Shown: in pieces, positions 1 to 64,000 of the stretch
Layout of the letters: each line of letters begins with the position of its first letter
Numbering within the stretch: the stretch's first letter is position 1
Source of the DNA: Oscillibacter ruminantium GH1
GTDB taxonomy: Bacteria > Bacillota > Clostridia > Oscillospirales > Oscillospiraceae
DNA: 64,000 nt
Assembly (NCBI RefSeq): GCF_000307265.1
Contig: NZ_DF158899.1
Span: 124,001-188,000, forward strand
Reading direction: 5' to 3'
The notes under the pieces: generated by a model
Databases searched by the model: none
The model's input: the letters and a program-made list of their open reading frames with translations, nothing else
Told to the model about the DNA's origin: nothing
Made by a program: the position numbers and the translations under genes

Positions 1-800
1 TTACCCAACAGACCACCACGGACCATCTTGCGCAAAAGCAGCGCGGGACGATACTTGCCGTCGCCAGTCTCGTTGTACAGAGTTTCCATGATCGCCAGGC
101 ACACGTCCAGGCCGATGAAATCGCCCAGAGCCAGAGGGCCCATGGGATGATTCGCGCCCAGCATCATCGCCTTGTCAATATCCTCGACAGAAGCGACACC
201 GGTCTCCACAAGGCCGATGGCCTCGTTGATCATGGGGATGAGAACCTTATTTACCACAAAGCCGGGAGCCTCGGCAACCTCGATGGGATCCTTGCCGATT
301 TCCTTGGACAGATTGTAGACAAAATCGAAAGTCTCCTGAGTGGTGTTGGCGCCCCGGATGATCTCCACCAGCTTCATGCTGGGAACGGGATTGAAGAAGT
401 GCATACCGATGACGGGGTGCTTCAGGCCATGGCCCATCTCAGTAATGGAAAGAGAAGATGTATTGGAAGCGAAGATGGTGCTCTCCTTGCACATGGCGTC
501 CAGCTCATTGAGCAGTTCCTTCTTGGTAGCCATCTCTTCCTTGACGCACTCGATGATGAGATCGGCGTCCGCTGCGGCAGACTTCTCTTCCACCAGCACG
601 TTGGCCATCAGGGCGTCTTTCGCCTCCTGGGTCATCTTGCCCTTCTCGACGCGCTTCTGCAGGGACGCAGCCAGCTTATCCTTGTGCTTCTGCGCGGAAG
701 CGACGGAACTTGCATACATCAGAGCGGTGTGGCCCTTGGCCGCAAAAACCTGAGCAATGCCGCTGCCCATGGTACCGGCGCCAAAAACTGCAACTTTCAT
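1..800 (-). CDS. hbd: 3-hydroxybutyryl-CoA dehydrogenase, C-terminus cut by window edge
   Basis: Cytoplasmic NAD(P)-dependent enzyme that interconverts acetoacetyl-CoA and 3-hydroxybutyryl-CoA in butyrate formation. The protein starts MKVAVFGAGTMGSGIAQVFA, a Rossmann GxGxxG dinucleotide site, and later shows the family motifs GMHFFNPVP and APGFVVNK. About 266 codons are visible and the frame is still open at base 1; the family is about 280 residues, so only the last dozen or so are missing. An AGGAG lies just upstream of the ATG. It follows crt by about 60 bases on the same strand, so the two are probably co-transcribed; bcd/etf genes may lie beyond the edge. Confidence 0.95.
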   Translation of the reverse strand, partial: MKVAVFGAGTMGSGIAQVFAAKGHTALMYASSVASAQKHKDKLAASLQKRVEKGKMTQEAKDALMANVLVEEKSAAADADLIIECVKEEMATKKELLNELDAMCKESTIFASNTSSLSITEMGHGLKHPVIGMHFFNPVPSMKLVEIIRGANTTQETFDFVYNLSKEIGKDPIEVAEAPGFVVNKVLIPMINEAIGLVETGVASVEDIDKAMMLGANHPMGPLALGDFIGLDVCLAIMETLYNETGDGKYRPALLLRKMVRGGLLG

Positions 801-859
801 ACTGATCCTCCTATTTATTATAATAATTCCGTGGGATTTATTTCATAAATGCTGATTGA

Positions 860-1636
860 TCAGCAATTTACAAACGGATCGTGTTTCCGCTTTTCAACAA
901 AAGCAGACATGGCGTTCTTCTGGTCCGTAGTCTCGAAGCAGGAGCCAAACAGCTTCTCTTCCACCACCACAGCCTGATCCATATCGACCTGCAGCCCGTC
1001 GTTGATCGCCTTTTTGCAGGCGCGGACAGCAATCGGAGCGTTTCCGGCAATGCGGGAAGCCATTTTCTCTGCCTCCGCCATCAACTCTTCAACCGGATAC
1101 ACGGCCTGAACCAGCCCAACACTCAAAGCCTCGGGAGCCTTCATATTGCGGGCGGTGTAGATCAGTTCCTTCGCCTTACCCGGCCCAATCAGGCGGGCCA
1201 TGCGCTGTGTTCCGCCAAAGCCCGGGGTAATGCCAAGGCCAACCTCCGGCTGTCCAAAGACTGCCGTTTCGGCACACAGGCGAATGTCGCAACTCATCGC
1301 CAGCTCGCAGCCGCCGCCCAGAGCGAAGCCGTTCACCGCCGCAATGGTGGGAACGCTCAGCGTCTCCAGCTTGCGGAACACGTCGTTTCCGTGCTTGCCA
1401 AAAGCCTCGCCCTCCGCCTTGGTCAGGCCGCTCATCTGCGCGATATCCGCTCCGGCCACAAAGGCCTTTTGTCCCGCGCCGGTGACGATCAGGCACCGAA
1501 CAGAGGCGGGATCAATGGAATCCAGCACCTTGTCCAACTGGGAAATGACCTCGTCGTTCAGCGCGTTCAGCGCCTCGGGGCGGTTCACAGTCAGGACCGC
1601 GATATCACCCTTGTGCTCCAATTCTACAAACGCCAT
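860..1636 (-). CDS. crt: Enoyl-CoA hydratase / crotonase (3-hydroxybutyryl-CoA dehydratase)
   Basis: 258-residue crotonase-fold enzyme that dehydrates 3-hydroxybutyryl-CoA to crotonyl-CoA. Family signatures are visible: AFVAGADIAQM (oxyanion-hole region), NGFALGGGCELAMSCDIR, and GQPEVGLGITPGFGGTQR with the catalytic Glu region. The length is normal. An AGGAGGA site precedes the ATG. It is the first gene of the crt-hbd unit, with a good sigma-A promoter at 1713-1741. The hbd partner makes the butyrate-pathway role more likely than fatty acid degradation. Confidence 0.95.
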   Translation of the reverse strand: MAFVELEHKGDIAVLTVNRPEALNALNDEVISQLDKVLDSIDPASVRCLIVTGAGQKAFVAGADIAQMSGLTKAEGEAFGKHGNDVFRKLETLSVPTIAAVNGFALGGGCELAMSCDIRLCAETAVFGQPEVGLGITPGFGGTQRMARLIGPGKAKELIYTARNMKAPEALSVGLVQAVYPVEELMAEAEKMASRIAGNAPIAVRACKKAINDGLQVDMDQAVVVEEKLFGSCFETTDQKNAMSAFVEKRKHDPFVNC

Positions 1637-1712
1637 GTCTTCCTCCTTTTAACCTTATCAAAGGCATCTGCCATCTGGAAAAACGGACTTTGCTAAAATC
1701 CTCACAATGTTT

Positions 1713-1741
1713 ATTATAGTTTCTCCCGCTCCAATTATCAA
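1713..1741 (-). promoter_or_regulatory. Sigma-A promoter for crt-hbd
   Basis: On the minus strand TTGATA (1741-1736), 17 bases, TATAAT (1718-1713), about 75 bases upstream of the crt start. Confidence 0.75.
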
Positions 1742-1888
1742 GTGCAATCGTAGAAGAAATCCGACAAATCTTCCTTTTTTACACTTCGCACAAATTCGTT
1801 GCGTAAATTTATGCGATTGTGTGAATCTATTAACGGATATTGGTAGAAAGGTTCCTTTCCAGCCGGATTTTTTCTCGTTCCCTGTACA

Positions 1889-1917
1889 TTTACAAACAAG
1901 AAAAACTATGCTATAAT
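1889..1917 (+). promoter_or_regulatory. Sigma-A promoter for trmB
   Basis: TTTACA (1889-1894), 17 bases, TATAAT (1912-1917). It lies in the crt/trmB divergent spacer (1637-1950); I see nothing else in that spacer. Confidence 0.75.
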
Positions 1918-1950
1918 AATTTGCTTTTACAATAGGAGGATGTGTCCGTT

Positions 1951-2646
1951 ATGCGAATGAGAAAGAAAAAAAATCTGGTCCCACGGATGGAGCGGTGCGC
2001 CGCGCTGCTGGTGTCCGATCCCTATTCCCTGCCCGGCCAGTGGCGGACGCTGAAGCCCAACGCTCGGGAGCTGCGGGTGGAGTTGGGCTGCGGCAAGGGC
2101 CGATTCACGGTGGAAACCGCCAAGCTGGAGCCGGATGTGCTGTTCATCGCGGTGGAGATGGTGCCGGACGCCATGGTGGTGGCCATGGAACGGTGCGCCT
2201 CAGAGGGGCTTTCCAACGTCTTTTTTGTGGATGCCAACGCCGATCAGCTGCCCTCCTTTTTTCAGACCGGAGAGGTGGACCGCATCTACATTAACTTCTG
2301 TGATCCGTGGCCTACGAAGCGCCACGCCAAGCGCCGCCTGACTCACGGAAATTTCTTGAAGCTGTACCGCAAGGTTCTGAAGTCCGATGGACAGATTCAT
2401 TTTAAAACGGACAACGCTCCCCTGTTTGAGTTTTCTGTGGAGGAGATCCCCCAGTTTGGTTTCACGCTGTCTGAAGTGACCCGGAATCTCCACGAACACG
2501 GCCCCGCCGGCGTCATGACCGACTATGAGGCAAAGTTCCATGAATTGGGCACACCCATTAACCGTCTGGTTGCAACGATGGTCGACTGGACAGAGCCGGA
2601 AAAACCGGAAGCATCGGCCGAGGACGAAACGGAATCCCCCACATAA
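1951..2646 (+). CDS. trmB: tRNA (guanine-N7-)-methyltransferase
   Basis: SAM-dependent enzyme making m7G46 in tRNA. The protein begins MRMRKKKNLVPRM, as is usual for TrmB. It has the SAM-binding segment VELGCGKGRF and the motif INFCDPWPTKRHAKRRL, with the late TDYEAKF typical of the family. I chose the ATG at 1951: the AGGAGGA at 1934-1940 almost touches a GTG at 1942 but is about ten bases from this ATG. The C-terminus carries a short charged tail (EPEKPEASAEDETES). A single gene between its own promoter and a strong terminator. Confidence 0.92.
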   Translation: MRMRKKKNLVPRMERCAALLVSDPYSLPGQWRTLKPNARELRVELGCGKGRFTVETAKLEPDVLFIAVEMVPDAMVVAMERCASEGLSNVFFVDANADQLPSFFQTGEVDRIYINFCDPWPTKRHAKRRLTHGNFLKLYRKVLKSDGQIHFKTDNAPLFEFSVEEIPQFGFTLSEVTRNLHEHGPAGVMTDYEAKFHELGTPINRLVATMVDWTEPEKPEASAEDETESPT

Positions 2647-2655
2647 CGCAGAAAC

Positions 2656-2681
2656 CGCGCGCCGGGGCGCGCGCCGTTTTT
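2656..2681 (+). terminator. Intrinsic terminator of trmB
   Basis: Perfect 8-bp GC inverted repeat (2656-2663 with 2666-2673) followed by a T run at 2677-2681. Confidence 0.75.
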
Positions 2682-2801
2682 CGGCGTTTCTTCGCTCCGA
2701 CGCGCGTCTTTTTGAAGTTTTTCTCACTCCGTGGGCCGTACCTTTGGGCTTTTCTTCCCCCGGCAGGCCATCTTTTCGAGAGGGTTCTGCTCTGAGAACA
2801 C

Positions 2802-2835
2802 AAAAAAAGGAGCTGCTTTCAGCAGCTCCTTTTTT
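2802..2835 (-). terminator. Intrinsic terminator of the infC-rpmI-rplT operon
   Basis: Inverted repeat GGAGCTGCT...AGCAGCTCC flanked by an A run on the left and a T run on the right. It can work on both strands; on the minus strand it follows rplT directly. Confidence 0.85.
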
Positions 2836-2857
2836 AATCGTAAACTGTGGGCTTCGC

Positions 2858-3211
2858 TTACGCGGCCTTCTTCGCCAGCTCGGTCAGCTGGGTGAAAGCA
2901 GCGGCGTCGTTGACGGCCATCTCAGCCAGCATCTTGCGGTTGATGGTCACGCCGGCGGTCTTCAGACCATGCATAAACGTGGAATAGTTCATGCCGTTCA
3001 GCTTGCAGGCCGCGGAAATACGGGTGATCCACAGCTGACGGAAATCGCGCTTCTTCAGACGACGGCCGGTGTAAGCATAGCTCAGGGACTTCATGACCGC
3101 TTCATTTGCAATCCGGAAGTGCTTGGACTTGTCGCCCCAATAGCCCTTCGCCAGCTTCATGACCTTATTTCTTCTCTTGCGCGTCATCAACGCGCCTTTA
3201 ACTCTTGCCAT
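2858..3211 (-). CDS. rplT: 50S ribosomal protein L20
   Basis: 117 residues, the standard length, beginning [20 protein letters not shown] with the conserved [10 protein letters not shown] and [12 protein letters not shown] segments. It binds 23S rRNA early in 50S assembly and, in Firmicutes, represses its own operon by binding the leader RNA. Last gene of infC-rpmI-rplT, 36 bases after rpmI. The attenuated leader at 4009-4207 is the likely target of its feedback. Confidence 0.98.
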
Positions 3212-3246
3212 ATCGAAATGCCTCCTATTCTAAACCGTTCAGTATC

Positions 3247-3444
3247 TTATTTGTAGGGGATCATCTTGCGGATCGCGTCCACATTGGTCTTATCCGCATA
3301 GGTACCGGTGCGGAGGCGGCGTGTACGCTTGGTGTCCTTCTTGGTCAGGATGTGGCTCTTGAAGGCGCGGGCGCGCTTGACTTTCCCGCTCTTGCTCAGA
3401 TTGAATCTCTTCTTGGCACCGCTGTGAGTCTTCAGCTTCGGCAT
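3247..3444 (-). CDS. rpmI: 50S ribosomal protein L35
   Basis: 65 residues, basic, beginning [20 protein letters not shown], with the SHILTKK and [10 protein letters not shown] segments typical of L35. Middle gene of the operon, preceded by a GGAG site and 35 bases downstream of infC. Confidence 0.98.
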
Positions 3445-3479
3445 AATAGAAATCTCCTTCCGTGTGTTTGAAAAACCTG

Positions 3480-3998
3480 TTATTTACCAGTCTTGGGAGA
3501 GATGAAGATGGACATCATCCTGCCCTCCAGCTTGGCGGTCTTATCCAATGCGGCGGTCTCGGCGCACTGCTCAGCAAACCGCGTCAGCAAAGCCCGGCCA
3601 ATGTCGGTATGGGCCATCTCGCGCCCGCGGAAACGGACGGAAACCTTGACGCGATTGCCTTCGGCAATGAACTTCTGGGCATTTTTCAGCTTGGTGTTGA
3701 AATCCCCAATGTCGATTCCGGGAGACATACGAATCTCCTTGATCTCCACCACATGCTGATTCTTCCGGGCTTCCTTTTCCCGCTTGCTCTGTTCAAACCG
3801 GAACTTTCCGTAGTTCATCAGCTTGCACACAGGCGGCTTTGCCTGCGGTGAGATCTTCACCAGGTCCAGGCCCTGCTCGTCGGCGATCTTCTGCGCGTCG
3901 GCGGAAGCCATGATGCCCAGCTGCTCGCCGTCGGCTCCGATTAAACGGATCTCCCGGTCCCGGATCGCCTCGTTCAGTTCATGCTCTACACTGCTAAT
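3480..3998 (-). CDS. infC: Translation initiation factor IF-3 with an ATT start codon
   Basis: 172 residues. IF-3 binds the 30S subunit and proofreads start-codon and initiator-tRNA selection. The N domain begins with [20 protein letters not shown] and the C domain includes [20 protein letters not shown] and RFRGREMAH. No ATG, GTG or TTG fits the family's N-terminus; instead ATT (3998-3996) sits 9 bases after GGAGGT, giving [15 protein letters not shown] non-canonical AUU start is well known for infC and lets IF-3 limit its own synthesis. An open frame continues upstream to 4205, but that part is the structured leader, not protein. Confidence 0.93.
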
Positions 3999-4008
3999 AG
4001 TCCAAGCA

Positions 4009-4207
4009 CCTCCATTCAAAATTCGCAAAAAAAGCGGGTGCCAAATCGGCATCCGCATCACTCCCCAGACAGAGCGTCTCATTCCGAAAGTTCCGGGACG
4101 ACGCCTGCCAACAAACCGCCAGAGACGGCTTGAGTACGATGTTGACCTCTTTACCAAACGGCGGGAGGTGGAGCAGATGCATTCAGCTCTCTTTGTTTTG
4201 CTCAATT
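4009..4207 (-). promoter_or_regulatory. infC operon leader with attenuator (L20-type leader)
   Basis: About 200 bases of untranslated leader between the promoter and infC. Just before the infC ribosome site it contains an intrinsic terminator: an imperfect GC stem at 4056-4034 followed by seven T at 4033-4027 (minus strand). The same layout (long folded leader plus terminator ahead of infC-rpmI-rplT) is used in Bacillus, where L20 binding favours termination. Assigning it to that leader family is by position and architecture; I did not verify the L20 binding fold. Confidence 0.75.
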
Positions 4208-4236
4208 AGTTTATCAGTCCCGCCCGTATTTGTCAA
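4208..4236 (-). promoter_or_regulatory. Sigma-A promoter for infC-rpmI-rplT
   Basis: Minus strand TTGACA (4236-4231), 17 bases, TAAACT (4213-4208). Confidence 0.8.
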
Positions 4237-4293
4237 CCGTTATTTTCTTTTTACCTAAGAAATTTTTAATACGCATTTCTTTCCCACCCTTTT

Positions 4294-4322
4294 GTATAAA
4301 ATTCGGTTCCTGCGGCAAACTA
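4294..4322 (+). promoter_or_regulatory. Possible forespore (sigma-G/F-type) promoter
   Basis: GTATA (4294-4298), 17 bases, CAAACTA (4316-4322), some 36 bases before the Gln-rich gene. The element before the spore-protein gene near 37.5 kb has the same -10, a G(C/T)ATA -35 and the same spacing. No sigma-A promoter is evident here. Confidence 0.45.
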
Positions 4323-4358
4323 TCTTCCGTACTCAGTGAGTCGAAGGGAGGTGTTACC

Positions 4359-4508
4359 ATGGCCCAGAACCGTGAGAACAATCAGCGCGAGAATCGCCAG
4401 CAGAGCCAGCAGGAGCAGAATCAGCGCCAGAATCAGCAGAATCAGCAGAACCAGCAGGAGAACCGCAAGCAGACCCAGCAGGAGAACCGCAAGCAGACCC
4501 AGCGCTGA
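4359..4508 (+). CDS. Small Gln/Asn/Arg-rich protein, possibly a spore protein
   Basis: 49 residues made almost only of Q, N, R, E and K, starting MAQNRENNQRENRQQSQQEQ and ending with two copies of QQENRKQTQ. No Cys, Trp, Tyr, Phe or Leu, so it cannot form a normal hydrophobic core. GGGAGG lies 8 bases before the ATG and a strong terminator follows, so it is a real monocistronic gene. The composition recalls gamma-type spore proteins (Q/N-rich amino-acid stores), and the upstream element resembles a forespore promoter. I cannot assign a family, and the spore role is inference. Confidence 0.7.
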   Translation: MAQNRENNQRENRQQSQQEQNQRQNQQNQQNQQENRKQTQQENRKQTQR

Positions 4509-4515
4509 GTTGTTC

Positions 4516-4559
4516 GCAGACCGTCGGGAGCAAGATTTGCTTTCGGCGGTCTGCGCGTT
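4516..4559 (+). terminator. Intrinsic terminator after the Gln-rich gene
   Basis: Stem GCAGACCG (4516-4523) with CGGTCTGC (4547-4554), then GCGTTTT. Confidence 0.7.
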
Positions 4560-4679
4560 TTATGCCGCGCGATTCGCAATAAAAATCGGCGAAGGCGGCA
4601 GATCGTCTCTTGCGATTTTGCATAGAACGTGTTATCGTTGCTTTCATATTGTGTGCGCCACGCGCAGGAGGAATTCCAA

Positions 4680-5594
4680 ATGAACGCAACAAAGCAGACC
4701 TCCCTCGGATACTTTTTTGCCCTGTTCACCGTGGTGGTATGGGGAACTACATTTGTTGCCAGCAAACAGCTGCTGGCAGTTTATACCCCCGCCCGCATTA
4801 TGCTGATGCGGTTTGTTCTGGCCTACCTCGCGCTGTGGATCATCCGCCCCCGCCCGCTGAAGCTCCCTTGGAAAACGGAGCTGCGTTTTCTCGTGCTGGG
4901 CGTGTCGGGCTGTTCCCTGTATTTTCTGACGGAAAATACCGCTCTGCTTTACACCACCGCTGCGAACGTCAGCATCATTGTCTCTGCCGCCCCGATTTTC
5001 ACGGCAATTTTGGCTCATTTTATGATTGATGAAAAGTTTCACAGAAATACCCTATTCGGTTTTCTTGTGGCATTCGCCGGAGTGGTGCTTGTGGTATGCA
5101 ACGGCGCGTTTGTCCTTCACCTCAGCCCGATGGGAGACCTGTTGGCGCTGCTGGCGGCTTGCTGCTGGGCCGTATACTCCGTTTTGCTGCGCCGGACAGC
5201 GGCAGATCTGGACCCAATCCTTGTCACCCGGCGAACCATGCTCTGGGGCATGATTACCGCCATTCCCATGTCTATTCCCGGCGGAGCGTTTACCCTCTCG
5301 CCGCTGTCCTCCCCCCTGTTGGCGTTCGACCTGCTGTTCTTGGGTCTGATCGGCAGCGCTTTGTGTTACGTGCTGTGGGCAAAGGCATTCACACTGCTGG
5401 GCGTGGTTCCCACCAACAACTGCATTTACCTGATTCCCTTTGTCACCATCGTGGCGGCTCATTTTACGCTGAAAGAGCCGATTTCCGCAGCCGCGATTCT
5501 CGGCGCGGGCCTCATCACCGCCGGGGTAGTTCTGGCTCAGCGGCGAAAGATTGATGACGGTGCGCCGAAGGCGGAACTTTCAGAGGAAACCTGA
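4680..5594 (+). CDS. DMT-superfamily (EamA) transporter
   Basis: 304-residue inner-membrane protein with about ten hydrophobic segments arranged as two EamA repeats. The N-terminal FFALFTVVVWGTTFVASKQL is the usual first helix of this family, and the second repeat begins near GDLLALLAACCWAVYSVLLR. The family exports metabolites or amino acids; the substrate cannot be told. Start chosen by AGGAGG (4666-4671) eight bases before the ATG. Single gene with a strong terminator. Confidence 0.88.
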   Translation: MNATKQTSLGYFFALFTVVVWGTTFVASKQLLAVYTPARIMLMRFVLAYLALWIIRPRPLKLPWKTELRFLVLGVSGCSLYFLTENTALLYTTAANVSIIVSAAPIFTAILAHFMIDEKFHRNTLFGFLVAFAGVVLVVCNGAFVLHLSPMGDLLALLAACCWAVYSVLLRRTAADLDPILVTRRTMLWGMITAIPMSIPGGAFTLSPLSSPLLAFDLLFLGLIGSALCYVLWAKAFTLLGVVPTNNCIYLIPFVTIVAAHFTLKEPISAAAILGAGLITAGVVLAQRRKIDDGAPKAELSEET

Positions 5595-5614
5595 TCTCCG
5601 GCCCCTTAAAAGCA

Positions 5615-5669
5615 AACTCCCCCATGGTTCAGCAGGGCAACAGCCTGCTGAACCATGGGGGAGTTTTTT
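5615..5669 (+). terminator. Long-stem terminator after the DMT transporter
   Basis: A 22-bp perfect stem (5615-5636 with 5644-5665) followed by a T run to 5669. The stem also has an A-rich left flank, so it may stop transcripts from the right as well. Confidence 0.85.
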
Positions 5670-5773
5670 CAAGCGAATAGATGTCTGCCGATGGGCGGCA
5701 GACTCCGCACAAGGCCGCCGATCCGCATATCCTATGTTATAAGGAAGTGCCGCAGACAGACCTCGTTTGAAAT

Positions 5774-6142
5774 TTACGCATTTTTCTCCACAAATTCCGA
5801 AATACGGGCAAAGGTTTCGTCATTCAAATCATGCTCAACCTTGCAGGCATCCTCTGCGGCGATCTCCTCCGAGACGCCCAGAATCGTAAACAGCTTTGTA
5901 AGCGTCTTGTGGCGACGATAGATTCGGGTCGCAATCTCCATCCCGCTGTCATTCAGTGAGATCAGCCCGTCCGGCGCCATGGTAATGTATCCATTTTCCC
6001 GCAGCTTCTTCATGGCGATGCTGACGCTGGGCTTGGAGTAGCCCAACTCATTCACAATGTCAATGGAACGCACGGAACCCAGCCGCTCCCGCAAGATCAA
6101 AATTGATTCCAAGTAGTCCTCTGCCGACTCATGAATCACCAT
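5774..6142 (-). CDS. DtxR/MntR-family metal-dependent repressor
   Basis: 122 residues. The N-terminal winged helix-turn-helix (about 1-65) contains SAEDYLESILIL and SVRSIDIVNELGYSKPSVS, and the dimerisation helix has RIYRRHKTL, followed by AAEDACKVEHDLNDETF, which carries the metal-ligand region (Glu-Asp-Cys, Glu-His). It lacks the C-terminal SH3-like domain, as in MntR-type members. Fe or Mn is the likely co-repressor. The ATG at 6142 has AGGAGG seven bases upstream. No metal transporter is adjacent. Confidence 0.88.
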   Translation of the reverse strand: MVIHESAEDYLESILILRERLGSVRSIDIVNELGYSKPSVSIAMKKLRENGYITMAPDGLISLNDSGMEIATRIYRRHKTLTKLFTILGVSEEIAAEDACKVEHDLNDETFARISEFVEKNA

Positions 6143-6267
6143 AGTCCCGCCTCCTCGCTGGCAGTTTTGCGGCGGCACTCTCGCATCGCCGACAGTCGAA
6201 TGTATCTATGTTAACACAAATAGAAAAATTTGCAAGTCTGTACCCCCGAAGTTTTGGCAGCCCCCGC

Positions 6268-6699
6268 TCACATCGCCCCCAGCGCATTGGGAATGGGTGT
6301 GGACATCACGATCAGCGTCTGCGTCCTGCCAAACCTTTGAAGCGTCTTCACCATTTGCTCCAGCTCATCGGTATTTCGGAAGGAGGCGAAGATGCTCATG
6401 GAAAATGCGCCGGTGACATGGTGCATCCACTGTACCCCCTCCAGTTCCCGCACACACGCCACAAACGCATCCTGCCGCTCCGGCGGGAGAGTGACGTTGA
6501 TGATAGCCCGGACATTTTCCTCCATCTTGCGGGTGTTAACAACGGCGGTATATCCGGTGATAACGCCCCCGCGCTCCAGCTTGCGGATGCGTTCCGCAAC
6601 AGCCGGAGGCGTAAGAGCCACTTTTTCGGCAATCTTTTTCAAAGACATTCTGCCATCTTTTTGAAGGCACTGCAATATCCCGTGGTCCACTTCATCCAT
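6268..6699 (-). CDS. Lrp/AsnC-family transcriptional regulator
   Basis: 143 residues: an N-terminal helix-turn-helix (MDEVDHGILQCLQKDGRMSL, then IAEKVALTPPAVAERIRKLE) and a C-terminal RAM ligand-binding domain (from about residue 65). Members sense amino acids as octamers or dimers. It is divergent from the carboxyltransferase gene at 6935 across a 235-base AT-rich spacer, so it may control it. AAAGGAG precedes the ATG. Confidence 0.92.
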   Translation of the reverse strand: MDEVDHGILQCLQKDGRMSLKKIAEKVALTPPAVAERIRKLERGGVITGYTAVVNTRKMEENVRAIINVTLPPERQDAFVACVRELEGVQWMHHVTGAFSMSIFASFRNTDELEQMVKTLQRFGRTQTLIVMSTPIPNALGAM

Positions 6700-6823
6700 G
6701 AAAACGCTCCTTTATTTTCCTATGGTTCTCTTTATAAAAACAGGTAAAAATATGGTTGTAACTTCTTTTCAAAAGCAAAAAGTGCCTCATGCGCTTTCCT
6801 TTTCATTAAAATCGCAGGTCCGG

Positions 6824-6852
6824 TTGCTTTGATGGATCAAGTATATTATAAA
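6824..6852 (+). promoter_or_regulatory. Sigma-A promoter for the carboxyltransferase gene
   Basis: TTGCTT (6824-6829), 17 bases, TATAAA (6847-6852), about 80 bases before the start at 6935. Confidence 0.6.
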
Positions 6853-6934
6853 TAAGTCAGAAGTGCAACCAACGATTTGATTTGTGAAAAGCGCCAAATT
6901 TGACGCAGAATATTTTAGAACGGAGAAAACTGAC

Positions 6935-8335
6935 ATGGAATTTCTGAGCAGCAAGCCTCTTCTCATCACCGATACAATTCTGCGGGACGCACACCAGTCC
7001 CAAGCCGCCACGCGGATGCGCCTTGAGGACATGCTGCCCGCTTGTGAAATTCTGGACTCTATTGGATATTACTCTCTGGAATGCTGGGGCGGAGCCACCT
7101 TTGACGCCTGTATGCGCTATTTGGACGAGGACCCGTGGGATCGGCTCCGGGCCTTGCGCCGCCATCTTCCCCACACAAAGCTGCAAATGCTGTTTCGGGG
7201 ACAAAGCATCCTCGGCTACCGAAACTACGCCGACGACGTGGTGGACTCCTTTTGCGCCAAATCCATTGAGAACGGCATCGACATTGTGCGCGTCTTTGAC
7301 GCGCTGAATGACCCAAGAAATCTGGAGCAGGCCCTTCGTTCCGTAAAAAAATACGGAGGGCTGGCGGAAGCCGCCATCTCCTACACCGTCTCCCCCATCC
7401 ATGACGAGGCGTATTTTCTCCGTCTTGCCCAAGAGCTTGCGCAGATGGGCGCGGACTCCATCTGTATCAAAGATATGGCGAATCTGCTGTCTCCCATGGC
7501 GGCATATTCCTTGGTGAAGCGGCTGAAGGAAACGGTGACCCTTCCCATCCATCTCCACACTCATGATTCCGCCGGTACCGGCGCCATGGTAAATCTGATG
7601 GCGGCTGTGGCCGGTGCGGACATTGTGGACACCGCCCTCTCCCCTCTCGCGGGCGGCGTGTCTCAGCCGGCCACGGAATCCATGGTGGCCGCCCTGAAGG
7701 GAACCCTCCGGGACACCGGGCTGGATCTTTCCCGCCTTGGCTCGGCGGCGGCGCACTTTCGCACAGTTTCGGCTTCTTTAGAGCAGGCGGGTTTTCTGGA
7801 CTCCCGCGTATTGCGGGTGGACGCCAGCGCGCTGATCTGGCAGGTTCCCGGCGGAATGCTGTCCAATCTGATTGCCCAGCTGCGGCAGATCGGGCGGGAG
7901 GAGCTGTATGAATCCGTTTTAGCGGAGATTCCCAGCGTCCGCCGTGATTTCGGCTATCCCCCGCTGGTGACTCCCTCCAGCCAGATCATCGGCTCGCAGG
8001 CCGTTTTAAACGTGGTCACTGGAAAGCGCTATCAAATGTTCTCCAAGGAATCCAAGGCCATGCTGCGTGGCGAATACGGCCAACTGCCCGGGCCGGTCAA
8101 TCCGGAGGTCCTGCAAAAAGCCGGAATTCGGGAAGAAGACCGCATCACCTGCCGCCCGGCGGATCTTTTGCAGCCGGAGCTGCCAGCCAGCCGTGAGAAG
8201 TACAAAGCCCTTGCCCAAAGAGAGGAGGACGTTCTCTCTCTAGCCTTATTTCCTCAGGTGGCCGAGGAATTTCTCATAAAAAAAGACAGGTGGAGTAACT
8301 CCCCGCCTTCGATAGGCTTTATGTTTTTTCATTAA
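6935..8335 (+). CDS. Oxaloacetate decarboxylase alpha / pyruvate carboxylase B-type carboxyltransferase without biotin domain
   Basis: 466-residue DRE-TIM metallolyase. Signatures: ITDTILRDAHQS (metal and substrate site), LECWGGATFDACMR, FRGQSILGYRNYADD, the biotin-pocket lysine segment ICIKDMANLL, and HLHTHDSAGTG with the metal-binding HxH. It transfers or removes the carboxyl group of oxaloacetate in sodium-pumping decarboxylase or split pyruvate carboxylase. No biotinyl domain (AMKM) is fused, and no carrier or membrane subunit lies nearby. The last 15 residues (from RWSNSPP) do not look like the family. Start chosen by GGAG nine bases before the ATG. Confidence 0.88.
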   Translation: MEFLSSKPLLITDTILRDAHQSQAATRMRLEDMLPACEILDSIGYYSLECWGGATFDACMRYLDEDPWDRLRALRRHLPHTKLQMLFRGQSILGYRNYADDVVDSFCAKSIENGIDIVRVFDALNDPRNLEQALRSVKKYGGLAEAAISYTVSPIHDEAYFLRLAQELAQMGADSICIKDMANLLSPMAAYSLVKRLKETVTLPIHLHTHDSAGTGAMVNLMAAVAGADIVDTALSPLAGGVSQPATESMVAALKGTLRDTGLDLSRLGSAAAHFRTVSASLEQAGFLDSRVLRVDASALIWQVPGGMLSNLIAQLRQIGREELYESVLAEIPSVRRDFGYPPLVTPSSQIIGSQAVLNVVTGKRYQMFSKESKAMLRGEYGQLPGPVNPEVLQKAGIREEDRITCRPADLLQPELPASREKYKALAQREEDVLSLALFPQVAEEFLIKKDRWSNSPPSIGFMFFH

Positions 8336-8769
8336 TTTTCCAAAACTCCATCGTTACAAAAACGTTGAACGGACTCTTTTCCAGCTATTTCGTAAATCGT
8401 ACAAAAATAGACGTTTTATAGACGCTCCATCATGTAAAATGTGGACAATCACGGAGAGGAACTGGAGAGAGTCCTTTGCAAACGAATTGTTTTTCCGTGA
8501 AGTCCCGTCGAAGGAGATTCGGAACGGCTGCGTGAGGACGCTGTTTTGCCCAAACGGCGTTTGTCTGCTCCCGATATTCTTCGGCACTCACCGCCCGCTT
8601 AAGGCGCGGGCGGTATTTCCTGTGTTGTTGCAGCAAATCTGTCCGGGAAGGAGGGCAATTACGGAGAATGTGAAAGGCAGACGCATTGGGCAGCAGCCCG
8701 CCAGTCTGCTGTACAAGGTTTCCCGTAAAACTGCAAAAATCAACTTTTATAAGGAAAGAGGGATTTCAA
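8336..8769 (+). other. 434-base non-coding spacer, probably a structured leader of the NhaC gene
   Basis: No convincing coding frame. It holds several potential stems: CACGGA/TCCGTG near 8450-8500 enclosing smaller hairpins, and a strong CCGCCCGC (8591-8598) with GCGGGCGG (8606-8613) followed by a T-rich stretch, which could be an attenuator. A CGAAGGAG element occurs near 8510. I could not match it to a known riboswitch, and no clear promoter is visible. Confidence 0.4.
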
Positions 8770-10308
8770 ATGCCTGAAATTAAGGAGAAAAAGGTACGTA
8801 CCGTTCGCCTGCCCAATATTATTGAGGCGCTGCTCCCCATCGTTGTGATGATGGTTCTGATGGTCTACGGTCTGGCTAAAGGGGATTACGTGGACGCGCA
8901 TATGCCTCTGATGGTCGCCATCGTGGTGGCCTGCATTGTGGGCTGCGTCTGTGGTCACACCTTTTCCGATATGCTGGCCGGTATGCTGGATCAGCTGAAC
9001 GCCTCCATGGAAGCTATTTTGATTCTTTGCACCGTGGGTATTCTGGTGGCCTCCTTCATCATGTCCGGCACCATTCCCGCCCTGATCTATTACGGTCTGG
9101 ATCTGCTGACCCCGAAGCTGTTCCTTCCCATCGGGTGCATTATGTGCGCCGTGGTGGGTCTGGCCTGCGGCTCCTCTTGGACCGCCACCGCCACCATCGG
9201 TATCGCGTTCCTCGGCATTGGCGCGGGCCTTGGCATCAATCCCGCCATCACCGCCGGTATGATTATCTCCGGCGCGTATGTGGGCGACAAGTTCTCCCCC
9301 CTGAGCGACACCACCAATCTGGCCGCCGCCGTTGCGAAAACAGGACTTTTTGACCACGTGACCGCCATGGTTTCCACCACGGCTCCTACATTTGTTATCG
9401 CACTGATCCTCTACACCATTCTGGGTCTGAACATCGACACCGCAGGCTACGACCCCACTGTGGCCACCGATCTGCAGGCCGCCATCTATAACGGCTTTAA
9501 CATCAATCCCTTCCTGCTGGTGCCCATTCTGGTCATCATCGCGGCCTGCATCATGAAGCTCCCCGGCCTGGTGGGCATCGCCATCTCCGTGGGCTGCGGC
9601 GTGCTCTTTGCGGCCATTTTCCAGGGTATGACCGATATCAGCACGATTTTCAATACCCTGCACTATGGCACGGGCTTTGAGTCCGGCAATGAGTTGGCGG
9701 ATAATCTGCTCAGCCGCGGCGGCATGGACCATCAGATGTGGACCATCAACCTGATTTTGCTGGCAGTTGCATACGGCGGCGCTCTGGCTCGCTGCGGCTG
9801 CGTGGAGTCCCTGTTCGGCAAGCTGAAGAACAAGCTCCACTCTGTGGGCAGTCTGATTCTGGCAACCCTGCTGACCTCCCTGTTCTGCGACGCCACCATG
9901 TGCGACCAGTTCCTGGGCATCGGCGTTCCCGCCCCACTGTACGCGGAGAAATACGACGAAATGGGCCTTGGCCGCAACATGCTCTCCCGTACGCTGGAGG
10001 ACTGCGGCACTCTGTGGGCCGTCATGTTCCCCTGGACCGGCTGCGGTGCCTATCAGATGGGCGTTTTGGGCATCCACCCCTTCGTATATTTCCCGTTTGC
10101 CTTCGTGAACCTTCTCAACCCCATCTATGCCGCCATCACTGCTTTCTTGGGCCGCAACATCTTCTGGGCTGACGGTTCTTACACCAATCTGTTCGGCAAG
10201 ACCCGGGCCGGCAAGCCTGCAGGTGCTCCCGAAAAAGAGCATGAGATTGCTGTAAAGAATCTGGCAGAGCGCCGCGCCGCCGGCAAAGCCCCCTCCATCA
10301 ACGCCTAA
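8770..10308 (+). CDS. NhaC-family Na+/H+ antiporter
   Basis: 512-residue integral membrane protein with about twelve hydrophobic segments. Family segments include LACGSSWTATATIGIAFLGI, GMIISGAYVGDKFSPLSDTT (the NhaC GDK-SPLSDTTN signature) and LTSLFCDATMCDQFLGI. It exchanges Na+ for protons; some relatives exchange organic anions, so the substrate is not certain. I chose the ATG at 8770 (MPEIKEKKVRTV), where AAAGAGGGA lies nearby; upstream in-frame codons belong to the leader. Followed 30 bases later by a small membrane protein. Confidence 0.9.
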   Translation: MPEIKEKKVRTVRLPNIIEALLPIVVMMVLMVYGLAKGDYVDAHMPLMVAIVVACIVGCVCGHTFSDMLAGMLDQLNASMEAILILCTVGILVASFIMSGTIPALIYYGLDLLTPKLFLPIGCIMCAVVGLACGSSWTATATIGIAFLGIGAGLGINPAITAGMIISGAYVGDKFSPLSDTTNLAAAVAKTGLFDHVTAMVSTTAPTFVIALILYTILGLNIDTAGYDPTVATDLQAAIYNGFNINPFLLVPILVIIAACIMKLPGLVGIAISVGCGVLFAAIFQGMTDISTIFNTLHYGTGFESGNELADNLLSRGGMDHQMWTINLILLAVAYGGALARCGCVESLFGKLKNKLHSVGSLILATLLTSLFCDATMCDQFLGIGVPAPLYAEKYDEMGLGRNMLSRTLEDCGTLWAVMFPWTGCGAYQMGVLGIHPFVYFPFAFVNLLNPIYAAITAFLGRNIFWADGSYTNLFGKTRAGKPAGAPEKEHEIAVKNLAERRAAGKAPSINA

Positions 10309-10338
10309 GCTGTCTGCTGAGAAAGGAATCGCTGCGTC

Positions 10339-10821
10339 ATGATCGAACATCTCCCATGGGAATCCGTTGAAGGGCCCAAATACTACCCCAAGGATCTGAA
10401 GCCCCGAAAAAAGTGGGTGACGGTGGGCAGCTGGTTCATGTCTGGCCTGCTGATTCTCGGCGGGCTGACCACCAAGTATCGCGTTGCCGCCATTTTCGGT
10501 CTGCTTTACATTCTGACGCTGCTGATGGTAAAAAGTGTAGCCGTGACCAGCCGGGGGCTTGAGATCTTCTATCAGATGCGAATTACCACGCACTACGATT
10601 TCCTGAGCTGGAACGACGTTCGCGCGGTCACCCGTGAGGACAAAGGCCATCCCGAACTGGTGGCGCTCTATTTTGCCAACGACATCAAGAGTAAGCGGCT
10701 GTTCTTTACCAAGAGCGACGCGGAAAAGATCATGAAGCTGGCAAAAGAACAAAATTCCTCAATCAAGATCAGTGACCTCAGCGAAAAGGCCAAGCCCGCC
10801 CCAAAGCGGAAAAAAGCCTGA
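10339..10821 (+). CDS. Membrane protein with two helices and a PH-like tail
   Basis: 160 residues. Two close hydrophobic helices (about 30-46 and 50-66, a hairpin with little outside the membrane) are followed by a soluble region (67-145) whose pattern VAVTSRGLEIFYQM..HYDFLSWNDVRAV resembles bacterial PH-like domains (YcxB type). The C-terminus is basic (KAKPAPKRKKA). It follows the antiporter gene by 30 bases with a GAAAGGA site, so it is probably co-transcribed and may be an accessory to it. The function is unknown to me. Confidence 0.75.
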   Translation: MIEHLPWESVEGPKYYPKDLKPRKKWVTVGSWFMSGLLILGGLTTKYRVAAIFGLLYILTLLMVKSVAVTSRGLEIFYQMRITTHYDFLSWNDVRAVTREDKGHPELVALYFANDIKSKRLFFTKSDAEKIMKLAKEQNSSIKISDLSEKAKPAPKRKKA

Positions 10822-10823
10822 AT

Positions 10824-10860
10824 ACAACGCCCTCGGAGAATTTCTCCGGGGGCGTTGTTT
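10824..10860 (+). terminator. Terminator of the nhaC unit
   Basis: ACAACGCCC (10824-10832) pairs with GGGCGTTGT (10850-10858), then TT. Confidence 0.7.
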
Positions 10861-11340
10861 ACTCTTGGCGGCGGCAACCCAAAGTAATGTCTTCTCGATA
10901 TTCCGCTGCGTCAAGTTGTCCGGCTCTGCTAAAGCAGGGCATCCGTGCTTACTTCCGGTCAGTTAAACCGTTTGCCAAAAATCTCCCATGATCTCTCCAT
11001 CCGCAGGCTCCAAGACGGGAAATCTCTCATTTCTTCTCAGGCGGGTGTTTTGCATTATTTTCTGGGTATAGCAGCCTGAAAAGCCTTTTGCACAACGTAT
11101 GCAGCATATATAGGGTGATTTTGGCAGTGCATTTTACACCCGCCGCCGTGCGGTGTTGCCCGAATACTCAGCAAGAACAGCAACATTTCCACACGCAAAA
11201 AAAATGCTGAAAAGTCATTGGTTCTATGAACAATCAATCGGGATAAGATCCTCCCCCACCGACCGCTGATTGCACACTCGATTTCAGCGTTTCAAGTCCC
11301 CATCGTTTCTGTCCGTCTGTTAAGCCCGAGCAACGCAACG
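10861..11340. other. 480-base spacer with no recognised feature
   Basis: Between two convergent genes. I see no coding frame with a ribosome site, no RNA family and no repeat; only scattered short A/T runs. Confidence 0.5.
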
Positions 11341-11368
11341 CCGCCGCACCGGGAAACCGGTGCGGCGG
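11341..11368 (-). terminator. Probable terminator of hutH
   Basis: 11-bp GC-rich stem (11341-11351 with 11358-11368) 20 bases after the hutH stop. It has no proper T run on the minus strand, so it may be only an RNA-stabilising hairpin. Confidence 0.5.
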
Positions 11369-11387
11369 TGTGTCAACTGTTCTGCAC

Positions 11388-12956
11388 TTACTCGAAGTCG
11401 GGGATGTACTCCTTGACAATATCCAGCAGCTCGCCGCTGCGAACCATCTTTTCCACCTCTGCAATGTCCGGCCAGATCTCGCGGTCGATCTCGTAGAAGT
11501 CCACCTTCTCGCGAACATGCTTATGAATGGCCTCATGGACCGGGGCAAGACCCTTGCCATGGGTGTTCAGATTCCGCCGGATGTCGATGGCCTGGCATGC
11601 GGTCAGCAGCTCATCCGCCAACACGGACAGGGTGTTCTGGACGATCCAGCCCGCCTTGCGGCCTGCGGTGGTGCCCATGGAGACAATATCCTCCTGATTG
11701 GCGGAAGAAGGAATCGAGTCCACGGACGCGGGATGCGCCAAGACCTTGTTCTCAGACACCATGGAGGCCGCGGCGTACTGCACGATCATAAAGCCGGAGT
11801 TCACGCCGGGCTTGGTGGTCAGGAACGGAGTCAGTCCGTTGGACAGTGCCGCATTCACCATGCGCTCGGTGCGGCGCTCGGAAGCGTTGGCAATCTCGCT
11901 GCACGCGATGCCCAGCGTATCAAAGGGAATTGCCATCGGCTCGCCATGGAAGTTACCGCCGGAGATGACCGCCTCGTCTTCCAAGAACAGCAGCGGATTA
12001 TCCGTGACGGCGTTCAGCTCGATCTCGACCTTGCTCCGCACGTATTCCAGCGCGTCACGCACAGCGCCGTGGAGCTGGGGGATGCAGCGCAGGGCGTAAG
12101 CATCCTGCACGCGATCCTTCTGGCAGTTGTCCAGAATCTCGGAGCCGTCCAGCAGCTTGCGCATATTGGCAGCCACCAGCATCTGGCCCTTCTGGCCGCG
12201 AACCGCATGAATGCGGGCATCGAAAGCATTGCGCAGACCGGTGAGCGCCTCGAAGTCCAGAGAGCCGATTGCGTCGGCCAGCTGTGCGGCGCAGATGGTA
12301 TCGAACAGTGCCAGAGAACCCACAGAGGTCATGGCGCAGGTACCGTTGGTCATGCCCAGACCCTCTTTGCAAACCAGCGTGTCCAGCGTCTGGATGCCAG
12401 CCTTGGCCATGGCCTCCGCGCCGGTCATCTTCTCGCCCTTAAAGGTCGCCATGCCCTTGCCCAGCATGGGCAGAGTCATGTGCGCCAAAGGCGCCAGATC
12501 GCCAGAGGAACCCAGAGAGCCCTTCTGAGGCACCACAGGCGTTACACCCTTGTTCAGCATCTCCAGCATCATCTGCACCAAAATAGGACGGATGCCGGAC
12601 ACACCCACGCACAGCGCATTGGCGCGCAGCAGCAACATACCGCGGACCACTTCTTCAGCGTAGGGGTCGCCGGTACCTGTACAGTGGCTCAGAATCAGGT
12701 TGGTGGAGAGCTGGTTGCTCATCTCCTCGGGAACAGCGACCTTTTGGAAGTCGCCAAAGCCGGTGGTAATTCCGTAGGCCACGCGGTTTTCCGCGACAAT
12801 TTTCTCCGCAAGTGCACGGGATTTCTGCATCGCTTTCAGTGCAGAATCAGCCAGTTCCACCGTCGCCCCATAGCGGGCAACAGCCACAAAGGACTCCAGC
12901 GTCAGGCTGTGTCCATCGACAACAACATGCTTGATCTCAGAAGGCTTCATAATCAC
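11388..12956 (-). CDS. hutH: Histidine ammonia-lyase (MIO-family aromatic amino acid lyase)
   Basis: 522 residues. Removes ammonia from histidine to give urocanate. Family segments: YGITTGFGDF (catalytic Tyr loop), NQLSTNLILSHCTGTG, and EGLGMTNGTCAMTS. The cofactor-forming site reads GSLGSSGDLAPLAH: Ser-Ser-Gly (150-152) replaces the usual Ala-Ser-Gly. The start is probably GTG at 12956, eight bases after GAGGT; an ATG lies two codons in. No hutU, hutI or formimino-glutamate gene is near, so it is a solitary lyase. Confidence 0.9.
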   Translation of the reverse strand: MIMKPSEIKHVVVDGHSLTLESFVAVARYGATVELADSALKAMQKSRALAEKIVAENRVAYGITTGFGDFQKVAVPEEMSNQLSTNLILSHCTGTGDPYAEEVVRGMLLLRANALCVGVSGIRPILVQMMLEMLNKGVTPVVPQKGSLGSSGDLAPLAHMTLPMLGKGMATFKGEKMTGAEAMAKAGIQTLDTLVCKEGLGMTNGTCAMTSVGSLALFDTICAAQLADAIGSLDFEALTGLRNAFDARIHAVRGQKGQMLVAANMRKLLDGSEILDNCQKDRVQDAYALRCIPQLHGAVRDALEYVRSKVEIELNAVTDNPLLFLEDEAVISGGNFHGEPMAIPFDTLGIACSEIANASERRTERMVNAALSNGLTPFLTTKPGVNSGFMIVQYAAASMVSENKVLAHPASVDSIPSSANQEDIVSMGTTAGRKAGWIVQNTLSVLADELLTACQAIDIRRNLNTHGKGLAPVHEAIHKHVREKVDFYEIDREIWPDIAEVEKMVRSGELLDIVKEYIPDFE

Positions 12957-13210
12957 GATTCGTTACCTCGATTCAATTTTTTGCCCCGAATGATGCCCCG
13001 TGCCGGTATCCGCGTTTTTACGCGGATACCGGTCAAATTGGGACATGCCCCAGCGGCAATTCAAAGTCGCGTGAGAAAAGTAGCCGGAACGCAGTGCTTG
13101 GCGTGCTCCCTGCGCAGTCTGCGCCGAAAGTGCCGTCACCCTGCCCATGGGTGAGCGTCCACGATCCTGTCTGTGCTGTGCGCTTGTCGGTTTTGTATTT
13201 GCTTGCTCTT

Positions 13211-13239
13211 ATAATAGCACTGCGTTTGTCTAAAATCAA
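13211..13239 (-). promoter_or_regulatory. Sigma-A promoter for hutH
   Basis: Minus strand TTGATT (13239-13234), 17 bases, TATTAT (13216-13211); it gives an approximately 250-base 5' leader in which I recognise no RNA family. Confidence 0.6.
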
Positions 13240-13376
13240 CATTAATTTTTGTATTTTCGCGTTTTTATTTGTGCATTATCACGGTATACTGATAAAGCAT
13301 TAGTCAACTAACACGTCAACTTAAAAGGATATTGCTCTGTTTCTCGTAAAATTTTTGATAGAAAGAACGAAGCAGA

Positions 13377-13410
13377 TTGACAGCCACAGAAAAGTCTGCT
13401 ATCCTGTCAA
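13377..13410 (+). promoter_or_regulatory. Promoter and dyad for the TrpR-like gene
   Basis: TTGACA (13377-13382), 17 bases, TATCCT (13400-13405). TTGACAG (13377-13383) and CTGTCAA (13404-13410) form an inverted repeat that spans the whole promoter, a natural place for a repressor. Confidence 0.6.
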
Positions 13411-13497
13411 CTATAAGATACCGTATTATTGCGTTAAAGTTTTTCCCCGTCGGAATCAGTATCCGGCGGCGCCGGATTTTGAAAGTGAGGCTTCAAG

Positions 13498-13815
13498 ATG
13501 TATGAGAGCAGAATGAACTCGGACATGACAGACCATCTGTATCAGGCAATTCTCTCCTTAAGGGACCGTGAGGACTGCTACCGCTTCTTTGACGACCTCT
13601 GCACCGTTGGAGAGATTCAGGTCATGGCGCAGCGATGGATGGTGGCCCGGATGCTTCAGGAGGGCGAGACCTTCAACGCCATCAATGAAAAGACTGGCGT
13701 CTCTTCCGCTACCATTACCCGTGTTCGAAAATGTCTGGTCTACGGTGCAGACGGCTATGCCCGAGTGATTCATCGTTTGACGGAACAGGAGTCATCAAAA
13801 AAGGAAGAAGGATAA
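13498..13815 (+). CDS. TrpR/YerC-YecD-type DNA-binding protein
   Basis: 105 residues of the TrpR-like helix-turn-helix family. Typical segments are FFDDLCTVGEIQVMAQRWMV and NEKTGVSSATITRVRKCLVYG (recognition helix SSATITRV). YerC/YecD members are small conserved regulators in Firmicutes whose ligand is not settled; they are not the tryptophan repressor proper. Preceded by GTGAGG nine bases before the ATG and followed by a strong terminator. The promoter carries a dyad that may be its own operator. Confidence 0.9.
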   Translation: MYESRMNSDMTDHLYQAILSLRDREDCYRFFDDLCTVGEIQVMAQRWMVARMLQEGETFNAINEKTGVSSATITRVRKCLVYGADGYARVIHRLTEQESSKKEEG

Positions 13816-13839
13816 GATCTCCTTATTTTCATAAAAATA

Positions 13840-13879
13840 GCGGGGAGCGGCATTTACATGCCGCTCCCCGCCGTTGTTT
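13840..13879 (+). terminator. Terminator of the TrpR-like gene
   Basis: 14-bp stem (13840-13853 with 13858-13871), then CGTTGTTT. A second 12-bp hairpin without a T run follows (13893-13904 with 13911-13922). Confidence 0.8.
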
Positions 13880-14113
13880 CTATGATGCGACAAAGCGGAC
13901 GGCCTGCCAGCCGTCCGCTTTGCCTGTATGGTATAGAGAAAGGAGAGGGAAAACTTGGAGAAATGTATCAAGTGTCCTGCTTGATGAGTTCATGATACCG
14001 GGCCTCCAATTAAAAGTCAACGGATTAGGCTGACCTTTCACAATTTGTTTACAAACCTACTGATTTTCAAGAATTTGTTCATAATTCGTTCAAATTAAAT
14101 GGCAATTTGCACA

Positions 14114-14154
14114 TTGACAACTTTTTCGTCCGGTGTTAATATTTAGCGTGCTAA
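14114..14154 (+). promoter_or_regulatory. Promoter and probable MarR operator
   Basis: TTGACA (14114-14119), 17 bases, TAATAT (14137-14142). The next base begins TTAGCGTGCTAA (14143-14154), a perfect TTAGC-GCTAA inverted repeat over the likely transcription start. Position and symmetry fit autorepression by the MarR gene that follows. The remainder of 13923-14113 shows nothing. Confidence 0.7.
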
Positions 14155-14194
14155 CATTTAGGACACAAAGCAAAATTGGAGGAGTGCTGACGCC

Positions 14195-14635
14195 ATGGAA
14201 GAAACCAGATCGCTTGGGCAGTCAATCGCCTGCGCCGCCCATCTGTTCCGGGAGCGCGCGGATGCGCGTATGTCGAAATACGATGTGACGCCCTTGCAGG
14301 CCCACGTTATCATTCATCTGTCCCGCTGCGGCGGCCAATCCACCCAGCGGGCGCTGGGCGAACATTTTCACGTAAGGCCCTCTACCGTGAATGGTATCGT
14401 GGACCGCATGGTGGAGCGGGGTCTGGTGGCGCGCAGTGCGGACAACTCCGACGCCCGACGCCGCTGTATCTCGCTGACGAAGGACGGGCAGGCGCAGATG
14501 GATCAGCTTTGGCAGGAGCTGCGGGAAACAGAGCGTCAGTTTGTCGCCGACTTCACGCCGGAGGAGCTGGCGCAGCTTCATTCGCTGTTGAATCGTGTGA
14601 TTCAAAATTTAGAGGAGGACCGTAAAAAATGCTGA
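14195..14635 (+). CDS. MarR-family regulator of the ABC exporter operon
   Basis: 146 residues with the MarR winged helix: DVTPLQAHVIIHLSRCGG, then TQRALGEHFHVRPSTVNGIV and the wing DNSDARRRCISLTKDG. First gene of a three-gene unit; its end overlaps the start of the first exporter subunit by 7 bases. It probably represses the operon by binding TTAGC-GCTAA and is released by a substrate of the exporter (inference). GGAGGAG lies upstream of the ATG. Confidence 0.92.
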   Translation: MEETRSLGQSIACAAHLFRERADARMSKYDVTPLQAHVIIHLSRCGGQSTQRALGEHFHVRPSTVNGIVDRMVERGLVARSADNSDARRRCISLTKDGQAQMDQLWQELRETERQFVADFTPEELAQLHSLLNRVIQNLEEDRKKC

Positions 14636-16365
14636 AGAAACTCTCTCCTTATACAAAAGGATACCGAAAATGGATCGGGTTGGGCGTTTTCTGTTCCGCC
14701 ATGGACGCCGTGTTCCAGCTGCTGATCCCGCTGGTAATGGCGGACATTGTGGACGTCGGCGTTGCCAACGCCGACACAAATTATATCGTGCGTAAAGGCA
14801 TTCTGATGGTGGTCATGGCGTTGGTCGCTCTGTTATTCGGCCTTGGCAGCGCCGCGTTCTCATCCCGTGCGGGCATGGGCTTCGGCGCAAATCTCCGGGC
14901 GGCGGAGTACGCCCGCGTGCAGAGCTTTGCCTTCTCCAACATTGAGAAATTTTCCACCGCGTCTCTGGTAACCCGCCTGACCAGCGATGTGAACGCCATG
15001 CAGATGACCCTGATGATGGGAATGCGCCTGCTGGTTCGCGCTCCGGTAATGCTGGTATCGGCTCTGATTCTTGCTATCAAGCTGAGTCGGGATCTCTCCC
15101 GTGTGTTTTTAGTGGCTATCCCCCTGCTGCTGGTGTTCATCTGCATCCTGATGACAAAGGTAGGCCCCCTTTTCCGCGTTTTACAGGAAAAGACCGACGC
15201 TTTGAATCTGGTGGTGCAGGAAAATCTGACCGGCATTCGAGTGGTGAAGTCCTTTGTCCGAGAAGATCACGAAAAGGGAAAATTTGAAAAGCGGAACAAC
15301 GACCTGCGTTCCACCTCGGAAAAGGCCTTTGGCGCCGTGGTGGTCAATATGCCGGTCATGATGCTGATTGTCTATGGCACGATCATCGCTGTGATGTGGT
15401 TCGGCGGCAAAATGGTCTACGCAGGAACGATGGAAGTCGGTAATCTCACTGCGTTTTTCTCCTATATCACGGAAATCCTCATTTCTCTGATGATGGTCTC
15501 CATGATCTTCATGATGATGTCCCGCTCCATCGCCTGCGCCAAGCGTATTTGTGAGGTACTGGATGAAACGCCCGCCATCAACAACGACCACGCCCTCACC
15601 GGCGCGGCGGTGGAATGCGGCAGCGTGGATTTCGATCATGTGAACTTCAAGTACAGCGAGGACGGGACAGAATGGGTTCTGGAGGATATAACCCTCCATA
15701 TTCCCGCCGGCTCCACCGTGGGTATTCTGGGCGGCACAGGCAGCGGAAAGTCCACGCTGGTATCCCTGATCCCCCGGCTGTATGAAGCGCAGGAAGGTGT
15801 TGTCTCCGTGGGCGGCCGCCCTGTGGCGAACTACACCATGGAGCATTTGCGGGACGCGGTGTCCGTGGTTTTGCAAAAAAACACCCTGTTCTCCGGTACC
15901 ATCCGGGAAAACCTTCTCTGGGGCAATCCCAACGCCTCGGAGGAGCAGCTTCAAGCCGCCGTCCGCGCGGCCTGCGCCGATGAGTTTCTCTCCCGTATGC
16001 CCGACGGCCTGGATACCGATTTGGGGCAGGGCGGCGTGAACGTCTCCGGCGGGCAGAAGCAGCGGTTGTGTATCGCCCGGGCCATTTTAAAACAGCCCAA
16101 AATTTTGATTCTGGACGATTCCACCAGCGCCGTGGATACTGCCACCGACGCCAAAATCCGGCAGGCCTTTCGACAGGAGCTGAAAAACACCACAAAGCTG
16201 ATTATTGCCCAACGGGTTACCTCCATTGCAGACGCAGATTTAATTCTGGTGATGGAGCAGGGCCGTATCGCGGCGCAGGGTTCCCACGAGGAATTGATGA
16301 AAACTTGTGAAATCTATCGGGATGTCTACATGTCCCAGCAGGAAGGAGTGAGCATCGGTGGCTGA
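14629..16365 (+). CDS. ABC exporter half-transporter, subunit with degenerate catalytic site
   Basis: 578 residues: a six-helix type-1 exporter membrane domain (about 15-310) and an ATPase domain (about 340-575). Walker A GGTGSGKST, signature VSGGQKQR, Walker B ILILDDSTSAVD. The residue after the Walker B Asp is Asp instead of the catalytic Glu, the pattern of the weak site in heterodimeric multidrug exporters such as BmrC/BmrD. It overlaps both neighbours, so the partner is surely the next gene. The drug or peptide exported is unknown. Confidence 0.92.
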   Translation: MLKKLSPYTKGYRKWIGLGVFCSAMDAVFQLLIPLVMADIVDVGVANADTNYIVRKGILMVVMALVALLFGLGSAAFSSRAGMGFGANLRAAEYARVQSFAFSNIEKFSTASLVTRLTSDVNAMQMTLMMGMRLLVRAPVMLVSALILAIKLSRDLSRVFLVAIPLLLVFICILMTKVGPLFRVLQEKTDALNLVVQENLTGIRVVKSFVREDHEKGKFEKRNNDLRSTSEKAFGAVVVNMPVMMLIVYGTIIAVMWFGGKMVYAGTMEVGNLTAFFSYITEILISLMMVSMIFMMMSRSIACAKRICEVLDETPAINNDHALTGAAVECGSVDFDHVNFKYSEDGTEWVLEDITLHIPAGSTVGILGGTGSGKSTLVSLIPRLYEAQEGVVSVGGRPVANYTMEHLRDAVSVVLQKNTLFSGTIRENLLWGNPNASEEQLQAAVRAACADEFLSRMPDGLDTDLGQGGVNVSGGQKQRLCIARAILKQPKILILDDSTSAVDTATDAKIRQAFRQELKNTTKLIIAQRVTSIADADLILVMEQGRIAAQGSHEELMKTCEIYRDVYMSQQEGVSIGG

Positions 16366-18241
16366 ACACGAAAATAACGCCCCCACCCCCAAGCACGGGC
16401 CCAACCGCGGCGGATTCCAAAAGCCCAAGAATCTGCATGGCACCATCAGCAAGCTGATGAACTATCTGGGCCGCTATAAACTTCAGTTGATTTTGGTGGC
16501 GGTATGCATCCTCATCAGCTCGGCGTGCAGCGTTGGCGGGTCCTATCTGCTGCGTCCCCTGATTAACGATTATATCCTCCCCGGGGACTTTCCGGGCCTT
16601 GCAAAAATGCTGGTGGTTATGGCGGGGGTCTATCTTCTGGGTGCGCTGATGAGTTTTGCCTACGCCCGGATCATGGTCCACATTTCCCAGAGCACCGTGG
16701 CCGCCCTGCGCCGGGATCTATTCGCAAAGCTGCAAAGCCTGCCTCTGAAGTTTTTTGACGCTCACACCCACGGCGAACTGATGAGCCGCTTTACCAACGA
16801 CATCGACAACGTCAGCGAGGCCATCAACAACTCCTTTGCCTCCCTGATCTCCTGCACCGCCACCTTCGTCGGCACCATTGCCATGATGCTCTATATCAGT
16901 CCCCTGCTGACACTCATCACCTTTGCGGTGCTGGCGGTGATGCTGGTGGCGGTGAAGAGCATCGGCGGTCGCAGCCGCAAAAACTTTACAGCACAGCAAA
17001 AAGCCATCGGCGCGGTGAACGGTTATATTGAGGAGATGACCGAGGGCCAGAAGGTCATCAAGGTCTTCAACCACGAGTCCGCTGCCATCGAGGGTTTTCA
17101 GGAGCGAAACGAGGCCTATCGCCAGGCAGCCACCAGCGCCCAGACCTTTGCCGGGGCCATGATGCCCGTTATGGGCAATCTCAGTTATATGAACTATGCC
17201 ATTACCTGCATGGTGGGCGCAATTCTCGCCATTCGCAGCGGTGATCTGGGCGGCCTCGCCACCTTTTTGCAGTATACCCGGCAGGTCAGTCAGCCCGTAA
17301 GCCAGATTGCCCAGCAGGTGAACACGATTCTGGCCGCCGTGGCGGGCGCGGAGCGCATCTTTGAGGTCATGGAGACGGAGCCGGAAACCGATCACGGCAA
17401 AGTCACGCTGGTTCGCGTGCGCCTTCTCTCCGGCGGCAAGCTGGAGGAAACCGCCGTGGACACCGGTGCATGGGCTTGGAAGCAGCCGGACGGCACACTG
17501 ATCCCCGTGAAGGGCGACGTGCGGTTCGACCATGTGGTTTTCAGCTACGATGGAAAGAAAACCATTCTTAACAACATCTCCCTGTTTGCAAAGCCCGGCC
17601 AGAAAATTGCCTTTGTGGGTTCCACCGGCGCGGGAAAAACCACCATTACCAACCTCATCAATCGGTTTTATGAGATTGACAGCGGCGTAATCACCTATGA
17701 CGGCATCAACATTCAGGACATTGAAAAGGACTCTCTCCGTCAATCTCTGGGCATTGTTTTGCAGGACACCCATCTGTTCAGCGGCACTGTGGCGGACAAC
17801 ATCCGATACGGCAAGCTGGACGCCACGGACGAGGAAGTGGAGGCGGCGGCACAGCTTGCCAACGCGGACGGCTTTATCCGTCACCTGCCTCTGGGCTATC
17901 AAACCGTTCTCTCCGGAGACGGCGGCAGTCTCAGCCAGGGCGAGCGGCAGCTTTTGAACATCGCCCGCGCCGCCCTGTCCAATCCACCTGTGCTGATTTT
18001 GGATGAGGCCACCAGCTCGATCGACACCCGCACCGAAAAGCTCATTGAGCAGGGCATGGATCAACTGATGGCGGGCCGTACGGTGTTCGTCATCGCCCAT
18101 CGTCTTTCCACGGTCCGCAACTCGCAGGCGATTCTCGTTCTGGAGCAGGGCGAAATTATTGAGCGAGGCGACCACGAAGAGCTGCTGGACGAAAAAGGGC
18201 GGTATTATCAGCTTTATACCGGTCAGGCGGAGCTGGCGTAA
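16358..18241 (+). CDS. ABC exporter half-transporter, catalytic partner
   Basis: 627 residues, GTG start at 16358 after AAGGAG, overlapping the previous stop by 8 bases. A short soluble N-tail, six membrane helices (about 40-330), then an ATPase domain with Walker A GSTGAGKTT, signature LSQGERQLL and Walker B VLILDEATSSID with the catalytic Glu present. About 30 extra residues (LVRVRLLSGGKLEETAVDTG region) lie between the two domains. Together with the previous gene it forms a heterodimeric exporter with one canonical catalytic site. Confidence 0.92.
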   Translation: MAEHENNAPTPKHGPNRGGFQKPKNLHGTISKLMNYLGRYKLQLILVAVCILISSACSVGGSYLLRPLINDYILPGDFPGLAKMLVVMAGVYLLGALMSFAYARIMVHISQSTVAALRRDLFAKLQSLPLKFFDAHTHGELMSRFTNDIDNVSEAINNSFASLISCTATFVGTIAMMLYISPLLTLITFAVLAVMLVAVKSIGGRSRKNFTAQQKAIGAVNGYIEEMTEGQKVIKVFNHESAAIEGFQERNEAYRQAATSAQTFAGAMMPVMGNLSYMNYAITCMVGAILAIRSGDLGGLATFLQYTRQVSQPVSQIAQQVNTILAAVAGAERIFEVMETEPETDHGKVTLVRVRLLSGGKLEETAVDTGAWAWKQPDGTLIPVKGDVRFDHVVFSYDGKKTILNNISLFAKPGQKIAFVGSTGAGKTTITNLINRFYEIDSGVITYDGINIQDIEKDSLRQSLGIVLQDTHLFSGTVADNIRYGKLDATDEEVEAAAQLANADGFIRHLPLGYQTVLSGDGGSLSQGERQLLNIARAALSNPPVLILDEATSSIDTRTEKLIEQGMDQLMAGRTVFVIAHRLSTVRNSQAILVLEQGEIIERGDHEELLDEKGRYYQLYTGQAELA

Positions 18242-18337
18242 CATTGGCGTTCCACGCGGAGCGCGGCTCCCGGCGCGGAATACCCCGCACAAAGTCTCTC
18301 TCTTTTTCCAACGCAAAAAATAATCTTGCAAAAAAAG

Positions 18338-18382
18338 CCGGGCCTCTTCCCCTTTTGGGGAGAGGTCCGGTCTTGCTTTTTT
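18338..18382 (+). terminator. Terminator of the MarR-ABC operon
   Basis: Stem 18338-18352 with 18357-18370, then TCTTGCTTTTTT; an A run on the left side suggests it also serves nudC on the other strand. Confidence 0.8.
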
Positions 18383-18386
18383 ACGT

Positions 18387-19226
18387 TCACCGGGGGTCTT
18401 TCCCCAAGCGAAACAGTTCGGTCATGGTGTGGGTCAGATCGATAGGGTCGTGACTTTCTGGAATTTCATCCCGGCGCAGCCAGACGGCCTCCTTCAACTC
18501 GCTGGTATCCAGTGTGACCGTTCCGTCGCCGTCCAAATCCGCCCAAAAGCCCACCATCTGATTGCCCACAAAGCCCCAAGGCTGATTTGCGTGATACCGG
18601 ACGTTTTTCACCCGGAGGCCCACCTCTTCCATAACCTCCCGGCAGACAGTCTGCTCCATAGTTTCACCAATCTCCGTGAAGCCCGCGATCAGCGCGTATC
18701 GCGCGGACCGGTTCCGGTCGGCGTACCGGGTCAGCAGCAGACGATCTCCATCCCGCAGCGCCACCACCACGGCGGGATTGATGCGGGGATAGACCAGCGC
18801 GCCGCAGACAGTGCAGCGCATGGCTCGCTCTTTGTCATCCCGGACGGTGGGCGCGCCGCAGCAGCCGCAGAAGCGGTTGGCCTGACGCCAATTCATCAGG
18901 TGCAGCGCCGATGGTCCCGCCAAACGGAGAAAGCGCGGCTCTATGGTGCGAAACACCGTCGTCGGCGTGGGACACAGCGCGGCCTTTACAGCTTCCGTCG
19001 GCTCCTCCAGCAGGAAAAACTGGATATCATCCACGGCAAAAAGATGAATCAGTTCCTCCTCCGGCACGCCCAGCGTCCGAATCTTCGCCACAGTTGGAAA
19101 GTTGCCTTCCCGCGTCAGCAGAACGGCCCCGTCCGCAAACGAGGCCACAAGGTCCGCGTCCTTCGGGACGGGAGCCGGATTTCTGAAAGCATTTTGAAAA
19201 ACATGCGGTGCAATTTCCTGAAGCAT
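18387..19226 (-). CDS. nudC: NAD(+)/NADH diphosphatase (Nudix)
   Basis: 279 residues. Splits NAD(H) to NMN and AMP, and relatives remove NAD caps from RNA. The C-terminal half has a four-Cys zinc ribbon (FCGCCGAPT and MRCTVCGALVYPRINPAV), then the Nudix box GFTEIGETMEQTVCREVMEEVGL-type segment, followed by the NudC motif WGFVGNQMVGF, close to the usual SQPWPFPxS region. The length is normal. GGAGGGC precedes the ATG. Single gene. Confidence 0.88.
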   Translation of the reverse strand: MLQEIAPHVFQNAFRNPAPVPKDADLVASFADGAVLLTREGNFPTVAKIRTLGVPEEELIHLFAVDDIQFFLLEEPTEAVKAALCPTPTTVFRTIEPRFLRLAGPSALHLMNWRQANRFCGCCGAPTVRDDKERAMRCTVCGALVYPRINPAVVVALRDGDRLLLTRYADRNRSARYALIAGFTEIGETMEQTVCREVMEEVGLRVKNVRYHANQPWGFVGNQMVGFWADLDGDGTVTLDTSELKEAVWLRRDEIPESHDPIDLTHTMTELFRLGKDPR

Positions 19227-19351
19227 GGAAATGCCCTCCTGTCAAATTCTTAGAACCCGCATTCATAGGTCCTTAAGCAAATTTACTTTTTCAGGATACC
19301 ACATTTTTCGTAAAAAAGCCATGCTGCGGCAGGCATTTTTCCTCTACCGCG

Positions 19352-19396
19352 AAAAAAAGAAAACCGCCGGAAAAGTCCAAAGACTTTTCCGGCGGT
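19352..19396 (-). terminator. Terminator of the busR-opu operon
   Basis: 15-bp stem (19363-19377 with 19382-19396); on the minus strand it is followed by a T-rich run (19362-19352). Confidence 0.85.
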
Positions 19397-19449
19397 TCGT
19401 TTGATTTTCAAAGCAGCTCTGCATCGCTCGGACCTTTCGGCCGCAGTCG

Positions 19450-20967
19450 TTACAGCAGGTCCAGACTCTGCAAAAATTCCCGGGCCACGTCGTCGGCACT
19501 GCCGCCCAGCACGTCCACCTGATAGGTCATCTCCGTCATATCCTCGTTGGAGATTTTCCCCGCCAGCAGATTTAAAACATCCTCCAGCTCAGGGGCTGCG
19601 TCCGCAAATTTTTCCAATGTGTCCTCCCGGATCAGGAACGCTCCGTTATACTCCGGGAAAAAGTGCAGGTCATCCTCCAGAATCTTCAGCCCCACCTTGC
19701 GGTTCAGGCCGTCGGTGGCATAGACCTCGGTCACATCGAAGCTGCGGTTTTCGATGGCGGTGTATTTCAGTCCGGCGTCCACAGGAACGGCGCTCTTGAA
19801 GTTCAATCCGTAGAACTCGGTAAACGGCCCGTATTTCATGCTACCCTCCAGCGTAAAGAATTCCTGCTCCGCGCCAAAGGTGAGCTGATCCGCTACGGGA
19901 ATCAGATCGCTGACTTTTTCAAGACCGTATTGCTCCGCGATCTCCTGCGGCACCGCGATGGCGTAGGTATTGTTGAAGCCCAGCTTTTCCAGTAGACGCA
20001 TGTCATTCTGCTCCATGGACAGCGCGTTTGTGAAGTCGTACAGCGACTCACCCGCCGGCACGTCGGTGGGGTCCTTTTTCAGGAAAGTGGTCAGCAGCGT
20101 TCCATCGTAGGAGATCATCATGTCGCAGCTATGGCCGTCGCCCTTTAGGGCGTTGTAATTGTTCACCTGAGACATCTGATCTTTGATGGTAACCGTCAGA
20201 TCCGTTTTGCTCTCCACCAGCTGCTGAATAATGCGGTCCATAATCTGCGTTTCGGAGTAGTCTCCATCATAGAGGACCAATTCCGACTCCCCGGTGGTAT
20301 CCCGCAGGCCAAAGGGGATGGAGATGGCGACGGCGGCCATAATACAGGCCAGAATGATCCCTGACCGGCGGCTCACGCCGTGGGACTTTTTCAAATGCCC
20401 CTCGAACCAGCCCATGCCCAAATCCAGCAGAACGGCAATCACCATCAGCGCCCCGGTGGCGGAGAGAATCATCCCCATGTCCGCAATGCGGATACCCCGG
20501 TTAATCACGCTTCCAAGGCCGCCGCCGCCCACAAAGGCCGCGAACACGGCGGAGCCGATGGCATTCACCACCGCGATGCGAACGCCCGTAAACACCATCG
20601 GGAACGCCAGAGGGAATTCCACATGCAGCAGCCGGTAGGTTCGGCCCATGCCCATGCCCCGGGCCGCTTCCTTCACACCCGGGTCCACCTCCTGCAATCC
20701 AAGGCAGGTATTGCGCACGATGGGCAGCAGGGAATACAGTGTAATGCCGATGATGACGGTCAGCTTGCCCGGCCCCGCCACCACCATGATAATGCCCAGC
20801 AAGGCAAGCGACGGAATGGTCTGCAAAAGGTCCGCCACCCACAAGATTGCCGTCCGGGCCTTGGGGTACAGATAGGCCAGCACACCCAGCGGCAGACCCA
20901 CCACAATGGACGCCAGCGCGGAGGCCAGTACAATGAACAGGTGCTGCAAAATCAAGTCCCAAGTCAT
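19450..20967 (-). CDS. Osmolyte ABC importer: permease fused to substrate-binding domain
   Basis: 505 residues. The first ~210 are a BPD-type permease with about six helices and the EAARGMGMGRTYRLLHVEFP coupling loop; after a further helix (about 222-240) comes an OpuAC-type glycine-betaine/choline-binding domain (about 250-505). Fused permease-receptor proteins of this kind occur in OpuC/OpuF/BusAB importers and put two receptors on each transporter. Its start overlaps the stop of the upstream permease by four bases (ATGA). Last gene of the operon. Confidence 0.9.
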   Translation of the reverse strand: MTWDLILQHLFIVLASALASIVVGLPLGVLAYLYPKARTAILWVADLLQTIPSLALLGIIMVVAGPGKLTVIIGITLYSLLPIVRNTCLGLQEVDPGVKEAARGMGMGRTYRLLHVEFPLAFPMVFTGVRIAVVNAIGSAVFAAFVGGGGLGSVINRGIRIADMGMILSATGALMVIAVLLDLGMGWFEGHLKKSHGVSRRSGIILACIMAAVAISIPFGLRDTTGESELVLYDGDYSETQIMDRIIQQLVESKTDLTVTIKDQMSQVNNYNALKGDGHSCDMMISYDGTLLTTFLKKDPTDVPAGESLYDFTNALSMEQNDMRLLEKLGFNNTYAIAVPQEIAEQYGLEKVSDLIPVADQLTFGAEQEFFTLEGSMKYGPFTEFYGLNFKSAVPVDAGLKYTAIENRSFDVTEVYATDGLNRKVGLKILEDDLHFFPEYNGAFLIREDTLEKFADAAPELEDVLNLLAGKISNEDMTEMTYQVDVLGGSADDVAREFLQSLDLL

Positions 20968-21605
20968 TTGCCCACCTCCCTCCGCATTCCGCGGGGCGTG
21001 ACCTTCTTTTGCAGAAGATCAATCAGCGCCCCGATGACGATGGCGAGGATTGCCGCCGGAATAGCTCCGGCGATGATGAGGGTGTTGTTGTTGGAGCTGA
21101 CGCCCTGATAGACAAAGTTGCCAAGACCGCCCAGCCCAATCATGGCCGCCAGCACCGTCCAGCTGACGGTATAGATCGCCGCCATCCGCAGACCCGCGAT
21201 GATGGTGGGCATGGCCAAAGGCAGCTCCACCTGCCACAGCGTCTGAAACGGGGACATGCCGCACCCTTTCGCCGCCTCCACATATTTCGGCTCCACGCCC
21301 AAGATACCTGTGTAAGTATTTTTCAGTACCGGGAACATGGCGTAAATGGAAAGGGCGATAATCACCGTGGCCGGCTGCATCCCGATCCAGATAAACAGCA
21401 CGCCGATGAATACCAGACCGGGAATGGTCTGGAAAATGGACACAATGGGGATCAGCACTCCGGACCATTGGGGAACCCGGCTCAAAAGAACGCCCAGAGT
21501 CAGCCCCAGTACAAATCCGATGGCAACGCTCACCAGCACATACAGTACGTGGATCACCACGGCCTGTGCCAGCATAGACCCATAGGATGCAAAGAAAGCA
21601 CTCAT
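20964..21605 (-). CDS. Osmolyte ABC importer permease (OpuCB type)
   Basis: 213 residues, about six helices with the permease loop EAAKGCGMSPFQTLWQVELP. It pairs with the permease half of the next gene, giving an asymmetric membrane domain. ATGA overlaps on both sides (21605-21602 with the ATPase, 20967-20964 with the fusion gene) show tight translational coupling. Likely substrates are glycine betaine, carnitine or choline. Confidence 0.92.
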   Translation of the reverse strand: MSAFFASYGSMLAQAVVIHVLYVLVSVAIGFVLGLTLGVLLSRVPQWSGVLIPIVSIFQTIPGLVFIGVLFIWIGMQPATVIIALSIYAMFPVLKNTYTGILGVEPKYVEAAKGCGMSPFQTLWQVELPLAMPTIIAGLRMAAIYTVSWTVLAAMIGLGGLGNFVYQGVSSNNNTLIIAGAIPAAILAIVIGALIDLLQKKVTPRGMRREVGK

Positions 21606-22720
21606 CGTTCATCCCCCCAGAGGGTCGTGGCCACGGATTTGGCAACGCTGGTCTTGGTGACGATACCGGCAATGGTGTCGTTGGCGTTCAGCACCACCAC
21701 ATAGTCGTCTCCGGATTCCAGCAGATAGTCCACGCTTTCCTTGGCCTCGTCCCCAATCCGCGCGGTGTGGGGCGTTTGGACGATCAGCGTCTCAATATTG
21801 GGCAGGCCCTTGCCCCAGAGCTTAATGCCCCGGATGGTAACCACGCCCAAGTAGTGGTCGGCTTCATCCGTCACCAGAAGAGTATCCACGCTGTTGCGGG
21901 CCATCATCTCCGCGCACTCCAGCACGCCTCGGTCCTTTCGCACGCGATAGGCGTTGGGACGCATAAACGTCTCAATCTTGGCGGAGACGGCGCCGCCGGG
22001 TGCGTGCTTCCCAAGGAAGCTGCGCACAAGATCGCTGGCGGGGTTTTCCAGCATCTTCTCCGGAGAGGCCATCTGCTCGATGCGGCCCCCATTCATAAAG
22101 AGAATGGTGTCTGCCAGCTTCAGCGCCTCGCCCATGTCGTGGGTCACGAAAACAATCGTCTTGTTGAGCTTTTGCTGGAGCTTTTTCACCTCGTCCTGCA
22201 AAACCTCCCGGGTCATGGGATCCAGTGCGCCGAAGGGTTCATCCATCAGCACCACAGGGGGCGACGCCGCCAGCGCCCGCAGCACGCCGATGCGCTGCTG
22301 CTGCCCGCCGGAAAGCTCGTTTGGATACTTGCCCGCGTACTTTTCATAGGGCATCTCCACCATCTCCAAAAGATCGTGGACAATCTGGTCGCACCGCTCC
22401 TTGTCATATTTCAGAAGCCGGGGTACCACGCAGATGTTCTGGGCCACCGTCATGTTGGGGAACAGGCCGATCTGCTGAATCACATAGCCGATGTGGCGGC
22501 GCAATTCCACCTTGTCCATGGAGGCGGCGTCCTTTCCGTCGATCAGGACCTTTCCGCCATCCGGTTCCAGCAGACGGTTGATCATTTTCATGGTCGTGGT
22601 CTTGCCGCAGCCGGAAGGGCCGATCAGCACCACGAACTGTCCGTCCGGAATCGTGAAGCTCAAATTTTCAAGAATTGTTGTTTTCCCATATCGTTTGCAA
22701 ACATGTTCGAATTGGATCAT
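21602..22720 (-). CDS. opuCA: Osmolyte ABC importer ATPase with CBS domains
   Basis: 372 residues. ATPase domain (1-240): Walker A GPSGCGKTT, signature LSGGQQQRIG, Walker B VVLMDEPFGALD. Two CBS domains follow (about 250-372: RKDRGVLECAEMMARNSVDT, GVVTIRGIKLW, then the second copy ending AGIVTKTSVAKSV). In OpuCA-type ATPases the CBS pair senses ionic strength or binds c-di-AMP. Preceded three bases upstream by the BusR-like regulator stop. Confidence 0.94.
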   Translation of the reverse strand: MIQFEHVCKRYGKTTILENLSFTIPDGQFVVLIGPSGCGKTTTMKMINRLLEPDGGKVLIDGKDAASMDKVELRRHIGYVIQQIGLFPNMTVAQNICVVPRLLKYDKERCDQIVHDLLEMVEMPYEKYAGKYPNELSGGQQQRIGVLRALAASPPVVLMDEPFGALDPMTREVLQDEVKKLQQKLNKTIVFVTHDMGEALKLADTILFMNGGRIEQMASPEKMLENPASDLVRSFLGKHAPGGAVSAKIETFMRPNAYRVRKDRGVLECAEMMARNSVDTLLVTDEADHYLGVVTIRGIKLWGKGLPNIETLIVQTPHTARIGDEAKESVDYLLESGDDYVVVLNANDTIAGIVTKTSVAKSVATTLWGDER

Positions 22721-22723
22721 CCG

Positions 22724-23404
22724 TTAACCTGCTCCTTTCACGGCGGCGGGCGTTTGCCCGCCTGTTTCCTGCACCTCCGTGTGGCCCGCCGCAAGTCTCT
22801 GCGCCGCCTCCGCGGCGGCAGGCGGACCCACTAAAATAATCACGTCTCCGTCATACAGCTCCGCATAGGGTCCCGGGGACAAGATCACCCTCTGCCTTCG
22901 GCGGATCGCCACAATGGTCCCGCCGGTAGACTGCCAGAATCTCAGCGCTCCAATGTTCTTTCCAATCAAAGGAGAGCCGGGTGGAACCGTCACCTCATAA
23001 TTGGGCAAAGGCTCCGTTGCGGAGGAATAAGTCTCCTGACTTTGAATCAGCGCGGCGGACACCTCCACCAGCCGCCGGTTCAACTCCTCATATTCCCGCA
23101 GGATCTCTTTCATCTGCTGACGGAGGGAACGGGTCTCCGCCCCCTCGCCGAACCCATCGACGTACCGCTTTGCATTGTCCTGAGACAGGACGACCGCGCC
23201 GCTTTGTGGCTTCACATCGATGACCTTCATATCTGCCAGAAGCCGCAGCGCCCGGCGGATCGTCTCCGGCGACACGCCGTATTCCGACGCCATGATTGAC
23301 CGTCCATACAGCCGGTCACCCTCTCGCAGATCTCCGCCCGCCACCCGCGAGGCCACGTCCACCGCAATTTGTAAATATTGCGCCGGAACAGTCATTTGCC
23401 GCAT
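22724..23404 (-). CDS. BusR-like regulator: GntR helix-turn-helix plus RCK_C (TrkA-C) domain
   Basis: 226 residues. N-terminal GntR-type winged helix (RVAGGDLREGDRLYGRSIMA, then YGVSPETIRRALRLLADMKV), a coiled-coil linker (about 85-120), then a TrkA-C/RCK_C domain (about 130-205) with GSPLIGKNIGALRFWQSTGG and LYDGDVIILVGP. This architecture is that of BusR of lactococci and streptococci, which binds c-di-AMP through RCK_C and represses the osmolyte importer. Here it leads the opu operon directly, matching that role. The tail after residue 205 is Ala/Gly/Thr-rich. Confidence 0.88.
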   Translation of the reverse strand: MRQMTVPAQYLQIAVDVASRVAGGDLREGDRLYGRSIMASEYGVSPETIRRALRLLADMKVIDVKPQSGAVVLSQDNAKRYVDGFGEGAETRSLRQQMKEILREYEELNRRLVEVSAALIQSQETYSSATEPLPNYEVTVPPGSPLIGKNIGALRFWQSTGGTIVAIRRRQRVILSPGPYAELYDGDVIILVGPPAAAEAAQRLAAGHTEVQETGGQTPAAVKGAG

Positions 23405-23445
23405 TTTTCCACCTCTTTTCGCACAAACGGTGCTCTATGGGACTA

Positions 23446-23486
23446 ATTATACACTGACAACTTCAATATGTAAATAGAAGCGTCAG
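23446..23486 (-). promoter_or_regulatory. Promoter and candidate BusR operator
   Basis: Minus strand TTTACA (23474-23469), 17 bases, TATAAT (23451-23446). A dyad CTGAC-2-CTTC (23454-23464) with GAAG-1-GTCAG (23477-23486) covers the spacer and the -35 box. Confidence 0.7.
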
Positions 23487-23520
23487 TTAAAAAAGTGTAA
23501 ATTTTTTTACAAAAAAGCGC

Positions 23521-23553
23521 GAAAAAACGCACCGGACTCTCTCTCCGGTGCGT
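23521..23553 (-). terminator. Terminator after the DUF4330 gene
   Basis: ACGCACCGGA (23527-23536) with TCCGGTGCGT (23544-23553), then a T run on the minus strand. Confidence 0.8.
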
Positions 23554-23592
23554 TTTCAGAAGGATTCAGGCAATCTCGCTTGGGTTGGACGC

Positions 23593-24075
23593 TCACTCGC
23601 CCCACTGCACGTCCACAATTGTGATGTTGCTGAACTCAATGTACTCGCTCTTCAAAACATAATCCGTTTTGCCCACGCGGACTTCCTGATCGCCCACCTT
23701 GGTGGTCTGGACAGCGGCATCGGGTACATCAATGCTGGCGGTAAAATACAGATTCACATGATAGGGGTCCTCGACCCAGTTGCCGTTTTCATCCAGCGTA
23801 TAGTAAGGCTCCTGCTTCACAGACTCAATCTGCCCGTTCAGAATCTCACCGGACGCCATCAGGGGCGAAGGCAGGTGCTCCAGACAGTTTTCGTAAAGGG
23901 ACTTATCCACGCCCTCCGCCTTGGCCACATACGTGACATGAAGCGTCTGCGCCTCCTCGCCCGCCATCCCGCCGCGGTTTATCAGCTTGGAACCCACGAA
24001 AACCAGCGCCGCCAGAATGATAAGGACTGCGATCACGTCGATCACATTCAATTTCTTTTTGGATTTCTGCTCCAT
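23593..24075 (-). CDS. DUF4330 membrane-anchored protein
   Basis: 160 residues. One N-terminal membrane helix (VIDVIAVLIILAALVFVGSK, about 11-30) and an extracytoplasmic domain with the DUF4330 pattern (VTYVAKAEGVDKSLYENCLE; ASGEILNGQIESV; VGKTDYVLKSEYIEFSNITI). The family is common in clostridia and has no known function. It starts 56 bases after the GNAT gene on the same strand and ends in a terminator. Confidence 0.82.
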   Translation of the reverse strand: MEQKSKKKLNVIDVIAVLIILAALVFVGSKLINRGGMAGEEAQTLHVTYVAKAEGVDKSLYENCLEHLPSPLMASGEILNGQIESVKQEPYYTLDENGNWVEDPYHVNLYFTASIDVPDAAVQTTKVGDQEVRVGKTDYVLKSEYIEFSNITIVDVQWGE

Positions 24076-24131
24076 TGTTTGACCTCCAAGTAATAGGGTT
24101 TGCAGTTTTCAAAGAAAGCGAACCATTTACA

Positions 24132-24719
24132 TCAGCCGGGAAATAAATCCCCCGCAATCTCCCCAAAGGGTTTCACCGCCGGCTGCTTGGCCCCGTGCTC
24201 TCCGATGTGCTTTTCCATCCACACCATGTTGTACCAGCGGTCAAATTTGTAGCCGCACTGGGAGAATTTTCCCACCATCCGATACCCCATGCGTTGATGG
24301 AACTTCACGCTGTCCTGCGTCAGATACGCGTCCTCCTCGGCCGGATATCCGATGCAGGCGTTGAGATTCAGGATATTCTGCGCCGCCAGCGCTTTTTCCA
24401 GCGCCGCGTAAAGCGATCTGCCCACGCCCAGACGCTTTCCGTTTTCGGCAACATACACCGTGGTCTCCACCGCCCAATCATAGGCCGCCCGCTCCTTAAA
24501 GGGATTCGCATAGGCGTATCCCACGGGAGTGCCGTCAGCCTCCGCAACCAGATAGGGATACCGCTCCAGAGTCCGGCGGATGCGTTCCGTGAATTCCGCC
24601 AAAGTCGGAACCTCGTACTCAAACGTAATGGCTGTTTTCTCCACGTAGGGCGCGTAAATGCGAAGCAGTGCCTCCGCGTCATGGGGAGACGCAACCCTGA
24701 TTCGGCAGTCCTTTTCCAT
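24132..24719 (-). CDS. GNAT N-acetyltransferase (phosphinothricin-acetyltransferase-like)
   Basis: 195 residues. GNAT fold with the acetyl-CoA loop ENGKRLGVGRSLYAALEKAL (Q/RxxGxG/A) and the N-terminal IYAPYVEKTAITFEYE segment shared with Pat-type acetyltransferases; later FHQRMGYRMVGKFSQCGYKF. Such enzymes acetylate small amines or amino-acid analogues, often methionine sulfone or sulfoximine; the natural substrate here is unknown. The last ~20 residues are not conserved in the family. Confidence 0.85.
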   Translation of the reverse strand: MEKDCRIRVASPHDAEALLRIYAPYVEKTAITFEYEVPTLAEFTERIRRTLERYPYLVAEADGTPVGYAYANPFKERAAYDWAVETTVYVAENGKRLGVGRSLYAALEKALAAQNILNLNACIGYPAEEDAYLTQDSVKFHQRMGYRMVGKFSQCGYKFDRWYNMVWMEKHIGEHGAKQPAVKPFGEIAGDLFPG

Positions 24720-24747
24720 TTCAAGCGCCTCCGGTTCGTTCCTTTGC

Positions 24748-24776
24748 TTGCTTTCAGACTTTTGCTATTGTATAAT
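24748..24776 (+). promoter_or_regulatory. Sigma-A promoter for the glycosyltransferase fusion gene
   Basis: TTGCTT (24748-24753), 17 bases, TATAAT (24771-24776), 64 bases before the start. Confidence 0.7.
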
Positions 24777-24839
24777 ACTTTTTAAGTTTGTACAAGAGCA
24801 ATTTCGCGCAAAAGCGCGTTTTTCAAAAGAGGGAACGCT

Positions 24840-27065
24840 ATGAAAGTCATCCATCTTATCAGCGGCGGCGACTCTGGCGGAGCCAAGACCCATGTGCTGA
24901 GTCTGCTCCAGCATTTGAATGAAACCATCACCGCCCAGCTGGTCTGCTTCCGGGACGGCCCCTTTGCCGACGAGGCCCGCCAATTGGGAATTCCCACGGA
25001 GATTATGTCCGGGAATCACATCTTTCGCATCCGCAAACAGCTGACGCAGTATATCCAGGACGGCGGCTATCAGGTCATCCACTGCCACGGAGCCAGAGCC
25101 AATATGATTGGCGCCATGCTCCGCAGAACCACCGGCCTTCCGGTCTGCTCCACGGTCCACAGCGATTATAAATTGGATTACATGGGCCGTCCTCTGAGCC
25201 GCCTGACCTTTGGTAATATCAACGCTCAGGCACTGCGCAAGCTGGACTACCGCATCGGCGTGTCCGACGCCATGGTGGACCTTTTAATCGACCGGGGCTT
25301 TCCGCCCGACCGATTCTTCACGATTTACAACGGCATTGACTTCACGCCCGCTCCCCCGCAAGGCGACCGGCTTCCCTATCTGCGGAACTTGGGTCTTGAC
25401 GCGGACGAAAACAGCGTGGTGGTGGGCATTGCCGCCCGGCTGAACCCGGTGAAGGACATCTCCACGCTGGTTCGGGGCTTTGCAAAGGCACATGCCAGAT
25501 GCGGCCGTCTCCGCCTTTTAATCGCCGGAGACGGCGAAGAGCGTCAAAAACTGGAGGCACTGGCGCAGGAGTTGGGCGTTGAAAAGCAGGTGTGCTTTGC
25601 CGGCTGGATCTCCGGCGGTATGGATCGGTTTTACAGCGCTTTGGATGTAAACGCCCTGACCTCGGTGTCCGAGACGTTTCCCTACGCGCTGACGGAAGGT
25701 GCCCGGTTCCGTCTGGCCACCGTGGCCACCGCCGTGGGCGGTATCCCCGCCCTGATCGACACGGACGTGAACGGTTATCTATTTGCTCCCGGAGACGACA
25801 CTGCGCTGGGGAACGCGCTGGCCGCGCTGGCCCAAAACGACGAGCGCCGCCGCGCCATGGGCCAGCGGCTCTATGAAAAAGCGTCCACCCAGTTTTCCAT
25901 TCAGCACACGGTGGACACCCAGCTTCATATTTACGGGGAGATTATCCGCCGCCACAACCGCCCGCAAGCAGAGCGGGACGGCGTGGTGATCTGCGGGGCC
26001 TACGGTCGGGGCAATGCCGGGGACGACGCGATTCTCGAGGCCATTTTGCAGGAGATGCGCGGCATCGACCCGGATATGCCGGTGCTGGTCTTGAGCAAAA
26101 GCCCGAAGGAGACGCGCCTGACCTATCGGGTCCGGGCGGTACAGCGGTTCAACTATCCCGCATGGCGCAAGGCCATGCGCCACAGCAAGCTCTATATTAA
26201 CGGCGGCGGCAGTCTTATTCAGGATGTGACCTCCCGCCGGTCCCTGTGGTTCTATCTGCACAACATCTCCTCTGCCAAGCGTCTTGGCTGCAAGGTGCAG
26301 ATGTACGGCTGCGGCATCGGCCCGGTGAGCCGCGTCAGCCACCGCCGAATGGCGGCGCAGGTGCTGAACGCCGATGTGGATGTTATTACGCTGCGAGAAC
26401 CGGACTCTTTGGAAGAATTGAAGTCCATGGGCGTGACAAAGCCCGAGATTTTCCTCACTGCCGATCCGGCTCTGACGCTGAACTGCGCCCCGCCGGACAA
26501 GACGGACAGCGTACTTTTGCAGGCGGGCATCCCCACGGGCGGACGGTATCTCTGCTTCGCCCTGCGCAAATGGAAGGGTTTTGAAGAAAAGGCCCCCGTC
26601 TTCGCCGCCGCAGCGGAATACGCCTATCACCGCCACGGTCTGACGCCGGTGTTTCTGGCCGTGGAAAAGCATCAGGACCCACTGGCGGCGGCCATTGCCG
26701 CGCAGGGGGTGTCCGTCCCCCACTATTTCCTCAATGACGCCGGCAAAGCCGGCACCATCATCGGTGCGCTCTCCCGAATGCAGGTGGTCGTCTCCATGCG
26801 GCTCCACGCGCTGATCTTTGCCGCCGGACAGGGGATTCCCTTGGTGGGCGTGGTGTACGATCCCAAAGTCTCTGCCTTTTTGCGCTATATCGGGCAGGAC
26901 CTGTTCGTGGACCTACCCGACGTTACCCCAGAGCAGCTGTGCGCCATGATTGACCGGGCTGTGGAGCGCGCAGAACGGCCTGAGGAGCAGGAAGCCGCCG
27001 TGGCACGGCTTCAGGAGATGGAACACCGAAACGTGGAAGTAGCAAAACGCCTGATGGGACTTTGA
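24840..27065 (+). CDS. Fusion of GT4 glycosyltransferase and CsaB-type polysaccharide pyruvyltransferase
   Basis: 741 residues. Residues 1-375 are a GT-B glycosyltransferase of family 4: HLISGGDSGGAKTHVLSLLQ, the sugar-nucleotide region GIAARLNPVKD and the late SETFPYALTEG. Residues about 380-741 are a polysaccharide pyruvyltransferase: VICGAYGRGNAGDDAILEAI, YINGGGSLIQD, VSMRLHALIFAAG. CsaB adds pyruvate ketals to cell-wall glycans to which SLH domains bind; an SLH protein is encoded at 34972. AGGGAACGCT precedes the ATG. The fusion may make and pyruvylate the same glycan (inference). Confidence 0.9.
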   Translation: MKVIHLISGGDSGGAKTHVLSLLQHLNETITAQLVCFRDGPFADEARQLGIPTEIMSGNHIFRIRKQLTQYIQDGGYQVIHCHGARANMIGAMLRRTTGLPVCSTVHSDYKLDYMGRPLSRLTFGNINAQALRKLDYRIGVSDAMVDLLIDRGFPPDRFFTIYNGIDFTPAPPQGDRLPYLRNLGLDADENSVVVGIAARLNPVKDISTLVRGFAKAHARCGRLRLLIAGDGEERQKLEALAQELGVEKQVCFAGWISGGMDRFYSALDVNALTSVSETFPYALTEGARFRLATVATAVGGIPALIDTDVNGYLFAPGDDTALGNALAALAQNDERRRAMGQRLYEKASTQFSIQHTVDTQLHIYGEIIRRHNRPQAERDGVVICGAYGRGNAGDDAILEAILQEMRGIDPDMPVLVLSKSPKETRLTYRVRAVQRFNYPAWRKAMRHSKLYINGGGSLIQDVTSRRSLWFYLHNISSAKRLGCKVQMYGCGIGPVSRVSHRRMAAQVLNADVDVITLREPDSLEELKSMGVTKPEIFLTADPALTLNCAPPDKTDSVLLQAGIPTGGRYLCFALRKWKGFEEKAPVFAAAAEYAYHRHGLTPVFLAVEKHQDPLAAAIAAQGVSVPHYFLNDAGKAGTIIGALSRMQVVVSMRLHALIFAAGQGIPLVGVVYDPKVSAFLRYIGQDLFVDLPDVTPEQLCAMIDRAVERAERPEEQEAAVARLQEMEHRNVEVAKRLMGL

Positions 27066-27125
27066 TCGCCCGGATTTCAGGTGCTTGAATTCCTGTTTGT
27101 CGCATACCCTGAACAGGGTGATAAC

Positions 27126-27311
27126 ATGAGCAACTCTTGTGATCCGCTGGCCTTGACCACGGCGATTAACACCCTTGCGGTGGCAATCGCCGAAACACTC
27201 AGCGACGACGATCTGAGTCTGACCGCCGCGATGCTGACCCAGCTGGGCGACACCCTCGCCACCATCGCGGTGCAGCGGGATGTGTGCAAAGATCCCAGCG
27301 AACGGGTCTGA
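27126..27311 (+). CDS. DUF6774-like small protein
   Basis: 61 residues beginning MSNSCDPLALTTAINTLAVA, followed by ETLSDDDLSLTAAMLTQLGD and TLATIAVQRDVC. It is a short all-helical protein with two Cys, resembling the DUF6774 family common in Firmicutes; the assignment is from memory of the pattern. The ATG at 27126 follows a GGGTGA site. It lies 60 bases after the glycosyltransferase fusion and may be read from the same transcript. Function unknown. Confidence 0.7.
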   Translation: MSNSCDPLALTTAINTLAVAIAETLSDDDLSLTAAMLTQLGDTLATIAVQRDVCKDPSERV

Positions 27312-27320
27312 CGCGGCGCA

Positions 27321-28025
27321 TCAGGAGGACAGCGCTGTTCTGTCCATGGGAAATGCGGTCAGCTTCGAGTCCCCGTCCCACAGAGCCAGAAAGACCGCTC
27401 TCTCATCCCGATAGCCCTGCTTAAGCAGCATCCGGCGGACCCAAGCTTCCTCTTTGCCTGCCTGCGCGATGTTTTTCGGCAGCAGCTTTCCATCCATGAC
27501 GAACGGCATCTGCACATGGCTCTGCTTGGGCTTCAGGTCCATGTCCGAGGGCGTGGCGGGGCGGTAAGGCTCCTTGGGCAAAAAGCTGACCACGCCGTTA
27601 TGCTCCAGCACCGCCGTCTGCACCTGACTCAAATCAAAATAGCCGCTCATCCGGGTATAGGTCAAAAATTCGTTCAAGTCCAGTCGCGCCTTTTTCAGAT
27701 TTTCCCGAAAAATCACGCCATCCTCCAGCAGGATCAGCGGTTTGCCGGTGACCGCGCCCCGTGCGCGGATAGACTTGCTGGTGAGTACAGAGATACCAAA
27801 AGCAGCGAACCCGTAAATAATCAGCGCGGTTAACGGCTGCGTCGGCTCTTCCAGATCTGTGGCCAGCTCCGCCGCCACGGAGCCGATGGTAATGCCGACA
27901 ATATAGTCAAAGGCGGTCATCTGGGACACCTGCTTGCTCCCCATCAGCTTGGTCAGCAGGAACAGCACCACAATGGATACCACCGAGGTAATAGCGGTTA
28001 TCCCGATATTCTTAAAAATTTCCAT
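27321..28025 (-). CDS. DUF421 (YetF/YrbG-type) membrane protein
   Basis: 234 residues. Three N-terminal membrane helices (IGITAITSVVSIVVLFLLTK, then FDYIVGITIGSVAAEL and PLTALIIYGFAAFGISVL), followed by the cytoplasmic DUF421 domain with GKPLILLEDGVIFRENLKKA, LNEFLTYTRMSGYFDLSQV and VSFLPKEPYRPATPSD. Members occur in endospore formers, sometimes in spores; biochemical role unclear. Its ribosome site GGGAGGAG lies inside the right arm of the upstream gene's terminator, seven bases before the ATG. Confidence 0.9.
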   Translation of the reverse strand: MEIFKNIGITAITSVVSIVVLFLLTKLMGSKQVSQMTAFDYIVGITIGSVAAELATDLEEPTQPLTALIIYGFAAFGISVLTSKSIRARGAVTGKPLILLEDGVIFRENLKKARLDLNEFLTYTRMSGYFDLSQVQTAVLEHNGVVSFLPKEPYRPATPSDMDLKPKQSHVQMPFVMDGKLLPKNIAQAGKEEAWVRRMLLKQGYRDERAVFLALWDGDSKLTAFPMDRTALSS

Positions 28026-28027
28026 AT

Positions 28028-28065
28028 AAAAACTCCTCCCGAATCGTCATTCGGGAGGAGTTTTT
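28028..28065 (-). terminator. Terminator of the CLC gene that also carries the DUF421 ribosome site
   Basis: 17-bp perfect stem (28028-28044 with 28049-28065), T run on the minus strand at 28032-28028. The SD of the next gene (complement of 28033-28040) is part of the stem. Confidence 0.85.
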
Positions 28066-28090
28066 GCAATTTCTGGCGATTTATTCCGGT

Positions 28091-29398
28091 TTACTTTTTT
28101 ACACGCAGGTCACTGTGGTCATCGGGTAAGTCACCGGCGTGATAGGAGTTGGTGCGGACATTGATGTACTGAGCCTTGAGCTTGGAGTAAAGGATCGTCT
28201 GGCTGGAATACAAGCCGTTATATCCCGACAGCATATAGCTGATGCCGCAGGCCAGCGCGAAATACAGCATTCCGTCCGATCCGAACAACTCCGCCGACAG
28301 AAAGACGGACGCCAGCGGACAGTTGACGCAGGCGCAGAACACCGCCACCAGCCCAACCGCCGCGGCAAACTCGGCGGGCAGACCCAGCAGCGGGCCTACC
28401 ACGCAGCCAAACGTGGCCCCCACGAAGAAAGAGGGCACCACCTCGCCGCCCTTGTATCCTGCGCTCAACGTCACGGCGGTGAAAAGAATTTTCAGCAAAA
28501 ACGCGGATGGGGCCACCGTCCCCTCCTCAACAGCCCGCCGGATCACATCCATGCCAACGCCGTTATAATCGGAGGTGCGCACCAGATAACTCAGTCCTAT
28601 GATCAGAAAACCGCCGCAAGCTACCCGCAGCCACGGGTTTTGGATGCGGGTGCGAAAAAACTTCCCCATTCCCCGAATTGTGTTGCAAAACAGCACTGCC
28701 ACAAGGGCGCACAGCGCCCCCAAGGCCGCCACCCGCAGCAGCGTTGTGGGGTCCAGCGCCGGGGCCGTCACTGTATAATGCGTGGGGCTGACTCCGATCC
28801 AGACAGAGATTCCATAAGCCACCAGCGAAGCGGTAAAGCAGGGAATAAACGTCGCATGGTACATCACCCCCACGGAGATAACCACCATGGCGAACACCGT
28901 GGCGGTGAGGGGTGTTCCGAACAGAGCGGAGAAAAACGCCGCCATGCCGCACAGCGTTGCCGAGCGCATATCCCGGTCGTCCAGACGGAACAGCAGCCCC
29001 GCGTGATAACCGATGTCGCCGCCCATTTGCAGCGCCGCGCCCTCTCGCCCGGCGGAGCCGCCGCACAGGTGGGTCAAAATCGTGCCCACGAAGATGGCGG
29101 GCAGCAACAGAATCGAAAGACTCTTGCCCATGTGAACCGCGTCGATGATATCGTCGGTTCCCTGTCCCTCAGTCTTTGTCAGCTTGTAAAAGCCAACAAT
29201 GAAAAGCCCCGCCAACGGCAGACACCATAACAGAAAAATGTGGGACTCCCGATATGCCGTGGCCCACTCCACACCCAAGTGGAACAGTACGCCCACCACG
29301 CCGCAGCTAACGCCGATTAAAACCGCCAGCGCCACCCATTTCGCCAGCGCGGAGAGATAATACCGCGTGTGCAATAGAATTTCCAGCAGCCTTGTCAC
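28091..29398 (-). CDS. CLC-type anion channel/transporter, closest to the fluoride (CLC-F) branch
   Basis: 435 residues, more than ten membrane helices. The first anion-site motif of chloride CLCs (GSGIP) is replaced by EGQGTDDIIDAV, and the second reads GGSAGREGAALQMGG, which retains the gating Glu (GREG). These two features are those of the bacterial fluoride/proton antiporters as I recall them; chloride transport cannot be excluded. Start: GTG at 29398, six bases after GGGGAGGC, overlapping the upstream stop by four bases (GTGA). No fluoride riboswitch seen. Confidence 0.8.
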   Translation of the reverse strand: MTRLLEILLHTRYYLSALAKWVALAVLIGVSCGVVGVLFHLGVEWATAYRESHIFLLWCLPLAGLFIVGFYKLTKTEGQGTDDIIDAVHMGKSLSILLLPAIFVGTILTHLCGGSAGREGAALQMGGDIGYHAGLLFRLDDRDMRSATLCGMAAFFSALFGTPLTATVFAMVVISVGVMYHATFIPCFTASLVAYGISVWIGVSPTHYTVTAPALDPTTLLRVAALGALCALVAVLFCNTIRGMGKFFRTRIQNPWLRVACGGFLIIGLSYLVRTSDYNGVGMDVIRRAVEEGTVAPSAFLLKILFTAVTLSAGYKGGEVVPSFFVGATFGCVVGPLLGLPAEFAAAVGLVAVFCACVNCPLASVFLSAELFGSDGMLYFALACGISYMLSGYNGLYSSQTILYSKLKAQYINVRTNSYHAGDLPDDHSDLRVKK

Positions 29399-30279
29399 TT
29401 CACTGCCTCCCCTGCTGCGGCGGCCCATGCGGGAATCGCATTCTCCGTCGGTTCTTCCTCCCCGTCCAAACGAGTCTCCAGTGTCTCCGGTTTTTTCAAG
29501 TTTCGAGTGAATGCCGCGAAAAAGCGGGCATATTCAACGCCGGTGGCAATCCGTTCATCCATCACCACGCCCAAGGGCATCACTTTGCCCTTCTCTCCCG
29601 GCTGCGCGTCCGGCTTTCGCACAGGTTTACCCATGCAGATGAACACACCGGTGGTACCAAACTCATAGCAGTGGTGATAAATACAGCTGGTGTTGATCGA
29701 CGCCAGATTTGTCACAAACAAACTGGTGTGAAAAGGACTGAGGTCGATGATTCTCCGGGGCAGCAGCCCATGAAGGTCCAACTGATAGACCATCCAGAAC
29801 GCGAACCGGGACAGACCGGGAACAGCAAAGGCCAAATTGGCGAATTTGTCCGTGGCGTTGTTGTGGAGTGCCTCGCTGTTCCGGTCAATGAGTTCCTGAA
29901 CGCGGGCGCTGATGGTAAACACCGTGTCCTCCGGCTTCAAAAAAACCTTCAGCGTGGTTTCATCCGGCGTGCCGTCCGCCCGCTTTTTCAGCAGTACAAA
30001 CGAGAAACAAAAGTGGTTTCGGCGGTAAATTTTCCGATTCATAATAAAATAGTTCACCTTTGGGTTTTCCAGCGCGGCCTTATAATACGCCGCAGCCAGC
30101 ACGCTCATATGGGTCACGCGGCGGCCCTCCCGCCGCTTTTGTCGAATATATGCCTTCACAATATCTTCGTCGATCATATCGCTGGCCCAGTTCTGGGCGT
30201 CATACCGGCAGGGCATGATGTATGGCAACGCCTGCACAATGGGCGATAGATCTTTTACGCGGGTCCCGTCAGATCTCAT
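29395..30279 (-). CDS. Stand-alone E2-like acyltransferase fold protein, catalytic motif altered
   Basis: 294 residues resembling only the catalytic domain of 2-oxoacid dehydrogenase E2 (chloramphenicol-acetyltransferase fold), with no lipoyl or E1/E3-binding domain. The region matching the E2 motif DHRxxDG reads MDERIATG (240-247): the catalytic His is Glu and the Asp is Thr. It may be an inactive relative or use other chemistry. Its stop overlaps the GTG start of the CLC gene, so the two are translationally coupled. AGGAACG precedes the ATG. Confidence 0.75.
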   Translation of the reverse strand: MRSDGTRVKDLSPIVQALPYIMPCRYDAQNWASDMIDEDIVKAYIRQKRREGRRVTHMSVLAAAYYKAALENPKVNYFIMNRKIYRRNHFCFSFVLLKKRADGTPDETTLKVFLKPEDTVFTISARVQELIDRNSEALHNNATDKFANLAFAVPGLSRFAFWMVYQLDLHGLLPRRIIDLSPFHTSLFVTNLASINTSCIYHHCYEFGTTGVFICMGKPVRKPDAQPGEKGKVMPLGVVMDERIATGVEYARFFAAFTRNLKKPETLETRLDGEEEPTENAIPAWAAAAGEAVK

Positions 30280-30336
30280 AGCGCGCTCACGTTCCTTTCC
30301 CGCGGCCGGGCCGCGACGAGTATCATACAGTCTTTG

Positions 30337-30365
30337 AGTATACAGGAAAACCCGAAAAAATTCAA
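30337..30365 (-). promoter_or_regulatory. Sigma-A promoter for the acyltransferase-CLC pair
   Basis: Minus strand TTGAAT (30365-30360), 17 bases, TATACT (30342-30337). The spacer 30366-30542 to the serC promoter shows nothing further that I recognise. Confidence 0.7.
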
Positions 30366-30542
30366 GTTTACAGCAAAAAGCATTCCAGCATTATGCGTCA
30401 TTCTGGGTGATATCCGCATTTGCCGCAGCGCCCCCCGGCTTTTCGGGGCACTGTCTTTACGTATACGAATACGCAAACGATTTTGGTTTTTTTCCATAAA
30501 AACGTCGTTAATATTTAGCTTGCTTCTGCCCCCCCTTACTGG

Positions 30543-30571
30543 TTGAATATCCCTCGGAGAAGTCGTATACT
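30543..30571 (+). promoter_or_regulatory. Sigma-A promoter for serC
   Basis: TTGAAT (30543-30548), 17 bases, TATACT (30566-30571). Confidence 0.75.
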
Positions 30572-30638
30572 AAATCTCAGGAAAGCAAACAAAATATTTG
30601 GGAACCTGACAATTTATTGAACAATGGAGGATATGAAG

Positions 30639-31727
30639 ATGAAGTACGGACGTACCTATAACTTCTCCGCCGGCCCCGCTATGATGCCGGAAGAGGTTCT
30701 GGAGGAAATCGCGGCGGAAATGATGAACTACCGCGGAAGCGGCATGTGCGTCATGGAGATGAGCCACCGGTCCAAGGCGTTTCAGACGATTTTCGACGAA
30801 GCGAAAGCCGACCTGAAGCAGTTGATGGGCATTCCCGACAACTATAAGATCCTGTTCGTGCAGGGCGGCGGCACGGTGCAGTTCTCCATGGTGCCCATGA
30901 ACCTGCTCAAGGGCGGCGTGGCCTGCTATGTGGAGACTGGCGCGTGGTCCAAGAAGGCCATCAAGGAAGCTAAGAAGTTTGGCGAAGTGAAGGTCGTGGC
31001 CTCCTCCGCCGATAAGAACTACTCTTATGTCCCCGATTGCTCCAATCTGGATATTCCCGATAATGCGGACTATGTGTACATCTGCGAGAACGAGACGATC
31101 CATGGCCTGACCTATCGCAAGTTGCCCAACACCAAGGGGCATGTCTTGGTGTCTGACCAGTCCTCCATGTTCCTGTCCCGTCCCTGCAACGTGGCGGATT
31201 ACGGCCTGATCTGGGGCGGCGTGCAGAAAAACGTCGGCCCTGCGGGCATGTCCATCGTCATCATCCGCGAGGATCTGATCCGGGACGATCTGGACGACAC
31301 GCTGCCGGTCTATCTCAACTACAAGACCCATGCCGACGCCGACTCCCTGTACAACACGCCCAACTGCTGGGCGATCTACTGCTGCGGCAAGGTCTTCAAG
31401 TATCTGCTGAAAAACGGCGGTCTGGAAGCCATGAATGCCCGCAACGAGGAAAAGGCCAAGGTTCTGTACGATTTCCTCGATCAGAGCAAGTTCTTCACCG
31501 GCGCCGTGGTGAAGGAAGACCGTTCTTTGATGAACGTGCCCTTCGTCACCCCCAGCAAGGAGCAGGACGCCGAAGTGGTCGCCGCCAGCAAGGCCGCAGG
31601 CTTCGACAACCTGAAGGGCCACAAATCCGTGGGCGGTCTGCGGGCTTCCATTTACAACGCCATGCCCAAGGAAGGCGTTGAAGCATTGGTGGACTTCCTG
31701 TCGAAGTACGAGAAGGAACACGCCTAA
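30639..31727 (+). CDS. serC: Phosphoserine aminotransferase
   Basis: 362 residues, PLP enzyme of class V converting 3-phosphohydroxypyruvate and glutamate to phosphoserine. It begins MKYGRTYNFSAGPAMMPEEV, and has VQGGGTVQFSMVPMNL and the PLP-lysine region IWGGVQKNVGPAGMSIVIIR. Of three nearby in-frame ATGs I chose 30639, eight bases after GGAGG (30626-30630); this also matches the family N-terminus. serA follows after a long spacer; no serB in the window. Confidence 0.95.
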   Translation: MKYGRTYNFSAGPAMMPEEVLEEIAAEMMNYRGSGMCVMEMSHRSKAFQTIFDEAKADLKQLMGIPDNYKILFVQGGGTVQFSMVPMNLLKGGVACYVETGAWSKKAIKEAKKFGEVKVVASSADKNYSYVPDCSNLDIPDNADYVYICENETIHGLTYRKLPNTKGHVLVSDQSSMFLSRPCNVADYGLIWGGVQKNVGPAGMSIVIIREDLIRDDLDDTLPVYLNYKTHADADSLYNTPNCWAIYCCGKVFKYLLKNGGLEAMNARNEEKAKVLYDFLDQSKFFTGAVVKEDRSLMNVPFVTPSKEQDAEVVAASKAAGFDNLKGHKSVGGLRASIYNAMPKEGVEALVDFLSKYEKEHA

Positions 31728-32118
31728 GGATTTGAACGGACGGGCAGTTATCCCCCCTTGGGGTCTTGTCCGCCAATGAAGCGCATGGATCGTACCGCCT
31801 TTGGCGGCTGCGGGTCAATGCATAAAGCGTCTGCCCGCAAAGCGGGCAGCTTTCGGGGGCCTCCCCCATGGTCCCTTGAATTTCCAACGGCCATCGGAGT
31901 TTTTCCGCGTCTCCCGCTTTGAAACCGTGCGGCGGACTTTGTCCCGTCTCCCCGTCCTTGACCCGGCTTGAAACCGCTCCGCGGTTCCAAACCGGAGAGG
32001 AGGAGCAAGGGAGCGGAATGGAGTTTTCGCCATAGGCGGAAACGCAACGGCGCGGACTTTGCTCCGACGACGCCCCTGGGGTGCGTCTATTAAATGATGT
32101 AAAGGGGTTTAATTTCAT
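31728..32118. other. 391-base GC-rich spacer between serC and serA
   Basis: No supported gene. It is rich in short inverted repeats such as CTGCCCGC-4-GCGGGCAG near 31832-31852 and GGGGGCCTCCCCC near 31855, and in runs of Gly/Arg-type codons in every frame. A weak 99-codon frame on the minus strand (31748-32047) has no ribosome site. It may be a decayed gene, a repeat element or a structured leader of serA. Confidence 0.45.
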
Positions 32119-33030
32119 ATGTCTATTCGAGTTTTGGTTACCGACGGCATGGATGCCGGTGCAATGGAGAAGCTGCGGCTGGACGGCTTCGACGTCGTCG
32201 AGCAGTTTTATGAGCCCGATCTGCTGGGAACCGCTCTGCGGGATTTTGATATCGTTGTGATCCGCAGCGCCACTAAGATCAAGGAGCCGCAGATCGACGC
32301 TGCCAAGGGCAGCCAGCTGAAACTCATCATCCGCGCCGGCGTGGGCGTGGACAATATCGCCGTAAAATACGCTGAGGCGGCGGGCATTCAGGTGAAGAAT
32401 ACACCCCGCGCCTCCTCCAACGCCGTGGCGGAGCTAGCCATCGCGCTGCTGTTCGCCTGCGCCCGGAACCTGTCCATCGCAGGCCACACCATGCGGGAAG
32501 AAAAGTGGGAGAAGAAGGCCTATTCCAAGGGCTTTGAGCTTCAGGGCAAGACCATCGGCGTGGTGGGCTACGGCCGCATCGGCCGCTTGATCGGCGACAA
32601 GGCACAGGCGCTGGGTATGAACGTGCTGTCCACGGTCCACCGCAACAAGCCCGAGGGCTGCGAGTGCGACACCATGCACTTTGTCTCTATGGACGAGCTG
32701 ATGGCCCAGTCCGACATCATCGCCCTCAGCGCTCCCGCCGGCGACAAGCCGCTGGTGGATGCGGAGTCTCTGGCAAAGATGAAGGATGGCGTGGTCATCA
32801 TCAACACCTCTCGCGGCAGCAACATCGACGAGGCCGCTCTGCTGGACGCACTGAATTCCGGCAAGGTGAAGGCCGCCGGTCTTGACGTGTGGCTCAGTGA
32901 AAAGGAACCCAACTGGGCGCTGGCCTCTCATCCCGCCGTTGCCTGCGCGCCTCACATCGGCGCGGGCACCAAGGAAGCGCAGAAGCGCATCGGCGCGGAG
33001 TTGGTGGACATCATCGAGCACTTCGCATAA
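32119..33030 (+). CDS. serA: D-3-phosphoglycerate dehydrogenase, short form without ACT domain
   Basis: 303 residues. NAD-dependent first step of serine synthesis. Substrate-site segment IRAGVGVDNIAVKYAEAAGI, NAD site GVVGYGRIGRLIG, catalytic Arg/Glu/His region with NTSRGSNIDEAAL and the late APHIGAGTKEAQ (His). It lacks the C-terminal ACT regulatory domain, so serine feedback through ACT is not expected. Preceded by AAAGGGG and 391 bases after serC. Confidence 0.92.
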   Translation: MSIRVLVTDGMDAGAMEKLRLDGFDVVEQFYEPDLLGTALRDFDIVVIRSATKIKEPQIDAAKGSQLKLIIRAGVGVDNIAVKYAEAAGIQVKNTPRASSNAVAELAIALLFACARNLSIAGHTMREEKWEKKAYSKGFELQGKTIGVVGYGRIGRLIGDKAQALGMNVLSTVHRNKPEGCECDTMHFVSMDELMAQSDIIALSAPAGDKPLVDAESLAKMKDGVVIINTSRGSNIDEAALLDALNSGKVKAAGLDVWLSEKEPNWALASHPAVACAPHIGAGTKEAQKRIGAELVDIIEHFA

Positions 33031-33066
33031 TCGACTCATTTCCACTGAGCGCATAAAAATGCTTTT

Positions 33067-33100
33067 AAGGCGTCATCGTATAAACGATGACGCCTTAATT
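33067..33100 (+). terminator. Terminator of serA
   Basis: 13-bp stem AAGGCGTCATCGT (33067-33079) with its complement (33084-33096), then AATTTT. Confidence 0.85.
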
Positions 33101-33277
33101 TTGCGTGGTATTGACGGGATGGTGGGAATTTGCATTTCAACTGTCAGAGTCGTATCTCATAAACGGTTCCACAATGAGCGGCTTTGCTGCCGTTCGCATT
33201 CCATCGCAGAGGCAACCGCAGCTTCAGTAACCAGTGTTCCTCCGCGTCCATGCTTTTTCACAGTTCCTCCGCGCGGC

Positions 33278-34654
33278 TTACAGGCTGTTTTTGCCCCGGG
33301 CCATATATTTTCCGCTGGGCTCCGCCACAAGAATTCTGCCAAGTTCGGCCATAAGCCTTCCCCGCAGGTAAACCTGCGCGATACCGCCGGAGGTGACAAA
33401 GCCCTCATAGGGGGTATATCCCGCCGCGCTCACGCAGTCTGCCGCCCGAATCACGTGGCTCGCCCCCGGATCATAGACCACGATATCCGCATCGCTCCCC
33501 TTGCGGATCACACCCTTGCGGGGATACAGACCGTACAGCTTAGCAGGATTTTCACTGAGCACCTGACACATCGTGGGCAGGGCAATCTTTTTCTTCTCCA
33601 CGCCATAGGAATAGAGTAGCTCTCCCCGCGTCTCCACGCCGGGAAGTCCCCCCGGAATCTTTGTGAAGTCCTCCCGGCCCGCTTCTTTTTGCTCCAACGT
33701 GAAGGAACAGTGGTCGGTGGAAACGGTCTGGATCAATCCCCGTTTCAGCCCCCGCCACAGATAGGCCTGCTCCGCCTTCTCCCGGATGGGAGGCGCGCAG
33801 ATATACCGCGCGGCGGCAGAGTAATCAGAATTGAAATAGACGCTTTCATCCAGCAGCAGATACTGGGGGCAGGTTTCCACATAGACCTTCTGTCCCCGTT
33901 TCCGTGCGGCTTCCACTTCGTCCATCGCCTGATGATTAGTCAAATGAACAATCACCACCGGGCAGTCCGCCGCCTGTGCGATGCGCAGCAGACGGCCCAC
34001 CGCCTCCGCCTCCAAACAGGCCGGGCGGGTCTGGGGATGAGAAGCAGGAGAAAGCTCCCCAGCGGCCTTTTTCTCTGCGATCATCGCGTCGATCACTCCG
34101 GCGTTCTCACAGTGGAAGCCGCAGATGCCGCCCATCCGCTTGATGGCTTTCAGCGCACTGTAAATCGCCCCGTCACCGATCATCATAGCGGGATAGGTCA
34201 GATACATTTTAAAAGACGAGATACCTGCTGCGAACATGTCCGGCAGCTCCGTCTCAATAGAGGGATTCCAATCGTCAATGGTCATATGGAAACCGTAGTC
34301 ACAAAAGGCCTGGCCGTCTGCCTTTTTGTGCCACAGATCCAGTCCGTATCCCAGAGACTCTCCCTTGTTGGGGCAGGCAAAGTCAATCACCGTGGTGGTG
34401 CCGCCCCGAATGGCGGCACGGCTGCCCGACGTGAAATCGTCGGCGGTCGTGGTGTTGCACACATCCAGATCAAAATGGGTGTGCGCGTCGATGAACCCCG
34501 GGAACAGCAGCATCCCCGTCACATCCATCACATTTCCGCCTGCGGCGGACAGTCCCCGGCCTACCTGCGCGATCTTCTCCCCGTCGATCAGCACATCCGC
34601 CCGGCGGACACCGCGGCCAGACACCACGCTGCCGCCTTTAAGCAATGTTTTCAT
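33278..34654 (-). CDS. Dihydropyrimidinase / D-hydantoinase-type amidohydrolase
   Basis: 458 residues, binuclear zinc amidohydrolase. Metal ligands are visible in FPGFIDAHTHFDLD, the carboxylated Lys in SSFKMYLTYPA, His in CGFHCENA and VIVHLTNHQA, and Asp in TVSTDHCSFT. These enzymes open cyclic ureides (dihydrouracil, hydantoins). No partner gene (beta-ureidopropionase, preA/preT) is next to it, so the substrate is open. GGGAGG lies seven to eight bases before the ATG. Single gene; the rest of the 34655-34971 spacer shows no recognised feature. Confidence 0.9.
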   Translation of the reverse strand: MKTLLKGGSVVSGRGVRRADVLIDGEKIAQVGRGLSAAGGNVMDVTGMLLFPGFIDAHTHFDLDVCNTTTADDFTSGSRAAIRGGTTTVIDFACPNKGESLGYGLDLWHKKADGQAFCDYGFHMTIDDWNPSIETELPDMFAAGISSFKMYLTYPAMMIGDGAIYSALKAIKRMGGICGFHCENAGVIDAMIAEKKAAGELSPASHPQTRPACLEAEAVGRLLRIAQAADCPVVIVHLTNHQAMDEVEAARKRGQKVYVETCPQYLLLDESVYFNSDYSAAARYICAPPIREKAEQAYLWRGLKRGLIQTVSTDHCSFTLEQKEAGREDFTKIPGGLPGVETRGELLYSYGVEKKKIALPTMCQVLSENPAKLYGLYPRKGVIRKGSDADIVVYDPGASHVIRAADCVSAAGYTPYEGFVTSGGIAQVYLRGRLMAELGRILVAEPSGKYMARGKNSL

Positions 34655-34971
34655 CGCAAAACCTCCCTTGCGTCCTTGCTTTATGCAGACTCAGCATAGC
34701 ACAGTTTTCTTTTGATTTCCAGCCGTGAAAGCCACGTCGGAAAGAAATATTTTTTTGGGCGGACAATCTTCCCTTTTCTTCAAAACCACAGCCGCCCTTC
34801 AACATGCGATCTCCTGTATTTTTGTCAATTGTGCCGGTGCAATTCACTATAATCTTCAAAATTTTACACAGTTTACACGTTTCCCTCTTCCCTTTTTTGA
34901 AGAAGCGGTTTATACTGATATCAATAGAAAGTGCGGTTTGTTCCGTGCTTTGGATTTTAAGGAGGTAGAAG

Positions 34972-37164
34972 ATGAAAAAGGCAATTTCCCTGTTGCTGGC
35001 TGCCGTCATGGCCATGTCTTTGACCACAGTCGGTCTTGCCACCGACACCACCACGGTAGAAAAGGGCGATGTCGTGGTGCTGTACACCAACGACGTCCAC
35101 TGCGGCGTGGACGACAACATCGGATACGCGGGTCTTGCGGCCTATAAGGCCGAAATGCTCAAAGCCACCGATTATGTGACGCTGGCCGACGCGGGCGACG
35201 CGGTTCAGGGCGCGGCTCTGGGCACACTGTCCAAGGGCGAGTATCTGGTGGACATCATGAACCAGATGGGCTACGATGTGGCCGTCCCCGGCAACCACGA
35301 GTTTGACTACGGTATGGATCAATTCCTGAACCTGTCCAAAGAACTGAAGAGCGGCTATGTTTGCTCCAACTTCATGGACCTGCGGACTGGTAAGCCAGTG
35401 TTTGACGCCTATAAGATGATTACCTACGGCGACACCAAGGTGGCTTATGTGGGCATCGACACGCCTGAATCCATCACCAAGTCCACTCCTTCCTACTTTC
35501 AGGACAACACCGGCAAGTATATCTACGGTTTCTGCAACGGCAATAACGGCAAAGAGCTGTATAACGCCGTGCAGACCGCAGTGAACTCCGCTAAGGCCGC
35601 AGGCGCCACCTACGTTGTGGCAGTTGGTCACTGCGGCATTGATGAGCAGAGCGCTCCTTGGCGTTCTACCGACATCATCGCCAACGTCTCCGGTCTGACC
35701 GCCTTCATCGACGGGCATTCCCACAGCACCATTCCCTCTCAGAAGGTTTCTGACAAGGACGGCAAGACCGTTCTACTGACCTCCACCGGCACCAAGCTGG
35801 CCGCCATCGGCAAGCTGGTTCTGAAGCCCAACGGCACCGTCACCACGGAACTGGTCACGGATTATACCGCCAAGGATTCCAGTATGGACACCTTTGTCAA
35901 GGGCATTCTGGCCAAGAACGACGCGCTGCTGAAAAAGGTTGTTGCCAAGACCTCTGTGGATCTGACCACGCTGGAGGCCGACGGCAAGACCCGCGCCATC
36001 CGCAATCAGGAGACCAATTTGGGCGATCTGGTGGCTGACGCTTACCGTGACGCCGCGGGCGCCGACATCGCCATCGTCAACGGCGGCGGCATCCGCGCCG
36101 ACATCAAGGCCGGCAACATCACCTATGAGCAGATCATCGCGGTCCATCCCTATGGCAACGAGTTGCGGATGGTGGAAGCCACCGGCCAGCAGATTCTGGA
36201 CGCGCTGGAAATGGCCTCCCGCACCACTCCCGATGAAAACGGCGGCTTCCTGCATGTGTCCGGTATGACCTATACCATCGACACCTCCGTTCCCTCCACC
36301 GTGAAGGTTGATGACAACAAGATGTTCGTCTCCGTCACCGGTGCCCGGCGCGTCAAGGACGTGAAGGTTGGCGGCGTGGCCATCGTGGCTAACAAGACCT
36401 ATAAGCTGGCCTCTCACAACTATATGCTGGAAGGCGCGGGCGACGGCCTGAACATGTTCCAGAAGGATAAGTTCCTCTCCGTTCCCGCCATGCTGGACAA
36501 CGAGATTCTCATCAACTATATTACCGGCACGCTGAAGGGCACTGTCCCCGCCGAATACGCCAAGGCTCAGGGCCGCATCACCATCGTCAAGGCCGCGGCT
36601 CTGCCTTACACGGACGTGGCTTCCAACGCCTATTACTACGACGCCGTACTCTTTTCCGAGAAGAGCGGCCTGATCCCCGGTACCACCGCCACCACCTTCT
36701 CCCCCAATGTCACTATGACTCGCGGCGATGTGGTTCTGGCTCTGTGGAATCTGGCTGGCAAGCCCTCCGCCAAGGCCACTCCCGCCTTTACCGACGTGGA
36801 CTTCACCACGGATCTGGGCAAGGCCGTGGCTTGGGCCAATGAAAACGGTATTGTCAACGGCAAAACTGCCACCACCTTCGTGGCCGCCGACTCTGTGAAC
36901 CGTCAGCAGTTCTCCGCGTTCATGTACCGCTATGCGGAGGCTCTGGGCTACAACGTCACCACCACCGGCAGCCTGACCGCTTTCACCGACGCGTCTCAGG
37001 TTTCCTCTTACGCCACGCAGGCGCTGGCTTGGGCCAACGCCAACAGCTTGGTGAACGGCTTCAGCGATGGCACAGTCCGTCCCATGGGCACTGCCACCCG
37101 CGGCCAGTCTGCGGCGATTATCTATCGCTTCGCCTCTACTCTGACCGCCTCCAAGGCCGCCTGA
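34972..37164 (+). CDS. Exported SLH-anchored 5'-nucleotidase / 2',3'-cyclic phosphodiesterase
   Basis: 730 residues. Signal peptide 1-23 (KKAISLLLAAVMAMSL, cleavage near GLA-TD). Metallophosphoesterase domain: VVLYTNDVHCG, TLADAGDAVQGA, VPGNHEFDYGMD, VAVGHCGIDE and FIDGHSHS; C-terminal 5'-nucleotidase domain: NLGDLVADAYRDA, IVNGGGIRADI. Three SLH repeats follow from about residue 545 (YTDVASNAYYYDAV; FTDVDFTTDLGKAVAWANEN; FTDASQVSSYATQALAWANA). It probably releases nucleosides and phosphate at the cell surface. AAGGAGGT precedes the ATG. Confidence 0.93.
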   Translation: MKKAISLLLAAVMAMSLTTVGLATDTTTVEKGDVVVLYTNDVHCGVDDNIGYAGLAAYKAEMLKATDYVTLADAGDAVQGAALGTLSKGEYLVDIMNQMGYDVAVPGNHEFDYGMDQFLNLSKELKSGYVCSNFMDLRTGKPVFDAYKMITYGDTKVAYVGIDTPESITKSTPSYFQDNTGKYIYGFCNGNNGKELYNAVQTAVNSAKAAGATYVVAVGHCGIDEQSAPWRSTDIIANVSGLTAFIDGHSHSTIPSQKVSDKDGKTVLLTSTGTKLAAIGKLVLKPNGTVTTELVTDYTAKDSSMDTFVKGILAKNDALLKKVVAKTSVDLTTLEADGKTRAIRNQETNLGDLVADAYRDAAGADIAIVNGGGIRADIKAGNITYEQIIAVHPYGNELRMVEATGQQILDALEMASRTTPDENGGFLHVSGMTYTIDTSVPSTVKVDDNKMFVSVTGARRVKDVKVGGVAIVANKTYKLASHNYMLEGAGDGLNMFQKDKFLSVPAMLDNEILINYITGTLKGTVPAEYAKAQGRITIVKAAALPYTDVASNAYYYDAVLFSEKSGLIPGTTATTFSPNVTMTRGDVVLALWNLAGKPSAKATPAFTDVDFTTDLGKAVAWANENGIVNGKTATTFVAADSVNRQQFSAFMYRYAEALGYNVTTTGSLTAFTDASQVSSYATQALAWANANSLVNGFSDGTVRPMGTATRGQSAAIIYRFASTLTASKAA

Positions 37165-37186
37165 TCTCCAATTCAACAGCCTTGAA

Positions 37187-37228
37187 AGGCCGCCGGTTCG
37201 GTGCATTCGAACCGGCGGCCTCTTTTGT
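37187..37228 (+). terminator. Terminator of the nucleotidase gene
   Basis: 14-bp stem (37187-37200 with 37208-37221), then CTTTTGTT. Confidence 0.85.
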
Positions 37229-37256
37229 TGATTGCGCACAGGGGCGCTTTCGTTTG

Positions 37257-37292
37257 AAAAAGCGCGGCTCCCGGCAAAAGCCGGGAGCCGCG
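37257..37292 (-). terminator. Terminator of the spore-protein gene
   Basis: 13-bp stem (37263-37275 with 37280-37292), TTTTT on the minus strand past 37262. Confidence 0.75.
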
Positions 37293-37312
37293 TTTCTAGT
37301 TCAGTGGAGAAG

Positions 37313-37510
37313 TTACAGGGACTTCTCGTAGGACTCGATCATCTTCTTGACCATCTGGCCGCCGACAGAACCGGCCTCGCGGGCGGTGATGTCGCCATTA
37401 TAGCCTTCCTTCAGGTTGACGCCAACCTCGGAAGCAGCCTCCATCTTGAACTTATCCATGGCAGCACGGGCCTCGGGCACGTTGATCTTGTTGTTATTCT
37501 TGTTAGACAT
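37313..37510 (-). CDS. Alpha/beta-type small acid-soluble spore protein
   Basis: 65 residues beginning MSNKNNNKINVPEARAAMDK, with the family motifs KMEAASEVGVNL and GDITAREAGSVGGQMVKKMI. These proteins coat spore DNA, forcing an A-like form and protecting it from UV, and are later degraded by the GPR protease (site near MEAASE). It shows that the organism is an endospore former. AAGGAG lies before the ATG, and a possible forespore promoter lies upstream. Confidence 0.96.
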   Translation of the reverse strand: MSNKNNNKINVPEARAAMDKFKMEAASEVGVNLKEGYNGDITAREAGSVGGQMVKKMIESYEKSL

Positions 37511-37585
37511 AATCGTTTCTCCTTTTCTCAATACCAAACTTGTTTGTGTCGTTTGTGTTTGTGGGTTTTCTGGGTATCGCAAGCA

Positions 37586-37614
37586 TAGTTTGACTCGAAA
37601 AGAAAGGAATATGC
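37586..37614 (-). promoter_or_regulatory. Possible sigma-G-type promoter of the spore-protein gene
   Basis: Minus strand GCATA (37614-37610), 17 bases, CAAACTA (37592-37586). It fits the forespore G-ATA / CA---TA pattern, as expected for this gene class. Confidence 0.5.
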
Positions 37615-37774
37615 CGGAATTCAGACGGTAAAATTTTGAAACACGACAGCTTTTCCTTTAAATCGGCAGGCAGATTTCAAAAAAATACGCTCCGCCCAAT
37701 CTCTTTGGCCCTGCGCCTTCGGCGCTCAAACAACGGAGATTTAACAGGATTTGTCTCTTTTTTCTTTGAGATAC

Positions 37775-37803
37775 TTCGCATTTTAGCCTGTCTGTGGTAT
37801 AAT
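37775..37803 (+). promoter_or_regulatory. Probable promoter of the two-component operon
   Basis: TATAAT (37798-37803) with a weak TTCGCA (37775-37780) 17 bases upstream; about 90 bases of leader follow. Nothing else is recognised in 37615-37892. Confidence 0.5.
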
Positions 37804-37892
37804 AGCCGCTAGGCAACTATTTTATATGTTTATAATAAATATACTATAACGGCGCAAACGCCTAAAGTATCAACGTACGAAGGAGACACAGC

Positions 37893-39494
37893 ATGATTCG
37901 AGTCATCGTCGCAGACGACGAAGAAAAAGTCTGTCAACTGATCTGCCATCTGATTGACTGGGAATCTCTGGAGATGGAGTTGGTGGGAACCGCCTCCAAC
38001 GGCATTGAGGCTCTGCGGCTTATTCAGGAAAAGCAGCCGGATCTGATCCTTTCAGATATCCGAATGCCCGGATGCAGCGGGTTGGAGCTGATGAAGCAGG
38101 CCAGAGAATACGATCCGGATCTGGAGTTTATCATTATCAGCGGTTACTCCAGCTTTGAGTATGCCCAGACCGCCATTCAATATGGCGTGCAGGACTATAT
38201 TCTCAAGCCTGTCAATCAACAGTTGCTGAACGCCACGCTGCAAAAGGTCCGCAAGCGATATTTGAAAAAGCACTCGGACGGCTCCGACTCTCTGGAGGGT
38301 GCGCAAGCCGATCTCCTGAAAATGATCTGGTTTGACTTGGAGAATGGCAGCGTTCCCTCCACAATGGAAGAGGTCAACAAAAAGTATTACGCTCACTTCC
38401 AGCCGGGTGTTTTCCAAGTTTTCTGCATTCAGGAATCCTTTAAGGATTTCCAGACCATCGGGATTCCCTATGCGCAGTCGGTCTTCGACCTGCTTCTCCC
38501 TCTGGCGGAAAACAGCTTGGGGGAGCTGATTCGTCCGCTCTGCCATGAATTCAGTATGGTCGCCCGGGGACGGCAGATTTTTGGCATTTTAAATTATGCG
38601 CCGCAAAATCGGGAACAGCTGCAAGCGGCTCTGACCCGCGTCATCAAGGAGCTGCGGATGGAAATCCACGCCTTTGAGCGCATTGAACTGCTTCTCAGCG
38701 TTGGCAAAGAGTTCACATCTATCTCTCAACTGGGCGAATGCCGTCAGCAGGCGCAGTACGCGATGGGGCAACGGCTTCTGTTGGAAAAAGTTCCCGTCTT
38801 TCTGTCCGAAATTCCAGAATTGGAAAACACGGACAACGAGGCGCTTTTCCACCTGTTCAGCGCGGCGGTTCAGGAGGGAATCACGCTGCAAAGCGAAGAT
38901 CAAATTTGCTTTGCTATTCAAAATTTAGAGAAAAAAGTCCTGCAAAGCGGCATATCCGGACACCAGATTCTTCACATCGTGAAGACCGCTTATCACCTCT
39001 TTCTTCTATCCGGCCTTTTTCAAAATGAACTGCGTTTCTCCCCCGCCGGAGAGCGGGAGTCCTGTTTCAACGAACAGGCCGACCTGTGCGGCCGGGTTGA
39101 AGACCTTTTCCGCCTGTTGGAGGCCAACTGTCTGCGCGATTTGCAAGAGGCCGGAAAATGGATGAAGCGGGAGAAAGTCCGCCCCATCAATGAGGCAAGG
39201 CAGTATATCACCGAGCATTATGCCGAACCGCTCAATCTGGATGGCGTATGTTCCCAAGTAGGACTCAGTCCCAATTATTTCAGCACCCTGTTCCGCAAGG
39301 AGACGGGCAGAACGTTTTTAGAATATCTGCTGGAAATCCGCATCAACGCCGCCAAGGAACTGCTGCGGGGTACAAAGCAGACGACGGAGGCCGTGTGCGA
39401 GTCCGTTGGAATCCACGACTACAAACGGTTTTCCAAAGCGTTTAAAAAGGCCACCGGCGTCAGTCCCAAGGAATACAGGAATCTTTATTCCTAG
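37893..39494 (+). CDS. YesN-type response regulator (REC + AraC helix-turn-helix)
   Basis: 533 residues. Receiver domain 1-120 with acidic pair DD8-9, phospho-acceptor Asp55 (LILSDIRMPG) and Lys in DYILKPV; a middle region of ~290 residues without clear motifs; AraC-type double helix-turn-helix at the end (LNLDGVCSQVGLSPNYFSTL and TEAVCESVGIHDYKRFSKAF). YesN regulators usually switch on sugar-uptake and glycan-use genes. First gene of a three-gene unit; GAAGGAGA lies nine bases before the ATG. The probable target is the convergent sugar operon (inference). Confidence 0.92.
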   Translation: MIRVIVADDEEKVCQLICHLIDWESLEMELVGTASNGIEALRLIQEKQPDLILSDIRMPGCSGLELMKQAREYDPDLEFIIISGYSSFEYAQTAIQYGVQDYILKPVNQQLLNATLQKVRKRYLKKHSDGSDSLEGAQADLLKMIWFDLENGSVPSTMEEVNKKYYAHFQPGVFQVFCIQESFKDFQTIGIPYAQSVFDLLLPLAENSLGELIRPLCHEFSMVARGRQIFGILNYAPQNREQLQAALTRVIKELRMEIHAFERIELLLSVGKEFTSISQLGECRQQAQYAMGQRLLLEKVPVFLSEIPELENTDNEALFHLFSAAVQEGITLQSEDQICFAIQNLEKKVLQSGISGHQILHIVKTAYHLFLLSGLFQNELRFSPAGERESCFNEQADLCGRVEDLFRLLEANCLRDLQEAGKWMKREKVRPINEARQYITEHYAEPLNLDGVCSQVGLSPNYFSTLFRKETGRTFLEYLLEIRINAAKELLRGTKQTTEAVCESVGIHDYKRFSKAFKKATGVSPKEYRNLYS

Positions 39495-39565
39495 GGCAAA
39501 CTCTGTGCGGTGTTGCCCTAGAGCAAACTCTATGAATCGCGGCAGTATAGGAGGGGAGGCCGGAA

Positions 39566-40555
39566 ATGAAAAAGCATAAAAGTTTTTTGGAAACGCGTCT
39601 TTTGATTTTTCGGGTCGCGTTTTTCATCCTGTTTCTCGCCCTGCTGGCTCTGGCGGCAGCCGCCGCCTACCATACCCGCTGGTTTCTGCCGATTCTGCTG
39701 GTTGCTTTTGCCGCGGTCGCCTTGATTCCACTGGAGTTTTTCTTCCTGTGGAAGCCCTATTGGAATGAGACGAAGCGGCTTGGTCTGGCAGCGTCCACTC
39801 CAGAGCTGGCCGACCTGCCCTCGCCAAAATACTACTATAATCGGCAATACGGCTATTTTATCGAGCGGTTGAGCGCCACTTTAAAAGCCACAGACTCCTT
39901 TGAACTCAGCAAGCGGCAGGCGCAGTATCAGGCTCTGCAAAATCAAATCAATCCACATTTTCTTTATAATACGCTGGAGAGCATCCGCAGCGAGGCGCTG
40001 ATCTCGGGTCTTGGCAGCGTGGCGGAAATGTGTGAAGCGCTGGCCTCCTTTTTCCGCTATACCATCAGCAATCAGGCGGACGTGGTCACTGTGGACGAGG
40101 AACTGCAAAACATCAAGACCTATTTTTATATCCAGCAGTACCGATTTGGCAACCGGCTCTCCTTGCACATCGACTACGACGAGGAGGACATGGATTCCTT
40201 AATCCGGTGTAAAATTCCCAAGCTGACGCTGCAGCCCATTGTGGAAAACGCCATTATCCACGGGATCGAGCAAAAACTGGGGGATGGCAGCGTCACCATC
40301 AAACTGCTGCTAACGGAGAGATGTCTGCTCATTCGGATTTCAGACGACGGCGTGGGCATGGCCCCGGAAATTCTGGAAAAGGTGAATCAGCGCATCGCGG
40401 GCAACTCTCCCCCAGGAACCGGAAAGGGCGGCATTGCCATTGCCAATGTGAACAACCGCATCCATCTGCTTTTTGGCGACACTTACGGGATGATCGTCTA
40501 TTCCACCTTGGGCGCGGGGACCGATGTGGAAATCTCGCTGCCCCGTCCCGCCTGA
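39566..40555 (+). CDS. YesM-type histidine kinase lacking an extracytoplasmic sensor
   Basis: 329 residues. Two adjacent membrane helices (about 13-34 and 39-62) joined by only a few residues, so there is no outside sensing domain, unlike typical YesM. Then the His_kinase domain with NQINPHFLYNTLES (His131) and the ATPase lobe QPIVENAIIHGIEQK, ISDDGVGMA, GKGGIAIANVNNRI. It should phosphorylate the response regulator encoded 71 bases upstream. Its signal must come from within the membrane or from a partner protein. Confidence 0.92.
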   Translation: MKKHKSFLETRLLIFRVAFFILFLALLALAAAAAYHTRWFLPILLVAFAAVALIPLEFFFLWKPYWNETKRLGLAASTPELADLPSPKYYYNRQYGYFIERLSATLKATDSFELSKRQAQYQALQNQINPHFLYNTLESIRSEALISGLGSVAEMCEALASFFRYTISNQADVVTVDEELQNIKTYFYIQQYRFGNRLSLHIDYDEEDMDSLIRCKIPKLTLQPIVENAIIHGIEQKLGDGSVTIKLLLTERCLLIRISDDGVGMAPEILEKVNQRIAGNSPPGTGKGGIAIANVNNRIHLLFGDTYGMIVYSTLGAGTDVEISLPRPA

Positions 40556-40572
40556 AGAAAGCGGAGGCAGCT

Positions 40573-42042
40573 ATGAGAAAAGAGATTTTTCGGATGGATC
40601 ACGTCCTTTACGCGGAAAACGGGCAGACCCATCTGAACGACCTGAGTATGCAGATATTTCAGGGAGAGATCTATGGTATGCTGCGGCTGGAGCGACATGG
40701 CGGAGCAGAGCTGTTCAAGCTGATCGCTTTGAACGAGCCGATCCGAAACGGTCATGTGTTCTTTCAGGATCAGCTGGTCAACAGTCCCGGCCCTCATCCC
40801 GTCACCCAAAACAAGGTCGCTATCATTGACAGTACCAGCCGCTTGATCAACAGTTTGTCCCTTGCGGACAATCTTTTCGTCATTCGTCCGGGTTTTCGCA
40901 AATTTTACGTGCGGGAGCGGGAACTGCAAGCGCAGACGGAGCAGCTTTTCCAACAGTATGACATCCGCCTGCCCCAGCAAATGCTGGCAGGACAGCTGAA
41001 AAACTATGACCGGCTGGTGATGGAACTTCTCCGCGCCATGACCGCTGGAGAGCTTCTGGTGGTGCTGATTGACATTCCGGATTTGCTGGGCAGTGAGGAA
41101 CTGGCTGCGTTTCATCAGCTTTTGAAACGGTTGGCCCAAAATGGGATGACCTTTCTTTACGTCTATAACCACCACGAAGCGCTGCGAAAAATCTGCGACC
41201 GCATCGCTGTTTTCAAAAAAGGCCGCATAGAAAAAGTGGTGGATCGAAGCTCCGATCTGAATCAGCACATTCGCGTTTTGGCCAAGCCCGCCTATGAGGC
41301 TCTGCTGCGTCTGGGGCAGGCAGACAGCGAGTCCAAGCGCCCCCGCGGAAAGCCTGTCCTGCGGTTGGAAAACATCTGTCGGGGCGGTTTGGATCACTTC
41401 AGCCTTGAAATCTGTTCGGGAGAGACACTCCTTCTCATCGACCGCAGCAACACGGTTCTGGACGATCTGATGGGTCTTTTCGAGGATTTGAAGCAGCGCG
41501 TGCCTGTTCCCGGCGTTGTGGCCTGCGGCAAAGAATTGAGCGATTTGCGATTGGGCCTGTTGGATCGTTTGCCCTCTCGAACGGGACTTTTTCCGGACAT
41601 GAGCGTTTTGGACAATCTCTGCTTTGCCCTGGGGGAAAAAGTCCCCCGCATCTGGCGCAAGCAGCGGCTTTTAAACAGCGTGGCCAAGGAATACCGTCCG
41701 GAGCTGGGGGATCTGCTGGATGAACAACAGCTCTACGATCTGCACACACAGGATTTGTATACGCTGGCCTACTATCAGTATCTGATTGCAAAGGCAGATT
41801 TGGTGGTCTGCCTCCAGCCTATTTCCGGGCTGGATATGTATCTGCGGCCCCACACGCTCCGCCTGATCTCCAAGCTGCGCAGCAGCGGCATTCCCGTGCT
41901 GCTGCTCTCCACCGATCTTTACGACACGCTGTATGTGGCGGATCGGGTTTTGTGGGTGGACGGCGGGAAAATCGCGCTGGCCAAAACACCGGATGAGTTT
42001 CATGAGCTGCGCCTTTTACAGGAGGACCTGTTCCCCGACTGA
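40573..42042 (+). CDS. Tandem RbsA-like ABC ATPase that has lost its ATP-binding motifs
   Basis: 489 residues, the length of sugar-importer ATPases of the RbsA/MglA class and co-linear with them, but with key residues lost in both halves. Half 1: the Walker A position (36-47) reads MLRLERHGGAEL, the signature becomes AGQLKNYDRL, Walker B LLVVLIDIPDLL lacks the Glu. Half 2: the Walker A position reads LLLIDRSNTVLD, the signature LHTQDLYTLAYY, Walker B LVVCLQPISGLD. H-loop-like HHEALRKICDRIAVFKKG is kept. It follows the kinase by 17 bases with GGAGG five bases before the ATG. It is probably a non-hydrolysing regulatory partner. Confidence 0.85.
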   Translation: MRKEIFRMDHVLYAENGQTHLNDLSMQIFQGEIYGMLRLERHGGAELFKLIALNEPIRNGHVFFQDQLVNSPGPHPVTQNKVAIIDSTSRLINSLSLADNLFVIRPGFRKFYVRERELQAQTEQLFQQYDIRLPQQMLAGQLKNYDRLVMELLRAMTAGELLVVLIDIPDLLGSEELAAFHQLLKRLAQNGMTFLYVYNHHEALRKICDRIAVFKKGRIEKVVDRSSDLNQHIRVLAKPAYEALLRLGQADSESKRPRGKPVLRLENICRGGLDHFSLEICSGETLLLIDRSNTVLDDLMGLFEDLKQRVPVPGVVACGKELSDLRLGLLDRLPSRTGLFPDMSVLDNLCFALGEKVPRIWRKQRLLNSVAKEYRPELGDLLDEQQLYDLHTQDLYTLAYYQYLIAKADLVVCLQPISGLDMYLRPHTLRLISKLRSSGIPVLLLSTDLYDTLYVADRVLWVDGGKIALAKTPDEFHELRLLQEDLFPD

Positions 42043-42054
42043 GCCGTCGATTGG

Positions 42055-42090
42055 AAAAAGCGCCGGACCCGAATGGGCCCGGCGCTTTTT
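42055..42090. terminator. Bidirectional terminator between the two-component and sugar operons
   Basis: AAAAAGCGCCGG (42055-42066) with CCGGCGCTTTTT (42079-42090): a T run on either strand. Confidence 0.88.
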
Positions 42091-42108
42091 GTGTCTTTGG
42101 AACTTGCT

Positions 42109-43569
42109 TTAAAACCAGGCTTTTACCGCCGGATACAGCTTTTCAAACCGTTCATACTGCTCCTGATATTTTGCAGCCAAAAGCGGGTCCGGCTCCACAG
42201 TTTCCGTCACCTGCACGATGGCATCGGCCGCCTCCTCCACAGAAGCGTATTCTCCGCAGGCTACCGCCGCCAGCATGGCGGCGCCCAGACCCGGCCCCTC
42301 TTCCGAGGCCACACGCTCTACCCGCAGATTCAGAATGTTGGCAATCATCTTCCGCCACAGGGCGCTTTTCGCACCGCCGCCGCAGATACGAGTGCTGTCA
42401 AGACGGATTCCCAGCGCTTTTGCCACCTCAAAGGAATCCCGAATGCCAAAGGAAACGCCCTCCATGATCGCCTGCGTCATATCCCGGCGGGTGGTGTCCA
42501 TCGACATGCCGATGAACATGCCCCGGGCTTTCGGGTCGTTATGAGGAGAGCGCTCTCCCATGAGATAAGGCAGGAAAAACGTGGAGTTTTCCCCCAGCCG
42601 CTCTTCCATCCCGGCCTGCTCCGCAGCATAGTCCTTGGTTCCGATGATGGAATCCATCCACCACTGGTTGCAGGATGCCGCAGAGAGCATACAGCCCATC
42701 AGGTGATACTGCCCGTCGGCATGGTCAAAGGCGTGCAGCGCGTTGCGGCTGTCCACCCGGAAGCTGCGGCTGGAGATGAAAATGGTGCCGCTGGTGCCCA
42801 GCGAAACGTTGCACCGTCCCTCCCCCACCGTGCCGGTGCCCACAGCGGCAGCGGCGTTGTCCCCTGCGCCTGCCGCCACGACACAGTTGCATTCAAGACC
42901 CAGCTGCGCGGCCAGAGCAGGTTTTACCGTACCGGTGGGCTGATAGCTTTCAAACAGCGCGGGAAGCCAGCTTTTCTCCACGCCGCACAGCTCCAGCATC
43001 TTCTCCGACCAACATTTGTGCTCCACGTCCAGCAGCAACATGCCGGACGCGTCGGAATAATCCGTGGAGTGTACACCGGTGAGCTGATAGGCGATATAGT
43101 CCTTGGGCAGCATGATTTTTGCGATGCGGGCAAAATTCTCCGGTTCCTTTTCCCGCACCCATAAGAGCTTTGGCGCGGTAAAACCGGCAAAGGCGATGTT
43201 AGCCGTGCAGGCTGAAAGCGTCTCCTTGCCCACTGTGTCGTTGAGCCAAGCGGTCTGCTCCGCCGTTCTTCCGTCGTTCCACAAAATGGCGGGGCGGATC
43301 ACTCGATCTTCCGCGTCCAGCATAACAAGGCCATGCATCTGCCCGCCAAAGCTGATTCCCGCCACCTGCTTTGCATCAAATCCGGTCAAAAGCGCCTTCA
43401 GTCCATCCTGCACGGCGCTCCACCAGTCCTCCGGCCGCTGCTCCGACCAGCCAGAACGGGGGAAGTAGATGGGATATTCCCGGGAGACTACATTGCGGAT
43501 GGTTCCGTCGCCGCCCATTAAGAGCAGCTTGACTGCCGAGGTTCCCAGATCAATTCCGATATAGTCCAT
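42109..43569 (-). CDS. xylB: Xylulokinase-family (FGGY) sugar kinase
   Basis: 486 residues. Begins MDYIGIDLGTSAVKLLLMGG (phosphate-1 loop), with GISFGGQMHGLVML, RPAILWNDGRTAEQT and VAAGAGDNAAAAVGTGTVGE, all typical of XylB. It phosphorylates a ketose, most simply D-xylulose to xylulose 5-phosphate for the pentose phosphate route. Last gene of a ten-gene operon, six bases after the D-lyxose isomerase gene, which would supply D-xylulose. Confidence 0.92.
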   Translation of the reverse strand: MDYIGIDLGTSAVKLLLMGGDGTIRNVVSREYPIYFPRSGWSEQRPEDWWSAVQDGLKALLTGFDAKQVAGISFGGQMHGLVMLDAEDRVIRPAILWNDGRTAEQTAWLNDTVGKETLSACTANIAFAGFTAPKLLWVREKEPENFARIAKIMLPKDYIAYQLTGVHSTDYSDASGMLLLDVEHKCWSEKMLELCGVEKSWLPALFESYQPTGTVKPALAAQLGLECNCVVAAGAGDNAAAAVGTGTVGEGRCNVSLGTSGTIFISSRSFRVDSRNALHAFDHADGQYHLMGCMLSAASCNQWWMDSIIGTKDYAAEQAGMEERLGENSTFFLPYLMGERSPHNDPKARGMFIGMSMDTTRRDMTQAIMEGVSFGIRDSFEVAKALGIRLDSTRICGGGAKSALWRKMIANILNLRVERVASEEGPGLGAAMLAAVACGEYASVEEAADAIVQVTETVEPDPLLAAKYQEQYERFEKLYPAVKAWF

Positions 43570-43575
43570 GCTGTC

Positions 43576-44259
43576 TCAGTCCTTTGCGGGTGGATACTCG
43601 TTGCACAGCAAACGATAGGGAGGCTCGTCCTCCTCAATCTTGGGGAAGCGACCCACCGGCTCGTAAAACCGGTTGTCGGTATTGTCGTCGTTGCACATAG
43701 AGACTTCTCCAATGAGGATGTCGCCTGTGCCCGGAACCGTGTCAAAGTCGTGGTACTGGTGGGGCCAGAGCGTAATGCTCTCGCCGGGCTTCAACTCCAC
43801 GCCGGTACCGGCGGGCACGAGATAGGAGCGTCCATCCCGGTTGACCAGCACGTCCTCCGTGGAACGGCTGCCGTCTCCGGCGTCGTTATAGACGTGGATA
43901 ATCATGGTGCCGCCGCCGCGGTTGATGATGTCCTCGCTCTTATTCCAGTGGAAGTGGCAGGGGAAACGCTGACCCTCCTTGAGCATGATGAGCTTTTCCG
44001 CGTAAACCTTTTTGTATTTCGGGTTGTTCTGGTTTCCGTTGCGCAGGGTGATGAGGGCAAAGCCCACCTTGTCGAAATCCTCCAGCCCGCAGTCCGTGAT
44101 ATCCCAGCCCAGCTGGTTATCGCGGATTTCGTCGTATTCGTGGCTCTTGTCCGCCCAATCGGCGGGAGTCCATTTGCAAAACGGCGGCAGCTCCACGCGG
44201 TGCTCCGCCAGCAGTACTTCCATGTCCCGGATGCACTGATTAATTTTTGAACGCTTCAT
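43576..44259 (-). CDS. D-lyxose ketol-isomerase family protein
   Basis: 227 residues, cupin fold. Metal-binding pattern PCHFHWNKSEDII (His-x-His-x4-Glu) and a late WPHQYHDFD (His), as in D-lyxose isomerases. These interconvert D-lyxose and D-xylulose, and also D-mannose and D-fructose more weakly. The ATG at 44259 has AAGGAG eight bases upstream. It is followed directly by a xylulokinase gene, which supports a pentose pathway. Confidence 0.88.
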   Translation of the reverse strand: MKRSKINQCIRDMEVLLAEHRVELPPFCKWTPADWADKSHEYDEIRDNQLGWDITDCGLEDFDKVGFALITLRNGNQNNPKYKKVYAEKLIMLKEGQRFPCHFHWNKSEDIINRGGGTMIIHVYNDAGDGSRSTEDVLVNRDGRSYLVPAGTGVELKPGESITLWPHQYHDFDTVPGTGDILIGEVSMCNDDNTDNRFYEPVGRFPKIEEDEPPYRLLCNEYPPAKD

Positions 44260-44288
44260 ATTGTTTCTCCTTTTGCCCAAAGGGCGGC

Positions 44289-45308
44289 TCAGATGTGGTC
44301 GATGAAGTTCAGCCGGGCTTGATAGGTCTTGCTCTCCCCGGGTCCGAGGATCGGCGCGGCACAGCCCGGCTCGTCCACCTTCGGACCGTCCAAAAAGACG
44401 TTCATCGGCTCAAGACCCATGACGTACTCTCCCTTGCCCAGCATCTTCCACTGGCAGAAAAACGGCAGGTCCTCTCCGCTGTATCGAACATTCACGCCAA
44501 TGCCCCGCTTCTCGTTGAACAGGGTGTACTGCACCATGCCGTCCGCGTCTTGGCGGAGCTTATGGAAATAGCACCGCTCCGGATACGGATACTGGGGCGC
44601 TTCAATCTGCTGCCAAGAAGACAGGTACTTGGCGGCATTCTCCTCCCGGGGCGCTGTCTCCTCGCTGTCAAGAATCAGCTTGCAGCCCTCTTCCAGCAGA
44701 GGATAGCCGTAATTCAAATGCAACGCGTAAAGCACCTGACGGTTGCCGAATCCGTGGTTCGTGATGGTGTCGGTCAGGAGGATGCTGTCCTCCCCGTGAA
44801 CAAATTCCAGCTTTCTGTGCAGCGTCAGATTCTCGCCGAAAATGCGGGCCTCCCGCATGGTGCCCTCCAGCGTCAGCGTGGGGATTTCTCCCCGGAGACC
44901 CCGGGCATACTTCACATTCTCCGCCGGGGTATTGGCAATTCGGCCATGAAGGCCCAGCTCCTCGCCGTTCTTCGTCTGGGGATTGCCAAAGTGCTGCAAG
45001 CCGCAGGTGGTCAGCATGCCCACAAAGAAATTGCGCAGCCAGCGGGTCCCCTGTGCGTCGTAATACTCCGGGGCCACGATTCCGCAGGGCGCCAGATAGT
45101 TCATGTTCTTGCCCTTATAGCGCACCTGATAGATATCCATGCACCGCCCCGGCAGAACTGTGGCGGAGAGATTGCCGCCATTGTCCACATCCATCACGCG
45201 AACACCATCCTGAAATCCGCCGGAGAGCACGCCCTCCCGCAGGGACATCAGTTGGTTCAGATCGCCGATATACTCCAATTGTTTCTGATAGCTCTGGCCC
45301 ATGGCCAT
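44289..45308 (-). CDS. DUF4432 protein (aldose-1-epimerase-like fold)
   Basis: 339 residues. Galactose-mutarotase-like beta-sandwich of the DUF4432 family: ATVLPGRCMDIYQVRYKGKN, THE conserved GLHGRIANTPAENV and LNYGYPLLEEG. Members lie in sugar-use operons and are thought to be epimerases or mutarotases; none is firmly assigned to my knowledge. Start at 45308 with GGAGG seven bases upstream (a second ATG two codons later is possible). Seventh-to-eighth position of the operon, between the PfkB kinase and the isomerase. Confidence 0.85.
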   Translation of the reverse strand: MAMGQSYQKQLEYIGDLNQLMSLREGVLSGGFQDGVRVMDVDNGGNLSATVLPGRCMDIYQVRYKGKNMNYLAPCGIVAPEYYDAQGTRWLRNFFVGMLTTCGLQHFGNPQTKNGEELGLHGRIANTPAENVKYARGLRGEIPTLTLEGTMREARIFGENLTLHRKLEFVHGEDSILLTDTITNHGFGNRQVLYALHLNYGYPLLEEGCKLILDSEETAPREENAAKYLSSWQQIEAPQYPYPERCYFHKLRQDADGMVQYTLFNEKRGIGVNVRYSGEDLPFFCQWKMLGKGEYVMGLEPMNVFLDGPKVDEPGCAAPILGPGESKTYQARLNFIDHI

Positions 45309-45380
45309 ACTCCTTCCTCCGGCCCTAAGCCGGAAACCGCTGCGTTCCATTCACTCCCGGTATTTTTCCGGGAGATACGT

Positions 45381-46319
45381 TTATGCGTGCGCCGCCAAAA
45401 ATTCCTCAACCTCTGCCAGAGAGGGGGCGCCTTCCATGGGGCCCTGCTTGCGCACGGACATGGCACCCGCCGCATTGGCGAACCGGCCGCACTCGGCAAG
45501 ACTCTTTCCGGCGATCAGCGCCGTCAAAAACGCGCCGCAGAACGTGTCGCCTGCGCCGGTGGGGTCCACCTCTTCCACGGAAAAGCTGGGAACATCCAAA
45601 ATCTGGTCACCGGAGAAGATGCGGCAGCCCTGCTCGCCGTTTTTCAAAACCACGGTTTTCCCCTGACTTGCCCAGATGCCGCAGCCCTCATCGTCGGTAG
45701 CCGCGCCGGTAAACATCATGGCCTCGCCCTTGCTGGGGAAGATCATGCTGGAGCGTTCCAGCACCGGCATGCACAGCGCCTTGATTTCCTCCACACTCAG
45801 CGCCTCGGGCCGAATGTTGGGATCGAAGCAAATCTGCGTATCCGCCGGCAGCTCCCGCACCAAACGGTGGATGGTGTCCGCCGCGCCGTGGCTGACGGAC
45901 ATGGCAAAGCCCGTGATATGGAGCCACTTGGTTCCCTGAAGCTTCTCCAGATGGATGTCCTCGGCGGACATCATCCCCGGCGCATCCTGATGGACGTGAT
46001 AGATAAAATTCCGGCTGCCGTCATGGAAGTAGCACACAAAGGCAACGCCTGTGGCGGCTTCGGGGTGAACGCGCACCATGGAGCAGTCCGCTCCGCTCTC
46101 CTGTAACCGGTTGACGATGCAGCGGCCAAAGCCGTCGTCACCGACCACACCGATCATGGCGCTGTTCGCACCCAGCTTGGCCGCGGCATTCAGCATAATG
46201 CCGGAATCACCGCTGGGATAGGGGCCGGTAAAATCCGCCGCAGTGTCCAAAGGCTTATCCAGCTCCTTGCGCATGACCTCGCACAGCAGCGCGCCGATGG
46301 AAACGATATCGTATGCCAT
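45381..46319 (-). CDS. PfkB-family carbohydrate kinase
   Basis: 312 residues, ribokinase fold. Substrate-binding GPYPSGDSGIMLNAAAKLGA, and the anion-hole and base motif DPTGAGDTFCGAFLTA at the C-terminus. Related to fructokinase, 2-keto-3-deoxygluconate kinase and tagatose/fructose-phosphate kinases; the sugar cannot be told. Start at 46319 (MAYDIVSIGALL), 22 bases after the YjbQ gene stop. In the operon it is the second sugar kinase, besides xylB. Confidence 0.9.
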   Translation of the reverse strand: MAYDIVSIGALLCEVMRKELDKPLDTAADFTGPYPSGDSGIMLNAAAKLGANSAMIGVVGDDGFGRCIVNRLQESGADCSMVRVHPEAATGVAFVCYFHDGSRNFIYHVHQDAPGMMSAEDIHLEKLQGTKWLHITGFAMSVSHGAADTIHRLVRELPADTQICFDPNIRPEALSVEEIKALCMPVLERSSMIFPSKGEAMMFTGAATDDEGCGIWASQGKTVVLKNGEQGCRIFSGDQILDVPSFSVEEVDPTGAGDTFCGAFLTALIAGKSLAECGRFANAAGAMSVRKQGPMEGAPSLAEVEEFLAAHA

Positions 46320-46341
46320 ATTCAGTCCCTTTCCTTTCCAA

Positions 46342-46770
46342 TCATTCGCCGATAATGTCCACGAAAACCTTCCGAGCCTGCGGCCCGTCAAATTCCATGA
46401 ACACGATCTCCTGCGCCTCGCCCATGCAGGCCTTTCCGTTCACCAAAGACAGCGTGGTGCTGTTTCCCACCAGAATGGAGCGAAGATGGCCGTAAGCATT
46501 GGCGCTGGTGCGGCCATAGGTGGGCAGGAAGTGGGCGTGAGAATACTCCGCGTCGTCGTCCACCAGCCGGTGGAGCAGAACGTTTAAGTCGCTTAAAATG
46601 CAGTCCAGCGGCTCTGTGACGATAATTCCGCAGTTGGTGTGCGCCGTCACCACGGAGACAATGCCGTTTTGCACGCCGGACTCCGCAATAAACGCCTTGA
46701 CCGTGTCACCGATATAGGTGGTGTAATACTCGTCCTCCGTCGTGACGAAAAATTCATAGTGCTTTACCAT
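46342..46770 (-). CDS. YjbQ-family (UPF0047) protein
   Basis: 142 residues. YjbQ fold with SVVTAHTNCGIIVTEPLD, YSHAHFLPTYGRTSANAYGH and VNGKACMGEAQEIVFMEFDG. Described as secondary thiamine-phosphate synthase by suppressor work, but its true role is uncertain; clustered His suggest metal binding. Its ATG shares one base with the stop of the amidohydrolase gene (TAATG), so the two are coupled. Its placement in a sugar operon suggests action on a sugar-derived acid or lactone (inference). Confidence 0.88.
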   Translation of the reverse strand: MVKHYEFFVTTEDEYYTTYIGDTVKAFIAESGVQNGIVSVVTAHTNCGIIVTEPLDCILSDLNVLLHRLVDDDAEYSHAHFLPTYGRTSANAYGHLRSILVGNSTTLSLVNGKACMGEAQEIVFMEFDGPQARKVFVDIIGE

Positions 46771-47624
46771 TACGCTTCCTCCAGTCCCAAAAAGCTCGCC
46801 GCGTTGCCGCCCAGAACCAGCTCCCGCTGGTGGGGGCGCAGAGTCAGGGAATCCACTGCCTTGCGCATCCGCTTTTGCTCGATGCGGGGGTAGGTGGAGC
46901 CAAAGAGCACCTTGTCAAACAGCATCCGGTCGATCCAGTATTCGCCCAAGTCGGTTTTAAACGTGTGTTCAAAGAACTGAACCGGAGAGTCGAAATACAG
47001 CAGGGCGGTGTCAGCATACAGATTCGGATATTTCAGAACCAGCATGGCCGTCTCCCGCACCCACGGCCAGCCAAAGTGGCCCATGCACATTTTCAGGTCC
47101 GGGTGAGCGATGGCCACATCCTCCAGCAGCAGCGGATTGCCGTACCGGGACGGGCTGTCCTTCACCCAAGTCATGCCGGACTCAAAGAGAATCGGCTTGT
47201 TGTACTTCTCACAGATCGCGTAAAGCGGCTCCATCATGGCGTCGTTGGGCATAAAGCGCTGGATCGCGGGACTGAGCTTCAGGCCGGAGAGCTTCAGCTC
47301 TCCAAACGCCTTTTCCAGAACCTGCGCCGCATCCTTGCGCCAAGGGTCCACGCTGGCAAAGCCGATCAGCCGATCCGGGCACAGATCCACCAGCTTGCGA
47401 ACCTCCTCGTTGGAGACGATGGTATCACCCGCACGAGTGGTCACGTCCTCCGCGGAGATTACGGATTTATCAATCCCCGCCGCATTCATCTGGAGCACGA
47501 AAAGGCTCAGTGGCCAAACGTGCTGCTTATACAAAAAATACTGTTCCCGGCGGAACTCCACCCGCTTGGGGTCCTCGCAAATCTCTTCCAGAAAGCCGGG
47601 GAACGCGTGCATATCGATTACCAA
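46770..47624 (-). CDS. Amidohydrolase-fold (COG2159-type) metal hydrolase or decarboxylase, TTG start
   Basis: 284 residues. TIM-barrel metal hydrolase with VIDMHAFPG at the start (a His-x-His-like first ligand that here is only Met-His), RLIGFASVDPWRKDAA, GLKLSPAIQRFMPND, MCMGHFGWPWVRE and LFGSTYPRIEQKRMRKAV. Relatives are lactonases, decarboxylases and amidases. Start: TTG at 47624, eight bases after GGGAGG (47638-47633); the nearest ATG is four codons later. The first strand lacks the full HxH pair, so metal content may be unusual. Confidence 0.82.
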   Translation of the reverse strand: MVIDMHAFPGFLEEICEDPKRVEFRREQYFLYKQHVWPLSLFVLQMNAAGIDKSVISAEDVTTRAGDTIVSNEEVRKLVDLCPDRLIGFASVDPWRKDAAQVLEKAFGELKLSGLKLSPAIQRFMPNDAMMEPLYAICEKYNKPILFESGMTWVKDSPSRYGNPLLLEDVAIAHPDLKMCMGHFGWPWVRETAMLVLKYPNLYADTALLYFDSPVQFFEHTFKTDLGEYWIDRMLFDKVLFGSTYPRIEQKRMRKAVDSLTLRPHQRELVLGGNAASFLGLEEA

Positions 47625-47666
47625 AATGATTTCCTCCCATCTATTTTTCCGGGTTTCACACACGCA

Positions 47667-48962
47667 TCAGCGTGTGGCGTGGATATAATCCTCTGCGAAC
47701 GTTACAACGCAGTCCTTCACCAGTTCCCGCGCATCCATGGGGAGCTGTCCGTCCCGGACCTTGGGGTATTGCAGGGGCATATATTGGTGCAGCATGCTCA
47801 GGGGAATTTCCACCTTCTGCATCCCTGCGATCAACTGATCCATCGCCGCTTTCACCTCGGCGTCGGTCAGGTAATATCGAATTCGGTCGGAGAAGCTGAA
47901 TCTGCGCTTCACGGCCTGCTGCAATTCGTCGCCGTGATAATACTTCTTCCAATTCTCCGGGTGCTCCAGCATCACGCGTTCCAGCGTATCTGCAAAATAA
48001 GCGCGCTGCCCCTCGGGCAGCAGGACACGTTCCATCATGTCCAGAGCAAACAGGCCCTCTCTCAGGCCAAAGGTCAATGCAGGGCCAACTTTTAAAATGG
48101 CAATGCCATCCTCCACCATCTCGCGCAGCGCCTCGGCGGGCTGATAGTCGGTGGAGTGGCCCTCCAGAACAATGCCGTCCAGCTTTTTCGCGGCAGCGGT
48201 CAGTTCCTTGGCCTTGGCGCGGTTATAGCGGAAAAAGTCCGCGTCCCCGAACTCCACGCCGGGCTGCACCACCACGCCGATTACATTTTCAAACCCGTCG
48301 GCATAACCCGCCGCGGCAAACGCCTTGCGGTAGGTTTCCACAGTTTTATTGAGCGCCGCAGGATCGGTGACGGCGATAGAGCTTTCCGCCTCCTGTGCGC
48401 CGCCGGGAATGGGCACTTCGCTGCCCACGATATACACGGGCCGCACCTCATCTGGATTTTGTGCCCGCAGTGTCTGATACGCCTCCTCGCAGGCGGCATA
48501 CAGCCGCGCGCCCCGGCGGGCAATTGTCTCGTCCGTCAGCGGTTCATTCCGGGGGTCGTCCGCCACGCGCATACTGGTATCCAGATGGATCTTTTTAAAG
48601 CCCGCCAACACAAACAGGCGCACCAGTTCCTCCGCCTTGTCCATCGCCTGTGCCTCGGGTTCGTTCTGCCATGTGAGCGGTCCCAGATGGTCGCCGCCCA
48701 GAATGATATTTTCACGGGGGTAGCCGATACGGTCCGCAATCTCACAGACAAAATCCCGGAAATCAACGGGGCGCATCCCGGTATAGCCGCCAAACTGATT
48801 GACTTGGTTCGCGGTAGCCTCTACCAGAACCACCTGATGGTCCCGCAGGGCACGCTGCATGCACGCTTCGATCACCAGTTCGTTCGCCGTGCAATAGCTC
48901 CCAATGCCGCAAACCTCGCCCTGCTTCCGCCGGGCCACCATATCGCGCAAATAATCTTTCAT
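47667..48962 (-). CDS. GatZ/KbaZ-family D-tagatose-bisphosphate aldolase-type protein
   Basis: 431 residues. Typical segments: GIGSYCTANELVIEACMQRA, LVEATANQVNQFGGYTGM, ILGGDHLGPLTWQ, KKIHLDTSMRVADD, LEGHSTDYQPAEAL. Classically the non-catalytic partner of the class II aldolase GatY/KbaY; some family members act alone as ketose-phosphate 4-epimerases (from memory). No GatY/KbaY gene is in the window, so an independent epimerase or other lyase is more likely here. It stands between the binding-protein gene and the amidohydrolase gene. Confidence 0.88.
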   Translation of the reverse strand: MKDYLRDMVARRKQGEVCGIGSYCTANELVIEACMQRALRDHQVVLVEATANQVNQFGGYTGMRPVDFRDFVCEIADRIGYPRENIILGGDHLGPLTWQNEPEAQAMDKAEELVRLFVLAGFKKIHLDTSMRVADDPRNEPLTDETIARRGARLYAACEEAYQTLRAQNPDEVRPVYIVGSEVPIPGGAQEAESSIAVTDPAALNKTVETYRKAFAAAGYADGFENVIGVVVQPGVEFGDADFFRYNRAKAKELTAAAKKLDGIVLEGHSTDYQPAEALREMVEDGIAILKVGPALTFGLREGLFALDMMERVLLPEGQRAYFADTLERVMLEHPENWKKYYHGDELQQAVKRRFSFSDRIRYYLTDAEVKAAMDQLIAGMQKVEIPLSMLHQYMPLQYPKVRDGQLPMDARELVKDCVVTFAEDYIHATR

Positions 48963-49000
48963 TTCATGGCTCCTTTTTTGTTTCGTCGTTGAAAAAGGGA

Positions 49001-49043
49001 AGCCGCTGAGGAACGAATAGTTTTTCGATCATCCTCAGCGGCT
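49001..49043 (-). terminator. Intra-operon hairpin after the binding-protein gene
   Basis: AGCCGCTGAGGA (49001-49012) with its complement (49032-49043), extended by AAGGGAA/TTCCCTT; T-rich at 48995-48991 on the minus strand. It probably ends or stabilises the transporter mRNA and lowers expression of the downstream enzymes. Confidence 0.65.
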
Positions 49044-49148
49044 CATTTTCCCTTATTAGAGCGATTTTCAAGCAGCCGCCCGTCGTTCTGCCGCCGCCGG
49101 AAAATCCGCTCTAGTTATGAATCCTAGATGTCGCTGTTTTGCAGCTGC

Positions 49149-50135
49149 TTACCGGAAATCAGCCACGTTGTCCTTGTTGACAACGCTGGCGCCGGTGTCC
49201 ACATCAGTCTCGCCGATGTCGCCGCCGGTAACGGCATTGTAAGCGGCATAGACAGCGCCGTAACCCATGTTATACGGATTCTGAGCCATCACGCAGTACA
49301 AAGAGCCGTTCTCAACCATGTCCATGGTCGTGTCGGAAGCGTCGAAGCCGACGGCCACGCCATTCCAGTTGGGGTTGGCGGCGGCAGCGTTGCCCACGCC
49401 GACAGCGCCGGGCTCGTTGTTGCCATAGACGCCCACAACGCCCTGAGAGATGAAGTTCTCAGCAGCAGCCTGAGACGCGGCAACCTCAGAGTTGCCATAC
49501 TGGGTCTCCAGCAGGTTGAACTCAGTGCCCTCGAACGCGTCGCGGAAGCCCTGCTCACGATCAACGGAAGTCTGGGTGGCGTTGGAGAAAGCAACGATGC
49601 CGATATCGCCGGAGGTGATGCCCTTCTCCTTCAGACCGGCCAGCATCTGCTCGCCAGCCTGCTTAGCAGCGGCATAGTTGTCGGTGGTGAACTTTGCCAC
49701 AGCGTCGAAGTTGGCGGTGGAGTCGGCATAGACGATCTTGATGCCGGCGTCAGCCGCGCTCTGCAGAGTGGAGACAATCGCGTCGGGATCCACAGCGGCA
49801 ACAACCAAACCGTCGCACTGAGCAGCAACAGCATTGTTCAGCATTTCGATCTGCAGTGCGGTGTCCTTCTTGTCGGGAGCCATCCACTGATACTTAATGC
49901 CGAGTTCAGCTGCGGCGGCCTGAGCGCCCTTGTCCACGTTGACCCAGTGGTTGTCCAAACCGTCCATGGTAACCAGAATGATGCTCACATCCTGTGCGGC
50001 GGTGGAGCCTGCGGCGGAGCCGGATGCAGAGCCGGAAGCGGCGGAACCGCTGCTGGCAGAGCCGGTGCTGCCGCACCCAAAGAGCGCGGTGGACATTGCA
50101 AGAGCCATTGCGAGAGCCAATACTTTCTTTTTCAT
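49149..50135 (-). CDS. Sugar ABC importer substrate-binding lipoprotein (RbsB class)
   Basis: 328 residues. Lipoprotein signal with lipobox LFGC (Cys21), a low-complexity Gly/Ser/Ala linker (22-47), then a type-1 periplasmic-binding fold (VSIILVTMDGLDNHWVNVDK; CDGLVVAAVDPDAIVSTL; GVYGNNEPGAVGVGNAA; GFDASDTTMDMVENGSLY). The class binds pentoses, hexoses or polyols. It follows the permease gene by 80 bases and is separated from the enzymes by a hairpin. Confidence 0.92.
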   Translation of the reverse strand: MKKKVLALAMALAMSTALFGCGSTGSASSGSAASGSASGSAAGSTAAQDVSIILVTMDGLDNHWVNVDKGAQAAAAELGIKYQWMAPDKKDTALQIEMLNNAVAAQCDGLVVAAVDPDAIVSTLQSAADAGIKIVYADSTANFDAVAKFTTDNYAAAKQAGEQMLAGLKEKGITSGDIGIVAFSNATQTSVDREQGFRDAFEGTEFNLLETQYGNSEVAASQAAAENFISQGVVGVYGNNEPGAVGVGNAAAANPNWNGVAVGFDASDTTMDMVENGSLYCVMAQNPYNMGYGAVYAAYNAVTGGDIGETDVDTGASVVNKDNVADFR

Positions 50136-50215
50136 GATTCTTCTCCTTGTTATTTTTTTGGACCGATATTTCAGTCCTTATATCAAAGCCCTTCGGGCTT
50201 TAATATCCACTGTTT

Positions 50216-51214
50216 TTACGCTTTTTTGATCTTCTTTCTGCTGCTGCGGGCCACCACGTCCATCATAACCGCCAGAATGACGATGATACCGATGATGATA
50301 TTCCGCAGCGCCACAGGAGCGCCCACAAACTGCAAACCATTTTGCAGGATACCCCAGATTCCGGCGCCGGCGATCACGCCCGCCAGAATGCCGGTGCCGC
50401 CCAGTGTGGAGATGCCACCGATGACGCATGCCGCCACTGCGTACATTTCGTATGTGCCACCGGCATCCATGGTGCCCATACCGGCGGAAGCCAGCAGGAT
50501 CAGACCCGTGACGCAGGCGCAGAAAGCACTTACAACGTAGGTGATCAGGATGGTGCGGTATTCATTGATACCGGACAGACGCGCGGCATCCAGATTGCTG
50601 CCCACCGCGTAGATGTGGCGGCCGGTACGAGTCTTGCTCAGCAGGAAGTTGAACACCACCCACAAAATCACTGCGATCCACACCGCGCTGTACAGCTTGG
50701 CAAACTCGCCGTAATAAAACAGATCGCGGAAGGCCTGTGCATCGTTGCCGATGAAGTCGGTATTATGGTTGTTGTTCACCAGCTGCGCGAGTCCGCGTGC
50801 CAAAGTCATGGTGCCAAGCGTGGCGATAAAAGAGGGCAGCTTCATCTTTGCCACCAGCGTGCCGTTGACAAAACCGACCAGCAGCGCCAGAAGAACGGTC
50901 AAAAGACAGGCCAAAACCGGATTCACGCCCTTGGTCATCATAGTACCGGCAGTCATGCAGGACATACCCACCACAGAGCCGATGGAAAGGTCGATGTTAC
51001 CGGTAATCAGCACATAGCCCTGACCGATGCCGATGATCAGCGTGGGCGCGATCTGGCGGAGCAGGTTCTGGATGTTGTTGCCGGAACGGAACGAGGGACT
51101 GGCCACGGCAAAGACCACAAACAGAATCAAAAATCCGATCACCGCGGTTACCACCGAGCGGACACCGCGGGCGGACAGGGCTTGATTCAGCCGATTTGAC
51201 TTCTTTTCATTCAT
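50216..51214 (-). CDS. Sugar ABC importer permease (RbsC class)
   Basis: 332 residues, eight to ten membrane helices. Signatures LIIGIGQGYVLITGNIDLSI, GSVVGMSCMTAGTM, SFIATLGTMTLARGLA and RTGRHIYAVGSNLDAARLSG. It pairs with the RbsA-class ATPase encoded just upstream. The ATG at 51214 has AAGGAG nine bases upstream. In the model below it might also bind the ATPase-dead RbsA homologue encoded at 40573. Confidence 0.93.
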   Translation of the reverse strand: MNEKKSNRLNQALSARGVRSVVTAVIGFLILFVVFAVASPSFRSGNNIQNLLRQIAPTLIIGIGQGYVLITGNIDLSIGSVVGMSCMTAGTMMTKGVNPVLACLLTVLLALLVGFVNGTLVAKMKLPSFIATLGTMTLARGLAQLVNNNHNTDFIGNDAQAFRDLFYYGEFAKLYSAVWIAVILWVVFNFLLSKTRTGRHIYAVGSNLDAARLSGINEYRTILITYVVSAFCACVTGLILLASAGMGTMDAGGTYEMYAVAACVIGGISTLGGTGILAGVIAGAGIWGILQNGLQFVGAPVALRNIIIGIIVILAVMMDVVARSSRKKIKKA

Positions 51215-51227
51215 TGTGTATTGCTCC

Positions 51228-52727
51228 TTAGATTTTAGATTCAAACGCGGTTGCGTAAGAGAGAATTTTATCCTCAGTGGCCTCTGCCACCGGCAGTTCT
51301 CCGGTCAAATGCCCATCGCACATGACCAGAATCCGGTCGCTGATGCCCAAGATCTCCGGCAGCTCAGACGACACAAACAGTACGCCGGTGCCTTGCTGCT
51401 TCAGGCGGTTCATCAGATTGTAAATCTCCACCTTCGCGCCAACGTCCACGCCGCGGGTCGGCTCATCAAACATAATAACCCGGGAGTTTCGCGCCAGCCA
51501 CTTGCCGATGACCACCTTTTGCTGGTTGCCGCCGGAAAGGCTCTCCGCATTGATTTCAACGGAGGACAGCTTGATTTGCAGCTCCTCCACTACCTTGTCG
51601 GCAATTTCCCGTTCCTTCTTCTGGTTAACCTTGCCGATGCCGTTGCTGAGCCAGTCCAGATTGGGAATGCTCAAATTCTCCCGAACGCCCAGCTTTGTGC
51701 AAAGGCCGTCCCGCTTCCGGTCCTCCGGCGTCAGCACAATTCCGGCTTTGATCGCGTCAATGGGTTTTTTAATGGAAACGGACTTCCCATCCAAAACGAT
51801 TTCGCCGGAGTCCTTGGGGTCGATTCCGAAAATTGCCCGGGTAGTCTCCGTGCGGCCTGCACCCACAAGACCCGCGATTCCCACAATCTCACCGGCGTAA
51901 AGATCAAAGCTCACATCGCGGACCATTCTTCCCGCGTTCAGGTTCTTCACTTCCAGAATCTTTTCGCCCCGCTGGCATTGGACGCGGGGGAATTTCTCCT
52001 TGATATCCCGGCCAACCATTTTGGCGATCAGTTGGTCCATCGTATAGTCTGCGAAGTTCCCTTCCATAATAAACTCGCCGTCTCGCATCACTGTCACGCG
52101 ATTTGCCACATGGCTCAGTTCTTCCATGCGGTGCGATATGTATACAATGCCGCAGCCCTCGCTGCGAAGCTGATCCACCAGACGAAACAGTTCGTCAATT
52201 TCCTTGGAGGACAGCGCGGATGTCGGCTCGTCCATAATCAGGATTTTAGCATGGACAGACAGCGCTTTGGCGATCTCCACCATCTGCTGCTTGGATACCG
52301 GCAGGTCGCCCACCACCGTATTGGGGCTGAGGTCGATCTTCAGAGAGTCCAAAACCTCCTGCGTCCGCTTCACCATTTCCCGGTTGTTGAGCGTAACGCC
52401 TTTCCTGACCTCGCGGCCCAAAAAGATGTTTTCCGCCACGGTCAGATGCCGGCACATATTCAGCTCCTGATGGATAATGGCCACGCCCAGCTCCTGCGCT
52501 TTCTTCGTGTCCAAGTCGCCCTGTTCCTCACCAAAAATCTTCATGGTGCCGGAATCGCGAACATACACGCCGCTGAGAATTTTCATCAGAGTGGACTTTC
52601 CCGCTCCGTTTTCGCCCAGCAGCGCCATGACTTCTCCCGCTTTCAGGGTAAAGCGCACGTTCTTGAGAACCGGCACCCCTGAAAAGGATTTGTTGATGTT
52701 CTCCATTTCCACAATGTATTCGTTCAT
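51228..52727 (-). CDS. Sugar ABC importer ATPase (RbsA/MglA class), active tandem form
   Basis: 499 residues, two ATPase halves. First half: Walker A GENGAGKST (38-46), signature LPVSKQQMVEIAKAL, Walker B ILIMDEPTSAL. Second half: Walker A-like GLVGAGRTE (Lys replaced by Arg, normal for this class), LSGGNQQKVVIGKWLA, VIMFDEPTRGVD. First gene of the sugar operon; start at 52727 with AAAGGA nine bases upstream. Contrast with the degenerate homologue at 40573. Confidence 0.94.
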   Translation of the reverse strand: MNEYIVEMENINKSFSGVPVLKNVRFTLKAGEVMALLGENGAGKSTLMKILSGVYVRDSGTMKIFGEEQGDLDTKKAQELGVAIIHQELNMCRHLTVAENIFLGREVRKGVTLNNREMVKRTQEVLDSLKIDLSPNTVVGDLPVSKQQMVEIAKALSVHAKILIMDEPTSALSSKEIDELFRLVDQLRSEGCGIVYISHRMEELSHVANRVTVMRDGEFIMEGNFADYTMDQLIAKMVGRDIKEKFPRVQCQRGEKILEVKNLNAGRMVRDVSFDLYAGEIVGIAGLVGAGRTETTRAIFGIDPKDSGEIVLDGKSVSIKKPIDAIKAGIVLTPEDRKRDGLCTKLGVRENLSIPNLDWLSNGIGKVNQKKEREIADKVVEELQIKLSSVEINAESLSGGNQQKVVIGKWLARNSRVIMFDEPTRGVDVGAKVEIYNLMNRLKQQGTGVLFVSSELPEILGISDRILVMCDGHLTGELPVAEATEDKILSYATAFESKI

Positions 52728-52837
52728 TTGCCCGTTTCCTTTACTGTTCACGAGGTTTTCTTACAATTGGCTTCCAAATTTCGTGAATTCGTGATAATTC
52801 CGCCAAAAATAGTTTCCACCTGTGGCATGTTTTTTGG

Positions 52838-52866
52838 TTAGTATAGTACGAAACGGATTATTTCAA
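52838..52866 (-). promoter_or_regulatory. Promoter of the ten-gene sugar operon
   Basis: Minus strand TTGAAA (52866-52861), 17 bases, TACTAA (52843-52838); an overlapping TATACT is closer to consensus but has a short spacer. Upstream to 53010 is AT-rich, where an activator could bind. Confidence 0.5.
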
Positions 52867-53009
52867 AAGGTGCAAATCTTACGATTAGGGGGGCAATTTT
52901 TACTCAGTTTTAGCATTTTCAACATTTTGACGATAAACAGCTAATTGCTTTTGTGCATATTTCCCGTCCAAATTCTCCGTATTTTTCCATATCTCGACTT
53001 CTTTTGGTA

Positions 53010-53057
53010 AAAGTAAACAAGCGGTCGGAAAAGTCCACCGGGCTTTTTCGACCACTT
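53010..53057 (-). terminator. Terminator of pfkA
   Basis: 15-base imperfect stem (53057-53043 with 53033-53019), then TTTACTTTT on the minus strand. Confidence 0.65.
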
Positions 53058-53095
53058 GCATCTTCACCTGTACCCCGCCTCCAAGGCTTTAGGAC

Positions 53096-54181
53096 TCAGT
53101 CCCCGAAGGAAACGCCTACGTCACGGGCGGACGTAATAAGGGGATGATCCACCGGCAGGAACTTGGTGCGGCTGGCGGCATCCTCCAGCGTAATGGAGAC
53201 GATCTGGCCGTTTTGAACGGCCACCATCCGCCCGTACTGCCGCTCCATAATGAGTTTTGCCGCCGCCGTGCCAAACTGGGTTGCCAGCACCCGGTCATAG
53301 GGGCAGGGTGGGCCGCCCCGCTGATAATGGCCGGGAATGGTAACCCGTGTCTCCTGCCCGGTGCGCTTTTCAATCTGGCTTGCCAGTTGATAGGAAATGG
53401 TGGAGTGGCCCATGGTTTCCTTGGCGGCGCGGCGCTCCTCCTCGGTGAGGACAGCGTCTGTCGTGGAGACGGCGCCTTCCGCCACAGCGATGATGGAGAA
53501 GTTCCGTCCCCGCTTTTTGCGCTGTTCAATGGCCTCCACAATTTTGTCGATATCATAGGGGATTTCCGGGATCAAAATGATGTCCGCTCCGCTGGCAATC
53601 CCGGCATGAAGCGTCAGCCAGCCCGCGTCCCGCCCCATGGCCTCCACCAGAAAGACCCGGCTGTGGGAGCTGGCGGTGGAATGGATGTAATCAATCACGT
53701 TGGAGGCAATGTCCACCGCGCTCTGAAAGCCAAAGGTGGTATCCGTGCCCCAGATGTCGTTGTCGATGGTCTTGGGCAGGGTGATCACGTTCATTCCCGC
53801 GTCCATCAGCAGCTTGGCGCTTTTCTGCGTGCCGTTTCCGCCCATGACCACAAGGCAGTCCAGATTCAGCCGGGTATACGTATCCAGCATGGCGGGCATC
53901 AAGTCGTTCCCGTCGTCGTCCACGATCATCTTCCCCGGCACATACCGCTGGCGGGAGGTTCCCAGAATCGTACCGCCCTCCGTGAGAATGCCGGAAAAGT
54001 CTCCGTCCTCCATGAACTTATAATCTCCGTCCACCAGACCCCGATACCCGTCATACATGCCGAAGAGTTCTACATTGTCCACATAATGCAGGAGCGTCTT
54101 TCCGATCCCACGGATTGCCGCGTTCAGACCCTGACAGTCCCCGCCGCTGGTAATCAACCCCACGCGCGTTTTTCTTTTCAT
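53096..54181 (-). CDS. pfkA: 6-phosphofructokinase
   Basis: 361 residues. Phosphorylates fructose 6-phosphate. Motifs: GLITSGGDCQGLNAAIRGIG, VVMGGNGTQKSAKLL, LPKTIDNDIWGTDTTFGF, EAMGRDAGWLTLHAGIASGA, HYQRGGPPCPYDRVLA. The Gly in GGNGTQ favours ATP as donor (PPi enzymes have Asp there), while Lys in PKTIDND is the residue seen in PPi-type and some mixed-type enzymes. It is longer than E. coli PfkA (about 320). ATG preceded by AGGAGGAA. Single gene. Confidence 0.93.
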   Translation of the reverse strand: MKRKTRVGLITSGGDCQGLNAAIRGIGKTLLHYVDNVELFGMYDGYRGLVDGDYKFMEDGDFSGILTEGGTILGTSRQRYVPGKMIVDDDGNDLMPAMLDTYTRLNLDCLVVMGGNGTQKSAKLLMDAGMNVITLPKTIDNDIWGTDTTFGFQSAVDIASNVIDYIHSTASSHSRVFLVEAMGRDAGWLTLHAGIASGADIILIPEIPYDIDKIVEAIEQRKKRGRNFSIIAVAEGAVSTTDAVLTEEERRAAKETMGHSTISYQLASQIEKRTGQETRVTIPGHYQRGGPPCPYDRVLATQFGTAAAKLIMERQYGRMVAVQNGQIVSITLEDAASRTKFLPVDHPLITSARDVGVSFGD

Positions 54182-54303
54182 GGAATTTCCTCCTGTTTAA
54201 TTGGCTGCATCAAGCGCCCGCTTCACGCGCGGAAAATCCTCCCCCGCAGGTTTTCAGGCGCGGCCCGCATTCAGCAGATGGCGGACGACGCAATTTAAGG
54301 ATG

Positions 54304-54333
54304 AGTATACGCCCGATTATCCCAAAATGTCAA
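54304..54333 (-). promoter_or_regulatory. Sigma-A promoter for pfkA
   Basis: Minus strand TTGACA (54333-54328), 18 bases, TATACT (54309-54304). Confidence 0.75.
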
Positions 54334-54570
54334 ATTGAAGCAGTCTTCCCTCTCCTTCACTTCGATTCCACCAATCAGGCAAAATCACTTTCCATTATCC
54401 GCTCTATTTTATAACACAAATTTAATTTAATAATGTTATATTTATTGTTATAATCGTTGTACTGCCATTCGACTTTCCTCTGACAATTTATACTCTATTG
54501 CTCAATCTTCATCATAATTTTTAAAAACTTGATTTATATATGATGTTTTATGTCCGTTTTTCTTTTTTGC

Positions 54571-54599
54571 TTGACAGTGAATGGTCCGTTGTGTATATT
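54571..54599 (+). promoter_or_regulatory. Strong sigma-A promoter of the 2-oxoacid dehydrogenase operon
   Basis: TTGACA (54571-54576), 17 bases, TATATT (54594-54599). The 54334-54570 stretch upstream is AT-rich and has two more GTTATA copies at 54435 and 54448. Confidence 0.85.
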
Positions 54600-54642
54600 G
54601 TTATATATAACATTATATGTTATATTAATGTTTAAATATAAC
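54600..54642 (+). promoter_or_regulatory. Nested GTTATAT inverted repeats (operator candidate)
   Basis: Directly after the -10 box: GTTATATATAAC (54600-54611, perfect palindrome), ATAACAT-TAT-ATGTTAT (54607-54623), and GTTATATT-8-AATATAAC (54619-54642), ending just before the AAGGAGG ribosome site. A repressor here would block transcription; the DeoR-family protein encoded at 60046 is the nearest candidate. Confidence 0.6.
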
Positions 54643-54656
54643 AAGGAGGCCTTGGC

Positions 54657-55973
54657 ATGGCAACAGCGGTCATTATGCCCCGACAGGGACAATCAGTGGA
54701 AAGCTGCCTGATTTCAGAGTGGAAGAAAGCGGTTGGCGACGAGGTACACGCCGGAGACATTCTGTTTACTTACGAGACGGACAAGGCGATGTTTGAAGAG
54801 GAGGCCAAGACGGACGGCACTTTGCTGGCTGTGTTCTGTCAGGAAGGCGACGACATTCCCTGCCTGAACACCGTGGCCGTAATCGGCACGCCCGGAGAAG
54901 ATTTCTCCGCGCTGGCCCCCGCCGGAGCGGCGGAAACTGCTCCCACAGAAGAAGTTTCGGCATCTCCCTCCGCGGAAGCATCCGCCGCGCCGGCTGCGGC
55001 CACGGCGGCTCCCGGCGCAGGCGTTAGCATTTCTCCCCGGGCGCGGAACGCCGCGGCGCGGCTGCATGTGGACCCGTCCTGCATTGCTCCCACCGGCCCC
55101 CACGGCCGCGTGCTGGAGCGGGATGTTTTGTCGGGCCAAAAGCTGACTGCCGCCGCCGTTCTGGAAAGCGGCGACCTGTCCGGCGTGGCCGGAACAGGCG
55201 TGGGCGGCCGTATCCGCACGGCAGACCTGACCGCGCCCGCCGCGATTCCCGCGGCTCCCGCGCCGATTGGCAGTGACACAGGCTATCACGATGAAAAGCT
55301 CTCTCATCTGCGTAAGGTCATCGGCGCGTCCATGCACAAGTCTCTGTCTGAAATGGCGCAGCTGACCCATCACAGCTCTTTTGACGCCACCGCCATGATA
55401 GCTTACCGCAAACAGCTGAAAACGGCGGCGGAGACGCTGAACCTGCCAAACATTACCTATAATGATATCGTGCTGTTTGCGGTGTCCCGGGTATTGCTCC
55501 GCCATCGCGACCTAAACGCCCATCTGCTGGACGACAAGATGCGCTATTTCGACCATGTCCATCTGGGTATGGCGGTGGATACGCCCAGAGGTCTTCTGGT
55601 TCCCACCATTTTTAACGCGGATACCAAGTCGCTGGCGCAAATCGCGGCGGAAGCCAAGTCTCTGGCGGCAGCGGCCCAGACCGGGTCCATCAGCCCCGAC
55701 CTGCTCACGGGTGCGTCCTTCACCGTGTCCAATCTGGGGTCCTTGGGTGTAGAGTCCTTCACGCCCGTCATTAATCCGCCCCAGACCGGAATTCTGGGCG
55801 TGGACTGCATGATCGACCGCGTCCGCAAGGTGGACGGGCAGATCACGGTCTATCCCGCCATGGGAATTTCCCTGACCTATGACCATCGTGCGCTGGACGG
55901 TGCTCCCGCTTCCCGCTTCCTGAAGGAATTGAAAGAGGCACTGGAAAATATCACCGCCCTGTTGGCTGAATAA
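54657..55973 (+). CDS. 2-oxoacid dehydrogenase E2 (dihydrolipoamide acyltransferase)
   Basis: 438 residues. Lipoyl domain 1-75 with the lipoylated Lys43 in ETDKAMFEEEA; an Ala/Pro/Glu-rich linker; a peripheral-subunit-binding domain (ISPRARNAAARLHVDPSCI... GRVLERDVL); a second partial copy (GVAGTGVGGRIRTADL); then the catalytic domain with the active-site YDHRALDGAPASRF. It transfers the acyl group from E1 to CoA. Substrate (pyruvate, acetoin or branched-chain) is not fixed by sequence. First gene of E2-E3-E1; AAGGAGG precedes the ATG. Confidence 0.92.
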   Translation: MATAVIMPRQGQSVESCLISEWKKAVGDEVHAGDILFTYETDKAMFEEEAKTDGTLLAVFCQEGDDIPCLNTVAVIGTPGEDFSALAPAGAAETAPTEEVSASPSAEASAAPAAATAAPGAGVSISPRARNAAARLHVDPSCIAPTGPHGRVLERDVLSGQKLTAAAVLESGDLSGVAGTGVGGRIRTADLTAPAAIPAAPAPIGSDTGYHDEKLSHLRKVIGASMHKSLSEMAQLTHHSSFDATAMIAYRKQLKTAAETLNLPNITYNDIVLFAVSRVLLRHRDLNAHLLDDKMRYFDHVHLGMAVDTPRGLLVPTIFNADTKSLAQIAAEAKSLAAAAQTGSISPDLLTGASFTVSNLGSLGVESFTPVINPPQTGILGVDCMIDRVRKVDGQITVYPAMGISLTYDHRALDGAPASRFLKELKEALENITALLAE

Positions 55974-55983
55974 GGGGGACGCT

Positions 55984-57360
55984 ATGACAAATTACGACGT
56001 TATCATCATCGGCGGCGGCCCCGGCGGATACCTCGCCGCAGAGCGGGCCGGACAGGCAAAGCTGAAAACGCTGTGCGTCGAGGACCGCCATCTGGGCGGC
56101 ACATGCCTCAACGAGGGGTGCATCCCCACCAAAACACTTTTGCAGAGCGCCAAAACCTATGCCCACGCACTCCACGGGGAGGCGTATGGCGTTCGGGTAG
56201 AAAAGGTCTCCATCGACCAAAGCGCGGTGATCGACCGGAAGGAAAAGGTCGTCCGCACCCTCGTCTCCGGCGTGGGCGCGGCTCTGAAAGCCAGCCATGT
56301 GGACGTGGTGAATGGCCGGGGTGTGATCACCGGCAGAAGCGCCGAGGGCGTCACCGTACAGGTGGGCGAGGAGCTGTATATCGGCAAAAACCTCATCGTT
56401 GCCACCGGCTCCGTCAATGCCCAGCCGCCCATCCCGGGATTGAAAGAGGCGCTGGATTCCGGCTTTGCCCTGACCAACCGGGAGCTTTTGTCCCTGCGGG
56501 AGTCTCCCGCCCGGCTGGCAGTGATCGGCGGCGGGGTCATCGGCCTTGAAATGGCCGCCTATTATCAGCTCACCGGAACGGCCGTTACCGTGGTGGAGAT
56601 GCTGGATCACATCGCAGGCCCAAACGACCCGGATCTGGTGAAAATTCTGCACAGAAATCTGGAAAAGGACGGCATGGAATTCCACCTTGGCACCAAGGTC
56701 GTCGCCGTGAAGGACGGCGCGGTAGTCTGCGAAAAAGATGGGAAAACCTTTGATCTTCCGGCAGATAAGGTGCTGCTGGCCATTGGCCGGAAAGCCAATT
56801 CGGCGGGGCTGGGTCTTGAGAACATTGGTGTAGAGCTGGAAAAGGGCGCTATCGTCACCGACGCACACATGAAGACCAACGTCCCCGGCGTCTATGCCGT
56901 GGGCGATGTAAACGGCAAATTCATGCTGGCCCATACCGCCTATCGCGAGGCGGAGGTCGCCGTCAACACGATTCTGGGCAAGGCGGACACCATGCGGTAC
57001 GAGGCCATTCCCAGCGTGCTGTACACCGTGCCGGAGCTGTCCAGCGTGGGACTCAGCGAAGCAGAGGCCAAAACGAAGGGTTACGAGGTTTCCGTTGTGA
57101 AGCTGCCCATGCAGTACAGCGGCCGCTATGTCGCCGAGAACGAGGGCGGCGACGGCATCTGTAAGCTGGTGTTCAACGCCAAGCGCGGCACCCTGCTGGG
57201 TGCGCAGGTGCTTGCCAACGCCTCTTCGGAGTTCATCATCGCCGCCGGCATTTTCATTGAGCTGGAGCTAACTGTGCCGGAGATGCGGGAGTTTGTGTTC
57301 CCCCATCCCACCGTGTGCGAAATCTTCCGGGACGCTCTGGCTCAGTACAAGGGCCGATAA
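55984..57360 (+). CDS. lpdA: Dihydrolipoyl dehydrogenase (E3)
   Basis: 458 residues. FAD site DVIIIGGGPGGYLAAERAGQ, redox-active disulfide GGTCLNEGCIPTKTLL, NAD site LAVIGGGVIGLEMAAYY, second FAD site GVYAVGDVNGKFMLAHTAYR and catalytic pair in VFPHPTVCEIFRDAL (His; the following Glu is part of CE). It reoxidises the dihydrolipoyl arm of E2. It starts ten bases after E2 and is followed by the E1 fusion. Confidence 0.95.
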   Translation: MTNYDVIIIGGGPGGYLAAERAGQAKLKTLCVEDRHLGGTCLNEGCIPTKTLLQSAKTYAHALHGEAYGVRVEKVSIDQSAVIDRKEKVVRTLVSGVGAALKASHVDVVNGRGVITGRSAEGVTVQVGEELYIGKNLIVATGSVNAQPPIPGLKEALDSGFALTNRELLSLRESPARLAVIGGGVIGLEMAAYYQLTGTAVTVVEMLDHIAGPNDPDLVKILHRNLEKDGMEFHLGTKVVAVKDGAVVCEKDGKTFDLPADKVLLAIGRKANSAGLGLENIGVELEKGAIVTDAHMKTNVPGVYAVGDVNGKFMLAHTAYREAEVAVNTILGKADTMRYEAIPSVLYTVPELSSVGLSEAEAKTKGYEVSVVKLPMQYSGRYVAENEGGDGICKLVFNAKRGTLLGAQVLANASSEFIIAAGIFIELELTVPEMREFVFPHPTVCEIFRDALAQYKGR

Positions 57361-57430
57361 TTCGGCAACCCGCCGCCCATATGCGGCTTCCGTGAAACAT
57401 ATTACGATTGATAGATAAGGAAGGGTCCCT

Positions 57431-59896
57431 ATGTCAAAACAGATTTTTGTAGACCCCAAGGCCATGCGCGCCCCGGGAACCATCGAAATGCAGGATATCG
57501 TCAGCAATCAGTACCAAAAAGCGGTGAAGGATGAGACAGACCGCTATTCAAAAACAGATCTTATCAACGTTTACCGGGATATGGCGTACATCCGGGAATT
57601 TGAGACGATGCTCCAGCTCATCAAAACCACCAGCGAATATCAGGGCGTGGGCTACAACCACCCCGGCCCCGCCCATCTGGGCATCGGGCAGGAGGCCGCC
57701 TACGTTGGTCAGGCCTACCACCTGAACATTGACGATTTCTCCTTTGGCTCTCACCGGAGCCACGGCGAAATTCTGGCTCGGGGCCTCCGGGCTGTGGAGT
57801 CTTTGGACGAACAGCGCCTGACGGAGATCATGGAGACGTTTGACGGCGGCAAGGCCTTCTCCGTGGTAAAGGACAACGGCAAGGATCTTCGCGCGCAGGG
57901 CCGGGACTTTTTGCTCTATGGCATGATCTGCGAAACCTTTGGCCGGGAGAACGGCTTCAACAAGGGTATGGGCGGCAGTATGCACGCGTTTTTCACCCCC
58001 TTTGGCATCTATCCCAACAACGCCATCGTGGGCGGTTCCGGCTCCATCGCTCCCGGTGCGGCACTCTATAAACTGGTGAACAAAAAGCCCGGCGTGGTGG
58101 TCTGCAACATTGGCGACGGCGCTCTGGGCTGCGGTCCGGTGTGGGAGGGCATGAACTTCAGCTCCATGGATCAGGTCCGCACCCTCTGGGGTGAGGACGG
58201 CGGCGGTATGCCCATCATCTTCAACATCTGGAACAATACCTACGGCATGGGCGGTCAGACTTGGGGTGAGACGATGGGCTACGGTTCTCCCGTCCGGGTG
58301 GGCGCGGCTCTGCGCCCCAATCAGCTATACGCCGAGCGCGTAGATGGCTACAACCCGCTGGCGGTCATGGACGTTTACGGAAGGAAGAAGGATTTGGCGA
58401 AGAAGGACGGCCCCGTGCTGCTGGAAATCGTCACGTACCGCATTTCGGGCCACTCTCCTTCTGATTCCAGCAGCTATCGTTCCAAGGAGGAAATCGCCGC
58501 TTGGGAGGCAGAGGATTCCATTGAGGCCTATGGCAAGGAACTGATGGAAGCGGGTCTTTGCACGCAGGCAGACTTGGATGCCATTCAGTCCACCGTCAAG
58601 GCGGACATGCTGCGCAACATGAAGCTGGCTATTGACGACGCCGTTTCTCCCCGGGTGGACATTTTTGGCAAGACCCCCAACGCCATTGGCGATCTCATGT
58701 TCTCCAACGGTCATATCCGCTCCATGGATGAGAGCCGCAAGGCGGAGACACTGGTTCCCTTTGCGGAATCTCCCCGCACCGTGGCGCTGTCCAAAAAGGT
58801 TCGACAGGGGCTGGACGAAACCGGCAAGCCCGTCAGCAAGAACAAGGTCTATCAGGTTCGGGACGGAATCGCCGAGCCTATTTTGAAGAAATTCTATGAA
58901 GACCCCACTCTGGTGGCCTTTGGCGAGGACGTGCGGGATTGGGGCGGCGCTTACGCCGTTTACCGCGGCTTCACCGAAACGCTCCCCTATCACCGCCTGT
59001 TCAACTCTCCCATCAGCGAAGCCGCCATTGTGGGCGCCGCCGTGGGATACGCCATGAGCGGCGGCCGAGCGGTGGCCGAGCTGATGTACTGCGACTTCCT
59101 TGGCCGCGCGGGAGACGAGCTGTTCAACCAGCTGTCCAAATGGCAGGCCATGAGCGCGGGCGTTTTGAAAATGCCGGTAATCGTCCGCATGAGCGTTGGC
59201 TCCAAATACGGCGCACAGCACTCTCAGGATTGGTCCGCCCTGTGCGCCCACATCCCGGGTTTGAAGGTGGTCTTCCCCGCCACGCCTTACGACGCCAAGG
59301 GCATGATGCAGTCCGCCCTGAACGGCACCGATCCGGTGATCTTTTTGGAGAGCCAGCGCATCTATGACTATGGTGAGCTGTTCCACAAGGAGGGCGTTCC
59401 CGAGGAGGAGTACGAAATCGCGTTGGGCGAACCGGACGTGAAGCGCGCCGGTAGCGATGTGACCATCCTCTCCATCGGAGCCACGCTGTACCGCGCCGTG
59501 AAAGCCGCTGATCTTTTGCAGGAAAAATACAACCTCTCTGCCGAGGTCATCGACGCGCGGTCGTTGGTCCCCTTCAACTATGAAAAAGTGATCGAATCCG
59601 TAAAGAAGACGGGCCGCATCGTCATTACCGGCGACGCCTGCGAGCGCAACTCCTTTATGCGCAATCTGGCCTCCAACATCACGGAGCTGGCCTTTGATTA
59701 TCTGGACGCGCCGCCCGTGGTCGTGGGTGCGAAGGACTGGATCACCCCGCCCCACGAGTTGGAAAACGCCTTCTTCCCCCAGCCGGAGTGGATTGTGGAT
59801 GCCATTCACGAGCGCATTCTGCCTCTGCCCGGTCATGTCTGTGTCCACAACTGCACCGAGCTGGAGCAGCTGCGGGAAAACCGTCTGGGTATCTGA
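57431..59896 (+). CDS. 2-oxoacid dehydrogenase E1, alpha and beta subunits fused
   Basis: 821 residues. E1 alpha part (about 40-400) with the thiamine-diphosphate motif VVCNIGDGALGCGPVWEGMN ... IFNIWNNTYGMGGQ and the loop YRISGHSPSDSSSYRS; E1 beta part (about 480-815) with VRDWGGAYAVYRGFTETL, SPISEAAIVGAAVGYAMSGG and RMSVGSKYGAQHSQDWS. Alpha and beta are normally separate genes in this type of complex. Family members oxidise pyruvate, acetoin or branched 2-oxoacids. AAGGGTCCCT precedes the ATG, 70 bases after E3. Confidence 0.92.
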   Translation: MSKQIFVDPKAMRAPGTIEMQDIVSNQYQKAVKDETDRYSKTDLINVYRDMAYIREFETMLQLIKTTSEYQGVGYNHPGPAHLGIGQEAAYVGQAYHLNIDDFSFGSHRSHGEILARGLRAVESLDEQRLTEIMETFDGGKAFSVVKDNGKDLRAQGRDFLLYGMICETFGRENGFNKGMGGSMHAFFTPFGIYPNNAIVGGSGSIAPGAALYKLVNKKPGVVVCNIGDGALGCGPVWEGMNFSSMDQVRTLWGEDGGGMPIIFNIWNNTYGMGGQTWGETMGYGSPVRVGAALRPNQLYAERVDGYNPLAVMDVYGRKKDLAKKDGPVLLEIVTYRISGHSPSDSSSYRSKEEIAAWEAEDSIEAYGKELMEAGLCTQADLDAIQSTVKADMLRNMKLAIDDAVSPRVDIFGKTPNAIGDLMFSNGHIRSMDESRKAETLVPFAESPRTVALSKKVRQGLDETGKPVSKNKVYQVRDGIAEPILKKFYEDPTLVAFGEDVRDWGGAYAVYRGFTETLPYHRLFNSPISEAAIVGAAVGYAMSGGRAVAELMYCDFLGRAGDELFNQLSKWQAMSAGVLKMPVIVRMSVGSKYGAQHSQDWSALCAHIPGLKVVFPATPYDAKGMMQSALNGTDPVIFLESQRIYDYGELFHKEGVPEEEYEIALGEPDVKRAGSDVTILSIGATLYRAVKAADLLQEKYNLSAEVIDARSLVPFNYEKVIESVKKTGRIVITGDACERNSFMRNLASNITELAFDYLDAPPVVVGAKDWITPPHELENAFFPQPEWIVDAIHERILPLPGHVCVHNCTELEQLRENRLGI

Positions 59897-59971
59897 TGCA
59901 GCAAGGACGGCGGAAGGGTTCCGCGAACCTTTCCACCGTTCAGCCCCACGCTGTTCTCTTGACTAATTACC

Positions 59972-60000
59972 TTGCCATTTTCTCGTCCATGCAGTAAAAT
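59972..60000 (+). promoter_or_regulatory. Promoter for the DeoR-family gene
   Basis: TTGCCA (59972-59977), 17 bases, TAAAAT (59995-60000). Confidence 0.55.
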
Positions 60001-60045
60001 AAACCTGAAACGGCGCGAGCGCCGGAAGCTGGAGTGTAACACAGG

Positions 60046-60879
60046 ATGATGAACGAACGACAATCCACAATTTTATCCTATATCACAGAGCACACCGAGG
60101 CACGGAACAGTGATCTGGTCCCTCTGATCGGTCCCTGCTCCCCGATGACGCTGTGGCGGGATTTGGAAAAGCTGGAAAAAGAGGGCTATATTGTCCGGGT
60201 CCGAGGAGGAGCCATTCTCTCTCAAAAGCCAAGGCTGGCCGGATTGGAATCCGCCTTTTCCGAGCGAATCCACCAGAACACTGCCGCCAAAGAGCGCATC
60301 GCAAGACTCGCCGCCGGACTGCTCCGCTCCAATCACGCCTACTATCTGGACGCCGGCAGTACGGTGGCCGCCTTGACCCGCCGCCTCAAGGTGGGAAATT
60401 ACACCGTTTTGACCAGCGCCGTCAACATTGCGTCAGAGCTGGCTCTGAGCAGCCGGTTTAACGTCACGCTTCTGGGCGGGCAGGTTTCTCCCAACACGCT
60501 CTCATGTTCCGGCCCTCAGGCCGAAGCCATGCTGGACGGCATGAACATCGACGTTGCGGTGATGGCCACCTCCGGTTACTCTGTGACCAGCGGTTTTACC
60601 GTCGGTTCTCTTCAGGAGGCGCAGCTCAAGCAGAAAATCATTCGGAAAGCCGCATTTTCCATCATGCTTCTGGATTCCGGGAAAATCGGCAAAAATCACC
60701 CCTTCACCTTTGCGTCTCTGGCGAACATTCAGATTTTGATCTGCGACCAGACGCCGCCGGAGGATATTCTGAGAGCGGCCACAGCGGCAAACACCCAGAT
60801 TTTCACACCGGAGGACCCGTTGTCCTCGGACCAGCGCGAGGCGCTCTACCAGCGCCTCCTCCAGCAGAAACGGCTGTAA
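60046..60879 (+). CDS. DeoR-family transcriptional regulator
   Basis: 277 residues. N-terminal helix-turn-helix with MNERQSTILSYITEHTEARN, SPMTLWRDLEKLEKEGYIVR and RGGA; C-terminal DeoR sugar-phosphate sensor domain with YYLDAGSTVAALTRRL, LTSAVNIASELAL, LLGGQVSPNT and LLDSGKIGKNHPFTFASL. Members usually repress sugar operons and are released by a phosphorylated sugar. It lies 150 bases after the E1 gene with its own promoter, so it may regulate the E2-E3-E1 operon or act elsewhere. GGATG ATG start with weak SD. Confidence 0.9.
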   Translation: MMNERQSTILSYITEHTEARNSDLVPLIGPCSPMTLWRDLEKLEKEGYIVRVRGGAILSQKPRLAGLESAFSERIHQNTAAKERIARLAAGLLRSNHAYYLDAGSTVAALTRRLKVGNYTVLTSAVNIASELALSSRFNVTLLGGQVSPNTLSCSGPQAEAMLDGMNIDVAVMATSGYSVTSGFTVGSLQEAQLKQKIIRKAAFSIMLLDSGKIGKNHPFTFASLANIQILICDQTPPEDILRAATAANTQIFTPEDPLSSDQREALYQRLLQQKRL

Positions 60880-60924
60880 ATCATCCGGTTTCTTGCATTC
60901 GCGCTGTCTTTTCCGAACGTTAAA

Positions 60925-60960
60925 ACAGCGCCGAGACCTATGGACTCGGCGCTGTATTTT
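60925..60960 (+). terminator. Terminator of the DeoR-family gene
   Basis: ACAGCGCCGAG (60925-60935) with CTCGGCGCTGT (60945-60955), then ATTTT. Confidence 0.85.
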
Positions 60961-61023
60961 TGCGCTTTCGGCGTTTTCTGCGTTTAATCCGATTTCGATC
61001 TTCAATGCGCGGGAAAAGGCCGA

Positions 61024-62634
61024 TCAGCGCATTTGCCCTTTTTGCAAACGTTCATCTGCCTCAAGGAAGCAACAGGCCCGCCCATGTTTTTTTGCCGCAT
61101 AGAGCGCCGCGTCGCTCCGCTGAATCACCGCATCAATCTCTTCATTCGGATCGTCGCTTTGGGCAATTCCCGCACTGGCGGACAGCGTATCCATGCGCGG
61201 GTCGTCTTGAAATGCCTCCCTCATTCGGTGAAGCATCTGTTCCGTCCGATTCTTCAACTCCGCCAGTTCCCATGGCCCAAGCAGTAAAATCAGAAATTCA
61301 TCGCCGCCCAGACGCGCGATGAATTCGTTTGGAAAGCCTTCTTTCAAAAGCCGGGCGGCCAGCGCCAGCGCCTCGTCCCCCGTTCCGTGTCCGTGGGCGT
61401 CGTTAATCTGTTTAAAATAGTCCAAATCCAGATAGATCAGGCTCACCCGCTGCGTTCCCCGATTCTTACTGACATACCGGTAAAAATAACGGCGGTTATA
61501 GAGTCCCGTGAGGAAATCCGTGTTGGAGTTGCGGATAATCCGTTCCCGGAGCGCACGCTCAATCGTCACGTCCCGCAAAATGCAAACCCGCCCCACCGGA
61601 TCATGGAAAATATCGAAAATTGTATCCTCGTGAAATTTAAAAATCTTGTTTGCGCCGCCCACCGTCTTCGATACAACGATTTCCCGGTCCTCGTCGCTTT
61701 GAACCTTATTGCGCAAAAGTTCTTTTTTCCATTGGTCATAGGGCCGTCCTTCAATCTGGTCCCTGAAAATCTGAAAATACTCCAGCAGCTTTTCATTGAC
61801 CTTGATGATGTGGCCCTCGTCATCTTCGATCAAAATGCCAAAGGGCATACTGCGCAGCAAGATTTCAAGCTCCGTGCTAATATTTCCAAGGTCTGTGACG
61901 TCTCTCGCCACCCCTAGGGTTCCGATAATCTGACCAGCCTCGTCAAAAACGGGAGATTTTGCGGTCTTGAACTGGCGCATCCCGTGCTTGCTCAATACCT
62001 TTTCGTCAAACAGGCAGGTCTGTTTTTTTCGGATAACTTCTTCCTCCGACTCCAGACAGACATACTCTCCGGCGGCGTAGTCCTTGGGCGTCATATCCCA
62101 GATATAATAATGCCCCCGGCCCCGGATATTCTCTTTGGTCTTGCCCACCGCGCGGCAGAAAGCCTCATTTACCTTCTCATGGGAACCGCGGACATCCTTA
62201 AACCATACTAGATCCGGGATGCTGTCGATGACTGTGTCCAGACAGCTCTGCGCAATGTATCCGTCTCTTTGCGTTCGCAAATCTCCCAACAGCTTTTCAA
62301 AACGAAAAGCCGGAAAAAACGCCGGAATCGGACGCACCCAAAAATCAGCATACGGTCTTCCCGTCGGAATGGCAGCCAATTCCTGCTGCCCGACACACAG
62401 AACCAGTTGAATCTTCTCCGGTATCCGGGGCAAAAGGTTCAGAGCCTCTCCGTCCGGAAGATTCACGATCAGAACGTCACACGCCGTCCATTCCCCCTCC
62501 GCAGCGGGAAACCTCGTTATGTGACAAAAGGTCTGCTCCGGCAGAGGAACCTGACACAAAGCCTCCTCCAAGTCGGCGCTGCCGCCAAGAATATGGATTG
62601 TGAGATGATAGTCGTACACAGTATAAACCCCCAT
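61024..62634 (-). CDS. PAS-PAS-GGDEF diguanylate cyclase
   Basis: 536 residues, no membrane helix. An unassigned N-terminal ~120 residues; two PAS domains (about 130-240: LDTVIDSIPDLVWFKDVRGS; about 250-360: ELEILLRSMPFGILIEDDEG); GGDEF domain (about 370-536) with SNTDFLTGLYNRRYFYRYVS, DLDYFKQINDAHGHGTGDEA and the active site ARLGGDEFLILL. It should make c-di-GMP. No inhibitory RxxD is evident. The start is uncertain: an ATG at 62634 or a GTG five codons later that follows GGGGGT. Confidence 0.9.
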   Translation of the reverse strand: MGVYTVYDYHLTIHILGGSADLEEALCQVPLPEQTFCHITRFPAAEGEWTACDVLIVNLPDGEALNLLPRIPEKIQLVLCVGQQELAAIPTGRPYADFWVRPIPAFFPAFRFEKLLGDLRTQRDGYIAQSCLDTVIDSIPDLVWFKDVRGSHEKVNEAFCRAVGKTKENIRGRGHYYIWDMTPKDYAAGEYVCLESEEEVIRKKQTCLFDEKVLSKHGMRQFKTAKSPVFDEAGQIIGTLGVARDVTDLGNISTELEILLRSMPFGILIEDDEGHIIKVNEKLLEYFQIFRDQIEGRPYDQWKKELLRNKVQSDEDREIVVSKTVGGANKIFKFHEDTIFDIFHDPVGRVCILRDVTIERALRERIIRNSNTDFLTGLYNRRYFYRYVSKNRGTQRVSLIYLDLDYFKQINDAHGHGTGDEALALAARLLKEGFPNEFIARLGGDEFLILLLGPWELAELKNRTEQMLHRMREAFQDDPRMDTLSASAGIAQSDDPNEEIDAVIQRSDAALYAAKKHGRACCFLEADERLQKGQMR

Positions 62635-62870
62635 GGCAGCGCGGCATCCGTTTTTTCAACGAGTTTGCCTCGCCATACCAAGCAACGGAAAAGTCCCGCC
62701 GCGTTTTGTTGACGCAGCTTGAATGTCCAGCGTCCGCATATAAATGCGCGGACGCATAAAATAGTAATCCATTTTTAGCCATTGTAGCATAAATATGGAA
62801 AAAAAAATAGAAAGAATTTGTTTTTCAGTGATTTTGTCAAAAAGCACGCGTTTTACAATCCGCAGACGCG
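62635..62870. other. Spacer with no recognised feature
   Basis: Between the cyclase start and the terminator of the next gene: AT-rich near 62790-62830, no coding frame or RNA family seen. Confidence 0.5.
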
Positions 62871-62916
62871 AAAAAAGCCGCCCGGCGGACCTCGCTTTTT
62901 GAGTCCTCCGGGCGGC
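62871..62916 (-). terminator. Terminator of the flavoenzyme gene
   Basis: GCCGCCCGG (62877-62885) with CCGGGCGGC (62908-62916), inner GGAC/GTCC extension, and TTTTTT on the minus strand at 62876-62871. Confidence 0.8.
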
Positions 62917-62986
62917 AATATTCAGAAATATATGCTCATTTTTTAGTTAACTTCTGCTCTGGCGCCAAAAATTTTCAGCGCAAAAA

Positions 62987-64000
62987 TCAGATGGCCAGTG
63001 CCGCGTCCAGCGCATCGCCGGTGGCAAGGACCGCATTGCCGGGGGCCTTGGCCGCCTCGCCGATTGCAAAGACCTGCGGCACAGTTTCTTTCAGTGCCTC
63101 GCTCAAAGGATCGCTGCTGCGGCTGCCCATGGCCAGAACGATGCTGTCATACTCACGCATGGAGCCGGCGGTTCCGTCCATCAGGGCGTAGTCCACGCCG
63201 GCGGGATAAAACTGGCCAACCTTGGCGCCGGGACGCAGCTCCACACCATGGCGGGTGAAATTATCAAACATGAACTTTCGATTTTCCGGTACCACATCGC
63301 CTGCGATCACGTCCTTCATTTCGATAATTCCCACCTGATGGCCCCCCTCCGCCAAAAATTCCGCTGCCTCGCAGCCCACCATGCCGCCGCCGCCAACCAC
63401 CAGAACCCGCTTGCCCATCCGGACCTTGCCGTCCAGCAAATTCTGCGCGGTAACATAACCGCATTCACTCAAACCGGGAATTTTTAAAGTCAGGGGATTG
63501 GCGCCGGTGGCCAGAATCACAGCGTCTGGCTGCAGCGCCAGAATGGATTTCACGGCAGCCTCCGTACCCGTCTGCAAGTCAATCCCCGCCTGCTCACATT
63601 TCACGATCATGGATCGGATCGCCGCAGTGATCTGGCCCTTGCCGGTGGGATAGGCGGCAATGCGGAAGTTGCCGCCAAGCTCCGTGAACCGGCCCACGGC
63701 GATGATGGGAATGGACACGGCCTTTTTGATCTCCGTCACAAGATCGGCATTGAAGCCGCCGTGGGTCACGCCGGGGGCCCACATAAACTCATCCGCCAGA
63801 TGGATGGCCCGGGTGATGTGGAGCGCGTCCACGCCGCACTCCTGCTCTAAGTAAGCTGCCACCGCCGCCGCATCCTGCACGGTCTGTCCGCCGGGAACCT
63901 CGTCGCCGGCGTTGATGCGGCAAAGAATGGGGAGGTTTCCGCCGGTCTTTTGGCGGATGTTTTCAATGATAAGTCTGGCAAGGCGCATCCGGTTTTCAAA
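62987..64000 (-). CDS. Old Yellow Enzyme/2-enoate-reductase-type flavoenzyme with internal deletion, N-terminus beyond window
   Basis: 338 codons visible, open at the right edge. The first part matches the end of the FMN TIM barrel (DALHITRAIHLADEF..., then SIPIIAVGRFTE). In full-length relatives about 100-125 residues should follow with the 4Fe-4S cysteines and the first FAD motif (GxGxxG); here the barrel runs directly (near 63680) into LGGNFRIAAYPTGKGQ, which belongs well inside the FAD domain. The later NAD motif VLVVGGGGMVGCEAAEF and end (VFAIGEAAKAPGNAV) are intact. The frame is preserved. It may be inactive, hence a possible pseudogene; family members reduce enoates, steroids or trimethylamine-type compounds. 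Confidence 0.8.
   Translation of the reverse strand, partial: FENRMRLARLIIENIRQKTGGNLPILCRINAGDEVPGGQTVQDAAAVAAYLEQECGVDALHITRAIHLADEFMWAPGVTHGGFNADLVTEIKKAVSIPIIAVGRFTELGGNFRIAAYPTGKGQITAAIRSMIVKCEQAGIDLQTGTEAAVKSILALQPDAVILATGANPLTLKIPGLSECGYVTAQNLLDGKVRMGKRVLVVGGGGMVGCEAAEFLAEGGHQVGIIEMKDVIAGDVVPENRKFMFDNFTRHGVELRPGAKVGQFYPAGVDYALMDGTAGSMREYDSIVLAMGSRSSDPLSEALKETVPQVFAIGEAAKAPGNAVLATGDALDAALAI

Follow-up and report, generated by a model that had tools for sequence, protein, structure and literature searches.

The window analysed here, a stretch of 64,000 nucleotides from Oscillibacter ruminantium GH1, contains three genes arranged in tandem on the plus strand (37893-42042), in the order YesN, YesM and RbsA-like. 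The presence of a YesN-type regulator, a YesM-type kinase and a 489-residue RbsA-like protein, anticipated in the original prediction, was confirmed by locating the genes and assigning their domains by Pfam, which identifies a response regulator and an AraC HTH domain in YesN, and His_kinase and HATPase_c domains in YesM, as proper of the two types. A set of genes for sugar import and catabolism resides on the opposite strand (Table 1).

Table 1. Features of the signalling set and of the partner importer, in window positions
Feature	Position	Strand	Basis
YesN-type response regulator, receiver and AraC-type HTH, 533 aa	37893..39494	+	Pfam
Sensor-less YesM-type histidine kinase, 329 aa, short linker, His_kinase and HATPase_c	39566..40555	+	Pfam, hydropathy scan
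Degenerate RbsA-like tandem nucleotide-binding-domain protein (predicted pseudo-ATPase), 489 aa	40573..42042	+	motifs, predicted fold
First post-Q-loop segment, residues 91-106, best conserved stretch of the degenerate protein	40843..40890	+	rank inflated; kept in most HMM-found relatives
Second post-Q-loop segment, residues 338-351, among the best conserved	41584..41625	+	also HMM-found set
Convergent-operon catabolic genes: FGGY kinase, D-lyxose isomerase family, DUF4432, PfkB kinase, UPF0047, amidohydrolase, GatZ/KbaZ-like	42109..48962	-	
RbsB-type sugar-binding protein	49149..50135	-	Pfam
RbsC-type permease (BPD_transp_2), proposed docking partner	50216..51244	-	Pfam
Cognate active RbsA-type ATPase, motifs intact	51228..52751	-	motifs, Pfam, tree
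Candidate operator-promoter upstream of rbsA	52825..52909	-	repeats 52865-52903, TATACT -10 box 52840-52845

The inputs of kinases devoid of sensor domains are often unknown. The window kinase had been described as two helices joined by few outside residues, and a simple hydropathy scan agrees, placing two hydrophobic segments 6 residues apart; the large extracellular sensor region found between the transmembrane helices of most YesM measured is absent. Two transmembrane segments were recognized in 70 of 79 YesM proteins of the module, with a median gap of 9 residues and a maximum of 18, whereas in 24 of 33 other YesM the largest gap has a median of 257. Neither HAMP nor sensor-domain matches were detected in any of the 31 module kinases scanned (E 0.01), and none of 33 other YesM loci features an RbsA-like neighbour.

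The 489-residue protein has a single Pfam match at E 1, a sub-threshold hit to ABC_tran (21.2 bits, cut-off 25), and its nearest NCBIfam models are of the LsrA/AraG/RbsA type (best 90.6 bits versus a cut-off of 586). Loss of the ATP-site motifs in both halves, as originally claimed, was borne out by comparison with the RbsA encoded elsewhere in the window, whose motifs are intact. In the first half, RLERHGGAE replaces the Walker A GENGAGKST, LKNYDRL the signature LPVSKQQ, and VLIDIP the Walker B IMDEPT, so that Walker A, the ABC signature and the catalytic Glu of a functional RbsA/CUT2-type ATPase are missing. In the second half, LHTQDLY is found versus LSGGNQQ, and VCLQPI versus MFDEPT; the LSGGQ-type signature and the Walker B Asp-Glu are missing as well, the second Walker A being already non-canonical (GLVGAGRTE) in the active RbsA. 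The protein plausibly lacks ATPase activity. The same pattern recurs among relatives: signature 1, the canonical H-loop His, signature 2 and the second-half Walker B Asp/Glu are each found in 0 of 85 (L033 and L105 in this set come from a single contig, and some motifs are incomplete in L118, L108 and L089), and are intact in 67 of 67 partner RbsAs. Thirteen members found by HMM are all degenerate too. The altered sites have a consensus of their own, for instance at the second Walker B (Q in 71, P in 84 and F in 77 of 85).

That the overall fold pattern and an H-loop-like segment are kept was correct as to the fold, the predicted structure showing tandem nucleotide-binding domains on one chain (mean pLDDT 91.9, pTM 0.89) and the fold matches shown being ABC-type proteins. 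The tandem ATPase fold is thus predicted to be intact. The H-loop-like His, in turn, lies one residue past the canonical position, as in 79 of the 85 relatives. Similarly, the expectation that homologues always lack Walker A must be toned down: motif loss is conserved, but three distant relatives with the same gene order (L188, L221 and L222) retain the first-half Walker A, having lost signature and catalytic Glu. Divergent sister modules adjoin other importers, and some keep Walker A without signature or catalytic Glu.

The degenerate proteins form one clade (local support 0.999) in a tree built without L105, L108, L109 and L118 (A3 is without L108, L109 and L118). In 14 pairs of degenerate genes dN/dS ranges from 0.05 to 0.15, values to be taken as rough because dS exceeds 1 in several pairs, which indicate that the gene is under purifying selection and led to rejection of a pseudogene reading. 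Loss of the catalytic motifs is what a decaying duplicate without function would show, yet these ratios, the near-universal linkage described below, the intact state of a relocated copy and the confident predicted fold leave next to no room for it. Walker A regions are conserved below average in the degenerate proteins. The best conserved stretch is the first post-Q-loop segment, but its rank is inflated because the DNA search pattern lies in it; evidence for docking drawn from this segment alone was therefore rejected, and the second segment and the relatives found by HMM carry more weight.

The degenerate gene was expected to have homologues beside YesM/YesN genes, and a survey of the best 80 of 230 relatives agrees. 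YesM is directly upstream in 78 of these 80 loci and YesN upstream in 74. Among loci with enough flanking sequence the figures are 77 of 78 (exception, L086) and 73 of 74 (exception, L114, in which a truncated YesM is directly adjoined by an RbsA fragment); L053 and L075, where YesM and YesN, respectively, were found despite a short flank, fall outside these tallies. L086 hosts the degenerate gene, RbsABC and the operator, and no YesM in the 898 bp upstream or in the draft genome (E 1e-15). The degenerate gene overlaps YesM by 4 bp in 36 of 78 loci. Among 85 proteins, the 13 found by HMM and 7 from a wider search, none combines this context with intact ATP sites; the motif loss is non-random, and the kinase association near-universal, so that none of the observations named beforehand as contrary to the idea emerged from the set examined. 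Conversely, YesM was found within flanks of at most 1.5 kb at none of 64 intact RbsA loci other than partners, 7 of 71 having been set aside as partner RbsAs with a nearby YesM; the 31 loci classed as degenerate in that wider set include L120, L195 and L197, where the partner RbsA is cut off.

Importer context and co-occurrence support the tie, proposed at the outset through the permease at 50216, to the RbsA/RbsC/RbsB set at 49149-52751. Importer genes lie within the fetched flank in 73 of the 80 loci, and RbsC homologues in 70. Ten loci lack RbsA in the flank; the genomes of eight (L039 and L069 were left out) were searched, and all carry a cognate RbsA elsewhere (64-70% identity). In the L114 genome RbsA is present only as the fragment in the locus. 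Of 391 genomes of Clostridia, 13 contain the degenerate protein and 12 the cognate RbsA (E 1e-190), 11 being shared (Fisher 1e-18). In the two unmatched degenerate-protein genomes RbsA is cut by a contig end; counting these, 13 of 13 genomes with the degenerate protein and 13 of 14 with RbsA are paired (2e-23), both P values being descriptive only, because the genomes are related. A chance neighbourhood was rejected on the basis of this co-occurrence and of the YesM/YesN linkage. The degenerate protein is missing from G925, where the cognate RbsA is present; this case, like L086, tells against the coupling explanation preferred below. In G984 the degenerate gene is intact and adjoins an isoleucyl-tRNA-synthetase-like gene, YesN, YesM, operator and RbsABC residing on another contig, which suggests that the protein is trans-acting. 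By sequence, the module is dedicated to this importer family.

RbsA homology and the conserved post-Q-loop segments are also compatible with a pseudo-ATPase whose sole role is to restrain uptake by competing with active RbsA for the permease, adjacency to the kinase reflecting mere co-expression. Such a brake is very improbable. Importer genes lie upstream in 32 of 73 loci, with yesN and yesM intervening between rbsABC and the degenerate gene, which nonetheless remains next to yesM; moreover, sensor-less kinases would be left with no input, and RbsA-like neighbours are missing at all 33 other YesM loci.

The candidate operator is made of two direct repeats with a 21-bp period, plus a -10 box, and precedes the partner RbsA. 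It is conserved at 61 of 67 loci, occurs once in this genome, and was found at none of 60 other RbsA genes (four high-scoring ones of an initial 64 share a contig with a degenerate gene 6-8 kb away, and are partners). Apparent degenerate-gene matches at 28 places are due to the window query matching the start of the partner RbsA. The partner importer operon is likely the target of the regulator.

Sequence co-divergence was measured at 60 loci, leaving out L108 and L118. The degenerate protein co-varies with YesN (r 0.91, partial 0.76) more than with whole YesM (r 0.73, partial 0.08), RbsA (0.76), RbsC (0.72) or RbsB (0.63), though the YesM catalytic domain, when taken separately, gives 0.86; these values are not a test of contact, because the sequences are related and the degenerate protein and YesN evolve at similar rates. 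The data thus lean towards YesN over whole YesM, and give no preference to RbsC or whole YesM as contact. No RbsC-type structure was found by sequence in the PDB at E 1e-8, and no RbsA-type entry either in PDB sequence searches. MalK and MalT provide a precedent for control of a regulator by a transporter ATPase. By analogy, the degenerate protein could bind YesN directly and keep it inactive while the importer is idle, the kinase having a side role. The stronger YesN co-divergence, by far the highest among whole proteins, therefore raises the standing of this scheme and slightly lowers that of the preferred explanation. The scheme is still judged quite unlikely, since the YesM catalytic domain also co-varies with the degenerate protein (0.86), the gene overlaps YesM and not YesN, and the absence of sensors in these kinases is left unexplained.

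Co-divergence shows no special tie to importer proteins, and this suits a further alternative, in which the altered sites bind an intracellular sugar, sugar phosphate or nucleotide, and YesM is controlled from the cytoplasm without permease contact. The distinctive consensus of the altered sites fits such an internal ligand sensor, and distant relatives keeping Walker A could bind nucleotide without hydrolysis. The degenerate protein is, however, strictly paired with a single importer subfamily, also where the genes are unlinked, and this and the below-average conservation of the Walker A regions make the alternative unlikely.

Docking on an RbsC-type permease is among the defining traits of functional RbsA/CUT2-type importer ATPases. 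The explanation toward which the evidence leans, by a modest measure, is that the pseudo-ATPase is an adaptor coupling the state of the importer to the sensor-less kinase. The three genes and the RbsA/RbsC/RbsB importer would together constitute a single two-component system coupled to the importer. The degenerate protein, which would have kept the tandem ATPase fold and the segments beside the permease-contact groove, and is not expected to hydrolyse ATP, would dock on RbsC, replacing or exchanging with active RbsA, and relay the state of the permease and of the loaded binding protein to YesM, plausibly by contact. YesM would phosphorylate YesN, which would bind the 21-bp direct repeats and turn on the importer and the catabolic operon, the presumed sign of the signal being positive. 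The sugar is probably D-lyxose, D-mannose or a similar one.

Several known systems resemble the module. BceS-type intramembrane-sensing kinases have a loop of less than about 25 residues. The window kinase, with two transmembrane segments and a 6-residue loop, is similar, and here too a transporter is proposed to stand in as sensor. Descriptions of BceAB-BceS in the sources cited report a two-transmembrane kinase with no sensing domain of its own, for which an ABC transporter acts as sensor, and a regulator raising transporter expression; Bce modules need the functional transporter itself, and BceS has a HAMP domain (PMC10314905, PMC7828314). In contrast, a sugar importer that works with a binding protein takes the transporter's place here, an additional, presumably inactive copy of its ATPase is present, the 31 YesM-type kinases have no HAMP match at E 0.01, and the permease is of the BPD_transp_2 (RbsC) type, found in 70 of 80 flanks, and not BceB-like. 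Differences from PstSCAB-PhoU-PhoR reside in the adaptor candidate, an ATPase pseudo-copy by ABC_tran and ABC-type fold matches, PhoU not being known as an ABC-fold protein, and in the YesM-type kinase. In that system, importer conformations have been proposed to be read by a kinase lacking a periplasmic sensor, with PhoU as auxiliary (PMC5775613). The clostridial CuaDSR places a sugar importer operon under a two-component system with an extra transporter-derived protein (PMC10384115), XylFII-LytS is a further three-component system with a solute-binding protein, and binding proteins of C. cellulolyticum have been proposed to signal via an ‘intramembrane-sensing’ kinase (PMC3656788). In CuaDSR and XylFII-LytS the additional component is a binding protein outside the cell that docks on extracellular domains of the kinase, whereas the extra protein described here is predicted to be cytoplasmic, and the kinase lacks an extracellular receiving domain. 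A similar metabolic gene content is seen in LmvKR / lmuKAIZYX of enterohaemorrhagic E. coli, induced by lyxose/mannose through a two-component system, with a monosaccharide ABC importer, a D-lyxose/D-mannose isomerase, a PFK-like kinase and an aldolase; LmvK is, however, a hybrid kinase with HAMP, and the text on the system mentions no degenerate ATPase (PMC10128022). In the literature searched, no degenerate RbsA was found to be described as part of a YesM/YesN operon, which is weak evidence of absence as subscription journals and preprints fall mostly outside it.

A general principle for Clostridia may be tentatively, and with more doubt than confidence, envisaged. A duplicated importer ATPase would have lost hydrolysis once, and radiated into modules serving different CUT2-type importers. 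By swapping with the live ATPase on the permease, the pseudo-ATPase would convert a transport form into a receptor form, and back, driving the sensor-less kinase; branches with Walker A may use ATP binding as a switch. The conserved partner is in any case a concrete candidate for the input device of a sensor-less kinase, built from a dead transporter motor, the module proposes a target operator for these YesN-type regulators, and the question can be tested with a defined gene set moved into a laboratory host. If the coupling is true, a pseudo-ATPase can convert an importer into a receptor.

The family of degenerate RbsA-like proteins was collected by one scan of genome contigs with a five-protein alignment, which yielded 230 relatives, and the best 80 were kept. 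Homologues had been predicted to reside beside YesM/YesN genes, and they do: among the best 80 of 230, YesM is directly upstream in 78 loci, overlapping the degenerate gene by 4 bp in 36 of these, and YesN precedes YesM in 74. Of the two loci without YesM, one (L109) starts 5 bp ahead of the match; in the other (L086) no YesM was found in the 898 bp upstream, nor in the same draft genome at E 1e-15. YesN is missing from six loci: five extend less than 1.3 kb upstream, and L114 is truncated in that region. In the same set, importer genes lie within the fetched flank of 73/80 loci (39 downstream, 32 upstream, 2 both), and RbsA within that of 70/80. Genome searches covered eight of the ten loci without flanking RbsA (L039 and L069 were left out), and cognate RbsA was found elsewhere in all eight (64-70% identity). 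Cognate RbsA was not found in the genome of L114, whose locus holds an RbsA fragment adjoining a truncated YesM, the outcome either of a deletion between importer and kinase or of an assembly error. Many module loci (L064, L068, L069, L074, L076, L088 and others) carry a tandem pair of RbsB-type binding proteins, and L040 and L100 a second RbsC-like stretch; these spare copies may belong to sensing. The source record of locus L099 bears the title Treponema sp. (MAG), reflecting horizontal transfer or a binning error. Among the best 80 of 230, the nearest named relative, Oscillibacter valericigenes, shares 84% identity with the window over the third protein. The start codon of the window gene is backed by alignment with relatives; the listed ORF opens further upstream.

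Location of the features discussed (window positions unless a locus is named)
Location	Strand	Feature
34972-37164	+	Presumably a 5'-nucleotidase-like secreted protein whose C-terminus seems to carry SLH-type repeats
37313-37510	-	Small gene between nucleotidase and YesN genes; product presumably resembles alpha/beta-type small acid-soluble spore protein
37893-42042		YesN-type regulator, YesM-type kinase, 489-residue RbsA-like protein
40573		Start codon, RbsA-like gene
52751 down to 42109		RbsA, RbsC, RbsB, then catabolic set; convergent to module
		Catabolic set: GatZ/KbaZ-like, amidohydrolase, UPF0047, PfkB kinase, DUF4432, D-lyxose isomerase family, FGGY kinase
52825-52909		Candidate operator
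L114:6825-7989		Initial part of active RbsA adjoining truncated YesM
L188:8242-9693		Degenerate RbsA-like protein with first-half Walker A, without signature or catalytic Glu
L257:10309-11736		As L188
L258:335-1762		As L188

The association was also assessed independently of the DNA pattern. When 391 Clostridia genomes were searched with a profile (cut-off E 1e-90), the degenerate family turned up in 13; cognate RbsA, sought by protein search in 391 genomes of that class, is present in 12 (E 1e-190, at least 59% identity), and 11 genomes are common to both sets. In G749 and G900, which have the degenerate protein without a counted RbsA, RbsA is cut by a contig end; the agreement is therefore 13/13 and 13/14, with genome G925 as sole exception. 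Fisher's test gives 1e-18 (strict table) and 2e-23 (corrected table), values only descriptive because the genomes are not independent. YesM adjoins the degenerate gene in 12 of the 13 genomes. In the thirteenth, G984, an intact degenerate gene (484 aa) resides away from YesN-YesM, between what we take to be isoleucyl-tRNA-synthetase-like and aminopeptidase-like genes, and YesN-YesM-operator-RbsABC lies on another contig where the degenerate gene is missing. The degenerate protein seems retained even when unlinked.

Columns of the degenerate family carry on average 2.36 bits of information. The segments following the Q-loops reach 3.51 in the first half and 3.18 in the second, against 2.01 and 1.95 for the Walker A regions. 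In the active partner RbsA the Walker A windows rank highest. In MalK, the post-Q-loop stretch adjoins the permease-contact groove. The first score is inflated because that segment contains the search pattern; the second segment is free of it, and both are kept in most members of the HMM-found set.

The claim that the kinase is sensor-less held. Two TM segments were detected in 70/79 YesM, window included, separated by a median of 9 and a maximum of 18 residues; the other nine show fewer than two, some owing to a cut gene. His_kinase and HATPase_c were matched by all 31 kinases scanned, none of which, at E 0.01, matched HAMP or any sensor domain; scattered weak matches to unrelated models occur in one or two. 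For comparison, loci were obtained for 36 YesM from nine genomes, among the matches listed; three are module members. None of the other 33 has an RbsA-like neighbour within its flanks, and the largest inter-TM gap, measurable in 24, has a median of 257 residues, with one of 20 or less. Five of the 33 (L149, L158, L161, L172, L182), among the matches listed, adjoin an RbsB-like protein, a pairing of kinase and neighbour as in binding-protein three-component systems. Mean identity over 60 loci is 27% for the YesM TM region vs 70% for RbsC, which would favour signal input via the cytoplasmic protein over direct helix contact with the permease.

Co-divergence was measured over 60 complete loci. 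Distances of the degenerate protein correlate with those of YesN (0.91), RbsA (0.76), YesM (0.73), RbsC (0.72) and RbsB (0.63). In partial correlation, YesN retains 0.76 and each other protein at most 0.14. Within YesM, the catalytic domain reaches 0.86, the TM region 0.59. These figures speak for YesN, not for the permease, as expected if the degenerate protein binds the regulator directly, in a MalK-MalT-like manner, with the kinase in a side role. Yet related sequences evolving at similar rates could yield such correlations without contact.

Partner RbsA is preceded by a strong motif, in which two A-rich/CCCC repeats are spaced by one 21-bp period and a TGNTATACT-like -10 box follows. By leave-one-out matrix (score at least 10) it was found in 54/67 upstream regions ending at the start codon, window included (36.3), and in 61/67 loci, window excluded, when regions extended 60 bases beyond the start; L059, L083, L105, L107, L111 and L118 were missed. 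These sites are not independent, because the loci are related. The motif occurs in 0/201 shuffled sequences and in 0/60 upstream regions of other RbsA genes, four controls having been left out as they proved to be partner RbsA. The candidate operator is the only site within the window scoring above 2, and its repeat pattern occurs once in the 3.1-Mb genome when up to 3 mismatches are allowed. Such repeats are often used by AraC-type regulators, and YesN plausibly binds here.

Ten further YesM regions were examined, five with kinase frames of 335-372 aa and five of 407-436 aa. Four of the shorter kinases (L185, L187, L188, L189; not L186) and none of the five longer ones precede a more divergent degenerate RbsA; similar modules occur at L034 and L257/L258 (containing L221/L222). 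YesN and YesM lie ahead of the degenerate gene in all seven. Six host a different RbsA/RbsC set within the fetched stretch, the RbsA being 39-43% identical to that of the window; the seventh, L258, is cut by the contig. Two TM segments 10-15 residues apart were found in five of these kinases, one segment in L188 and L189. The original prediction that all homologues lack Walker A fails for L188 and L221/L222, which keep it (GRNHSGKST, GLDNSGKTT) but lack both signature and Walker B Glu. These proteins are possible ATP-binding switches. The tree, built without L221/L222, places L188 and L189 outside the remaining 83 (support 0.849).

By analogy, the most likely mechanism would be that of transporter-sensing systems. 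BceAB-S shares the reading of a transporter through a kinase lacking its own sensing domain (PMC10314905); for PstSCAB-PhoU-PhoR, PMC5775613 proposes importer conformations as the signal, the shared logic being an importer state read with the help of an auxiliary protein. Judged by the features tested, the module belongs to neither. Likeness of the catabolic set to the lyxose/mannose locus lmuKAIZYX (PMC10128022) suggests the sugar, short of proof. The literature search found no description of a degenerate RbsA in a YesM/YesN operon. Importer-coupled kinase signalling is already known; the new part is a pseudo-copy of the importer ATPase.
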